32,082 nucleotides of DNA from a virus, in the IMG/VR virus record IMGVR_UViG_3300001533_003597, positions 1-32,082 of that record, one strand, 5' to 3'. The position numbers and the translations under genes are program-made. The notes under the pieces are model-generated. The model searched no databases, was not told the origin of the DNA, and saw only the letters and a list, made by a program, of their open reading frames with translations. Positions 1 through 32,082 of the stretch are shown here, in pieces. How positions within the stretch are numbered: position 1 is the first letter of the stretch; the number at the start of each line of letters is the position of its first letter.

Positions 1-130
1 TATGTAGGCGCCGGCGAGGATGCTACGGGCGTGTCGTGGAGGCCCGACCTGGTGGGACGGCGACTTCGACGGCGACGGGGATGTGGACCTGGACGATTTC
101 GCCATACTCAAGAACAATTTTGGAGACTGA
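1..130 (+). CDS. C-terminal fragment of a dockerin-like (EF-hand repeat) protein, cut by the window edge
   Basis: The frame ending at TGA 128-130 encodes W-W-D-G-D-F-D-G-D-G-D-V-D-L-D-D-F-A-I-L and then KNNFGD. This is the Ca2+-binding loop and helix of a type I dockerin or EF-hand repeat, a common C-terminal ending of secreted proteins in Planctomycetes (family knowledge). The frame has a stop at 5-7. The natural upstream continuation (VGAGEDATGVSWRPD, from position 4) lies in a different frame, so there is an apparent frameshift near positions 48-54, either a sequencing error or a decayed gene. Base composition is GC-rich, unlike the genes after 600. The rest of the protein lies outside the window, so its function is unknown. 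Confidence 0.5.
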
Positions 131-132
131 CC

Positions 133-504
133 ATGACAACTGAAAACGAGGACCTTCGCGCCCTAGACCACTGGTGTGCGACGGAGGTAATGGGGTGGAA
201 GTTTTTGCCCAATCCGCTGGAGCCTGATGAAAGCCCGTCGTGGATTCAAGGCGTGGGCAAGGCGATCTGGACAAAGGACTGGCACCCCACCGTAGATGCC
301 GACCAGGCGTTGGGGGTGCTGGAGAAGTGGATCTCCCACGATCCAGAGAACAGAGACAGCTTCATATCAAACCTCTACATAAACGGCACCATCGTCTGGC
401 AAGTGACATTGATCCCAAACCGGAAGGAAGATGTGGACGCAGCAATCGTCAAAGATAGTCGTCCTGCTCTCGCCATCTGCCGGGCGGTTCGGGAGGGTAG
501 CTGA
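133..504 (+). CDS. Phage ABA-sandwich-domain-like protein
   Basis: A 123-residue protein beginning MTTENEDLRALDHWCATEVM, two bases after the preceding stop. The pattern 'LDHWCATEVMGW', then a variable loop, a central hydrophobic strand (TIVWQVTLIP) and an Ala/Cys-rich C-terminal helix (RPALAICRAV) resembles the small phage ABA-sandwich family. That family is of unknown function and common in phages and prophages. An upstream in-frame ATG at 31 would run through the dockerin region and give a low-complexity Arg-rich N-terminus, so I prefer 133. The gene is GC-rich like its left neighbour and ends exactly where the composition turns AT-rich. Confidence 0.6.
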   Translation: MTTENEDLRALDHWCATEVMGWKFLPNPLEPDESPSWIQGVGKAIWTKDWHPTVDADQALGVLEKWISHDPENRDSFISNLYINGTIVWQVTLIPNRKEDVDAAIVKDSRPALAICRAVREGS

Positions 505-598
505 AGAAGAATATTATTCTCCAAACGAGCAACGTGAATATCGTTTACATGTTGAGCATATTGTTCGTTGGATGAAATTGTACGGGTACACTAGATAA
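503..598 (+). pseudogene. 3' remnant of an AT-rich gene at a mosaic junction
   Basis: In the frame starting at 503 the sequence reads EEEYYSPNEQREYRLHVEHI and then VRWMKLYGYTR before a TAA at 596-598. These 31 residues look like protein (amphipathic, aromatic), and there is no good start codon in the frame. Upstream the frame runs back into the GC-rich ABA-sandwich gene, where it makes no plausible protein. The simplest reading is that recombination, or an assembly join, near 500 placed a GC-rich block over the 5' part of an AT-rich phage gene. It could also be chance. The remaining bases between 599 and 638 hold nothing I can identify. Confidence 0.35.
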
Positions 599-638
599 AC
601 TGAAACAAAATAAACTCCCTCTTAATACAAGGACAGTC

Positions 639-713
639 AGTGCACTAGCTCAATTTAGGCAGAGCAACTGACTTTTAATCAGTAGGTTGTGGGTTCGAGT
701 CCCACGTGCACTA
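639..713 (+). tRNA. tRNA-Lys (anticodon UUU)
   Basis: A full cloverleaf can be drawn. The 7-bp acceptor stem is AGTGCAC (639-645) with GTGCACT (706-712), with discriminator A at 713. The D stem is GCTC/GAGC. The anticodon stem is ACTGA/TCAGT around loop CTTTTAA, with anticodon TTT at 674-676. The variable loop has 5 bases. The T stem is GTGGG/CCCAC around TTCGAGT. CCA is not encoded. The tRNA sits only 15 bases before the ligase start codon, so it is probably excised from the leader of the early operon transcript. It would decode AAA, the lysine codon that dominates this AT-rich genome. Confidence 0.93.
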
Positions 714-728
714 TCAGGAGAATAAAAA

Positions 729-1526
729 ATGTATGATCCCATGCTCGCAAAATTCTGGGCAGCACACAAACATAAGATACAATATCCAGTCTTCGTCCAG
801 CCCAAGATAAATGGAGTCCGTCTTCTAGTAGATGCAGAAGGGAATACTTGTTCTCGACGACACAAACCGCTAAATGTTCCAGAAGAAGTATTAGAAGAAC
901 TTTCTGCATTTCTTCCATTAGAATTAGACGGAGAACTTTACTTGCATGGTTTTCCTCTTTCCAGGATTTCTGGGAATGCTAGAAGAATAGTAAATAGAAA
1001 ACAAGATCTACCATTAGAATACTATATCTTCGACTTTTTTGATCCTGTTCTCATTTTTAAAGATCGTTTACAAATTTTGGAAAGTTGTTTTCAAGTTTTC
1101 CGAGAACAGTTTCCTGTTTCTAGAATCAAATTAGTCCCAACAACAATAGTCCATAAAGAAAAACAGATTTTATCCCTATTTGAAAGATATATAGAACAAG
1201 GATATGAAGGAGGTATTATCAGAATAAATGCTCCATATGTTCAAGGCAGAACTGATAAGCTTTTGAAACACAAACCCTGGACCTATGTCAATGTTCTTGT
1301 TACTTCTACAGTAGAGGGAAAAGGCAAATATAAAGGAATGCTAGGAGCCCTTGTTGTTACCAAAGACAATTGGTCATGCAATGTAGGTTCTGGTTTTGTT
1401 GATCAAGACAGAAAAGAAATATGGGAAAATAGAAAAAGAATAAAAGGAAAAACAATAAAAATAAAGTACCTCGAATTAACAGCATATGGAATTCCTTATT
1501 CTCCTATTTTTGTCGATTTCAAATAG
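729..1526 (+). CDS. ATP-dependent DNA ligase
   Basis: A 265-residue short viral-type ligase that seals nicks in duplex DNA through an enzyme-adenylate intermediate. Motif I is K26-I-N-G-V-R31, with K26 as the adenylated lysine; Asn replaces the usual Asp of KxDG. Motif III is L66-D67-G68-E69, motif IIIa YYIFDFF is at 98-104, motif IV E160-G-G-I-I-R165 and motif V K180-H-K182. Residues 185-265 form the OB-fold domain. It has no N-terminal DNA-binding domain, as in other minimal phage ligases. The ribosome site CAGGAG lies 8 bases before the ATG, directly after the tRNA. It is the first protein of the replication operon. Confidence 0.92.
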   Translation: MYDPMLAKFWAAHKHKIQYPVFVQPKINGVRLLVDAEGNTCSRRHKPLNVPEEVLEELSAFLPLELDGELYLHGFPLSRISGNARRIVNRKQDLPLEYYIFDFFDPVLIFKDRLQILESCFQVFREQFPVSRIKLVPTTIVHKEKQILSLFERYIEQGYEGGIIRINAPYVQGRTDKLLKHKPWTYVNVLVTSTVEGKGKYKGMLGALVVTKDNWSCNVGSGFVDQDRKEIWENRKRIKGKTIKIKYLELTAYGIPYSPIFVDFK

Positions 1527-1536
1527 GTCATTAGTA

Positions 1537-1758
1537 ATGCATGATATTAAACCAGGCAAATACAAATGTACCAAATGTGGTAAAATCAAACCGGCTTCTG
1601 AATTCTATGTAGATGGGAGAAAGAAAAATGGGATCTCTTCCTGGTGTAAATCTTGTTCAATGGAAATGGCCAAGATAAACCGGGAGAAAAGAAAAATGGA
1701 ACAAATCAATGCTCTTAGTAAGATGCACAAAATGCAAACAATTAAAACGGATGAGTAG
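1537..1758 (+). CDS. Small zinc-ribbon protein, copy 1
   Basis: A 73-residue protein with C-T-K-C-G-K at residues 9-14 and C-K-S-C about 26 residues later, separated by the pattern 'KPASEFY..GRKKNGISSW'. The same four-Cys module precedes HNH/endonuclease VII-like domains in other phage proteins. Here it stands alone with a basic tail and no nuclease residues. I chose ATG 1537 because an earlier in-frame start at 1486 lies within the ligase gene and adds only hydrophobic shadow sequence. Its 3' end overlaps the next gene, a paralogue, by 50 bases. Role unknown; nucleic-acid or protein binding is inferred. Confidence 0.7.
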   Translation: MHDIKPGKYKCTKCGKIKPASEFYVDGRKKNGISSWCKSCSMEMAKINREKRKMEQINALSKMHKMQTIKTDE

Positions 1759-1915
1759 CTTTCCCAAAGATGCCAGAAAAACAAATGGCATATCTTCTTG
1801 GTGTGTTTCCTGTCACATGAAAGCAGTAGAAGAGCATAGGACCAAAAATCCTACTTCAGCTAGTTCAAAACAAGAGAAATACAGAAAAAGGAAGGAGAGA
1901 GATGAAGTGGAGTAG
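1709..1915 (+). CDS. Small zinc-ribbon protein, copy 2 (paralogue of the preceding gene)
   Basis: A 68-residue protein with C6-T-K-C9 and C32-V-S-C35 around 'FPKDARKTNGISSW'. It is clearly homologous to the gene before it (shared CTKC, R-K-x-N-G-I-S-S-W-C and C-x-x-C), followed by a charged, Lys/Glu-rich helical tail. It overlaps both neighbours: 50 bases with copy 1 in another frame and 14 bases with the next gene. Expression is therefore probably translationally coupled. A duplication followed by overlap of the reading frames is the simplest history. No enzymatic residues are seen. Confidence 0.7.
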   Translation: MLLVRCTKCKQLKRMSSFPKDARKTNGISSWCVSCHMKAVEEHRTKNPTSASSKQEKYRKRKERDEVE

Positions 1916-2096
1916 ACTTGCTAATGAAAACCATAACTTATCTTGTGACATTTGTGAAAGAACAGATCGACCTGTCTATGTTCTCAGAGGAGAAAACGGA
2001 AAAAGTTCCATTCTCATGTGTGATTTCTGTTCAATTGATATAGTACCAGAAATAGAATTAAAAGGAGAAAAGACACAAGAAGGCAATATTTTTTAG
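1902..2096 (+). CDS. Small CxxC-CxxC protein
   Basis: A 64-residue protein with C15-D-I-C18 and C40-D-F-C43, so it could hold one zinc ion. The spacer contains a short beta-hairpin-like segment (RPVYVLRGENGKSSILMC). It is preceded by a strong ribosome site (GGAAGGAGAG) about 5 bases before ATG 1902, inside the tail of the previous gene. It is third in a row of small zinc-binding proteins but is not obviously a copy of the other two. Function unknown. Confidence 0.65.
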   Translation: MKWSRLANENHNLSCDICERTDRPVYVLRGENGKSSILMCDFCSIDIVPEIELKGEKTQEGNIF

Positions 2097-2134
2097 TTTT
2101 TCAATGCTAAGAAACAAACTAAGATGACAATCGA

Positions 2135-2156
2135 TATTTGGCAATGTTGCCAAATA
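2135..2156. promoter_or_regulatory. 22-bp palindrome before the basic-protein gene
   Basis: The arms TATTTGGCAA (2135-2144) and TTGCCAAATA (2147-2156) are perfect complements around a TG centre. The site lies in the 80-base gap after the zinc-ribbon genes and ends 9 bases before the ribosome site AGGAGA of the gene at 2177. It could be a protein operator or an RNA stem-loop controlling or processing the message. No T-run follows, so it is not an intrinsic terminator. Confidence 0.5.
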
Positions 2157-2176
2157 AAACTTTTAGGAGAGCCGAA

Positions 2177-2542
2177 ATGGCCAAGTCGACAGAGGCAAAA
2201 AAAGAGAAGAACAGTAAGGAAGACAAGGAGAAAGGAAAAAAGAGAAAGAAAACAACCATTAGTTTTCTCGTCTGCGCTTATCTTGACAAAAAACCTGACG
2301 CAGACACAAAAGAAGTTCGGGATCATATTGTGGAGAATGGTTTTCCTGATACCAAATTCAATAAGTCTCATCTTGCTTGGTACAAATACCAGCTCCGCAA
2401 AGGAAAATTGAAACTCCCGTCTGGAAAAGAGTTCCCTAAGTCGAATAGGAAAAAGACAGCAAAAAAGGAGACTAACACTTCCAAATCAACAACCAAGAAA
2501 ACCAAGAAGACTAAGAAAACCAAAAAGGCAAAAAAGGACTAA
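2177..2542 (+). CDS. Lysine-rich histone-like DNA-binding protein (putative)
   Basis: A 121-residue protein in three parts. It has a charged Lys/Glu N-terminus (1-27) and a compact helical core (about 28-82, TISFLVCAYLDKKPDADTKE onward, including FNKSHLAWYKYQLRKGKLKLP) that may be a small DNA-binding fold. It ends in a histone H1-like tail of repeated T-K-K units. I chose ATG 2177 over the in-frame ATG at 2138 because AGGAGAGCCGAA sits just before it, and because 2138 lies inside the palindrome. With the next small gene it forms a cassette between the palindrome and a strong terminator, suggesting high expression. Nucleoid coating or packaging is inferred. Confidence 0.65.
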   Translation: MAKSTEAKKEKNSKEDKEKGKKRKKTTISFLVCAYLDKKPDADTKEVRDHIVENGFPDTKFNKSHLAWYKYQLRKGKLKLPSGKEFPKSNRKKTAKKETNTSKSTTKKTKKTKKTKKAKKD

Positions 2543-2571
2543 TTCAGAACCTTCTTCTTTAGGAACTTCAA

Positions 2572-2742
2572 ATGGCAAAGAAAGAACGCGTTGATATTCC
2601 CATGCATGTGGGTAAGGTTTGTAAGAGCAGCATTCGTTATGAGTCTGACGATCCTACTGCTCTTATCACAAACGTATATGTAAACAAGTCTTTTTCTTCA
2701 GAAATGCCTGATAAAATCATTATCAGTATTTCTCAAGACTAA
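2572..2742 (+). CDS. Conserved-looking small phage protein (56 aa)
   Basis: The frame begins MAKKERVDIPMHVGKVCKSS and ends KIIISISQD. AGGA lies 8 bases before ATG 2572, and the TAA is immediately followed by a strong terminator. The alternating hydrophobic pattern (VDIPMHVGKV, ALITNVYVNKS, KIIISIS) suggests a small all-beta protein. C- and G-ending codons are more frequent than in most neighbours, as in the basic protein and the SSB-like gene, which fits an abundantly made product. Function unknown. Confidence 0.6.
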   Translation: MAKKERVDIPMHVGKVCKSSIRYESDDPTALITNVYVNKSFSSEMPDKIIISISQD

Positions 2743-2750
2743 AGTTTCTT

Positions 2751-2793
2751 GCCAGCAGTCATTTATCTGTTTAAATGGCTGCTGGCTTTTTTT
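2751..2793 (+). terminator. Strong intrinsic terminator
   Basis: GCCAGCAGTCATTTA (2751-2765) pairs with 2772-2786 over 15 positions with one G-T wobble. The loop is 6 bases (TCTGTT), and seven T residues follow (2787-2793). It closes the small-protein cassette and separates it from the base-modification and polymerase genes downstream. Those genes therefore need read-through or their own promoter; I see no convincing promoter in the 31 bases before the next start. Confidence 0.88.
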
Positions 2794-2823
2794 CTACTAA
2801 CTTTTTGGAAAAAGGAACTAACA

Positions 2824-3918
2824 ATGGCTTTTTTGACAGTTGGTAATACTTGGGATTACTCTTTACTTAGACTAATTAGTAGTCTGAACATGGAGTACAC
2901 AGAAACAAAAGTAATAACTGACACTCTCTTTGGCAATACCACAATAAATCCTATAGGTAATGCAAGAACTACTAATCGTCTTCAAGACTTATCTATGGAA
3001 CAAACACAGGAATTCATAGAAGAGGCCCATAAATTAGGCATACGTGTTGCCTGGACAATTAATGTTTCCTGTGTAGGCAATACAGCCGAATTTGTTAATT
3101 GGATAATGTCTAACAAAAAATGGCTAAGGAACTTTTTCTCCGAACTTAATCCAGATATTCTAATCATAGCAAACCCCTTAGTTATGCTTACCTTAACTGA
3201 GATAGGTATCGATATCCCAATAGAAATCTCTACCATTGCCAATATCTCAGAACCTAATCAAATTGCATACCTCATCAGTTTAGGATGTAACATTACCCGA
3301 GTCTGTTTACCAGTACATCAGAATAGAAATATAGAATTCCTTTCTTCTATGGGGCGTTTTGGTAAAACCCACGGTATTGAAATGGAAGTCATAGCTAATG
3401 AGTTTTGTTTCTTAGACAAATGCAACTGTGAAGGAGTTTTTAGACGTTCTTGCTATGACATGAATGCCCATGCTACAGAAAAAGGAGAAGTGGACAATGT
3501 TTTCTCTTTTCCTCGTAAACTTTGTACTGAAGCAAGATTAAGGGATCCTGTTAATTGGTTAAGAGCAAAATGGATTCTACCACAGATGATGCCTCAATAT
3601 GAAGATTTAGGCATACATCATTTTAAGATAACCGGTAGAACTCATCCAACTGCTTTCTTGGCTAATATTCTTCCGCATTATTATTCCAGACTTTTCCATG
3701 GAAACTTGTTAGAGTTATGGCCCCACATACAGACAATAGGGAAAAAGAACTTCCAAGAAACACAAAAGGAAACAATTTCCAATGCTCCTTTTATCAACAC
3801 AAAAGGCTTAGATTGGTTCACACAACACATTCTATCAAAATGTAAAAATGATTGTTCTTCTTGTTCCTTTTGCCAAATAGCATATGCCAAATTAAGAAAG
3901 GAAGGATATGTTTCATGA
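2824..3918 (+). CDS. U32 peptidase-family protein (Fe-S hydroxylase-like), phage-encoded
   Basis: A 364-residue protein with a TIM-barrel-like series of strands (VAWTINVSCVGNT, DILIIANPLVML, PIEISTIANISEP, ITRVCLP, GIEMEVIANEF). A Cys cluster follows: C195, C200, C202, C210 and C234, in the context E193-F-C...C-x-C...R-R-S-C-Y. This matches the U32 family. Its characterised members (TrhP, RlhA, UbiU/UbiV) hold a 4Fe-4S cluster and hydroxylate tRNA U34, 23S rRNA C2501 or ubiquinone precursors without O2; most are not peptidases. A second cluster, C340-x3-C344-x2-C347-x2-C350, lies at the C-terminus. I chose ATG 2824 (AAAGGAACTAACA before it); the longer frame from 2749 runs through the terminator. 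The substrate is unknown. Confidence 0.75.
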   Translation: MAFLTVGNTWDYSLLRLISSLNMEYTETKVITDTLFGNTTINPIGNARTTNRLQDLSMEQTQEFIEEAHKLGIRVAWTINVSCVGNTAEFVNWIMSNKKWLRNFFSELNPDILIIANPLVMLTLTEIGIDIPIEISTIANISEPNQIAYLISLGCNITRVCLPVHQNRNIEFLSSMGRFGKTHGIEMEVIANEFCFLDKCNCEGVFRRSCYDMNAHATEKGEVDNVFSFPRKLCTEARLRDPVNWLRAKWILPQMMPQYEDLGIHHFKITGRTHPTAFLANILPHYYSRLFHGNLLELWPHIQTIGKKNFQETQKETISNAPFINTKGLDWFTQHILSKCKNDCSSCSFCQIAYAKLRKEGYVS

Positions 3919-4451
3919 GATACCCATTAGATCAATTTCATAATCCAGCAATTGAAGAACCCTGTGACGGGGATTCTCTTATAGACATAGAGAGATGGTG
4001 TACTAGATATAATCAATTGTATAATATCCAAAACGCAATTACTAGATTCTGTATTGGGGCTTATCAAGTAGGACAAGCCCTAAAAGACACCTCAATAACA
4101 AGAGAATTTCGCATAGAAGCAATTGGGGCTAGTGTACTCCATACTATCTGTGCTTTGAAAATGGCTAAAGGAAGTATAGCTCATCTAGGTCAGGTCCATC
4201 TGTCAAGCATAGAAGGAATAATAGATATTAGAAAAACATTCGAAGCACAATGTCTGTTAATCCAACAATTCTTTTATCTTTGTGGAAGTGATGTAGGACA
4301 AATCAGGAAAAAAAGAATCAACATAGGAGAAATAGAGCAACTAACACAGGTATATGTCCAAAATATAGTAAGACTCATTCTTCCTAAAGAAAGAAGCAAA
4401 GGAATAGAACAAGCTTCAACTCAGCTCTTGAACAAGGAATTCGAAAAGTGA
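3915..4451 (+). CDS. Unknown helical protein of the modification cluster
   Basis: A 178-residue protein starting MRYPLDQFHNPAIEEPCDGD at ATG 3915, which overlaps the upstream stop (ATGA) and has AAGGAAGG in front. It is predominantly helical by inspection (IERWCTRYNQLYNIQNAITR, EFRIEAIGASVLHTICALKM). There is no membrane segment and no motif I recognise. The fold size would suit an all-alpha MazG-like protein, but the E-x-x-E/E-x-x-D metal motif is not visible, so I do not call it that. Tight coupling to the U32-like gene before it and the glycosylase-like gene after it suggests a shared job. Confidence 0.6.
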   Translation: MRYPLDQFHNPAIEEPCDGDSLIDIERWCTRYNQLYNIQNAITRFCIGAYQVGQALKDTSITREFRIEAIGASVLHTICALKMAKGSIAHLGQVHLSSIEGIIDIRKTFEAQCLLIQQFFYLCGSDVGQIRKKRINIGEIEQLTQVYVQNIVRLILPKERSKGIEQASTQLLNKEFEK

Positions 4452-5104
4452 ATAATAGAACAAAGACAAAAATCAGATTAATAGCAAGAGATAAAAGAGA
4501 AACAAAACTAAACATGGTAGCTAAAGCCATTTTAGATTGTTCACAATGTCTCCATTTGGCTAGAGGAACTGGATATGGAGATCCATTAAGTAGAATAATG
4601 ATAGTAGCTCAATCTCTTCATGCTCCTTGCCCTTTCACAGAAAAAGAAATTCCTTTTGTCGGACCTTCCTATGTAGACTCAGGAGATGTTCTTTTTTCTG
4701 CATTAGAAAGAGCTTCTATTCGGGTAGAAGATTGTTGGACTACTAATCTAGTTAAATGTCATACACCTAAGAACAGACCAAGCACAAATGAAGAAATACA
4801 AAAATGTAAACATTTTCTTGAGCTAGAACTTTCCATTATAAAACCTTTATTTGTTTTTGCTCTTGGTAATCAAGCTTTTACTTTTCTCAAATCTTCTAGT
4901 TCAGTAGCCAAGAAACACATTCGAGCACATCATACGTATACAGTTAAAAGCAAGTATTATGGAGTAGATTTGAAATTTTTCCTTATCCATCTCAAACATC
5001 CTAGTTGGGCCATGCGAAATGGAGAAGTAGAAGAAGAAAGATGGGTAATGGAAGCTGCCAAACAATTCAAAAGAGCTAAAAGAGTAATAGAAAGAGAGGA
5101 GTAA
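4448..5104 (+). CDS. Family 4-like uracil-DNA glycosylase with an altered active-site motif
   Basis: A 218-residue protein with the four Fe-S ligand positions of family 4/5 glycosylases: C31-S-Q-C34, C104 (in N-L-V-K-C) and C120 (in I-Q-K-C-K). It also has PFVGPS (69-74), the N100-L-V-K-C-H-T-P strand and the C-terminal HPS motif (184-186). Motif A, normally G-E-x-P-G, reads V53-A-Q-S-L-H-A-P60, so the usual active-site residues are lost. The protein may bind or excise another base, or may be inactive. The GTG start at 4448 overlaps the previous stop and has AAGGA upstream. ATG 4514 would give a more typical 196-residue protein. Confidence 0.8.
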   Translation: MNNRTKTKIRLIARDKRETKLNMVAKAILDCSQCLHLARGTGYGDPLSRIMIVAQSLHAPCPFTEKEIPFVGPSYVDSGDVLFSALERASIRVEDCWTTNLVKCHTPKNRPSTNEEIQKCKHFLELELSIIKPLFVFALGNQAFTFLKSSSSVAKKHIRAHHTYTVKSKYYGVDLKFFLIHLKHPSWAMRNGEVEEERWVMEAAKQFKRAKRVIEREE

Positions 5105-5105
5105 A

Positions 5106-5924
5106 ATGATTTTTCGTCAACTACAAGGCCTTTCAAATCTTTGTCATTCTTCACCTTTATCTGAAGATGAGATAAAGACTTTTCTTAACCTAAGAGAAGA
5201 AGACATCAATGATATTTTAGATTCTTCAATTGCTCCTTTTTACATCTCTCATCAGAGAAAGCATGCTGATATCCCTGGCATTTCATCTTGGTGGGACTTC
5301 ATGCTTGGAAACAAAATAAAAGAAACAAGGAAAGTAGCTTTTACTTCAGAAATATATATGAAAGCTATGTTGTTCCGTTGTTTCCTGTGTTATAAGCACA
5401 TGCCTATAGGATTACTAAGAAGAATAATAAATAAAAAAGATAAGATACTAGATTTGGGAGGAGGACCTGGTTTCTTTTCTGCCTTGTCTTTTATATTTGG
5501 AGCAGAACCTCATTATTTAGATAAGGAAAGTATTGCTTCAAAACTCACCCAAGCATTCAAACAAAACATTTGTGTTTTATTCGGTAATTTTCCTGAAGTC
5601 CTTCTTCCTTCCCCATTTAAGACAATTTTTGCCAATGAAGTTTTTCATGGAAGAAGTAAAGAAGAACAAGTACATTGGATAAGGAATCTATTACCGAACA
5701 TCTTAGAAAATAAAGGAAAAATCATAGTAAATGAGGTAACTCCCAAGGGCTCTACTCTATATAGTCGTTTCTTTGATAGCAGGATAAAAACAATGACAGA
5801 TGGAAAAGGTTCAGCTCTGACTCCAAAGGAACTTATCCATTTGTTCGGAGACCAATATACTATTACCAATTTGGTAACTTGGCATTCTCTCCCATACTAC
5901 ACTGCCATTTTTGAAAAGGAATAA
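5106..5924 (+). CDS. Class II (COMT/acetylserotonin-type) SAM-dependent O-methyltransferase
   Basis: A 272-residue protein. Residues 1-110 are a helical N-terminal domain. Residues 111-272 form a Rossmann methyltransferase: motif I I114-L-D-L-G-G-G-P-G122, an acidic residue after strand 2 (D139), and GNFPE (160-164). The segment NEVFHGRSKEEQVHWIRNLL, then GKIIVNEVTPKG, matches the 'LHDWSDE...GGKVIIVE' region of class II O-methyltransferases. H181 falls at the catalytic-base histidine. The family methylates hydroxyl groups on aromatic rings; the substrate here is unknown. GAGGAG lies 5 bases before ATG 5106. The close coupling to the U32-like gene suggests it methylates a hydroxyl made by that protein. 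Confidence 0.75.
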   Translation: MIFRQLQGLSNLCHSSPLSEDEIKTFLNLREEDINDILDSSIAPFYISHQRKHADIPGISSWWDFMLGNKIKETRKVAFTSEIYMKAMLFRCFLCYKHMPIGLLRRIINKKDKILDLGGGPGFFSALSFIFGAEPHYLDKESIASKLTQAFKQNICVLFGNFPEVLLPSPFKTIFANEVFHGRSKEEQVHWIRNLLPNILENKGKIIVNEVTPKGSTLYSRFFDSRIKTMTDGKGSALTPKELIHLFGDQYTITNLVTWHSLPYYTAIFEKE

Positions 5925-5933
5925 AACACCACA

Positions 5934-7853
5934 ATGGCAATCTTCTCCTTAGACTTAGAAACAACAAGCACAGATTTCAATAGGGGTTCCATAATAATGG
6001 CCTCTTGGTGTGGGACTGATCTGGTTCCTCATGCAGAACTCTGGTCTAACTTATTAAGGAACAAAATTGCCAGATGGTTATATGACCCCAAAAATACTGT
6101 CATTACCCAGAACGGTGTCTTTGACTATTCCTGGCTTCTTAAAAAAGGGATAATAGTTCGGGCAAAACAACATGACACCATGATAGCAAGTCATGTAATA
6201 GAATCTAATGCACCTGCAGACTTAGGTTCTTTAGTCAACAGGTATCTTACCCAGGAACTTTTTGATAATGCTGGCATTGAAATACAGATAGACGAAACAT
6301 GGAAAAAAGATGGACCAAAACTATGGCTCAAAGAAAATTCTAAATGGATAAGAAGAGAAAAAGGTAGAAAACCTCATTTCGGTGATGTTCCCACTTCTTT
6401 GTTACTTTCATATGCTAAAAAAGATGCTCTCCACACATTATTAGTTTGGTTCACTCTAAAAGGATTTTTAAAAGGAAAGAACAAATGGTCTTATGATCTT
6501 GACATGGCCATGCTTCCTATCATTTTGGGAATGAAGTTAAGAGGAATACCATTAGATGTTTCTTTATGTAGAAGAAGAAAGTTAGAACTAGAAAAAGAAC
6601 AACAGGCTTTTCTCGATTACTTCAACATTGATAAAGTAGGACCAAAAGCCATAATAGAAAAAATCTTTCCGGTCCTAGGAATAAAGCCCAGATATAAAAC
6701 AGAGAAAGGAAATTGGAGACTAAATGAAAGAGCTATCAGACAATATCAAGTTCTGTTTCCAGAACATGCCGAAATTCTTGAACGGCTCATACAATACAGA
6801 AAAGCCAAACAATCAAGTGGAACATATTATTCTGGTTGGTTAAAATGTTTGCATAGAGGGAAAATTAATCCCACCTTCAATTTGACCAATGCTAAAACTG
6901 GAAGATTTTCTTCTAGTGGACCGAATTTCCAGAATGTTAAAAAGAGAGGAGGAGAAAGAGCAGCTTTTCTGGTAAGACCAGGTTACATCAACCTGCATTG
7001 GGACTATGATCAAATAGAACTACGTATCCTTGCTCACTATTCAAGAGAACCACATCTAGTTGACATTTTTCAAAAAGGGATAGACCCGCATACTAGAACA
7101 GTAGAACTTATGGGGATAACAGAAGAAAATGCCAAATCTTTCTTATCTGGTAAATATAGAGAACAAGACCCTAGATTCATAGGAAAACAAGTAAACTATT
7201 CCTACTGGTATGGCATGGGACCATTAGCTCTTTCTCTTGACCTTGGTATTCCATTAAAAAAGGCCAAAGAACTTTTTCAAAGATACAGAATGGCATATCC
7301 AAAAGCGGAAACATGGTCTAGGAATACCATAAATGAAGCAAAAAGAATTGGTTATGTAGAAGACATTTTTGGCAGACGCTATTATCCCGACGATAAATGG
7401 AGTTACTACAAGTTAATCAACTATCTAATCCAAGGAACTGCAGCTCAGGTCATAAAATTGGGGATGCTAAGAGCCCAATATTTTTTATGCAAGGATCCAA
7501 GATTTTTAACGATAATCCGTGATATTCCATTGCATACAATGCATGGCATCGAATTATTAACTATACATGATGAAATTGGAATAGAAGTAGAGGACAAACA
7601 GAAAAAAGTAGAATATGTCATACCAGGAATAACAGAAGCTTTAACCATTAAAGACATCTTCATTATTCCACTAACAGTTGGATTAAAATGGACTAGAACT
7701 AACTGGGCAGAATTAAAGGAAATAGAAAAGGAACCCATAACATGGGGTACAATTAAAGATGAAAAAAGACACAAGATGCATTCTAGTAGACACAAGAGAA
7801 AAAAGACCTTGGAAATTCAAAGCGCAAAAAAAGGATACTCTAAAATATGGTGA
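5934..7853 (+). CDS. Family A DNA polymerase with 3'-5' exonuclease
   Basis: A 639-residue replicative polymerase. The exonuclease domain has Exo I D7-x-E9, Exo II N60-G-V-F-D64 and Exo III Y160-x3-D164. Polymerase motif A is W356-D357-Y-D-Q-I-E-L-R364, motif B R414...K418-Q-V-N-Y422-S-Y-W-Y426-G, and motif C H545-D546-E547. Tyr422 falls at the position of Phe762 of E. coli Pol I (Tyr in T7), the residue tied to dideoxynucleotide acceptance. There is no 5'-nuclease domain. The fold should end near residue 595; the remaining 40 residues are a basic tail whose coding DNA overlaps the ERCC4 gene by 95 bases in another frame. Confidence 0.95.
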   Translation: MAIFSLDLETTSTDFNRGSIIMASWCGTDLVPHAELWSNLLRNKIARWLYDPKNTVITQNGVFDYSWLLKKGIIVRAKQHDTMIASHVIESNAPADLGSLVNRYLTQELFDNAGIEIQIDETWKKDGPKLWLKENSKWIRREKGRKPHFGDVPTSLLLSYAKKDALHTLLVWFTLKGFLKGKNKWSYDLDMAMLPIILGMKLRGIPLDVSLCRRRKLELEKEQQAFLDYFNIDKVGPKAIIEKIFPVLGIKPRYKTEKGNWRLNERAIRQYQVLFPEHAEILERLIQYRKAKQSSGTYYSGWLKCLHRGKINPTFNLTNAKTGRFSSSGPNFQNVKKRGGERAAFLVRPGYINLHWDYDQIELRILAHYSREPHLVDIFQKGIDPHTRTVELMGITEENAKSFLSGKYREQDPRFIGKQVNYSYWYGMGPLALSLDLGIPLKKAKELFQRYRMAYPKAETWSRNTINEAKRIGYVEDIFGRRYYPDDKWSYYKLINYLIQGTAAQVIKLGMLRAQYFLCKDPRFLTIIRDIPLHTMHGIELLTIHDEIGIEVEDKQKKVEYVIPGITEALTIKDIFIIPLTVGLKWTRTNWAELKEIEKEPITWGTIKDEKRHKMHSSRHKRKKTLEIQSAKKGYSKIW

Positions 7854-8187
7854 TTATTCTATTTTGGGATCTAAAACCAAGATAGTAATAGAAAGAAAAG
7901 CTCTTATAGATTTATTTGTTACTTTTTCTCAAAACAGATGGCCTAAGTTCTATTCCAAAATGCTCAAAGCAACAGAAAAATTGGACTATGTCTTCCTATT
8001 CATAGAAGCTAGTTTATCGGAAATAAGGAATGGGATTCCATATTCTAAACTTCCTACCACATATATCATGAACAGAATCTGTGATTTAATGGCAATAGGA
8101 GTACAAGTCATTTTTACAGGAAACTCAAAACAAGGACCAATTTTTGCAGAAAGGATACTTAGGAAATTGACAAATGGAAAATCCTAA
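7759..8187 (+). CDS. XPF/ERCC4-type nuclease
   Basis: A 142-residue single-domain nuclease. It has L9-V-D11-T-R-E14-K-R-P-W, then G31-D32-Y and the defining G-D-Xn-E45-R-K47-x3-D51 motif of the XPF/MUS81 family. Stand-alone ERCC4 domains of this size are frequent in phage replication modules, probably cutting branched DNA. It must start at ATG 7759 because the first motif begins nine residues later and no other in-frame start is nearby. It therefore truly overlaps the polymerase gene by 95 bases. Its last 14 bases overlap the next gene. Confidence 0.88.
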   Translation: MKKDTRCILVDTREKRPWKFKAQKKDTLKYGDYSILGSKTKIVIERKALIDLFVTFSQNRWPKFYSKMLKATEKLDYVFLFIEASLSEIRNGIPYSKLPTTYIMNRICDLMAIGVQVIFTGNSKQGPIFAERILRKLTNGKS

Positions 8188-8371
8188 AGAAAATATTACT
8201 GCTTATCTAGAATCAGAATGTGTTTCGGTCATAGATGCTATAGCCATAAGAAATAGAAGATCTAGAAATTATGTCATTGCTACCATTTTAAAAAGCTTCA
8301 CAACTCTCTCAATTGAACAACAAAGAGAAATGTTCACAGCACTGGGTTGTTGGGAATTGACAAATGGATGA
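8174..8371 (+). CDS. Small ribbon-helix-helix-like protein
   Basis: A 65-residue protein. ENITAYLESECVSVIDAIAI followed by RNRRSRNYVIATILKSF fits the strand-helix-helix plan of Arc/CopG DNA-binding dimers: a short beta strand, an amphipathic helix, an R-S-R-x-Y-V-I turn and a second helix. ATG 8174 has AGGAAATTGACAA before it and overlaps the nuclease gene. The stop overlaps the next ATG by 8 bases. It may regulate this operon or act as an accessory subunit. The assignment rests on pattern only. Confidence 0.5.
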   Translation: MENPKENITAYLESECVSVIDAIAIRNRRSRNYVIATILKSFTTLSIEQQREMFTALGCWELTNG

Positions 8372-9332
8372 ATCACTACTAAAAACTTCACGAAACATAG
8401 CAAAACTTTTTCCTGTTGCAAAAGATCCTCATGCCTCTGTATCTAGTGTCATGAATTTTCTAAACTGCAGGAGAAGTGCCTATTATCATTCCTACAGAAG
8501 AATAGTGATTAAGAAAGCCAGACTTTCACTTGAGATGGGAACAATATGGCATGCAGCTCTTGCTACTTGGTATAGTACCAAAAGTACGACTAGAGCAAAA
8601 ACAGAAATTCGTAATGTTATCAAAGAACTAGTAAAAGATGGCTTTAGCTCTTTCAATACTCCACATGAAATAGAAGTTGCCACAGCAACACAGATGGGCA
8701 TGTTACTTGGGTATACTAAAGCACATAAGGAAGATTTAAAGAATTGGGATTGGCTAGATGTAGAAATGGAATTTGAAATTCCGAACATCTTTGGTTTAGG
8801 TATATTATTCCACGGTTTCATAGACGGAGTAATCTATATAGATAAAGGACCAATGAAAGGACTTTGGATAGTAGAACACAAGTCCACAAGAGACCTTAAT
8901 TTCTTTACCCTAGAAACTGTCAAAGACAGTTTTCAAGCTCTTTGTTATATCTGGGCATACTATACTTTAACCGGAGATAAACCAAAGGGCATTATCTGGA
9001 ATGCTGTAAGAAAACCTTCCAAAAGACTAAAGAAAAATCAGACCACAGAAGATTTTTGTCAGGAACTAAAAGAGGATTATGTTGCTAGACCTGATTTCTA
9101 TTTCTTTCGTGAACAACCTTTCATCCCTCTTTCAACCATTATGAATTGGGAAGAACAGTTCAAACGAATTATGGCAGATGTAGCCATCTGTTTCAATTCT
9201 CCTCAAAATCTTTCTCTATGGTATAAGAATACTAGTATGTGCAGACAATATGGTGGATGTGAATTTGCTCCTCTGTGTCAAAGGGGAGAAAAGAGATCCA
9301 CACTAGCGCTCTATAGGAGTATAGACAAATGA
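8364..9332 (+). CDS. PD-(D/E)XK exonuclease, RecB/Cas4-like with Fe-S cysteines
   Basis: A 322-residue protein. The nuclease core has H63, G151-F-I-D154-G, E171-H-K173-S-T (the D...ExK triad) and the QALCYIWAY helix (Q191), as in RecB/Cas4 nucleases. One cysteine near the start (C35, LNCRRSAYY) and three at the end (C293, C299, C305) match the split 4Fe-4S site of Cas4 and AddB. The family resects DNA ends. Together with the Sak4-like ATPase and the SSB-like protein downstream it makes a phage recombination set. The start overlaps the preceding stop by 8 bases. Confidence 0.85.
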   Translation: MDESLLKTSRNIAKLFPVAKDPHASVSSVMNFLNCRRSAYYHSYRRIVIKKARLSLEMGTIWHAALATWYSTKSTTRAKTEIRNVIKELVKDGFSSFNTPHEIEVATATQMGMLLGYTKAHKEDLKNWDWLDVEMEFEIPNIFGLGILFHGFIDGVIYIDKGPMKGLWIVEHKSTRDLNFFTLETVKDSFQALCYIWAYYTLTGDKPKGIIWNAVRKPSKRLKKNQTTEDFCQELKEDYVARPDFYFFREQPFIPLSTIMNWEEQFKRIMADVAICFNSPQNLSLWYKNTSMCRQYGGCEFAPLCQRGEKRSTLALYRSIDK

Positions 9333-9829
9333 ATATGTTACAAAAGTGTGTCAGGATTTTTCAAGAAGTAGCAGGATACCCAGTAAAAGAAAAACCAATA
9401 AAAAATAAGGACTTACTTAAAATCATAGAAACTCCAAAAGGAAAGCAAACAGTAAAAGAATATTTGATAACTCGACTTTCGTGGAAAGAAGAAGAAGTTA
9501 AAGAACTTAGAAAAGCAATAGAAGAAAATGATGTAATAGAAATAGTAGATGCTCTTGTAGACTTACTCTATTTTGTCTTTGGCACTGGCTGTACTATTGG
9601 GGTAGATTTAGAAGAAGTTTTCCATGTCATTCATAACAATAATATGTCCAAGTTCACGAAATGTGAAAATTGTAATGGAAAAGGAACAGTAGGAAGCTTT
9701 ATTTGTTCTGTTTGCAATGGTTATGGGATAAAAGGAAAATACAGAAAAAGAGATGGCAAATTAATGAAACCTGCAACTTGGACACCTCCAAATATTGGCA
9801 AAAAACTCGAGGAACTTAGAAATGGCTAA
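9329..9829 (+). CDS. MazG-like NTP pyrophosphohydrolase fused to a DnaJ-type zinc finger
   Basis: A 166-residue protein. Residues 40-109 carry the all-alpha MazG/PRA-PH metal site: E54-E-E-x-x-E59, then E71-I-V-D74-A-L-V-D78 and a terminal N-N-N-M-S-K-F. MazG-like enzymes hydrolyse nucleoside triphosphates to monophosphates. The domain is joined directly to C112-x2-C115-x-G-K-G...C126-x2-C129-x-G-Y-G, half of a DnaJ-type zinc-binding repeat. AGGAG lies 9 bases before ATG 9329. The gene overlaps the previous one by 4 bases and the next one by 8. Substrate unknown; nucleotide-pool cleaning is inferred. Confidence 0.8.
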   Translation: MNMLQKCVRIFQEVAGYPVKEKPIKNKDLLKIIETPKGKQTVKEYLITRLSWKEEEVKELRKAIEENDVIEIVDALVDLLYFVFGTGCTIGVDLEEVFHVIHNNNMSKFTKCENCNGKGTVGSFICSVCNGYGIKGKYRKRDGKLMKPATWTPPNIGKKLEELRNG

Positions 9830-10586
9830 ACCAAAAATTGCAAACAAAACATATCCTTTTTCCGGAATAGAGTTAAATGAACCTGTACACGATCTATTAG
9901 GATATACAGTATTTATCTATGGTCCACCAAAAGTAGGAAAAACAACTGCTGCTGTAAGTTGGCCTAATCCAATAGTCTTTGCTTGTGAAGTGAAAGGAAT
10001 TAGTGCATTAAAGGTAAACCACATAAAGATAAGATCTTGGGATAACTTTACTAAAGCTGTCAAAACGATGAAAAGGAAAGCCAATAAAAACAAATTCAAA
10101 ACAGTAATCATAGACACTGTAGATTTGATGTATAAATATTGTTTAGATTTTTGCTGTGACAAGTATGGCTTTGAACACCCCTCTGATCAAGGTTGGGCAA
10201 AAGGATGGGAAGCTGTTGCAGATGAATTTATGGCAGCAGTTTTAGACCTATTTGACACTGGCTACACACTTATTTTCTTGAGTCACACAAAAGAAACTGA
10301 AGTAGAGGAAGATTGGGAAAAATTTACTAGAACCAATCCCACCCTATCAGGAACAGGTAGACGTGTCTTACTTCCACTAGTAGATGTTATCCTTTACATG
10401 ACTGCCAGAACAACAAAGAAAGGAGGTTCAATAAGAACAGTAACTACTAAAGGAGCAAGAGCGTATGAAGCAGGAGATAGGACAAAAGGTTTAACTGACG
10501 TAACCATCCGAATTCCTTCAAAAATGAAGGACAAAGCTTACGATCTAATTTGTGCTGTGTATAAGGAAAACACAGCAAACCTGTAA
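9822..10586 (+). CDS. Sak4-like RecA-fold ATPase (AAA_24 type)
   Basis: A 254-residue protein with Walker A G34-P-P-K-V-G-K-T41, Walker B T94-V-I-I-D98 and a sensor-like F152-L-S-H155 strand. This is the layout of phage Sak4 single-strand annealing/recombination ATPases. It starts at ATG 9822 with GAGGA 8 bases upstream; a TTG at 9795 in the same frame is less likely. Sak4 proteins typically work with the phage SSB encoded next to them, as here. Expected role: annealing or strand exchange during replication-coupled recombination. Confidence 0.82.
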   Translation: MAKPKIANKTYPFSGIELNEPVHDLLGYTVFIYGPPKVGKTTAAVSWPNPIVFACEVKGISALKVNHIKIRSWDNFTKAVKTMKRKANKNKFKTVIIDTVDLMYKYCLDFCCDKYGFEHPSDQGWAKGWEAVADEFMAAVLDLFDTGYTLIFLSHTKETEVEEDWEKFTRTNPTLSGTGRRVLLPLVDVILYMTARTTKKGGSIRTVTTKGARAYEAGDRTKGLTDVTIRIPSKMKDKAYDLICAVYKENTANL

Positions 10587-10613
10587 GTCTCTACTAAGAA
10601 AGGAAAGAGACAA

Positions 10614-11138
10614 ATGGCTAAGACGTCGAAGAAATCGTCCAAAAAGACAAAGGTTCCCCCCGCTTTGGCTAATCTTTCAAAGTTCCTGAAAAAGGCAAAA
10701 CCAAAACAAGGAACAGTATCTCTTCCTGACGGCTCCTACCAGGGCCGTATCACAGGAATCGATTTCACCACAACCCAGACAGGAAAGCCACAGATTGATT
10801 GGACTTTGACTGTTATCGCAGGAGAAGCAGAAGGCAGGACTCAACACAAGTACGATCTTCTCGCTACTCAGGACAATGTGGATTGGCTGTTTGGTACTCT
10901 TGAAACCCTTGGGGTGGAAGACATGCCACAATCCAAAGCTGAACTCCAGAAAGTCCTCGAAAGCTTTATCGGCACTTCGGTAGAGTTCTCCGTCCGTAAC
11001 CAAGGAGATTTCTGCAATGTCTACATAAACGACATCCTCGAAGACGATGAAGAAGAGGAAGAAGAGGAAGAGGAAGAGGAGGAAGAGGAAGAAGAGGAAG
11101 AAGAGGAAGAAGAAGAAGAGGAGGAAGAAGAAGATTAG
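10614..11138 (+). CDS. SSB-like phage protein (DUF669-type) with a poly-glutamate tail
   Basis: A 174-residue protein. It has a basic N-terminus (1-30), an OB-like beta core (31-140: GSYQGRITGIDFTTTQTGKP, WTLTVIAGEAEGR, KYDLLATQDN, SVEFSVRNQGDFCNVYIND) and an acidic tail from D144 of about 28 consecutive Glu ending in Asp. The core resembles the DUF669 single-strand-binding proteins that pair with Sak4/RecT-type recombinases. Acidic tails of SSBs recruit partner enzymes; this one is unusually long and pure. AAGGAAAGAGACAA precedes the ATG. More C- and G-ending codons than neighbours suggest high expression. Last gene before the operon terminator. Confidence 0.78.
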   Translation: MAKTSKKSSKKTKVPPALANLSKFLKKAKPKQGTVSLPDGSYQGRITGIDFTTTQTGKPQIDWTLTVIAGEAEGRTQHKYDLLATQDNVDWLFGTLETLGVEDMPQSKAELQKVLESFIGTSVEFSVRNQGDFCNVYINDILEDDEEEEEEEEEEEEEEEEEEEEEEEEEEEED

Positions 11139-11164
11139 ATTATAACATAGTTTCTCAACAAGAA

Positions 11165-11197
11165 GGAGCTTGGCCTTCGGGTCAGGCTCCTTTTTTT
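11165..11197 (+). terminator. Intrinsic terminator with UUCG tetraloop
   Basis: GGAGC (11165-11169) pairs with GCTCC (11186-11190), continued inward by TTGGCC/GGTCAG pairing (with wobbles) and capped by a C(TTCG)G tetraloop. Seven T residues follow (11191-11197). It ends the plus-strand operon 26 bases after the SSB-like gene. Confidence 0.9.
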
Positions 11198-11256
11198 ATA
11201 CCTGGGAAAAGCAAACCAATTACGAAACAATTATTCCCACACAGAAAGCACGGAAA

Positions 11257-11336
11257 CTACGAATTTTACTACGAAGCTTTAATGATCTATGCATCATACG
11301 ACTTTTTTCCGTTTAAATTCGTAGCTGTTTTCGTAG
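11257..11336. repeat. Symmetric array of four CTACGAA boxes
   Basis: CTACGAA occurs at 11257-11263 and 11269-11275, and its complement TTCGTAG at 11318-11324 and 11330-11336. Both inverted pairs share exactly the same centre (between 11296 and 11297), and the boxes within each pair are 12 bp apart. A shorter palindrome-like core (ATGAT...ATCAT) lies between. A further TACGAAA lies at 11221. The rest of the 295-base gap between the converging operons is AT-rich and holds no gene. The CTACG core recurs in the right-end repeat region, suggesting binding sites for one protein. Confidence 0.65.
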
Positions 11337-11433
11337 CTTCTACAGCATCGGAAAACAACACAAAAACGTTACAAAGCAGCATTTAAAGCACCACAAAGAA
11401 GTCTATTTTGAGCAAGACATATTTTATACAAGA

Positions 11434-11718
11434 TCATACTGACCACAAGCCCAAAGGACATTTAGCCTTGCCTTCCCTTATTTCTCGCCTCCGCCGACAT
11501 GCCGACATTGCCACAAATGGGCAATCTTCAATAATTGCCGCCTCGTTCTCAGGAACACTGGGATGCGCCAGCCGCTCGCGGCACGCCTCGCAGATCGCCC
11601 CGATATGTCGTATCAGATCATTGGCGTGGTCGGGCGGCATGGGCGGCGGCGCCGGGCGGCCGTCCCGGGCGGCGGCGAGCGCCACCAGCACCATGATGAC
11701 CAGCACTGTGCGCATCAC
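11434..11718 (-). CDS. Small secreted or membrane-anchored Cys-rich protein
   Basis: A 94-residue protein with a hydrophobic N-terminal segment (TVLVIMVLVALAAA, residues 4-17) that fits a signal peptide or anchor. A Pro-rich stretch follows, then a Cys-rich domain: I-G-A-I-C-E-A-C, E-D-C-P-F, S-A-C-R-R-R and C-P-L-G-L-W. The domain is shared with the gene just upstream on the same strand, so the two are paralogues. It overlaps that gene by 4 bases. It is GC-rich, unlike most of the window. Last gene of the minus-strand operon. Function unknown. Confidence 0.6.
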   Translation of the reverse strand: MMRTVLVIMVLVALAAARDGRPAPPPMPPDHANDLIRHIGAICEACRERLAHPSVPENEAAIIEDCPFVAMSACRRRREIREGKAKCPLGLWSV

Positions 11719-12044
11719 GTGTCACCTCCTGATTTCCAGAGTCCCAGCGGACAGACCGCCACCCCCGCCCGAATCAGGCTGCGCCGCTGACAGGCCGGCA
11801 AGGCCGCAAACGGGCAGTCCTCAATCGTGTCGAGATCAGGATTGTCGATCTCAGACGGGTCCTGGAGCCTCGCGCCGCAGGCCTCGCAGAGGGCTCCAAT
11901 CCGGTCATATTCGGTCGCGAGAGCCTCCTGTCGCCCAACGAAGGCGGGATCAGGGGGCGAGGGCGAAGGGTAACGCCTCTGTGGTCGAGCCCGCCCCATT
12001 CGCAGCCGCCATAGGTCGTCGGGGGTCAGGTAGGTAATGGGCAC
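11715..12044 (-). CDS. Cys-rich protein, paralogue of the downstream gene, without signal peptide
   Basis: A 109-residue protein whose residues 45-105 (IGALCEACGARL, IEDCPFAALPACQRR, VCPLGLW) match the C-terminal domain of the 94-residue protein at 11434-11718, with five Cys in the same pattern (CxxC, C, C, C). The N-terminus is Arg/Pro-rich and not hydrophobic, so this copy should stay in the cytoplasm or virion. It begins 19 bases inside the 3' end of the preceding gene (12026). Strongly GC-rich. Function unknown. Confidence 0.6.
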   Translation of the reverse strand: MPITYLTPDDLWRLRMGRARPQRRYPSPSPPDPAFVGRQEALATEYDRIGALCEACGARLQDPSEIDNPDLDTIEDCPFAALPACQRRSLIRAGVAVCPLGLWKSGGDT

Positions 12045-12838
12045 ACCTCCGTGCAGCTACTGCCGGTGTCGATGATCTCGACCTCGCCGTCGCTGGAGAT
12101 TCCCTCGACCGTCACGCGGTACCACACGCCGTCCGAAAGCTTGACCACCTTCCCGACGTGCGGGCCAAGCTGGGGCGAGTGGCTGTAGATCGGGTCGCCG
12201 CCGGGGCAGGACTCGTCGCCATTCTCCACGTCGCCGGGGCGGATGGTGGCCGTGCCGTCTGTGGTCGCGCCAAACCAGGTGCCCAGGTAGGCGTCGCCGG
12301 GGCACGAGGGATCATAGACATGATCGAGCACGGTTGGCGTCAGGCAGTCCCAGGTGTTCCCCGCGTCGAGCCCTCCCGACCAGAACAACTCAGCCTGCCC
12401 GAAATTATGCCCCCAAGCGATAACGCGCACATTGACAGCCTTGTCCCAACGAAGCGAGACATGCGCCTCAACCGCGTAGCCGACCTGCCAGCGCTCGCAA
12501 GGACACCCTGTCGCGGTGGAGCAGACTTCCCATCGACCGTCGTATGGGCCCGACCCCGACCAATGGCAATCCCCGGTCATCGGACAAGCGATGGACAGAG
12601 GGTTCGACGGAGGCGTTTCCCACATGCATAGATCGACGCATGCCGGCGGATAAGTCACGTCAATCTTTACCGTCACGATCCACGGCGCGGGGTTCGGGTG
12701 GCACGTGCCGCAGAAGGAAAACGGGTAACACGGCGACAGCTTGAAGATCGTCGTCCCATCATCACAGCAGCAATCGGGGTGCATTGCAACTGCCCCATTG
12801 TCAAACAGTATATCACCTTCCCAGAATTGAACAGCCAT
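12026..12838 (-). CDS. GC-rich, Cys-rich putative tail-tip or virion protein
   Basis: A 270-residue protein beginning MAVQFWEGDILFDNGAVAMH and unusually rich in Cys, Trp, Gly and Pro (for example DCCCDDG, CYPFSFCGTCHPNP, CSTATGCPCERW). A beta-rich extracellular-type domain with disulfides is likely. The last segment (GKVVKLSDGVWYRVTVEGIS followed by SDGEVEIIDTG) looks like a small beta-barrel. It follows the distal tail genes by three bases, and the composition changes from AT-rich to GC-rich exactly at that boundary. I infer a virion surface or receptor-contact protein gained by transfer. No named family recognised. Confidence 0.6.
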   Translation of the reverse strand: MAVQFWEGDILFDNGAVAMHPDCCCDDGTTIFKLSPCYPFSFCGTCHPNPAPWIVTVKIDVTYPPACVDLCMWETPPSNPLSIACPMTGDCHWSGSGPYDGRWEVCSTATGCPCERWQVGYAVEAHVSLRWDKAVNVRVIAWGHNFGQAELFWSGGLDAGNTWDCLTPTVLDHVYDPSCPGDAYLGTWFGATTDGTATIRPGDVENGDESCPGGDPIYSHSPQLGPHVGKVVKLSDGVWYRVTVEGISSDGEVEIIDTGSSCTEVCPLPT

Positions 12839-12841
12839 TGT

Positions 12842-13495
12842 CTAGCACTCCGTTCCAGTGAATACGGTACTTGTTTGCTGTGTCCCTATTCCAGTAACCA
12901 CACCTTCAGTTACAGTAATCTCTCGTGTCGTTATCTTCAATTGGAGTCCGTCTAAAAAAACGTCCTCCACTACAGTAAATGTTTCACTTGGTCCGTCATG
13001 CACACCTGTATTTGCACCAACAAAGAAAAAACGTTTCTGTGGAGGGCTCTGTGCATCATAGAAAACAAAAACTCGAATAATCGTATCAACTGGAACACTA
13101 TGCTCCTCATTCTCTATTTCCGATAAATTCACAACAGTTGAATATTCATAATCTAGATCAGTACTCTCCAACTCAGTAAAACTAACAACACTATGTTCAT
13201 CCCCACTATTCGTATCACATCTCACTCTATTAAACCAATAACGATAATCCTCATAGTCACTCTCTGCTTCAGGTCCTTGTCCCTTTATCTTAGCAAAAAA
13301 TTGATCATCAGAATTATCCTGCAAATACAAATGTAAAGAACCATTAAAAACAGAACAAGCTAAAGGAGCCTCTACCGTCATATTAGACAAAGACTTAACA
13401 GCTTCTATCAAGGTATTTAAATCAGAACTACTAATTGATCTGTCACCAGGTTTATAATGCCCAAACAAGGAAAATGGCTTAGTATTGCCTGTCAT
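12842..13495 (-). CDS. Putative distal tail/virion structural protein
   Basis: A 217-residue protein, mostly beta-strand by pattern after a short helical start (SSSDLNTLIEAVKSLSNMTV). It is AT-rich like the tape measure module and overlaps the previous gene by 4 bases. The second half has long beta-like stretches (DTIIRVFVFYDAQSPPQKRF, LQLKITTREITVTEGVVTGI) and it ends GTEC. Position after the tape measure and its neighbour suggests a baseplate or tail-tip component. No family recognised. Confidence 0.55.
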   Translation of the reverse strand: MTGNTKPFSLFGHYKPGDRSISSSDLNTLIEAVKSLSNMTVEAPLACSVFNGSLHLYLQDNSDDQFFAKIKGQGPEAESDYEDYRYWFNRVRCDTNSGDEHSVVSFTELESTDLDYEYSTVVNLSEIENEEHSVPVDTIIRVFVFYDAQSPPQKRFFFVGANTGVHDGPSETFTVVEDVFLDGLQLKITTREITVTEGVVTGIGTQQTSTVFTGTEC

Positions 13496-14277
13496 ATTGT
13501 CCTCATCAACTCTGCAAAATCACTATACGAATATGGGGAAACAGAACCAGTAGCTTTGTCTACTAACTTATGCCAACTGCCATCTTTACCTAGAACATAG
13601 TTCCAGTCGTGCTGTTTCTCCTTAAACTTTAAAGTAATTTCTGCAGGGGCTCTTCCTCCTGTTGTTCTTATCCTTTTAGTAGAGGCTCCAACAAATAATA
13701 CTCTACCTGTTCCAGCTCCTCTAAAACTACTATCATTCAATTTACCTATACAGGATCTTATTCCTGCTTTTGGCACTTCAGATACACCATGTATTGTCAG
13801 AGTAGTTTCTATTGTACAAACCAGAACACCATGACTCTCGTCTACAGTGTACCCAGTATCTTCATACTTCCAAGTTCCTTTAGGGGTATTAATAAATTCA
13901 CCACTAAAATCTAAAGATTCTTCTTCAATAGTTTCTGGCTCTGAACCAAGAAGTATTTCACCAAAATCAGCAGTTATCATTGCCCAATCATATGCTGGAT
14001 CAGTGGTATCAGAAATACATTTCCCCATCCCTTCTATTCTAACACTATTACAAGCTAAAGTGGTACCATCCGGCAAAACCCAAGGATAACTTGAAACAGT
14101 CTGAACCATAAACCCATTAATTGCTTCCCATTGGGTTTCCATCAACATTCTGGAAAAAGAAAGGCTTTGTTCCCAAGGAACAATAAAAATACGAGAACCA
14201 TTTATTGTCCCATCAGTAATGGTTATTTGGCCACTGCCTTTGTATTCTCTGTATTCAAATCCACCTAAAATCTTCAT
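13492..14277 (-). CDS. Putative distal tail protein
   Basis: A 261-residue protein encoded right after the tape measure gene (3-base gap), the usual place of the distal tail protein in siphoviruses. It is beta-rich (GSGQITITDGTINGSRIFIV, ITADFGEILLGS, IETTLTIHGVSEV), with an aromatic C-terminal part (HDWNYVLGKDGSWHKLVD). No motif fixes the function; the call rests on gene order and size. Confidence 0.55.
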   Translation of the reverse strand: MKILGGFEYREYKGSGQITITDGTINGSRIFIVPWEQSLSFSRMLMETQWEAINGFMVQTVSSYPWVLPDGTTLACNSVRIEGMGKCISDTTDPAYDWAMITADFGEILLGSEPETIEEESLDFSGEFINTPKGTWKYEDTGYTVDESHGVLVCTIETTLTIHGVSEVPKAGIRSCIGKLNDSSFRGAGTGRVLFVGASTKRIRTTGGRAPAEITLKFKEKQHDWNYVLGKDGSWHKLVDKATGSVSPYSYSDFAELMRTI

Positions 14278-14280
14278 TTA

Positions 14281-16686
14281 TTATGGTCCTATCAATGGAG
14301 AAGCACTACTTTTGGGAAGATCCTTTACTCCTTTATTTATTTCTTGCAATTGTTCTAATTGCCTTTTTTGTATGTCCTCCTTTCCTATTGCAGCGGCTTG
14401 CAGGTCTCTCCATTTCTGCTCAAGCCCCACAAAAATACTGGATTTCTTTACTGAACCCCCAAAACTATCTCCCATTACTTTTCCTATCTTCCTAGCTCTT
14501 TCTTCTTCTTCTTTTTTCTTTTCCCCACTTATCTCAGGTTCTGTGAATGTTGGAAGATCTTCACCCAGATCCAGAGGTTTCTTTCTTGTCCCTTTATCCC
14601 AAATATTCGTGATATGTTTGTCCCATTTTTTATTTATTCTCTTCCCTAAATAATCTACAGCACCTCCTAAATCTGCTTCAAGCCCACCTATTTCTCTGTT
14701 TGCTATTCCCGGCCATTTCTTTATCTCAGATTCAAACCCATCAGTAAGTTTAGTCCATTCAAAATCCCATTCTTTTCCAGTTAAGGCATCTTTAACCGCT
14801 ATAACGAAATTAGCTATATTTTTCCCAATGTTAGTAAAAATAGTTTTAATATATCTGCCCACTGTAACCATAATATCCACAAAGTTTTCTGCAAACCAAT
14901 GTAACACAGAAGGAAGAACTTCAGTAAAGAAATATTTTACTTGATTCGCAAACTTCACAACATGGTAAGAAACAAAAAGAATACTATATGACAGAAGTTC
15001 GCGCCAGTTATCTATAGCAAAGGAAACAGAAGCCAAACCTGTAACTATGATAATTTGAATAACTTCCATAATGCCCCCTATATGGTCAGCTATCCAATTC
15101 CAAGCCTTGGCAAAAACACCCGCGATAAATTTCATTGCCGACATAACATATTTCCCAATAGCATTCCAGATAGAAGAAATAATAGTCCACATGGCATATA
15201 TAATAGGGTACATGTAATCCAAAACTGCTTCCCAAGCAGCAGGAATAGCAACCTGTAACCATGCAATCCAATTTGAGATATGGCCCCATGCCCATGTTAT
15301 CCCATTTATCACCACACTGACAAAAGCTTCCCAAGTAGGACGCACTGTCTCCCAAATATTCTTAAACTTTTCTGCCATAGTCTCCCCCTCACTTCTGGCA
15401 TACAACATCCCCACAACAAGAGCAGCAAGCCCTGTGATTAAAGCGAAAAGAGGGTGAGAAGTAATAAAAGAAAGAACGGAACCTACTTTGATCAGAGTAA
15501 GAACAAGAGCAGAAAAAACAGTACTCAAAACAACAAAAGCAGCTATATTCTCCCTTATTACAGGATTAAGAGAAATTAATGTTTCTTGGAGCTTTTTAAA
15601 GCCATCTGTTATCATTTTAACAGTAGGCAGCAGAACATTACCAAAAGCTACACTGACTTCAAAAGCTCTGTTTTTTAACTGCGTCAATCTTCCTATTAAT
15701 GTCTGTAACTGGATATTAGCTAAATGTTCTGCAGTACCTCCAGCTCCAGCTAATAGAGCTTCATATTCCCTCATCTTCTTTGCCCCTACATCTAACAATG
15801 CAGCAACTGCAGGTCCAGCTCTCAGACCAAAAATATCAATCATTTTCCCCAGTCTTTGAGCAGGAGGAATCTGTTCATCTAACACTTTCCCAAAATCTTC
15901 AATTATATCTGGTAAAGGCCTAAGTTGACCAGAAACATCCATCAACGCTACTCCGAGCTCTAGCATGGCATTTCTAGTCGGACTTGCCTGTCTAGACAAT
16001 TCAGCCAAAAATCTTCTAAGACCTGTACCTGCTCTTTCTGCTTGAATTCCAGCATTAGATACAATCATAATAGCTGATCCAACTTCATTCATAGCATACC
16101 CTGTTAATTTAGAAATTGGACCAACGTAAGTAAGAGCTTCAGCAAATTGATGCAAATCGGTATTGGCACTTGTAAAAGCTTTAGACATCATATCTACAGC
16201 TAAACCCAACTCTTTACCTGATACACCCATACCTTTCATAACTTTAACAGCATGATCAGCAGCCATTTCTACTTCCATGGTACCAGCAGCAGCCAGATGC
16301 ATAATTGCAGGCAAAGATTCCATAATGGTAGTAAGATCAAAACCTGCAATTGCTAAAACTCTTGCTGCATTAGCTACTTCTCTTGCTGAGAAAAGAGAAT
16401 TAGCACCTAGCTCACGTACAACAGAATCTAAAGCAGACATCTCTTCTCTTGTTGCACCCAAAACAGCTTCTACTCTAGCCATTGCCTTTTCATAAGAACC
16501 AACAGCAACCAATATGCCTCCGATTCCTGCAGCTCCTACAGCAAATACATTCCTAGCTGCAATTGCTAGTCTTCGAAGACCACCACTGGTCCGTTGGATA
16601 TTGGCTCTCAGAGCCGTCATTGCAGCATCATACTGTCTAGTATCTGCTCCAACAGAAACAAATAGTTCTGCTAACTTTAATCCCAT
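14281..16686 (-). CDS. Tail tape measure protein (TP901 type)
   Basis: An 801-residue protein that sets tail length. The first 350 residues show the TP901 core: VGADTRQYDAAMTALRANIQ, SYEKAMARVEAVLGATREEM, ELGANSLFSAREVANAARVL, AGTMEVEMAADHAVKVMKGM and repeated Ala/Gly-rich helices. Hydrophobic stretches near 380-430 and in the Trp-rich middle (NGITWAWGHISNWIAWLQVA) may enter the host membrane. The C-terminal 120 residues are charged and helical. For a tape measure of this size the tail would be fairly short (roughly 110-120 nm by the usual 1.5 angstrom per residue rule, an inference). Its start codon overlaps the end of the chaperone frameshift product. Confidence 0.9.
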   Translation of the reverse strand: MGLKLAELFVSVGADTRQYDAAMTALRANIQRTSGGLRRLAIAARNVFAVGAAGIGGILVAVGSYEKAMARVEAVLGATREEMSALDSVVRELGANSLFSAREVANAARVLAIAGFDLTTIMESLPAIMHLAAAGTMEVEMAADHAVKVMKGMGVSGKELGLAVDMMSKAFTSANTDLHQFAEALTYVGPISKLTGYAMNEVGSAIMIVSNAGIQAERAGTGLRRFLAELSRQASPTRNAMLELGVALMDVSGQLRPLPDIIEDFGKVLDEQIPPAQRLGKMIDIFGLRAGPAVAALLDVGAKKMREYEALLAGAGGTAEHLANIQLQTLIGRLTQLKNRAFEVSVAFGNVLLPTVKMITDGFKKLQETLISLNPVIRENIAAFVVLSTVFSALVLTLIKVGSVLSFITSHPLFALITGLAALVVGMLYARSEGETMAEKFKNIWETVRPTWEAFVSVVINGITWAWGHISNWIAWLQVAIPAAWEAVLDYMYPIIYAMWTIISSIWNAIGKYVMSAMKFIAGVFAKAWNWIADHIGGIMEVIQIIIVTGLASVSFAIDNWRELLSYSILFVSYHVVKFANQVKYFFTEVLPSVLHWFAENFVDIMVTVGRYIKTIFTNIGKNIANFVIAVKDALTGKEWDFEWTKLTDGFESEIKKWPGIANREIGGLEADLGGAVDYLGKRINKKWDKHITNIWDKGTRKKPLDLGEDLPTFTEPEISGEKKKEEEERARKIGKVMGDSFGGSVKKSSIFVGLEQKWRDLQAAAIGKEDIQKRQLEQLQEINKGVKDLPKSSASPLIGP

Positions 16687-16925
16687 TTCTGCTCTTTCTC
16701 TTTCTGAGCCTTATAATACTTCACAGCACTAGACAAACTATGAAAACTTTTTCCTTCTGTTACTTCTATGTCTCTATTTCGCAGCAACTGTCTAATATAC
16801 ATGTTTATCTGTTTAATGGTCAATTCTCCTATTTGTTTAGGAGTCCAACCAAACTCCGTCGACAGTAAACCAAATATTAGAGGCCAATCTTGTTCCTCCT
16901 CAACTTCAGTTGCTGCTCTATCTGA
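16677..16925 (-). CDS. Tail assembly chaperone T-part, made by -1 frameshift (GT product)
   Basis: In the -1 frame relative to the chaperone gene an 82-residue stretch is open from the slip site to TAA 16679-16677. It begins SDRAATEVEEEQDWPLIFGL and contains FGWTPKQIGELTIKQINMYI, typical of the T extension of lambda-like gpGT. It has no start codon of its own in the right place, fills the otherwise empty gap before the tape measure gene, and ends 10 bases inside it. The fusion would be 227 residues: 145 from G plus 82. The GT form normally recruits the tape measure protein for tail tube assembly. Confidence 0.8.
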   Translation of the reverse strand, partial: SDRAATEVEEEQDWPLIFGLLSTEFGWTPKQIGELTIKQINMYIRQLLRNRDIEVTEGKSFHSLSSAVKYYKAQKEKEQKWD

Positions 16926-17359
16926 GGGTTTTCCAGGTTCTCCAGCGTAATTCCATTAAGCTCCATCAATTTCATCATGAGTTCTTTTACCCCCTTATCA
17001 TCAACTATTTCCTGTACCTCTTCTTCTGTTATATCTGGATTAGCTTTCCTCAAACTAAGAAAAATCCAATGATTAATAGCTTCAGGAGATTCCATTTCAG
17101 GAGAAATAAGGGGATCCGATAACTGTCTATGTGCATCCTCCCAAATTTCAGTTATTATGGCTTCTGGAGCTCCAGCCCTCTTCAGAAGTTCTACATTCTC
17201 CTTTGTCCCAGTAACTATTCTATCTTTTGCCCATCTCCTTAACATGGACATAGCAGAAACACCCAAGGGATGCAATTCATAACTTTTTCCCTTGTGGTTT
17301 ATTAGAACAGGGGCACCAGTAATTTCTTCCAGCTCTTTACTTTCTTTTTCTGAAGGCAT
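16877..17359 (-). CDS. Tail assembly chaperone (G-like)
   Basis: A 160-residue protein between the tail tube gene and the tape measure gene, the standard position of the tail assembly chaperone. It starts MPSEKESKELEEITGAPVLI with AGGAAAA before the ATG. Short beta strands (HKGKSYELHPLGV) are followed by helices, including MSMLRRWAKDRI and ELMMKLMELNGITLENLE. Near its end it carries the slippery heptamer AAACCCT in the correct phase, leading into an open -1 frame, so it should yield a short G form and a longer GT form. Confidence 0.82.
   Translation of the reverse strand: MPSEKESKELEEITGAPVLINHKGKSYELHPLGVSAMSMLRRWAKDRIVTGTKENVELLKRAGAPEAIITEIWEDAHRQLSDPLISPEMESPEAINHWIFLSLRKANPDITEEEVQEIVDDKGVKELMMKLMELNGITLENLENPQIEQQLKLRRNKIGL
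16925..16931 (-). promoter_or_regulatory. Programmed -1 frameshift site A-AAC-CCT
   Basis: Read on the minus strand, 16931-16925 is A AAC CCT, a canonical X-XXY-YYZ heptamer. AAC at 16930-16928 is exactly in the chaperone frame (143 codons after the ATG). Slipping back one base leads to TCA GAT AGA and an open frame of 82 codons; the zero frame stops at 16879-16877. The -1 frame has a stop (TAA) shortly upstream, which limits where the shift can occur. I did not find a clear pseudoknot by eye. Confidence 0.75.
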
Positions 17360-17391
17360 TTATTTTCCTGCTTTCTTATCCTTGCATTCCG

Positions 17392-17471
17392 TACATTGTA
17401 TACATTGAATACATTGAATACATTGAATATCTAGGTCCATTGACATTGTACATATTGAATATCTAGGTCCA
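17392..17471. repeat. 9-bp tandem repeats and an 18-bp direct repeat
   Basis: TACATTGTA is followed by three tandem copies of TACATTGAA (17401, 17410, 17419). The last runs into ATTGAATATCTAGGTCCA (17422-17439), which recurs exactly at 17454-17471. The cluster fills the gap between the tail tube gene and the chaperone gene. On the transcribed strand it is TTCAATGTA repeats; no hairpin with a T-run is seen. Confidence 0.8.
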
Positions 17472-17481
17472 GCTCAGTTCT

Positions 17482-17859
17482 CTAACTCCAAGAATAGGAT
17501 CCAATAGAATGGAAGTTACACGTAAACCTAATAATCCCTTTAGCCTCAGAAGTCACCTCAAATGAATCAATTCCAGCCTCAGTTAACGCCAGCGCCGTAA
17601 CTCCAGCTTCATACTTAAGCGTTAATGCCACTTTTGCTCCTGCCGCCAAGTTTGCTGCCGGCACCGCATCCATGTCCATCGAGGCATTAAATGACCCTGT
17701 AACTTTCAGAGTTCCCGGCTCGTCCTCATAATACCCATCCGACCCAGTATTGGTCGTTTCCTGCCAATCTGCACTATCCGAAGCAGACCAATCCGTTATT
17801 TCATACGTAGTTTCGTCCACTGTCACGTCGCCAGCTTTTCCTGTAATGAACCTAGCCAT
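17482..17859 (-). CDS. Putative major tail (tube) protein
   Basis: A 125-residue protein starting MARFITGKAGDVTVDETTYE, with AGGAGTAAGAA before the ATG. The beta pattern 'GKAGDVTVDETTYEITDWSA', a Gly/Asp turn, 'GTLKVTGSFNASMDMD', 'AKVALTLKYEAGV' and a final strand resembles compact tail tube proteins of siphoviruses. It lies between the tail terminator region and the chaperone, where the tail tube gene normally lies. Composition is slightly more GC-rich than its neighbours, possibly because it is made in large amounts. Confidence 0.65.
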   Translation of the reverse strand: MARFITGKAGDVTVDETTYEITDWSASDSADWQETTNTGSDGYYEDEPGTLKVTGSFNASMDMDAVPAANLAAGAKVALTLKYEAGVTALALTEAGIDSFEVTSEAKGIIRFTCNFHSIGSYSWS

Positions 17860-17887
17860 TTCTTACTCCTATCTTTTACTTGTAATG

Positions 17888-17929
17888 ATGAAAAAACTGA
17901 AAACTGAAGGAATGAAAAACTGAAAACTG
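17888..17929. repeat. Direct repeat ATGAAAAA(A)CTGAAAACTG
   Basis: Two near-identical units, 17888-17906 and 17912-17929, differ by one A. They lie in the 76-base gap before the tail tube gene and each contains an internal ACTGAAAACTG echo. Function unknown; slippage or a regulatory leader is possible. Confidence 0.65.
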
Positions 17930-17935
17930 GTCCAG

Positions 17936-18451
17936 TTAATCATTTGCTCCAATCACAACAATATCATAAGTAGCATCAACAGCAGATATATTGTTCACTT
18001 TCAAAACGTCACTTGCTCCAGCAATAATCCCCCAACCATCTTTAGGACTAATAGCCATGAAAGCGGCACCTGGAGGAAGAACAATAATATCCGTATCTGC
18101 TTTAAGCAAACCAGTCCAACCACCAGCAGCAGCATCACCAATTTCCAATGTTGCTTCGTTATCTGAAGTGTTTTGAATCAAAATAGCTTTAATTTCCATA
18201 AAGGAGATAGTAGAACCAAAGCTATTTTTCAAATTACCAGCAAAATCCAAATCTTCTGAAGTAGTTCCACTCAAAGAACGGGAATCATGAAAAATTTGAT
18301 CTGCCTGATCATCTCCAGTACCAAAAGTCAAAGCAGAAGAAACTACTTTAGAAAGTACATCTTGAGGAGTAGACAAATCAGCAGCTTTACTAGCTGTTGA
18401 TCTTACCGACAACTGAAGCGTGGAAGCAAAACCCGAAAGATCCGTAGCCAT
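17936..18451 (-). CDS. Putative virion protein of the tail module
   Basis: A 171-residue protein preceded by AGGAGAAAGAAA. The first half is Ser/Ala-rich and helical (FASTLQLSVRSTASKAADLS). The second half is beta-rich and jelly-roll-like (SFMEIKAILIQNTSDNEATL, DTDIIVLPPGAAFMAISPKD, NNISAVDATYDIVVIGAND). The second half resembles small decoration or tube-surface domains of environmental phages. It lies between the tail terminator and the tail tube gene, so it could also be the tail tube itself. No named family. Confidence 0.55.
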   Translation of the reverse strand: MATDLSGFASTLQLSVRSTASKAADLSTPQDVLSKVVSSALTFGTGDDQADQIFHDSRSLSGTTSEDLDFAGNLKNSFGSTISFMEIKAILIQNTSDNEATLEIGDAAAGGWTGLLKADTDIIVLPPGAAFMAISPKDGWGIIAGASDVLKVNNISAVDATYDIVVIGAND

Positions 18452-18461
18452 TTTCTTTCTC

Positions 18462-18878
18462 CTAGCTCATTGTTTCCTGAATCAAAAACTCAAACAAAAG
18501 GACATTGTCCCAAATTTCGGTTCCATCATGCCATCTATCCGGCTCTTTAAATAAAGTCTCGGAAATTAATCTAGAATCAATAATTCTGTACCCGCCATCC
18601 ATCTCAGATTCAAATTTCCAGAAACCAATACTTATTGTCTTACCATACTCAACAGCATCTTCAAAACAATTACAATAAATCTTAACTAACAAATTGATAT
18701 TTCGTACAGATTCTTCTCCTGTATTTACCTCCCTTTCCCCACTTTCCTGTGTTTCCAATACAATATAATTTTCCCATTCCCCTTCCTCCGCTAAACGATG
18801 TCCCCAAAAAATGGCTCCTTGTAAATCAGGTAAAACTTCAGAAATCCTATGCGACACTTTTGCATAAAGAGTATCCAT
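18462..18878 (-). CDS. Putative tail terminator (gpU-like)
   Basis: A 138-residue protein. It starts with a helix (TLYAKVSHRISEVLPDLQ), followed by alternating strands (NYIVLETQESGER, RNINLLVKIYCNC) and a helix, and ends WDNVLLFEFLIQETMS. Size, order of secondary structure and position directly after an HK97 gp10-like gene fit the tail terminator/completion proteins that cap the tail tube. Assigned mostly from context. Confidence 0.6.
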   Translation of the reverse strand: MDTLYAKVSHRISEVLPDLQGAIFWGHRLAEEGEWENYIVLETQESGEREVNTGEESVRNINLLVKIYCNCFEDAVEYGKTISIGFWKFESEMDGGYRIIDSRLISETLFKEPDRWHDGTEIWDNVLLFEFLIQETMS

Positions 18879-18887
18879 TTTACCTGA

Positions 18888-19247
18888 TTACTTTTCTATC
18901 CTCATAGCATTAACTGCTATCTTCTTCATGTACTTTATGATCAAGGAAAGCCAAGGCCTTGGCTTCATTCTACTTGTACCTATTTCTAAAAACTTACCTA
19001 CCTCAGATTCACTCCAAATATACCCTTCTTTTTTCCCTTTATCAACACTCCATTTCAAAGAAGACTTAAATTTACCAGTGCGTTTTCTAGGATACTCTCC
19101 AGGGAAACTAGCAGGAGGACCAGGAACACTTACCCTTTTAACCAGTTCTTGGTATCCTTTCTCAGTTATAGCAGAAACATCTTCCACTATTTTATCTTTA
19201 ACCTTCTTATCCACTTCATCAAAATATAATCTCACTCTTACACTCAT
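18888..19247 (-). CDS. HK97 gp10-like head-tail/neck protein
   Basis: A 119-residue protein with the family signature P-G-P-P-A-S-F-P-G-E-Y-P-R-K-R-T-G-K-F-x-S-S, then S-E-S-E-V-G-K-F-L-E-I-G-T-S-R-M-K-P-R-P-W-L. HK97 gp10-like proteins act at the head-tail junction. It overlaps the preceding gene by 4 bases. Confidence 0.85.
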   Translation of the reverse strand: MSVRVRLYFDEVDKKVKDKIVEDVSAITEKGYQELVKRVSVPGPPASFPGEYPRKRTGKFKSSLKWSVDKGKKEGYIWSESEVGKFLEIGTSRMKPRPWLSLIIKYMKKIAVNAMRIEK

Positions 19248-19582
19248 GAGTATCTCTTAGCCGCAACATGCCAAAGTCTATCCAAACTTCCTACATTCAC
19301 AACGCCTCTTACTACATAGAACATATCCTTTACACGTATTCTGTCTCCATCTTCTACTTTTGGGTTCTCTGCAAAAAAGATAGAGCTGTCCACAGGTACT
19401 CCAATAGAAGAAAACATGTCCCTAACATCACTTTTTGCATCTTGTGGCCAACAAGGAACTTCTACCATAGAAGATTTCCATCCAGTAATCCTAATAGATC
19501 CTGTTACACCTTTCTCTTTCTCTGGCTTTTCTATTGTAGCCCTTATTCCAGCTCTCAAAATTGTTTGTACTATACTATTCAT
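19244..19582 (-). CDS. Putative head closure/stopper protein
   Basis: A 112-residue protein starting MNSIVQTILRAGIRATIEKP at ATG 19582, with GAGGTGG upstream; an in-frame TTG at 19597 is less likely. It is beta-rich (SMVEVPCWPQD, DGDRIRVKDMFYVVRGVVNV). The segment 'V.DGDRIRVKDMFYVVRGV' is typical of small beta-barrel head-closure proteins (SPP1 gp16/HK97 gp7 type). It lies between the gp6-like connector and the gp10-like protein, which supports the role. Confidence 0.65.
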   Translation of the reverse strand: MNSIVQTILRAGIRATIEKPEKEKGVTGSIRITGWKSSMVEVPCWPQDAKSDVRDMFSSIGVPVDSSIFFAENPKVEDGDRIRVKDMFYVVRGVVNVGSLDRLWHVAAKRYS

Positions 19583-19919
19583 CCAGATCCACCTCAACCA
19601 CTGTCATAGCTCTAGCTGGAAGCTCATAAGGTTTTAGCAAAAAGGAAATGATATTAGGAAGAGCCGAAGAACCAGTAGAAAAATTGGTAATGCTCCAATC
19701 TCCCAATTTTTCTGAAAAAGGACTATTCCTTTGATGCAACAGAACCATAATCTGCACTACTGCTTCTTGCAAATCTTCAGGAACACTGCCTTCTGGAACT
19801 GAATAATTTCTCTCAACGATCAAACTGGCTACAGAAATAAGGGTATCCAAAACTCCAGTAGCTAGGGAAGCTAAAACTGGATTCTTTCTTGCCCTATCTA
19901 TTGTAACCAAATTCGCCAT
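19575..19919 (-). CDS. HK97 gp6-like head-tail connector (adaptor)
   Basis: A 114-residue helical protein: LVTIDRARKNPVLASLATGV, TLISVASLIVERNYSVPEG, VPEDLQEAVVQIMVLLHQRN, and a C-terminal stretch with LPNIISFLLKPYELP. The 'VPEDL..AV..........S' region and the C-terminal 'I..LL.PY' are characteristic of gp6/gp15-type adaptors that join the portal to the neck. It overlaps the next gene by 8 bases. Confidence 0.75.
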   Translation of the reverse strand: MANLVTIDRARKNPVLASLATGVLDTLISVASLIVERNYSVPEGSVPEDLQEAVVQIMVLLHQRNSPFSEKLGDWSITNFSTGSSALPNIISFLLKPYELPARAMTVVEVDLDE

Positions 19920-20003
19920 TTTTTTCTCACTTTTCCGCCATAGTATATTTTACTATGAGAAAGCAGAAAACACAATTATAAATTCTTGGTTCCTGCTATA
20001 TTT

Positions 20004-20609
20004 CTACGTGCCCGAATTCTGCTCCTTTACTCTCCTTACCTTATACTCCAGCTCAGGTGATTGTGTCTGCTTCAACTGTTGTTTCATAGCTTCCCAAGAA
20101 GTTTGGTCTATCTTGTCTTTTGCTCTCTGAATAGAATCAACAAGTTCTGCAAATTCCCTTTTTTCCACTTCCACCTGTTCTTTTGTCTCTTGTAGATTCC
20201 TCAAAGGTTTGCGTCTTGCCCACCAACCACCAACAGCCGCCAATACTGCACCAATTCCTCCACCCCAAGCAACTCCAGCTCCTTTTAACCCTGTTGAAAT
20301 AGCTATATCTGTCTCATCTATTGCTTGCAATTTCTCAAAATATTCTTTACTTCCTTCAACAAGGATTTCATTTCCTTCAGAATCTACAATAGGCTTAACT
20401 TCAATAGAACCAGTTACTGTATCCACGCGCTTTTCACCCACAACTGCAAAATCGAATTTTCCATCCCCATCTTCATCAATAGGAATAGGCACTGTATTCT
20501 TTTCCGGCACTACTTCATCTGCATTTTCCCACATTCTATGGTATTCCAGCATACCACAACCACTCAAAGCAAATAATAGGCAAAAAGAAAGAGTAATTTC
20601 TGTTTTCAT
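20004..20609 (-). CDS. Lipoprotein with internal TM segment; candidate spanin
   Basis: A 201-residue protein starting MKTEITLSFCLLFALSGCGM at ATG 20609 (AAAGGAGTAGG before it). The lipobox L15-S-G-C18 indicates a lipoprotein. Residues 30-105 are periplasmic-type and include D46-E-D-G-D-G-K-F-D, an EF-hand-like loop. A Gly/Ala-rich membrane segment lies near 107-130, followed by a charged coiled coil (136-195). A lipid anchor at one end and a membrane segment further on would let it bridge the outer and inner membranes, as single-gene spanins do. The inner coiled coil is unusual for that class. It is paired with the membrane protein encoded just upstream. Confidence 0.6.
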   Translation of the reverse strand: MKTEITLSFCLLFALSGCGMLEYHRMWENADEVVPEKNTVPIPIDEDGDGKFDFAVVGEKRVDTVTGSIEVKPIVDSEGNEILVEGSKEYFEKLQAIDETDIAISTGLKGAGVAWGGGIGAVLAAVGGWWARRKPLRNLQETKEQVEVEKREFAELVDSIQRAKDKIDQTSWEAMKQQLKQTQSPELEYKVRRVKEQNSGT

Positions 20610-20613
20610 TTTC

Positions 20614-20904
20614 CTACTCCTTTTCATATGTCACAGAAGCTTTCTCACAAAGTCTTACAATATTCCTGTCCAATCTGCTCAAGGTAGAAAACAATTTGGA
20701 AAATGTAACCATACAACTTTGTTTCTGTTCCTGGACTTCTCTCAACGCGGTCTCAACCTTAAGTCTCCATTCAATTGCTGTTGTTTCTACTTCTACTAGT
20801 TTTTGCCTTATGGCCAAAACTTCTCTAACTAACCAACTAATAGCTCCTACTATTCCAGCAGCCACTGCAGCAATAATAGCATTCAAAACCCATTGCAACT
20901 CCAT
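20614..20904 (-). CDS. Small membrane protein, holin-like or lysis accessory (putative)
   Basis: A 96-residue protein with one N-terminal membrane segment (about residues 4-30, WVLNAIIAAVAAGIVGAISW). An amphipathic coiled coil follows (VREVLAIRQKLVEVETTAIE, LREVQEQKQ). I chose ATG 20904 because AGAAAGGAAAAGA precedes it; the in-frame ATG at 20925 has no such site. It is next to the lipoprotein gene. Size and topology fit a type III-like holin or the inner-membrane half of a spanin pair. No endolysin is recognisable in the window, so the lysis role is tentative. The 140 bases before the start, back to 21045, hold no gene I can identify. Confidence 0.5.
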   Translation of the reverse strand: MELQWVLNAIIAAVAAGIVGAISWLVREVLAIRQKLVEVETTAIEWRLKVETALREVQEQKQSCMVTFSKLFSTLSRLDRNIVRLCEKASVTYEKE

Positions 20905-21045
20905 TCTTTTCCTTTCTCTATTCATTACCCAAAAATTATCTTTAACTTTGAAAAGGAAACTTCTATTAGAATGGTCATCCTGATAACATTTTATCCTTTT
21001 CTATTTCCATCCTCCCCCATTTCAATTGCTTATTCAATCTTTCTA

Positions 21046-22119
21046 TCAAACACCTAACAGATTCAACATTCTGGCAGTTCCACTAACTGCCGCTACTGTG
21101 TACTCAATATAAGGAACTGTAGTGTCTCCGTCGAAAACGAACTGGTGTATCGTGCCGTCGGCAGGAGAACTATCATTGTGATCCAGCTCGTTCATCAGCC
21201 CAAGGCGAAAGCTAGAGGAAGCAGACCAGTTGCTCGCAGCCACCAGGTCAGTGGACTTCCACAAGCCACCACCCTCGTCGGTCATCACACCTAGCGAATC
21301 ACCGATATGATCCAATATTTCGCCGTAATAACTGAGATCTTCGATGTCGGCATGTCCTAACAGGTCGCCTCCTATTAGGTACGGGTCATAGGACCCAGAC
21401 GTGTACACCGCTTTTAGGTAAAAGTAAGCAGTCTCAACACTCAGTCCACTGGTGTCGAACTCCAGCAAGTAGCGTTGGATACTATACGAGTCCATCATGT
21501 AGGAAACGCCCAGCTCGGGTTCAACCTCGTCGGATGTGGAGATGCCAGCACTGCTGGCATCTCGTGCAGTGTCCCACACGTCATCCTTCTTCAGAAACTT
21601 GATCCAAGTTGTAGCGTCAACTGTACTCGGGTCAAGATCGACGGTTTCAGCGTCTGCAAATCTAGCATCAACATCGAGCTTAAGACTGTCCGACGTGATT
21701 TCAACATTCGAGGGAGAGAAGCGTCGAAACCAGTCATTGAAGAATACACCGATCCGTACTCCCTGGCAAATGTCAAACAAGAACCCATTTTCGACAAGTG
21801 TTACGCCGTTAGTAAAGATCGCAAAATCCAAGGAACGATGGGCGACCTTACTAGCGTTGAGAAAGTGGCCGAAGTGCCGACTACTGGTGCGTACACTTTG
21901 CTTGGCATCGGTAATCAACGTCTTGGTCGTTGCCTGTGGCTTGATAACGACGAACTTGTCCTCGTAGCTCACAGCGAACATCTCGTCGCCCTCGAAGTAC
22001 TCCACCTTGACAAGCTGGTTCAGCGGCGTCCACACTTCACCCTTTTGCACCCAACGTGGGAAGGCATAAACCCGTCCACCATGATTATGTATTTCTCGAT
22101 ATGGACTTATAGGTTGCAT
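21046..22119 (-). CDS. Putative virion appendage protein with a DNRLRE-like C-terminal domain
   Basis: A 357-residue protein. Residues 1-130 contain beta strands and HFGHFLNASKVAHRSLDFAI. From about 180 on there is a jelly-roll-like domain: WDTARDASSAG, IQRYLLEFDTSGL (215-226), AYFYLKAVYTSGSYDPYLIG. This resembles the DNRLRE/carbohydrate-binding-like module of bacterial surface proteins. It is more GC-rich than both neighbours, suggesting acquisition. Position near the capsid genes suggests a head fibre or decoration protein that contacts glycans. Not a firm family assignment. Confidence 0.55.
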   Translation of the reverse strand: MQPISPYREIHNHGGRVYAFPRWVQKGEVWTPLNQLVKVEYFEGDEMFAVSYEDKFVVIKPQATTKTLITDAKQSVRTSSRHFGHFLNASKVAHRSLDFAIFTNGVTLVENGFLFDICQGVRIGVFFNDWFRRFSPSNVEITSDSLKLDVDARFADAETVDLDPSTVDATTWIKFLKKDDVWDTARDASSAGISTSDEVEPELGVSYMMDSYSIQRYLLEFDTSGLSVETAYFYLKAVYTSGSYDPYLIGGDLLGHADIEDLSYYGEILDHIGDSLGVMTDEGGGLWKSTDLVAASNWSASSSFRLGLMNELDHNDSSPADGTIHQFVFDGDTTVPYIEYTVAAVSGTARMLNLLGV

Positions 22120-22121
22120 TA

Positions 22122-22487
22122 TTACACCGGAACTTCTGCATATATCAACACCCCGTCAAAATCAGCATCTGCTGAAAGCACAATCTCGAGAGCTTTGTTT
22201 TCTGCAACCTTGACCCACGGCAAATCCAAATTAGCAGACACAAAACCACATAACTGACTTGCCAATACTGAAATTGTACCAGTTAGAGCAGTACCATCTT
22301 CATCCTGCAACTTGAATGTTCCATCTGCTACTGCAGAACCAGCAATACCATACATCCATATCGCATAACCAGCACCAGGAGCAGCTACAAGAGTACGTGT
22401 ACCATTCTTCGCAACATCAATTGCTATTGTTTTGAACGTTAGTAAATTTGGATTAGATTTAAATAGGCTAGTTGCATGGGGCATCAT
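22122..22487 (-). CDS. Putative capsid decoration/head fibre protein
   Basis: A 121-residue beta-sandwich-like protein: LTFKTIAIDVAKNGTRTLVA, GYAIWMYGIAGSAVADGTFK, ALEIVLSADADFDGVLIYAE. Small proteins of this pattern, encoded after the major capsid gene, are common in environmental phages as decoration subunits. GGAAGAGGTTT lies before ATG 22487; a second ATG follows at once (22484). The 132-base gap before it carries a stem-loop. Confidence 0.55.
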   Translation of the reverse strand: MMPHATSLFKSNPNLLTFKTIAIDVAKNGTRTLVAAPGAGYAIWMYGIAGSAVADGTFKLQDEDGTALTGTISVLASQLCGFVSANLDLPWVKVAENKALEIVLSADADFDGVLIYAEVPV

Positions 22488-22520
22488 AAACCTCTTCCAA
22501 TGAGGACAACTGTATTACCA

Positions 22521-22550
22521 ACTGTTCTTTTGTTTTTAGAATAGAACAGT
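22521..22550. promoter_or_regulatory. Stem-loop before the decoration-protein gene
   Basis: ACTGTTCT (22521-22528) and AGAACAGT (22543-22550) are perfect complements around a 14-base AT-rich loop. No T-run follows on the minus strand, so it may protect or process the message or regulate the genes below. Nothing else is apparent in the 132-base gap. Confidence 0.4.
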
Positions 22551-22619
22551 GGAAACTTGTACATATTGATCTTTCCTAACAAAGATTCTTTCCCAAATAA
22601 TAAATACAGTATTCCAAGA

Positions 22620-23432
22620 TTACTCCAGAATAGTTTCACCACCGTTAGTTAGGGCAAGATCATCTGTATCCAATAGGGCATAAGTTCCAGCAGTAACAGT
22701 CCAACAGTTTATGGTCTTCACAAGAGTTTCTGCACTTCCTCCTGTCACACCTTCATGTTTCACACGACATTTGTCAAGTACTAGTACTGCTGTACAAGCA
22801 GTAGTTCCGAAAGAGATTCCTCCATCCAAATAAACATCTGTACACATCAAAAGATCATTATCGTCCTTAGCATCAAATTGAACAATGCCTTCAATTGGAC
22901 CATTATGCTCTCTAATGTATACACTCAAAGATTGACCTGCACCATCATGTGTAGACTTGAAAAAATAATCATTTCCATCATAAGCATGCCCTCCAATACT
23001 GGACAAAACAATCCCCACATCCTGCGCTACATCGGCACCATCAAAAACAATGCCATCTTGTCCATCATTAGAGTGATCAATCAAAATGTTCTCGATCACC
23101 ATAGACCAAGCATCTGTTTGAACACCTGGAGTAACCGAGATAACCTGATCTTCTCCTGAATCTGCTCCAATCACGGTACCACATGAACCATCAATACCCA
23201 TCAACCTAACCCCACTAATAGTGGGCCAGATTACTTCTTCTTCTTCCACATATGTACCAGGAAGAACAAGTACCGTTTTCCTATCAGCAGTAACCATAGA
23301 AAGAGCTTTAGTTATAGTTTTATAAGGAAATAGAACAGAACCATTTCCTCCATCACTTCCGCCAGTAGAAACCCAAATCGTGGGTTCTCCGGTAAAGATT
23401 CTGGACATTTGTTCCAGCCATGCCTGATTCAT
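22620..23432 (-). CDS. Putative right-handed beta-helix virion protein
   Basis: A 270-residue protein. 'IWVSTGGSDGGNGSVLFPYK' followed by TITKALSMV is the standard entry of pectate-lyase/DUF1565-type beta-helices. Repeated strand turns follow (KTVLVLPGTYVEEEEVIWPT, GVRLMGIDGSCGTVIGADSG, MVIENILIDHSNDGQDGIVF). It is encoded next after the major capsid gene. A head fibre or a glycan-binding/degrading appendage is likely. No catalytic residues can be assigned. Confidence 0.65.
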   Translation of the reverse strand: MNQAWLEQMSRIFTGEPTIWVSTGGSDGGNGSVLFPYKTITKALSMVTADRKTVLVLPGTYVEEEEVIWPTISGVRLMGIDGSCGTVIGADSGEDQVISVTPGVQTDAWSMVIENILIDHSNDGQDGIVFDGADVAQDVGIVLSSIGGHAYDGNDYFFKSTHDGAGQSLSVYIREHNGPIEGIVQFDAKDDNDLLMCTDVYLDGGISFGTTACTAVLVLDKCRVKHEGVTGGSAETLVKTINCWTVTAGTYALLDTDDLALTNGGETILE

Positions 23433-23469
23433 TTACAGTACTCCTTACCTTTATTTAAAGAAATAATCC

Positions 23470-24462
23470 TTACGTACCTTTGATCAAACAAGCAGGACGA
23501 GTGCAAAGGCACAAGGGATTACTCTGCGTATGAAGTCTAATACCACGATTCATGGGAAGAGGCTCTTGTTTAGCATAAACAGGAATACCTACAGTATTCA
23601 CAGTTTCCATGAAATCAGCCGGAGCATAATAGGAAACAAAAAGACTTGGAACACCGACAGGGAAAAATCTGGCAGTGTCCGAAGGCATAAAATCAACTCC
23701 GCTAACAGTTCCTCTATATTCCTCAAAAGTAATCCCACCAAAGACAAAACCTTTTCTGGGATCGTTTCTCAGGTTCTCCGAATCCCGCCAACGGTGATAA
23801 GCATCTCTTATATAAGGATGACCAACAAAAGCCTCAAACCAGTTAGCATCACAGAAACTATGAATATGGTCATAGGCAGCAGCTCCTAGACCAGATTCAA
23901 CTGCTCTAATAACCTCAAGGCATTTTGCCCTAACATCTGTAGCCGCGTCATCCAACACAAAGTCAACTTCAGTTTCAACTACACCAAACTCCGTAAACAA
24001 ATCATAGATCGTAGTAGCACCATCAGAATCCAAAATTGTACCATTTATGGCACCTATTCTATGGTACTCCTCAGTAACCTCATGACTTTGCCTCATGATC
24101 GACAGGCGATCATTAACTACCTTTGCAACGCCAGCTGTTTCATCACTTGACCCAAAAGCCCTAACATTCTGTACATCTTCAGGCCTAATGGTATCCTCGT
24201 GAGGGATATGGGGAACTGTAAAGGACCTAGCAGTTCTACCAGGACCAGTACCTACAGAAGGCGGTTCTCCTCTTCGCCTTGTCGGAAGAAGAGCAAGAAT
24301 CCCATTCCTTTCCTCAATCATAACACTAGTAGTCGTTATTCCTTGACTAGCAAAAAGCCCCATATCCCCAATCCTACTCGGTTTATAGGGAAGGGCATTA
24401 ATTGCTTCAGTCATACTAATCAAGCCAAAGGCATCACTTGAAAAAACATCCAAAACACTCAT
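23470..24462 (-). CDS. Major capsid protein (lambda gpE-like)
   Basis: A 330-residue protein starting MSVLDVFSSDAFGLISMTEA. The N-terminal pattern 'F....F....MT.AIN.LPY.PSRI..MGLF...GI.T..V.IE...G.L.L..T..RG.P' is the signature of the phage major capsid protein E family. 'FTVPHIPHEDTIRPEDVQNV' and the C-terminal 'FFPVGVPSLFVSYYAPADFM' also agree. It directly follows a lambda D-like decoration gene, as in lambda-type heads. The C-terminal CLCTRPACL is unusual. Confidence 0.9.
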   Translation of the reverse strand: MSVLDVFSSDAFGLISMTEAINALPYKPSRIGDMGLFASQGITTTSVMIEERNGILALLPTRRRGEPPSVGTGPGRTARSFTVPHIPHEDTIRPEDVQNVRAFGSSDETAGVAKVVNDRLSIMRQSHEVTEEYHRIGAINGTILDSDGATTIYDLFTEFGVVETEVDFVLDDAATDVRAKCLEVIRAVESGLGAAAYDHIHSFCDANWFEAFVGHPYIRDAYHRWRDSENLRNDPRKGFVFGGITFEEYRGTVSGVDFMPSDTARFFPVGVPSLFVSYYAPADFMETVNTVGIPVYAKQEPLPMNRGIRLHTQSNPLCLCTRPACLIKGT

Positions 24463-24488
24463 TTCTTTTCTCCTATTTATTCTTCTTT

Positions 24489-24866
24489 TCAGCCAGTTGT
24501 ATAAGTGGGTTCGTCGTAAGCTTGTATACCCAAAGCAGCCAAAGCTGCAAGGGCATCTGATTTTTGTGCCGAATCAATAGTAAGCTGGTCAGAATCAACT
24601 ACAGCAGGGCCTCTAACCAAGCATACACGAGAACAACTACCATCAGTCAGTACATCCAACTCAACTCTTTCCAAAAGGATAGCATCAGCATTGGATCCAG
24701 TTGTACAGACTACTTCACCAGAATCATCTTCAAGAATTTGTCCAACTGGCAATCCTTCAGTAGCAGCACCATCTTGTTTGATAGTAAGCACCTCACGACA
24801 ATAACCAAGAGGAACTTCCCACTTAGAAACAGCTCCAAGTCTAATGTTTTCCGTTTGCTCCGCCAT
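24489..24866 (-). CDS. Head decoration protein (lambda gpD-like)
   Basis: A 125-residue protein. YCREVLTIKQDGAATEGLPV, GQILEDDSGEVV, NADAILLERVEL, VCLVRGPAVVDSDQLTID and ALAALGIQAYDEPTY follow the D-family plan: early strands, 'A.AILL..V', 'V.VRGPAVV', and a final 'A.L..LGI'. It stabilises the expanded capsid as trimers on the shell. It lies immediately before the major capsid gene. Confidence 0.85.
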   Translation of the reverse strand: MAEQTENIRLGAVSKWEVPLGYCREVLTIKQDGAATEGLPVGQILEDDSGEVVCTTGSNADAILLERVELDVLTDGSCSRVCLVRGPAVVDSDQLTIDSAQKSDALAALAALGIQAYDEPTYTTG

Positions 24867-24886
24867 CTTTTTAATCTCCTATACTA

Positions 24887-25936
24887 TTAACTGTCTCGTT
24901 TTCCTGTACGAGTTTTAGCATCCCGCATTAGGGGACTTTCTTTCTTTGCCCTACTTGGATCACTAAGACTAAGAATTCCTTGATGTCCAGTTTTTTCCCC
25001 CAATTCTACAACATCATTCTTTCCCATAACCTCAATGATCTTATTAATCATGTTCAGATTACCATTAGAAAGACTCAAGGAAAGATTAGAACCTTTGTCC
25101 CCTACAAACAATTCCTGAAGTTCATCCTTTACTGAAGGTGTAACTTTATTAGCTTCAACAAGTCTTTCCAACTTAGAGGAAATATTATCTTGAGCAAGGG
25201 AAAGAGTAAGGGGGTCAAGTTCTTTCTTCTCTTTCTTACTGTCTTTTCCTTCTTTCAAGGATGCTACCAAATCTTCTTTTTCCTTCTTTGCTTTTTCTTG
25301 CATTTTGGCAATAGCAGAAAGAAGGAGCTCTTCTCCATTTTCATCCTTAATCTCTTCTGTTATCCCCAAAACTTCTTTAATCTTAGCCCAATCCATTTTC
25401 TTCTTTTCCTTTCTGTTAAACAGGGATGCAGCTAGCTCTTCAAAATCCTTTAAACCAGGAATAAGAGGATAAGCAGTTAGCGCTACATGCAAAATGGGAC
25501 GAACATACGTGTTACCAGTACCATCTGTCCATTCTAGGGGAGAGTAAATACTTACATCTTTAGTTTTTACCAACGTATCTACATCTTCTCCAAACAACTC
25601 CATCTCTGCAAATAAACTTTCCTCTTCTACATACATATCTACCACATAACCATATGTAGTATCTGAATCCCAATGACCATTTTGTACAGGAACTTTTATC
25701 CCGTTCTCTTTTAGCGTTTTGAACAAAGAAGCCCAATAATATAAAGTGTCCAAAGAAATAACAAATTCCAGTTCTTCGGAGTCCTTCAAAAAGGAACCAG
25801 TTCTGATTATCTCCTTCTTATACCTTTTCCCTCCTTCTATTTCTACAGAAGTAGCTATTCCTTTTGTACTTGCCCGCAAAACAACTCCAGGCTGCACAGA
25901 AAAAACAGAAAAAGGGTTTTTCACAGATTTTTCCAT
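24887..25936 (-). CDS. Prohead protease fused to scaffold (Mu gpI-like)
   Basis: A 349-residue protein. Residues 1-172 resemble the Mu I protease: VPVQNGH88WDSDTTYGYVV, AEMELFGEDVDTLVK, DVS129IYSPLEWTDGTG and ILHVALTAYPLIPGLKDFEE, with H88 and S129 as likely catalytic residues. Residues 173-349 are highly charged and coiled-coil-like and would form the scaffold removed on maturation. I chose ATG 25936 (GAGG 12 bases upstream). The in-frame TTG at 25990 gives a Cys-rich N-terminus without support. A TATAAT lies just before the ATG and could be an internal promoter. Confidence 0.8.
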   Translation of the reverse strand: MEKSVKNPFSVFSVQPGVVLRASTKGIATSVEIEGGKRYKKEIIRTGSFLKDSEELEFVISLDTLYYWASLFKTLKENGIKVPVQNGHWDSDTTYGYVVDMYVEEESLFAEMELFGEDVDTLVKTKDVSIYSPLEWTDGTGNTYVRPILHVALTAYPLIPGLKDFEELAASLFNRKEKKKMDWAKIKEVLGITEEIKDENGEELLLSAIAKMQEKAKKEKEDLVASLKEGKDSKKEKKELDPLTLSLAQDNISSKLERLVEANKVTPSVKDELQELFVGDKGSNLSLSLSNGNLNMINKIIEVMGKNDVVELGEKTGHQGILSLSDPSRAKKESPLMRDAKTRTGKRDS

Positions 25937-25999
25937 GTTTATATTATACCTCAAGAATTGAATACAGCACAAAGAAAATCTTGGATCCAATCAAAAAAT

Positions 26000-26353
26000 T
26001 TATTCCTCCTCTTCTTCTTGCTTTTCTTCTATCTTCTGTATAGCTTCTATTAGCTCTGCCTTTCTCATAGTATAATAATCAGATATACCTAATTCTTTTG
26101 CTCTTAATTTCAATTCTCCAACAGTAGAATTCTCCAATGTTTCAGACTCTTCATCTGTTCCTGTTCTCACCTCTTCTATCCCAGGCAACGAAAAACCGGC
26201 AAAGTCCACATCTTCCAAGGTACAAGCAAAAGAAGCAAGAGCTTCTTTCATTGTCTTCCTGTCTCTTATGCCATGCCTAATCTTCTTTACCCCTTCTTCA
26301 ACAAATTCAATTCCATAATCAGTAGTTAATTTAACAAGTTTAAACTTCTTCAT
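26000..26353 (-). CDS. Small acidic protein with a SAP/Rho-N-like domain
   Basis: A 117-residue protein. Residues 75-110 (STVGELKLRAKELGISDYYT then MRKAELIEAIQ) match the SAP/Rho N-terminal helix-extended loop-helix motif that often binds nucleic acid. It ends in a poly-Glu run. It overlaps the portal gene by 14 bases. Genes of this type are common between portal and protease genes in phage head modules; the exact role is unknown. Confidence 0.65.
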   Translation of the reverse strand: MKKFKLVKLTTDYGIEFVEEGVKKIRHGIRDRKTMKEALASFACTLEDVDFAGFSLPGIEEVRTGTDEESETLENSTVGELKLRAKELGISDYYTMRKAELIEAIQKIEEKQEEEEE

Positions 26354-27605
26354 CTTCTTCCCTTTCTATCATTTCTTCTTTTCCAATGTTATCCATCTTC
26401 TTAGGCACTCCCAATAGTTCCTTCATAGCTACAGTATCTATTCCACGAATTTCTTCATCATTATCAGATTCTGAAATCATAGCAAGATATACTTTTTGGA
26501 GGTATACAAGCCGTTCATCTACAAGAGAAGCAGGAAAAATTCTAACTTTTCCTATTGCTTTTTCTCCAAAATTCTGTTTCAATAAGGTATCTACTACCTG
26601 TTTGTTCAAAGCTTCGACAGCCAAAGTATGGACAATATCCATATTAGTCAAAGCCAGATCAATATGGGCAGAAGCCTCGGACAATGTTCCATGCTCTCCT
26701 TCCAACAGACTTCTTTCCGGCATCATTAAACCACGAGCTTTCAGAACATCCAAATACTTCAATCTGGAGATAAAAGTGGGCTGTTTTCCCTTTTTATCTT
26801 CCAAAAGCTCTATTCTCCACCTATAGGGTTCTAATTGAGAAGCGTTTAATCCTTCTAAGTGCTCTAATACATTATTGGGAACAGCAATATTACCAGAAGC
26901 TTCTAAGGTATTCAAAATTCTCTTCGCCATTTCTCCATTATCTACAGTTTGACCATTTTCATCTAAACAATCTCCAGGAGGATAATAAATGATATGTTTA
27001 GTACCTGCTACCTTTTTATCATATCGTTTGGCACCATTATCTGCATCAATCCAAGAGTTATAGGTCTTAACAATATTATCTAGTAAAGCTTGACCATGCC
27101 ACATAGTCCCTTCTACTCTAAAAGCAACATGAAGCGCCTTTTCCGATTTCAGAAAAACAATAGAACCATCATCTTTCTTTTGTTCATAGCCAACAAAACT
27201 CCCTGTTTTTTCTTCTACTTTTATTTCTGTTATGTCTTGAAGTAATGGCTTTAACTTCTTTAAAACAAACCTGCCTTCCTTAATACCATAAACAACTTCA
27301 AAAGGAGCCCAACCAAAATCAATACCACTATACAAAGCATGATTAAGAAAAAGCAACCTCCAACCAGATATTTGTTCTTCAATAAAAGAAACCCATTCTT
27401 CATCTGCTCCTTTTTTACCACGTATAGACCATTCAGAAGAAAAGATAGGTCCTATAGAAAAAGATCTAGCAAGTGCTATAGTAGGATCTTTTCTGATTAT
27501 TCTCCTTGTTTCATAAGAAACAGATAAATTGCTAGACAATATTCCACCATTACTCAATCCTACAACAGTAGCTTTTATTGTCTGTTTTCCTGTTGTCTCT
27601 TTCAA
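26340..27605 (-). CDS. Portal protein (DUF935, Mu gp29-like)
   Basis: A 421-residue protein. DPTIALARSFSIGPIFSSEW, LYSGIDFGWAPFEVVYGIKE, KPLLQDITEI, GTMWHGQALLDNIVKTYNSW, KYLDVLKARGLMMPERSLLE and ALNKQVVDTLLKQNFG follow the Mu gp29-like portal family. It forms the dodecameric DNA channel of the head. It overlaps the large terminase by 4 bases and the SAP protein by 14. Confidence 0.87.
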   Translation of the reverse strand: MKETTGKQTIKATVVGLSNGGILSSNLSVSYETRRIIRKDPTIALARSFSIGPIFSSEWSIRGKKGADEEWVSFIEEQISGWRLLFLNHALYSGIDFGWAPFEVVYGIKEGRFVLKKLKPLLQDITEIKVEEKTGSFVGYEQKKDDGSIVFLKSEKALHVAFRVEGTMWHGQALLDNIVKTYNSWIDADNGAKRYDKKVAGTKHIIYYPPGDCLDENGQTVDNGEMAKRILNTLEASGNIAVPNNVLEHLEGLNASQLEPYRWRIELLEDKKGKQPTFISRLKYLDVLKARGLMMPERSLLEGEHGTLSEASAHIDLALTNMDIVHTLAVEALNKQVVDTLLKQNFGEKAIGKVRIFPASLVDERLVYLQKVYLAMISESDNDEEIRGIDTVAMKELLGVPKKMDNIGKEEMIEREEDEEV

Positions 27606-28873
27606 CTTGCTCTCCTAGCAACAACTGCTCTTTCCACGACTTTAAGATTAGGAGAAACAGAAATGCCCATACATAAATACCGTAAAGCATCCATAGCATG
27701 ATCTAAGCCATCTACAGGTTTCTCTTCCTCTTCCTCTGAATCTGTATATTGATATAATCTTCCTTCTGCTATCAAATTTACACATGTCCTTGAAATTTTT
27801 AATCTCCCAGTAATAATCCTTTCATATACAGCTTCTATTCCTACTTTGATAGCATTATTTGCAGGAACAACATAATGCCTTCGTTTTAGAAGTTCACGTA
27901 TTTGGTCTGGTTCTGAAGGATCAGCATACCACTTAACCTTTTTAGGAAGCGTTTTCTCCCAATCCCTCAATAAAGTTTTAGTCCTATATATTTCATTATT
28001 GATATAAAGAGTATCTATTCCGTTTTCTATACTCAGAATACCAGAGATAGCACAAAAAGGAGCTCTCCAACCAAAATCCATTCCTCCTACCAATCTTCCT
28101 TGTACTTCTATCTCATCATCATCTACAATACAATTTTCTAGGTCTGGGTATACTAAACCCTCAGCAGTAGAAAATAACCCTTTATACATCATTTCAAATG
28201 TATGTCTTGGTAAAGTCCTCTTCGCCCTTTCAAATTCTTCCAATGAATACACTGGATTATCAACAGAAGACCAATTAACAACAGTATAATCCGGATCACC
28301 AGAAATAGCAGCATCAATAAATTCCGTTTTCAACCAATTAGATAAGTAAGGGGTAGTAGTAATAAAAATTGGAGCCCTATTCACACCTGTTCGTCTACCA
28401 ATAGCCAACCAAGCACTATACGTCATTTGACCTGCTTCATCTAACCAAGCTCCAATGTCTAATTGCCCACCCTCAAGACCATTGGGATTGTCAGCACTTA
28501 ACAAGTAGATAGTACCAAGTTTTCCCGGTAGAATATATACCCCTTTTGTATCTAAAAATCTTCCTTCTAAATCGGTTCCTCTAAAAGTTTCAACTAAAGC
28601 TGGAGCAGTAGCTCTTGAAAGAATTTTATAAGTAGGAGCTATTACCATTCCAACCATGCCCTCTTTCTTCCCTTTGCTTTGTAATTCCTTTATTCTATTC
28701 ATAAGCCAAAGAGGACCTATCACTGTTTTTCCGCCACCTGTACCAGCAACAGCAGCAACAAACCTAGTATTAGCTTTTAAAGCTTTAGATTGACCTTTAT
28801 GAAGAGAAAACTGTTTCTCCCCCTTTTCATTTGTTTCTCCCCAACCAAGCTTTTCTTCTTTTTCAGTCTTCAT
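27602..28873 (-). CDS. terL: Terminase large subunit
   Basis: A 423-residue DNA packaging motor. The ATPase part has Walker A A43-G-T-G-G-G-K-T50, an adenine-binding region (VIAPTYK), Walker B G141-A-W-L-D145-E146-A and coupling motif F170-I-T-T-T-P175. The RNase H-like nuclease part has D266 (GGMDFGW), D318 (WYADPSEP) and D391-x3-D395 (DHAMDALRY). Length is typical. It overlaps the small-subunit candidate by 11 bases. Confidence 0.94.
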   Translation of the reverse strand: MKTEKEEKLGWGETNEKGEKQFSLHKGQSKALKANTRFVAAVAGTGGGKTVIGPLWLMNRIKELQSKGKKEGMVGMVIAPTYKILSRATAPALVETFRGTDLEGRFLDTKGVYILPGKLGTIYLLSADNPNGLEGGQLDIGAWLDEAGQMTYSAWLAIGRRTGVNRAPIFITTTPYLSNWLKTEFIDAAISGDPDYTVVNWSSVDNPVYSLEEFERAKRTLPRHTFEMMYKGLFSTAEGLVYPDLENCIVDDDEIEVQGRLVGGMDFGWRAPFCAISGILSIENGIDTLYINNEIYRTKTLLRDWEKTLPKKVKWYADPSEPDQIRELLKRRHYVVPANNAIKVGIEAVYERIITGRLKISRTCVNLIAEGRLYQYTDSEEEEEKPVDGLDHAMDALRYLCMGISVSPNLKVVERAVVARRAS

Positions 28874-29123
28874 AAATTATTCTAACTGGCTTAGTCTCAT
28901 TGCCCCCACCTTCTTTCATCCCCTCTTTTTCAGCCGTAGGCTTTATGAATTGTTTGTAAAAGGAAACAGGATCCTCTTCAAAGGATTCTTGAAAAGAATC
29001 GGCTAAAAGTTCCATGTTATCGGGTTTCATCATCATTTCCTCTATTAATCGGAAACATTTTACCCTAACAACATTTTGTCTTATCCCTGTTCTCTTTTTA
29101 ACTTTCTTTATTTTCTTTGCCAT
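28863..29123 (-). CDS. Candidate terminase small subunit
   Basis: An 86-residue protein with a basic N-terminus (KKIKKVKKRTGIRQ). A helical middle follows (KCFRLIEEMMMKPDNMELLA, FQESFEEDPVSFYKQFIKPT) and then a charged tail. It lies directly upstream of the large terminase with an 11-base overlap, the usual site of the small subunit. It is shorter than many small terminases, and a helix-turn-helix is not obvious, so the call rests mainly on gene order. Confidence 0.5.
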   Translation of the reverse strand: MAKKIKKVKKRTGIRQNVVRVKCFRLIEEMMMKPDNMELLADSFQESFEEDPVSFYKQFIKPTAEKEGMKEGGGNETKPVRIIYED

Positions 29124-29289
29124 TACTAAATAACGGTTCTTTTCTGGAAGCCAAAAACTTTAATCTCTTTATCCTTTTTCCTCTTTCTTCTTCGTCCGCT
29201 TCTAAACTACGTATTTTTCTCCTTTCCTCTTCTACTGCGGTAATATCCAAAGGCAGGTCCTTTGCCCTATTTTTTATTACCTCTTTCAT
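29098..29289 (-). CDS. Small charged protein at the head of the morphogenesis genes
   Basis: A 63-residue, strongly charged helical protein (ITAVEEERRKIRSLEADEEE then RGKRIKRLKFL). ATG 29289 has AAGGAAGAG 7 bases upstream; a GTG lies just before it. It overlaps the next gene by 26 bases. It is the first gene after the candidate promoter at 29310. It may belong to the terminase complex. Function unknown. Confidence 0.5.
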   Translation of the reverse strand: MKEVIKNRAKDLPLDITAVEEERRKIRSLEADEEERGKRIKRLKFLASRKEPLFSNGKENKES

Positions 29290-29309
29290 CACAAATCTCT
29301 TCCTTGAGT

Positions 29310-29318
29310 ATTATAGCA
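29310..29318 (-). promoter_or_regulatory. Candidate extended -10 promoter for the packaging and structural genes
   Basis: On the minus strand the sequence reads TGC-TATAAT, a perfect -10 box with the extended TGn element, in the gap after the helicase gene. There is no good -35 box, as is usual for extended -10 promoters. The start site would fall at about 29303, just before the ribosome site of the first gene, so the leader would be very short. Confidence 0.45.
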
Positions 29319-29354
29319 TAAAAAATATTAGAAATGCCGAAAAAAAACATTGGT

Positions 29355-30842
29355 TCATTTCTTTTTCATTTCCCTTGCTAACCTTGTCTTAGCTTGACCT
29401 CTTCTCTTAGCAGCATATGCAAATCTTTTTCCTTCCTCTGTTAACTTTAATCCAATATAACACAATCTCTGTTTCCCTCTTTTTCCTCTTCTTCTAACCA
29501 ATACCTCAGGAAAGGCATTTTGTATCAAGGAACGAATATATGTTCTTGTTTGTCCTTTCGTTTGCCTTCCTTCACTTTTACTCCAAGCAATCCATGCATC
29601 TTGGACATCTTTCATATCTACACCAATAAGTCTTCTACTGTGTAGGTCCCTTGCTTTGGTTTTTTTCAAACAAGATCTACAGAAAACATTGATAGGACTA
29701 TCCAAATCTTTGTATAACTGATGTTTTTCTTTACCTGATTTAGGTTCTTTAAGATTTTCTCCCTTTCTAAGCCTTTTCAAACCGTCAATTGCCCAATTTG
29801 CAATACCTGGTAATTCTTCTAATAATCGTTTCTCTATTTCCGGATCTTCTTTTCCAGCAAAAGAATAATTGAAAGGGAAAACAATACAACGAGAAGACAA
29901 TTTATTAGTTGGATCTGGCCATTTCAAAGCTTCATTAGAGGTTATAGTGAACCTTACTTTTAATTTTACACCATTCAATGTTCCTAAATATTTTCTTGGG
30001 ATATCTATAGTATCTTCACCAATAATTGCAGCCAAAGTTTCCAATACTACTTTGGAATCCACATCCCTTCCTATACTAGCCTCAGGAACAATTGCAGCTA
30101 ATTTATCCATCAATGCTTGAAGGGTATATTGGTTTTTGCCTATCTGTGTTAGGGTAGGACTGGCACAATTCCAAGATCCCAACATTTCTTTCAATACTCT
30201 TGTAGCGGTTCCTTTACCACTTCTAGGAAGACCAGAAAAATGAGCAAATCTTTGTTTTGAGGTATCCCCTACTAGATTATACCCAAACCAGAGCTGCAAA
30301 CAATCTATCCAGTCCTTATCCCCATTACTAACAGAATTCATCCAGGAAAGCCAATTCGGGCACTTTGCTTTCCTATCAAAGGGATACGGTAAAATGCGTT
30401 CTGTAAACCAGTTCGGTGTATGTTTATATAATTTGCCATTTTCTATGTCCAAAAGACCATTTTCAAAAGAGATTAGGTTTTCTGGAGAACAAATAGCCTT
30501 TTCTTCATCAATCCAGAAAAAACTGGTTTCATCAGACGAAAACATCACTTTTGCAAGAATCCCATCCAAAACTTCATTCACCACTCTAATATTACAAGAA
30601 GTGGAAACCAATTCCCCATCTCTGCCATACCTTTTCAAGTCAAAATTGGTTAACCAAGTTCTTAAACTGGCTCTAAATACTTCATCACTAACAGAGGAAA
30701 AATAACCATTGTTCCATTCAAACCACTGAGCATTAAACCTCAAAAGCCTTAAAAACTTTTCCTTATAAACAAATAGATCGGATAAAAAGAAATCCGCTAC
30801 CTCATCTGGTTCAGAAATATTCAATACTTCTATTTCTCCCAT
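29355..30842 (-). CDS. SF3 (D5/P4-type) replicative helicase
   Basis: A 495-residue protein. Residues 1-195 look like the D5_N region (AICSPENLISFENGLLDIEN, YPFDRKAKCPNWLSWM). The SF3 ATPase has Walker A G204-L-P-R-S-G-K-G-T212, Walker B LAAIVPE254A, motif C F298-T-I-T-S-N-E304 and an arginine finger in SSR318CIVFPF. The C-terminus is very basic and may bind DNA. No prim-pol or TOPRIM primase domain is visible, so the primase activity is missing or supplied by the host. P4 alpha-type helicases recognise origin repeats; the repeat-rich region starts about 400 bases upstream. Confidence 0.88.
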   Translation of the reverse strand: MGEIEVLNISEPDEVADFFLSDLFVYKEKFLRLLRFNAQWFEWNNGYFSSVSDEVFRASLRTWLTNFDLKRYGRDGELVSTSCNIRVVNEVLDGILAKVMFSSDETSFFWIDEEKAICSPENLISFENGLLDIENGKLYKHTPNWFTERILPYPFDRKAKCPNWLSWMNSVSNGDKDWIDCLQLWFGYNLVGDTSKQRFAHFSGLPRSGKGTATRVLKEMLGSWNCASPTLTQIGKNQYTLQALMDKLAAIVPEASIGRDVDSKVVLETLAAIIGEDTIDIPRKYLGTLNGVKLKVRFTITSNEALKWPDPTNKLSSRCIVFPFNYSFAGKEDPEIEKRLLEELPGIANWAIDGLKRLRKGENLKEPKSGKEKHQLYKDLDSPINVFCRSCLKKTKARDLHSRRLIGVDMKDVQDAWIAWSKSEGRQTKGQTRTYIRSLIQNAFPEVLVRRRGKRGKQRLCYIGLKLTEEGKRFAYAAKRRGQAKTRLAREMKKK

Positions 30843-30846
30843 TACT

Positions 30847-31023
30847 TCACTCTATTATAAAAAGTTCCATGTTTTCTTTTGCCAATATTTTTGCTTCCTT
30901 ATCTTTTCCCTTTGCCAACAGTAAAACCACTTTATTCCCAATCCTTTCTCTCTTTTTTCGTCTTTGCTTCGTCCTGCTCATCTTTTCTCTTGCAGAAAAA
31001 GGCATAGTTTGCCCTTTTTTCAT
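30847..31023 (-). CDS. Small basic protein (58 aa), first gene of the minus-strand operon
   Basis: The frame begins MKKGQTMPFSAREKMSRTKQ at ATG 31023 and ends MELFIIE with TGA at 30847-30849, 4 bases before the helicase ATG. AAAGGAAAAAG precedes the start. A run of Arg/Lys (RRKKRER) is followed by an amphipathic helix (VVLLLAKGKDKEAKILAKEN). It is probably nucleic-acid binding, perhaps an accessory to the helicase. The coding call rests on spacing and ribosome site; function unknown. Confidence 0.55.
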   Translation of the reverse strand: MKKGQTMPFSAREKMSRTKQRRKKRERIGNKVVLLLAKGKDKEAKILAKENMELFIIE

Positions 31024-31112
31024 CTTTTTCCTTTCTTATCCTTTTCTTCAAAACAAATTAAGGGTTTTCAACCAATAATTTTTTGTTCTTCTGTCTTTGT
31101 TTCTCAGTTCAA

Positions 31113-31148
31113 TACAATTATTGTACTTTGTGAGCGTAAAACTTGTAA
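31113..31148 (-). promoter_or_regulatory. Candidate promoter overlapped by a 13-bp palindromic operator
   Basis: On the minus strand TTACAA (31148-31143), a 17-base spacer and TACAAT (31125-31120) form a weak -35/good -10 pair upstream of the first gene of the operon. The -10 is one half of the perfect palindrome TACAAT-T-ATTGTA (31113-31125), a natural repressor site. Confidence 0.35.
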
Positions 31149-31252
31149 ATCTTTTTTTCTTAGAACTTGCCACTTTTTTCTTCCGTCTTATTAATTTTTA
31201 CCTATTTATGGGTATTTTGTCTATTCAATATTACAAACTCTTACAAACAAAG

Positions 31253-31331
31253 CCGTAGCAGTCCGTATCACCACCGTAGTAATCCCGTAGTAACTTCTAA
31301 GTGCTTGATTCGTATGCCGTAGTATCCGTAG
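31253..31331. repeat. Helically phased CCGTAG iterons
   Basis: CCGTA(G/T) starts at 31253, 31263, 31274, 31285, 31317 and 31326. The first four are spaced 10, 11 and 11 bp, and the fifth is 32 bp further, so all but the last lie on one face of the helix. The last part forms the left arm of a long inverted repeat. This is typical of initiator or repressor binding arrays. Confidence 0.75.
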
Positions 31332-31501
31332 CTCTACAAACTCAGCGCATTATTTAATTATAAAACGTAATAATAGGTACATAGGTTAGGTATAGGTAAT
31401 GGTATTAGATCAGAACGGCGTTATCGCGTGTATATATAATAACAATGCGCGCAAAAAAAGCTACTACGGACGCTACGGCATACGAATCAAGCACTTAGAA
31501 G
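31294..31501. repeat. Long inverted repeat (38-bp arms) around an AT-rich core; candidate replication origin
   Basis: 31294-31322 is perfectly complementary to 31473-31501 (29 bp). With two mismatches the match extends to 38 bp (31294-31331 with 31464-31501). The 132 bases between include long A/T stretches (31350-31363, TATATATAAT at 31431-31440) and a GCGCGC block. Iterons plus an AT-rich unwinding-type segment, near the helicase gene, fit a theta origin. The single-strand form could also fold into a very large hairpin. Confidence 0.65.
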
Positions 31502-31511
31502 AAAAATTTAG

Positions 31512-31584
31512 AAGCTACCGTAGCTTTTTTTTTATACTACGCGAACTACGTGAACTACGAATCCTGTCCAAAACCTGTCCAAAA
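31512..31584. repeat. Further palindrome and direct repeats flanking the inverted repeat
   Basis: AAGCTAC-C-GTAGCTT (31512-31526) is a perfect palindrome running into nine T residues (31525-31533). Three CTACG repeats spaced exactly 9 bp follow (31537, 31546, 31555), the last being CTACGAA as in the 11257-11336 array. Then CCTGTCCAAAA occurs twice in tandem (31563-31573, 31574-31584), with CCTGTCC again at 31608. The palindrome plus T-run could also terminate plus-strand transcription. Confidence 0.65.
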
Positions 31585-31696
31585 CCAGATTTGAACCCTA
31601 TTCTAATCCTGTCCTATTCCCTTTTTTCTCATTACATTCAAAATCACCATAAAGTGTCTATTTTTGGACATTTTTCCTGTTTATTCCATACTGTAG

Positions 31697-31814
31697 GTGT
31701 CCCTCATTATTCCTTATGTCCCCTAATACTACTATACATGTCCCTCAATACTACTATACATGTCCCTCAATACTATACATGTCCCTCAATACTACTATAC
31801 ATGTCCCTCAATAC
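31697..31814. repeat. 22-bp tandem repeats (about 5 copies)
   Basis: Units start with ATGTCCCTCAATACT at 31716 (variant), 31738, 31760 (19 bp, three bases lost), 31779 and 31801 (partial). A diverged unit lies at 31697. The region is AT-rich, without start/stop structure of a real gene. Units follow each other without unique spacers, so this is a minisatellite-like repeat. Confidence 0.88.
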
Positions 31815-31913
31815 ATTTAATTACTATCCTATACCCCCAATAATACAATAATACATCCTAACAATATATTCTGTATTCCTAATAATTCTGTACTATTCGC
31901 CTAAAGTGGTAAA

Positions 31914-31962
31914 GGGAACTGTTGCTCCTTCCCAACAGTTCCCGGCTCTGTCCCAAGGACAG
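31914..31962. repeat. Two adjacent hairpins near the right end
   Basis: GGGAACTGTT (31914-31923) pairs perfectly with AACAGTTCCC (31934-31943). CTGTCC (31948-31953) pairs with GGACAG (31957-31962) around CAA. They could be single-strand recognition structures, a regulatory RNA or terminator elements. The rest of 31815-32068 shows no gene. Confidence 0.6.
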
Positions 31963-32068
31963 GGATGGGTGGTGGAGCAGTTTGTCAGTCCCTTTTTGTT
32001 GTCTTTTTTTGGATATTTTAATAGGGTGAAGCCGATTTTTCCCCAAAAATCCTGTCTGGAACTGGATA

Positions 32069-32082
32069 TCCTGTATACAGGA
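32069..32082. repeat. 14-bp perfect palindrome at the window end
   Basis: TCCTGTATACAGGA is its own complement and ends exactly at the last base. Related CCTGT motifs recur nearby (32050 and the 31563-31614 repeats). It may be a protein site, or simply one arm of something cut by the window edge. Confidence 0.5.

Follow-up and report, generated by a model that had tools for sequence, protein, structure and literature searches.

Which base would be modified, and in which nucleic acid, by a phage cassette that places a U32-family protein beside a putative O-methyltransferase? The question arises from four genes of a metagenomic phage (IMG/VR virus record IMGVR_UViG_3300001533_003597, possibly a fragment), of which positions 1–32,082 were analyzed; this whole stretch of 32,082 nt is called the window below. 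The features referred to in the text are the following:

639–713: tRNA-Lys(TTT)
2138–2542, + strand: small lysine-rich protein encoded upstream of gene 1 (blastp E = 4e-10 to contig L029)
2824–3918, + strand: gene 1, U32-family protein, 364 aa (PF01136, phrog_5757, catalytic residues, model)
3915–4451, + strand: gene 2, 178-aa helical protein, without family match
4448–5104, + strand: gene 3, family-4-like uracil-DNA glycosylase (UDG) homologue, 218 aa (PF03167, Fe-S cysteines, motif table)
5106–5924, + strand: gene 4, SAM methyltransferase, class II O-methyltransferase-like, 272 aa (profile match, Foldseek, invariant residues)
5934–7853, + strand: DNA polymerase family A (PolA), directly downstream of gene 4 (PF00476)

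Organization of the cassette

The four cassette ORFs, all on the plus strand, had been described in a sequence-only reading as tightly coupled, and this was borne out. The start of gene 2 overlaps the U32 stop in an ATGA (3915–3918), genes 2 and 3 overlap in a GTGA (4448–4451), and a single base lies between the TAA of gene 3 (ending at 5104) and the ATG of gene 4 (5106). A Shine-Dalgarno-like AAGGAAC is found 5′ of position 2824. The same succession of genes (U32, small gene, UDG, methyltransferase, PolA, ERCC4, PDDEXK, and Sak4) recurs in contigs L029 and L058, so these genes are not neighbors by chance; the PolA gene occupies the same position in both, and this syntenic context ties the cassette to DNA metabolism.

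A homologue of the lysine-rich protein is also encoded upstream of U32 in L029 (7116–7460). By eye, ORFs in L058 (1616–1921) and L081 (4966–5421) resemble it as well. Two other readings of the region were rejected: the tRNA-Lys gene as an attachment site, since no repeat of it occurs elsewhere in the window, although the record lacks a second boundary, and a defense system, since the one PADLOC match was a weak one, between the SAM domain of gene 4 and mad2.

The predicted proteins

The assignment of gene 1 to the U32 family was confirmed by matches to PF01136 (36.3 bits, cut-off 22.4) and phrog_5757 (E = 1e-53), and the protein carries the motif FKITGRT. When aligned to E. coli TrhP, RlhA, and UbiU, residues E188, C210, and C234 correspond to TrhP E162, C177, and C193, respectively, and C195 falls one column away from TrhP C170. 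Of the four cysteine ligands that a 4Fe-4S cluster like that of UbiU and UbiV would need, three have clear candidates (C195, C210, and C234), and the fourth may be C161 or one of several others. TrhP and RlhA cannot do without the Glu and Cys that are kept in gene 1, and they need prephenate (PMC6599085). Structure prediction, which had been proposed as a check, gave a confident model (pLDDT 90.4, pTM 0.91) whose best match is the U32 TIM barrel of Mk0906 (Z 16.9, with 226 residues superposed at an rmsd of 3.2; the next fold reached Z 11.7). TrhP, RlhA, and UbiU were absent from the fold-search results, and the library may lack such structures. Gene 1 is a predicted prephenate-dependent pyrimidine C5-hydroxylase.

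No family match was obtained for gene 2 in profile searches. Its slot is taken in L058 and L085 by a small protein with a weak match to DUF6378, and hhalign detected no homology between gene 2 and the small same-slot proteins of L058, L085, and L029. A chorismate mutase was considered for gene 2 and rejected, as no PF01817 match was found within the window.

The UDG-like Fe-S protein expected at gene 3 was likewise recovered. It matches the UDG superfamily profile PF03167 (70.1 bits, cut-off 24.3), and its four Fe-S cysteines (C31, C34, C104, and C120) are invariant in eight sequences. Compared with family 4 uracil-DNA glycosylases, it shares these cysteines, the HP motif (motif 2), and the overall match, but motif 1, GE[AG]PG in that family, is replaced by AQSLH, and its score against NCBIfam UDG_fam4 (75.3 bits) lies below the curated cut-off of 125.3. 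Motif 1 is altered in 10 of 11 U32-linked UDGs vs. three of 16 other UDGs (p = 0.0003, indicative only, the sequences being related).

Gene 4 had been called a class II O-methyltransferase, and here the evidence divides. In favor of this class, a profile built from gene 4 and five homologues matches O-methyltransferases of known structure, among them Plu4890 (E = 5e-7), whose LHNWSD segment aligns to H181, the equivalent of the catalytic His, within NEVFHGRS. The SAM motif DLGGGPG starts at residue 116, and D116, G118, G120, and H181 are invariant across six phage homologues, the His being present in L075 too. Class II enzymes, whose fold includes a helical dimerization domain, also take the top Foldseek ranks, although confidence in the gene 4 model is low (pLDDT 52) and other SAM methyltransferases are level with them in Z. 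The Pfam threshold, on the other hand, was not reached: gene 4 alone had no significant Pfam match and none to PF00891, and its homologues in L058 and L081 scored 12.2 and 14.4 bits against the PF00891 cut-off of 22.3. The six methyltransferase sequences diverge too far for their alignment to serve in a pattern scan. Gene 4 had no match among deposited phages, and scans of viral contigs with the single gene 4 or U32 sequence returned none.

Relatives of the U32 gene and their neighborhoods

The U32 protein was compared with its relatives in a set of 31 phage-type sequences, 29 of them viral and two from MAG contigs, which takes in those of RB69, Thanatos, and a Serratia phage, as well as gene 1; the final U32 scan added no further contig. 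A branch with support of 95/93 divides all 31 from the four E. coli proteins that served as cellular references (TrhP, RlhA, UbiU, and UbiV). In the DNA of Mosigvirus (the RB69 group) and Thanatos, a sugar is O-linked to 5-hydroxycytosine (PMC13390438, PMC12838424).

The recurrent neighbors of phage U32 genes include dNMP kinase (21 of 31 loci), dCMP deaminase (10 of 31), and a glycosyltransferase. Genes of the shikimate pathway are also found there: chorismate mutase adjoins U32 in six Straboviridae clusters and in L045, DAHP synthase in L025 and L045, and fusions of the two in L077 and L082. A chorismate mutase search matched 56 of 50,697 phage records and, among the matches listed, most adjoin TS (thymidylate synthase) or U32 genes. 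This neighborhood suggests a supply of prephenate to a hydroxylase that, as a counterpart of TrhP, would depend on it. The record, which may be a fragment, has no detected TS (PF00303), dNMP kinase, chorismate mutase, or DAHP synthase gene, a lack that weighs against the pathway proposed below, and none for a glycosyltransferase or sugar nucleotides by local profiles and PF00535.

A search for the U32–methyltransferase pair in other phages, suggested as a test of the module, found it in six further contigs, making seven with the present record. These are scattered over the U32 tree, in which six of the seven are included. The glycosyltransferase of the clade occurs in none of the seven vs. 17 of 24 others (Fisher p = 0.0013, which for these related sequences is likewise indicative only).

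Proposed pathway and alternatives

We consider it narrowly probable, from sequence comparison and gene context, that the product of the cassette is a hypermodified pyrimidine destined for the phage's own DNA, with 5-methoxycytosine as the likeliest candidate. In step one, the U32 Fe-S TIM-barrel enzyme would hydroxylate C5 of cytosine using prephenate, with dCMP or DNA as the substrate, by analogy to the RNA chemistry thought to be performed by RlhA and TrhP. In step two, the conserved His of gene 4 would deprotonate the new hydroxyl, to which the enzyme would then transfer a methyl group from SAM, so that a methyl cap would take the place of the sugar added by other phages of the clade. More speculatively, gene 3, with its changed motif 1, might remove or bind an unwanted base of the pathway, for example, 5-hydroxyuracil from deamination of 5-hydroxycytosine, and gene 2 may be an accessory protein. 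The expected benefit would be the shielding of phage DNA from host nucleases. The hydroxylase–methyltransferase module first read from the sequence is partly supported, by catalytic residues, folds, and the pair in seven phage contigs. No paper on 5-methoxycytosine as a base of phage DNA turned up in the literature library searched.

As to the target, DNA, tRNA, and rRNA had all been named. Phage DNA or a nucleotide precursor is favored over tRNA because the characterized members of the U32 clade carry a sugar O-linked to 5-hydroxycytosine in DNA, and because the U32 neighbors across phages are TS-like proteins, dNMP kinases, dCMP deaminases, UDGs, and DNA polymerases; tRNA and rRNA gained no positive support. 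That the cassette instead acts on RNA, as a phage TrhP–TrmR giving 5-methoxyuridine at the wobble base of tRNA or as a phage RlhA with rRNA as its substrate, is in our view highly improbable. It would have a precedent in B. subtilis, where TrhP1/TrhP2 and the O-methyltransferase TrmR (YrrM) share an operon and give mo5U (PMC6599085), and the phage does have a tRNA gene. Against it, the gene 1 U32 lies outside the cellular branch (95/93, with only the four E. coli references), the neighbors are UDG and PolA and, in relatives, dNMP kinase and dCMP deaminase, and the characterized phages of the clade modify DNA. The tRNA-Lys(UUU) gene pointed out earlier is indeed present, but this tRNA is an unlikely substrate because ho5U and mo5U are carried by tRNAs for NYN codons (PMC6599085), to which tRNA-Lys does not belong.

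The hydroxyl might, however, come from a TS-superfamily 5-hydroxy-dCMP synthase, encoded elsewhere in the genome or outside the fragment, leaving U32 a different role, such as that of a backup working without oxygen or of an enzyme acting on the modifying group. For the role of U32 this is a serious rival, although rather unlikely overall. Where PMC13390438 introduces Lee et al. 2025 and Mahler et al. 2025, the TS homologue is assigned as the 5-hydroxy-dCMP synthase, and TS-like genes adjoin U32 in L022, L028, L049, and T-even clusters. Moreover, U32 is missing from Acinetobacter phage DLP1 and Dhakavirus QL01, both of which carry TS-like, glycosyltransferase, and kinase genes; the presence of the TS homologue thus does not always call for U32. 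Four long U32 contigs, however, have no PF00303 match (L031, 138.9 kb; L082, 148 kb; L080, 99.7 kb; L077, 74 kb), and the shikimate genes beside U32 point to its use of prephenate. A split like that between TrhO (O2) and TrhP (prephenate) would reconcile both sets of facts. Doubt may also fall on gene 4, which might use carboxy-SAM, like CmoB or CmoX, act on another acceptor, or be a non-methylating enzyme like the hydroxylase RdmB. RdmB and a cmo5U34 tRNA methyltransferase are among its best Foldseek matches, carboxy-SAM likewise derives from prephenate, and cytosine in DNA is modified by phage CmoA/CmoX (PMC12783734). We judge this improbable, as all six phages retain both the SAM motif and the His that aligns with the catalytic His of O-methyltransferases, and no CmoA-like gene was noticed on inspection of the cassette.

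Comparison with known systems

The closest DNA-modifying relatives are the phages with arabinosyl-5-hydroxycytosine DNA (Mosigvirus RB69, Bas46, NP, and Serratia phage LC53) and Shewanella phage Thanatos with pentosyl-cytosine DNA. They share with the present phage a homologous U32 gene in a DNA-modification cluster by replication genes and neighbors of cytosine metabolism. Their clusters, however, hold a TS homologue, dNMP kinase, sugar-nucleotide genes, and a glycosyltransferase, in place of which the record analyzed here has the UDG-like and O-methyltransferase-like proteins. None of the texts read assigns a role to U32 in these phages.

The B. subtilis TrhP1/TrhP2–TrmR system (yrrM operon, mo5U34) resembles the cassette in combining U32 and O-methyltransferase in one operon, with C5 hydroxylation of a pyrimidine followed by O-methylation. 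It acts on tRNA, however, while the phage U32 falls in another branch (as judged against TrhP of E. coli alone) and its cassette has an extra UDG and adjoins a DNA polymerase. With RlhA, the 23S rRNA 5-hydroxycytidine (C2501) synthase, gene 1 has in common the U32 domain and the essential Glu and Cys, and the base product would be 5-hydroxycytosine; RlhA differs in its rRNA substrate, its much greater length, and the lack of a methyltransferase partner. Gene 4 agrees with class II O-methyltransferases (Plu4890/4891, COMT, and PhzM) in SAM motif, catalytic His position, and fold match, and departs from them in its score under the PF00891 cut-off, its low-confidence N-terminal part, and a presumed nucleobase substrate.

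More broadly, and somewhat short of probable, 5-methoxycytosine or another 5-methoxypyrimidine may occur naturally as a base in the DNA of several phage lineages, where a hydroxylation dependent on prephenate, and possibly independent of oxygen, would be followed by O-methylation, with a re-specialized UDG for by-products. If so, a methoxy-capped base would join the known phage DNA modifications, and a prephenate-dependent U32 hydroxylase route would stand beside the thymidylate-synthase route already proposed.

The four-gene cassette and its surroundings

ORF calls placed four coupled genes on the plus strand at 2824-5924, in agreement with the sequence-only reading:

2824-3918, plus strand, gene 1, U32 protein
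3915-4451, plus strand, gene 2, small helical protein
4448-5104, plus strand, gene 3, protein resembling uracil-DNA glycosylase (UDG)
5106-5924, plus strand, gene 4, methyltransferase

Stop-start overlaps join genes 1 and 2 and genes 2 and 3, and a single base separates genes 3 and 4. Genes near the cassette encode DNA ligase, DNA polymerase of family A (PolA), nucleases of the ERCC4 and PDDEXK types, a Sak4-type ATPase and a protein resembling MazG, and the structural genes of the window are on the opposite strand. Because the 32,082-base IMG/VR record is without end repeats, it may be incomplete. Its positions 1-600 (GC 57.6%, against about 36% in the adjacent DNA) encode a dockerin-like tail (WWDGDFDGDGDVDLDDFAILKNNFGD, frame 2) shortly before the tRNA-Lys gene, a motif that we take to be reminiscent of Planctomycetota proteins; this stretch may come from the host at the border of a prophage, or the end may be chimeric. 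An island of about 66% GC at 11400-12840, inside the 36% GC genome, carries a cysteine-rich 270-aa ORF (12026-12838, minus strand) without a PHROG match.

Gene 1 belongs to a viral U32 clade

Gene 1 scored above the PF01136 cut-off, matched phrog_5757 over its full length, and shared about 30-32% identity, across 97-99% of its length, with proteins of over 200 deposited phages, almost all of them T4-like. When it was aligned with the E. coli TrhP, RlhA and UbiU sequences, E188, C210 and C234 corresponded to TrhP E162, C177 and C193, and C195 fell one column off C170. In TrhP, a cellular RNA hydroxylase, E162, C170 and C177 are essential, as are their equivalents in RlhA, and prephenate is needed, direct catalysis by the two proteins having been left unproven (PMC6599085). 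Structure prediction bore out the U32 fold: the AlphaFold2 model (30 sequences; pLDDT 90.4, pTM 0.91) had the U32 protein Mk0906 as its top structural match (Z 16.9), with unrelated barrels far lower (11.7).

In a tree of 35 sequences (viral proteins, two MAG-borne U32 proteins and four E. coli proteins), a branch with 95/93 support parted the E. coli proteins from all the viral and MAG-borne ones, and the T-even group was monophyletic. The window protein sits on a long terminal branch, and where exactly it belongs is unsure; the nearest by path is that of contig L029.

The U32 gene is downstream of the DNA polymerase gene in RB69, Bas46, Thanatos, Serratia CBH8, Klebsiella Marfa, Yersinia phiR1-RT, and Proteus, Morganella and Enterobacter phages. 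These clusters also contain genes for a thymidylate synthase (TS) homologue and a dNMP kinase, together with a sugar-nucleotide gene and a member of a glycosyltransferase-like (GT) gene group. The window shares U32 with the Mosigvirus and Thanatos clusters; none of the other four genes was found in its record, which may be a fragment. "GT" denotes the gene group and not a proven transferase, since one of its members, TH1_063, proved to be a UDP-xylose pyrophosphorylase (PMC12838424). Mosigvirus DNA carries arabinose on 5-hydroxycytosine (PMC13390438), and Thanatos DNA a deoxypentose O-linked to cytosine (PMC12838424).

In six of these phage clusters, a small gene close to U32 encodes a type II chorismate mutase. 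DAHP synthase adjoins U32 in the metagenomic contigs L025 and L045, the latter with consecutive genes for dCMP deaminase, chorismate mutase, DAHP synthase and U32, and fusions of DAHP synthase with chorismate mutase lie near U32 in the phage contigs L077 (6312-7364) and L082 (9079-10194). Prephenate is the product of chorismate mutase, and DAHP synthase catalyzes the first step of the pathway leading there. One chorismate mutase searched against 50,697 phage records gave 56 matches; among the matches listed, most adjoin TS or U32 genes. The presence of these shikimate genes beside phage U32 is the strongest argument for prephenate use, and suggests that the phage U32 proteins depend on it. The loci of Acinetobacter phage DLP1 and Dhakavirus QL01 differ from those of their U32-bearing relatives: they have TS-like, kinase and sugar genes but neither U32 nor chorismate mutase. 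Phage-type U32 genes were also seen in the bacterial MAG contigs L069 and L070 (Erysipelotrichales; BRC1/Sumerlaeota), probably prophage or phage contigs, with a chorismate mutase, a kinase and a GT-group gene alongside U32 in L069.

A methyltransferase recurs with U32

As a single sequence, gene 4 had no match in a Pfam family search, and its homologues in L029, L058, L081, L078 and L085 are only 17-25% identical to it. D116, G118, G120 and H181 are nevertheless invariant across the six proteins, and the His is also kept in L075. The six-sequence profile matched the O-methyltransferase Plu4890 (E=5e-7), whose LHNWSD segment lined up with EVLHGRS in the phage proteins. H229N mutants of Plu4890 are present in the PDB, and the aligned His, residue 230 of the chain sequence by count, is taken as the catalytic one, assuming a one-residue numbering offset. 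The gene 4 model is weak (pLDDT 52, pTM 0.56); class II O-methyltransferases held the first Foldseek ranks, and VIA-align gave Plu4891 a Z of 14.1 and scored other SAM enzymes to within 1 of that. We conclude that gene 4 encodes an enzyme with a distant likeness to class II O-methyltransferases, without certifying it as a member of PF00891.

The order U32, small gene, UDG, methyltransferase, PolA, ERCC4, PDDEXK, Sak4 is common to the window, L029 and L058. Other contigs have different orders:

L085: U32, small gene, UDG, radical-SAM protein, methyltransferase
L078: UDG, methyltransferase, another ORF, kinase, PolA, small ORF, U32
L081: kinase, methyltransferase, deaminase, U32
L075: U32, kinase, methyltransferase, deaminase

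The radical SAM protein of L085 (10247-11368, between UDG and methyltransferase) has a weak B12-binding match, and directly before the L081 methyltransferase a MazG-like N-terminal part is apparently fused to a dNMP-kinase-like domain (5622-6590). Co-occurrence in other phages was therefore found, the pair being present in seven contigs, including the window, dispersed over the U32 tree. A GT-group gene was near U32 in 0/7 methyltransferase contigs versus 17/24 other loci (p=0.0013, indicative only, as loci are not independent and some flanks are short, e.g., 0.3 kb on one side of L081); L058 has an unrelated GT2-type gene upstream. Such a distribution would be expected if methylation substitutes for glycosylation as the hydroxyl cap.

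Gene 3 has a diverged UDG motif

Gene 3 retains the HP motif as well as four Fe-S cysteines, with AQSLH instead of GE[AG]PG as motif 1. In other contigs motif 1 reads GQS[LF]C (L029, L058, L078), GISPG (L085) or A[RQ]N[PA]G (L022, L025, L028, L045), and the motif 1 Glu is lost in 10/11 U32-linked stand-alone UDGs versus 3/16 other phage UDGs examined (p=0.0003). From these motifs, the natural reading would be a re-specialized glycosylase or binder. Its first candidate target, speculatively, is 5-hydroxyuracil, the deamination product of 5-hydroxycytosine.

Source of the hydroxyl and target of the cassette

The chief doubt concerns gene 1, as the U32 protein may instead have some role other than cytosine hydroxylation. 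PMC13390438 assigns 5-hydroxy-dCMP synthesis to a TS-superfamily enzyme, an assignment that appears to originate from Lee et al. 2025, and DLP1 and QL01 have the TS homologue with U32 nowhere in the genome. Against TS as the only source of the hydroxyl, no PF00303 protein was found in contigs that carry U32 and measure 74 to 148 kb. By analogy with TrhO and TrhP for tRNA, the distribution would fit two alternative routes to 5-hydroxycytosine.

A U32 protein and an O-methyltransferase can also serve RNA together, as in the B. subtilis trhP1-trhP2-yrrM operon, which acts on tRNA (PMC6599085). For the phage cassette, DNA is the favored substrate in view of its neighbors, the clade of its U32 protein and the DNA modifications known from members of that clade; moreover, the tRNA-Lys of the window is outside the codon class modified by TrhP. 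The earlier hydroxylation and O-methylation proposal is partly supported, and its target is likely DNA.

The cassette is probably a novel form of phage DNA hypermodification, with a putative product and substrate stage (nucleotide or DNA). Gene 1 would add a C5 hydroxyl to cytosine using prephenate, gene 4 would methylate this hydroxyl as a cap in place of glycosylation, and gene 3 may act, as enzyme or binder, on the 5-hydroxyuracil arising when the hydroxylated base deaminates.

Follow-up and report, generated by a model that had tools for sequence, protein, structure and literature searches.

P4 possesses crr in addition to ori. The origins of SaPIs and other PICIs consist of two sets of short iterons around a melting region and lie beside the gene of a self-loading Rep helicase (PMC6092414). 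The Rep of SaPI5 belongs to a Primase_Cterm / D5_N family, and Cch2, a D5-family helicase of SCCmec, uses its C-terminal domain to bind 5-nt AAGTG iterons (PMC7581432). Here we describe a boxed element (positions 31253-31559) that is probably the replication origin of a tailed phage and would be bound by the phage's own self-loading SF3 helicase in a SaPI/PICI- or P4-like manner. The phage is represented by the IMG/VR record IMGVR_UViG_3300001533_003597. All 32,082 bp of this record were analyzed (hereafter "the window"), and coordinates refer to positions in the whole window unless a contig is named.

The window contains two converging operons. The plus-strand operon (729-11138) encodes a DNA ligase, a U32 peptidase, a uracil glycosylase, DNA polymerase A, an ERCC4 nuclease, a PD-(D/E)XK nuclease, an AAA_24 ATPase, and a DUF669 protein. 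The minus-strand operon (30842-12026) comprises the genes for the SF3 helicase, terminase, a Mu-type portal, a protease, capsid protein E, and tail proteins, and the boxed element is located upstream of it. A tRNA-Lys gene (ttt; 639-713), which is the sole Rfam match in the record, immediately precedes the plus-strand operon. The left end of the window carries a Phage_ABA_S gene and, before it, the apparent tail of a dockerin-type protein. The stretches 1-500 and 11400-12840 are GC-rich (GC up to 0.66, with ~36-40% GC for the genome; the gene at 12026-12838 has a GC3 of 0.75) and read like recent acquisitions or assembly joins.

The element is noncoding, with no long ORF crossing it, and two-fold symmetric, as arrays of short boxes face each other across a 132-bp core. 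The boxes read CGTAG to the left of the core and CTACG to its right, and one additional pair is palindromic. On the plus strand, the left outer array (31253-31290) consists of CCGTAG at 31253, CCGTAT at 31263, and CCGTAG at 31274 and 31285, corresponding to steps of 10, 11, and 11 bp. It is followed by the left arm of a 38-bp inverted repeat (31294-31331, plus strand), which contains the conserved TAAGTGCTT and the inner left pair CCGTAGTATCCGTAG (31317-31331, plus strand; boxes at 31317 and 31326, 9-bp step). The core (31332-31463) harbors an inner dyad, GCGCATT (31345-31351) and AATGCGC (31444-31450), 13 nt inside each arm. The right arm (31464-31501, plus strand) contains the inner right pair CTACGGACGCTACGG (31464-31478; boxes at 31464 and 31473, 9-bp step). 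Farther to the right are the palindrome AAGCTACCGTAGCTT (AAGCTAC-C-GTAGCTT; 31512-31526), in which two boxes stand face to face, and the right outer array CTACGCGAACTACGTGAACTACG (31537-31559, plus strand) with CTACG at 31537, 31546, and 31555, again in 9-bp steps. The CCGTAG boxes at 10-11 bp steps, the near-perfect inverted repeat, and the palindrome listed in the initial annotation of this DNA were thus all recovered, one box copy being CCGTAT. Its direct repeats fell into two kinds: the 9-bp repeats (31536-31559) were found as described, and the 11-bp repeats CCTGTCCAAAA (31563-31586) exist but seem to belong to a distinct GTCC repeat family, which continues to 31814. The boxed element ends at ~31559.

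This arrangement deviates strongly from chance. The arms of the inverted repeat, 132 bp apart, are complementary at 36 of 38 positions, and the probability of such a repeat in 32 kb is ~1e-12 according to a rough analytic estimate. CGTAG or CTACG occurs 26 times in the whole window, and 11 of these copies lie within 320 bp from position 31254 (200 dinucleotide shuffles contained 2.1 on average and never more than 4). Four 9-bp-phased box pairs were observed versus 0.005 expected, and the facing-array score of 20 (five CGTAG to the left and five CTACG to the right of the 132-bp gap) exceeded the null maximum of 12. The core, previously noted as AT-rich, is only modestly so, with 67% AT as compared to ~63% for the region from 24 to 32 kb; values reached 75% in 40-bp windows, and the arms of the inverted repeat contain 50-57% AT.

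When IMG/VR was scanned with the helicase, one relative emerged, a contig of 10.8 kb (L004/L005) whose helicase and terminase share 54% and 57% identity, respectively, with those of this phage. Scans with the helicase profile, the DNA polymerase, and the terminase revealed no second close relative, the other terminase matches lacked similarity to the portal or helicase of this phage, and no DNA-level match was found among annotated phages. The initial annotation had proposed a search for the same boxes in related phages, and in the sole close relative, boxes of the same sequence indeed precede the helicase gene, with their pairing and symmetry retained. There, L005 contains at positions 350-620 CCGTAGCGTCCGTAG, a 104-bp core, CTACGGACACTACG, and an outer array at 10-11 bp steps. 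AAGTGCTT occupies the same place in both phages, the left outer counterpart is CTGTAG at 359 and 371, and the right outer counterpart is found at 574, 585, and 595, with ATACTACGCGA kept in both phages. Hence, the boxes, the 9-bp inner pairs, and the nested symmetry are conserved, whereas the core sequence differs and has an inner dyad of its own. CGTAG is also the most clustered 5-mer of the L005 contig, and its clustering is far beyond chance in both phages.

The element lies ~410 bp 5' of the gene of the proposed initiator, a 495-aa SF3 helicase of the D5/P4 family (29355-30842, minus strand). The earlier placement of the element next to this gene and upstream of its operon therefore holds, except that a small basic ORF of 58 aa (30847-31023, minus strand) is situated in between. 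Such an ORF is common to both phages, and its counterpart on L005 (695-913) shows 39% identity over 57 aa (pairwise E 8e-14). The helicase scored 130.8 bits against TIGR01613 (curated cut-off 108.7) and matched the Pfam families D5_N and DUF5906. Its only solved sequence relative is the DNA primase 7ola (E 9e-12), which we take to be the SaPI5 primase-helicase. The full-length model of the helicase was poor (pLDDT 43.6) and was set aside. The C-terminal 120 residues (29358-29717, minus strand), the proposed box-binding domain, were modeled from a two-sequence alignment (pLDDT 69.7) as an RFX-type winged helix. This model resembled the RFX domain on DNA (1dp7; Z 9.9, rmsd 1.9, 76 aligned residues) and the C-terminus of the ASFV PrimPol (Z about 9). 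It also resembled the P4 origin-binding domain (1ka8), with 85 residues aligned at a Z of 7.4 and an rmsd of 3.1, although this Z would not be decisive by itself. Because the Foldseek E-values were weak (best 1.5e-3), we use the predicted likeness to the winged helices of RFX and of the P4 origin-binding domain as supporting evidence only.

With the SaPI/PICI origins this locus shares the two sets of iterons around a central region and a helicase from the family of the SaPI5 Rep (PMC7581432). It differs in that it belongs to a tailed phage that encodes a capsid, a terminase, and a DNA polymerase of its own, in its CGTAG box, and in a core that is only slightly more AT-rich than its surroundings. 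Moreover, PICI origins are located immediately 3' of the initiator gene, whereas the elements of this phage and of L005 are found 5' of the helicase, here with the 58-aa ORF in between. Since it is not immediately 3' of the initiator gene, we classify the element as one that would work like a PICI origin, not as a PICI origin. The resemblance to P4 consists of the TIGR01613 helicase, the modeled C-terminal winged helix, and a second cluster of boxes at another genomic site, which recalls ori plus crr; however, the box is another one, the 495-aa helicase lacks a fused primase, and the second cluster is reversed in polarity. Like SCCmec Cch2, which reads its iteron through the C-terminal domain (PMC7581432), the phage combines a D5-family helicase with a 5-nt iteron, but the putative Cch2 origin comprises three direct iterons downstream of the gene in contrast to the two facing arrays upstream of the gene in this phage. 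By analogy with SaPI Rep and Cch2 (PMC6092414, PMC7581432), we propose that several copies of the helicase would bind the CGTAG boxes via their C-terminal winged-helix domains in two arrays on opposite strands, and that these arrays would assemble two facing hexamers. These hexamers may then melt the core between the arrays and load onto the strands. DNA polymerase A, an ssDNA-binding-like protein, and the ligase, all encoded in the other operon, could act after loading.

To assess the distribution of this layout, we applied an unbiased 5-mer clustering scan and the facing-array score to 16 phages, satellites, and plasmids that encode a homologous helicase. Arrays were located just 3' of the helicase gene in the Strep satellites Javan740 (TTAGGTT) and Javan397 (ACCAA), Staphylococcus phage DS11 (TGGGA), Paenibacillus phage Wanderer (GTAACA), and a Streptomyces plasmid (CAGGG). 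The clustering scan clearly singled out both Javan elements, but their facing-array scores did not exceed the null. No array adjoined the helicase gene in the sequence examined from the other 11 of the 16 loci, which include the Vibrio phages with the closest annotated helicases; ten of the 11 had no array at all, and the array of a Proteus phage was apart from the helicase gene. The Wanderer (L115:5085-5270) and Javan740 (L116:5400-5540) loci have a common motif close to AAACGTTGATATA, though their iterons differ.

A second scan searched for facing CGTAG pairs 90-150 bp apart, with polarity and the 9-bp step fixed by the pattern itself. Besides the relative, it recovered L085 (NrS-1-like helicase-polymerase), L126 (Prim-Pol/AAA_25), L086/L100 (Dyadobacter, DUF6371 zinc-ribbon protein), L087 (a fragment without primase), and L107, a Methylocystis element with an integrase, Prim-Pol, and DUF927. 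The scrambled-box control CGATG yielded 28 matches, 22 of them inside long ORFs; the six outside include L130/L139 beside Prim-Pol, L148 beside DnaB, and L146, which lies 3' of a Prim-Pol/DUF927 gene. As noncoding inverted CGATG arrays also adjoin Prim-Pol, DUF927, and DnaB genes, CGTAG was ruled out as a special shared recognition sequence, and in this small sample it appears to be the layout, not the box, that goes with replication genes. Matches in the JAJYIV and DOJV genomes, in Bacteroidales bin_67, and on L105, L088, L094, L096, L108, and L109 were set aside as host repeats or chance occurrences in coding sequence. In the Bacteroidales MAG bin_67, a paired GCGTAGGATGCGTAGGGTGCG-like box faces its inverse around ~95 AT-rich bp in four copies between chromosomal genes (L089:783-902, L091:2919-3037, L099:435-563, L102:5735-5853), which reads as a repeat or small mobile element. 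MAG DBS2-1.bin133 contains many TTCTACG/CGTAGAA repeat clusters (L092, L093, L095, L097, L098, L101, L103, L106), which read as REP-like host repeats.

An operator or centromere-like array, at which a repressor, a partition protein, or the 58-aa basic protein would control the helicase operon, appears unlikely to account for the boxes. The element does occupy the regulatory region ahead of the operon, the intervening small basic ORF is conserved, and a promoter-like site, not above chance, is present between element and operon (31149-31120). However, no HTH_3 protein was matched in the record, and the layout recurs at the 3' ends of primase/helicase genes, where operon control is unlikely. A dual role as operator plus origin is possible. 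The long inverted repeat could instead act by folding, as a cruciform, RNA hairpin, or invertible switch, and the boxes be incidental; we consider this reading very improbable. The element strand folds far better than shuffled sequences in this phage and in L005 (z -9.8 and -3.8, respectively), and the dyads were kept despite changed sequence, but inverted box arrays yield folding by themselves. In addition, the outer arms in L005 are only 81% complementary over 27 bp, whereas box sequence and phasing were kept; neither an Rfam match nor an intrinsic terminator-like site was found in the element region, and neither a resolvase nor a tyrosine recombinase (PF00239, PF00589) was matched in the 32-kb record, which may be incomplete. 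An integration or DNA-packaging site is barely conceivable: this is a phage genome with terminase genes 2 kb away and a tRNA gene close to the opposite end of the contig, but unlike at an attP the possibly incomplete record has no match to an integrase family (PF00589, PF00239), and elements of the same layout share primase/helicase genes, not regularly terminase or integrase genes.

The initial annotation had suggested cumulative GC skew as a check of the origin. The raw cumulative skew bends at the operon boundaries, with a minimum near the right end. Third codon positions and four-fold sites show an excess of C on the plus strand throughout both operons, with no switch. The raw bend thus reflects gene orientation, because the skew at synonymous sites keeps one sign across both operons, and cumulative skew was rejected as support for an origin. 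The skew neither supports nor refutes the origin; at synonymous sites, it would be compatible with forks moving mainly leftward. Weighing against a role as origin are this lack of a switch, the single close relative, the modest AT content of the core, the 5' position, and the 11 of 16 loci at which no array adjoined the helicase gene. The conservation in the relative, the P4-family helicase with its modeled P4-like C-terminal domain, and the recurrence of the layout support the originally proposed role and make the element a strong, well-supported candidate for an origin. Its way of working would be a known one, found in a new setting and with a gene order other than that of PICIs.

The gap between the convergent operons contains a second symmetric cluster (11257-11336; two CTACGAA, 42 bp, two TTCGTAG) with 12-bp steps and a polarity opposite to that of the main element. 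Four of the five CTACGAA copies of the window fall in this cluster, which could be another initiator site. The presence of the layout in this tailed phage, its relative, and the other phage and plasmid loci, next to P4-family as well as other primase/helicases, suggests a broader class of origins recognizable from layout alone. With such a class, one could predict origins in uncultivated viruses and match each to its initiator. In the literature collection that we searched, nothing direct was found on such a layout in phages beyond PICIs. It is conceivable, if rather doubtful, that facing arrays of any short phased box around a core of ~60-150 bp are the hallmark of origins in a very wide class of replicons with self-loading primase/helicases (P4/D5, DUF927, NrS-1-like, and Prim-Pol types), which would extend beyond PICIs to tailed phages, other satellites, plasmids, and integrative elements, and that the same initiator uses the second, reverse-polarity cluster as a partner site.

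Additional repeats occur between the boxed element and the right end of the window. CTGTCC repeats are found at 31564-31614, and tandem 22-bp repeats ATGTCCCTCAATACTACTATAC follow in ~4.6 copies (31698-31814). In L005, GGGACA and GGACAG each occur once, in corresponding order. A perfect 11-bp hairpin (GGGAACTGTTG/CAACAGTTCCC) is located at 31914-31943, and L005 contains a similarly placed 12-bp hairpin (19-52) ending in TTGTTG/CAACAA; both contigs end nearby.
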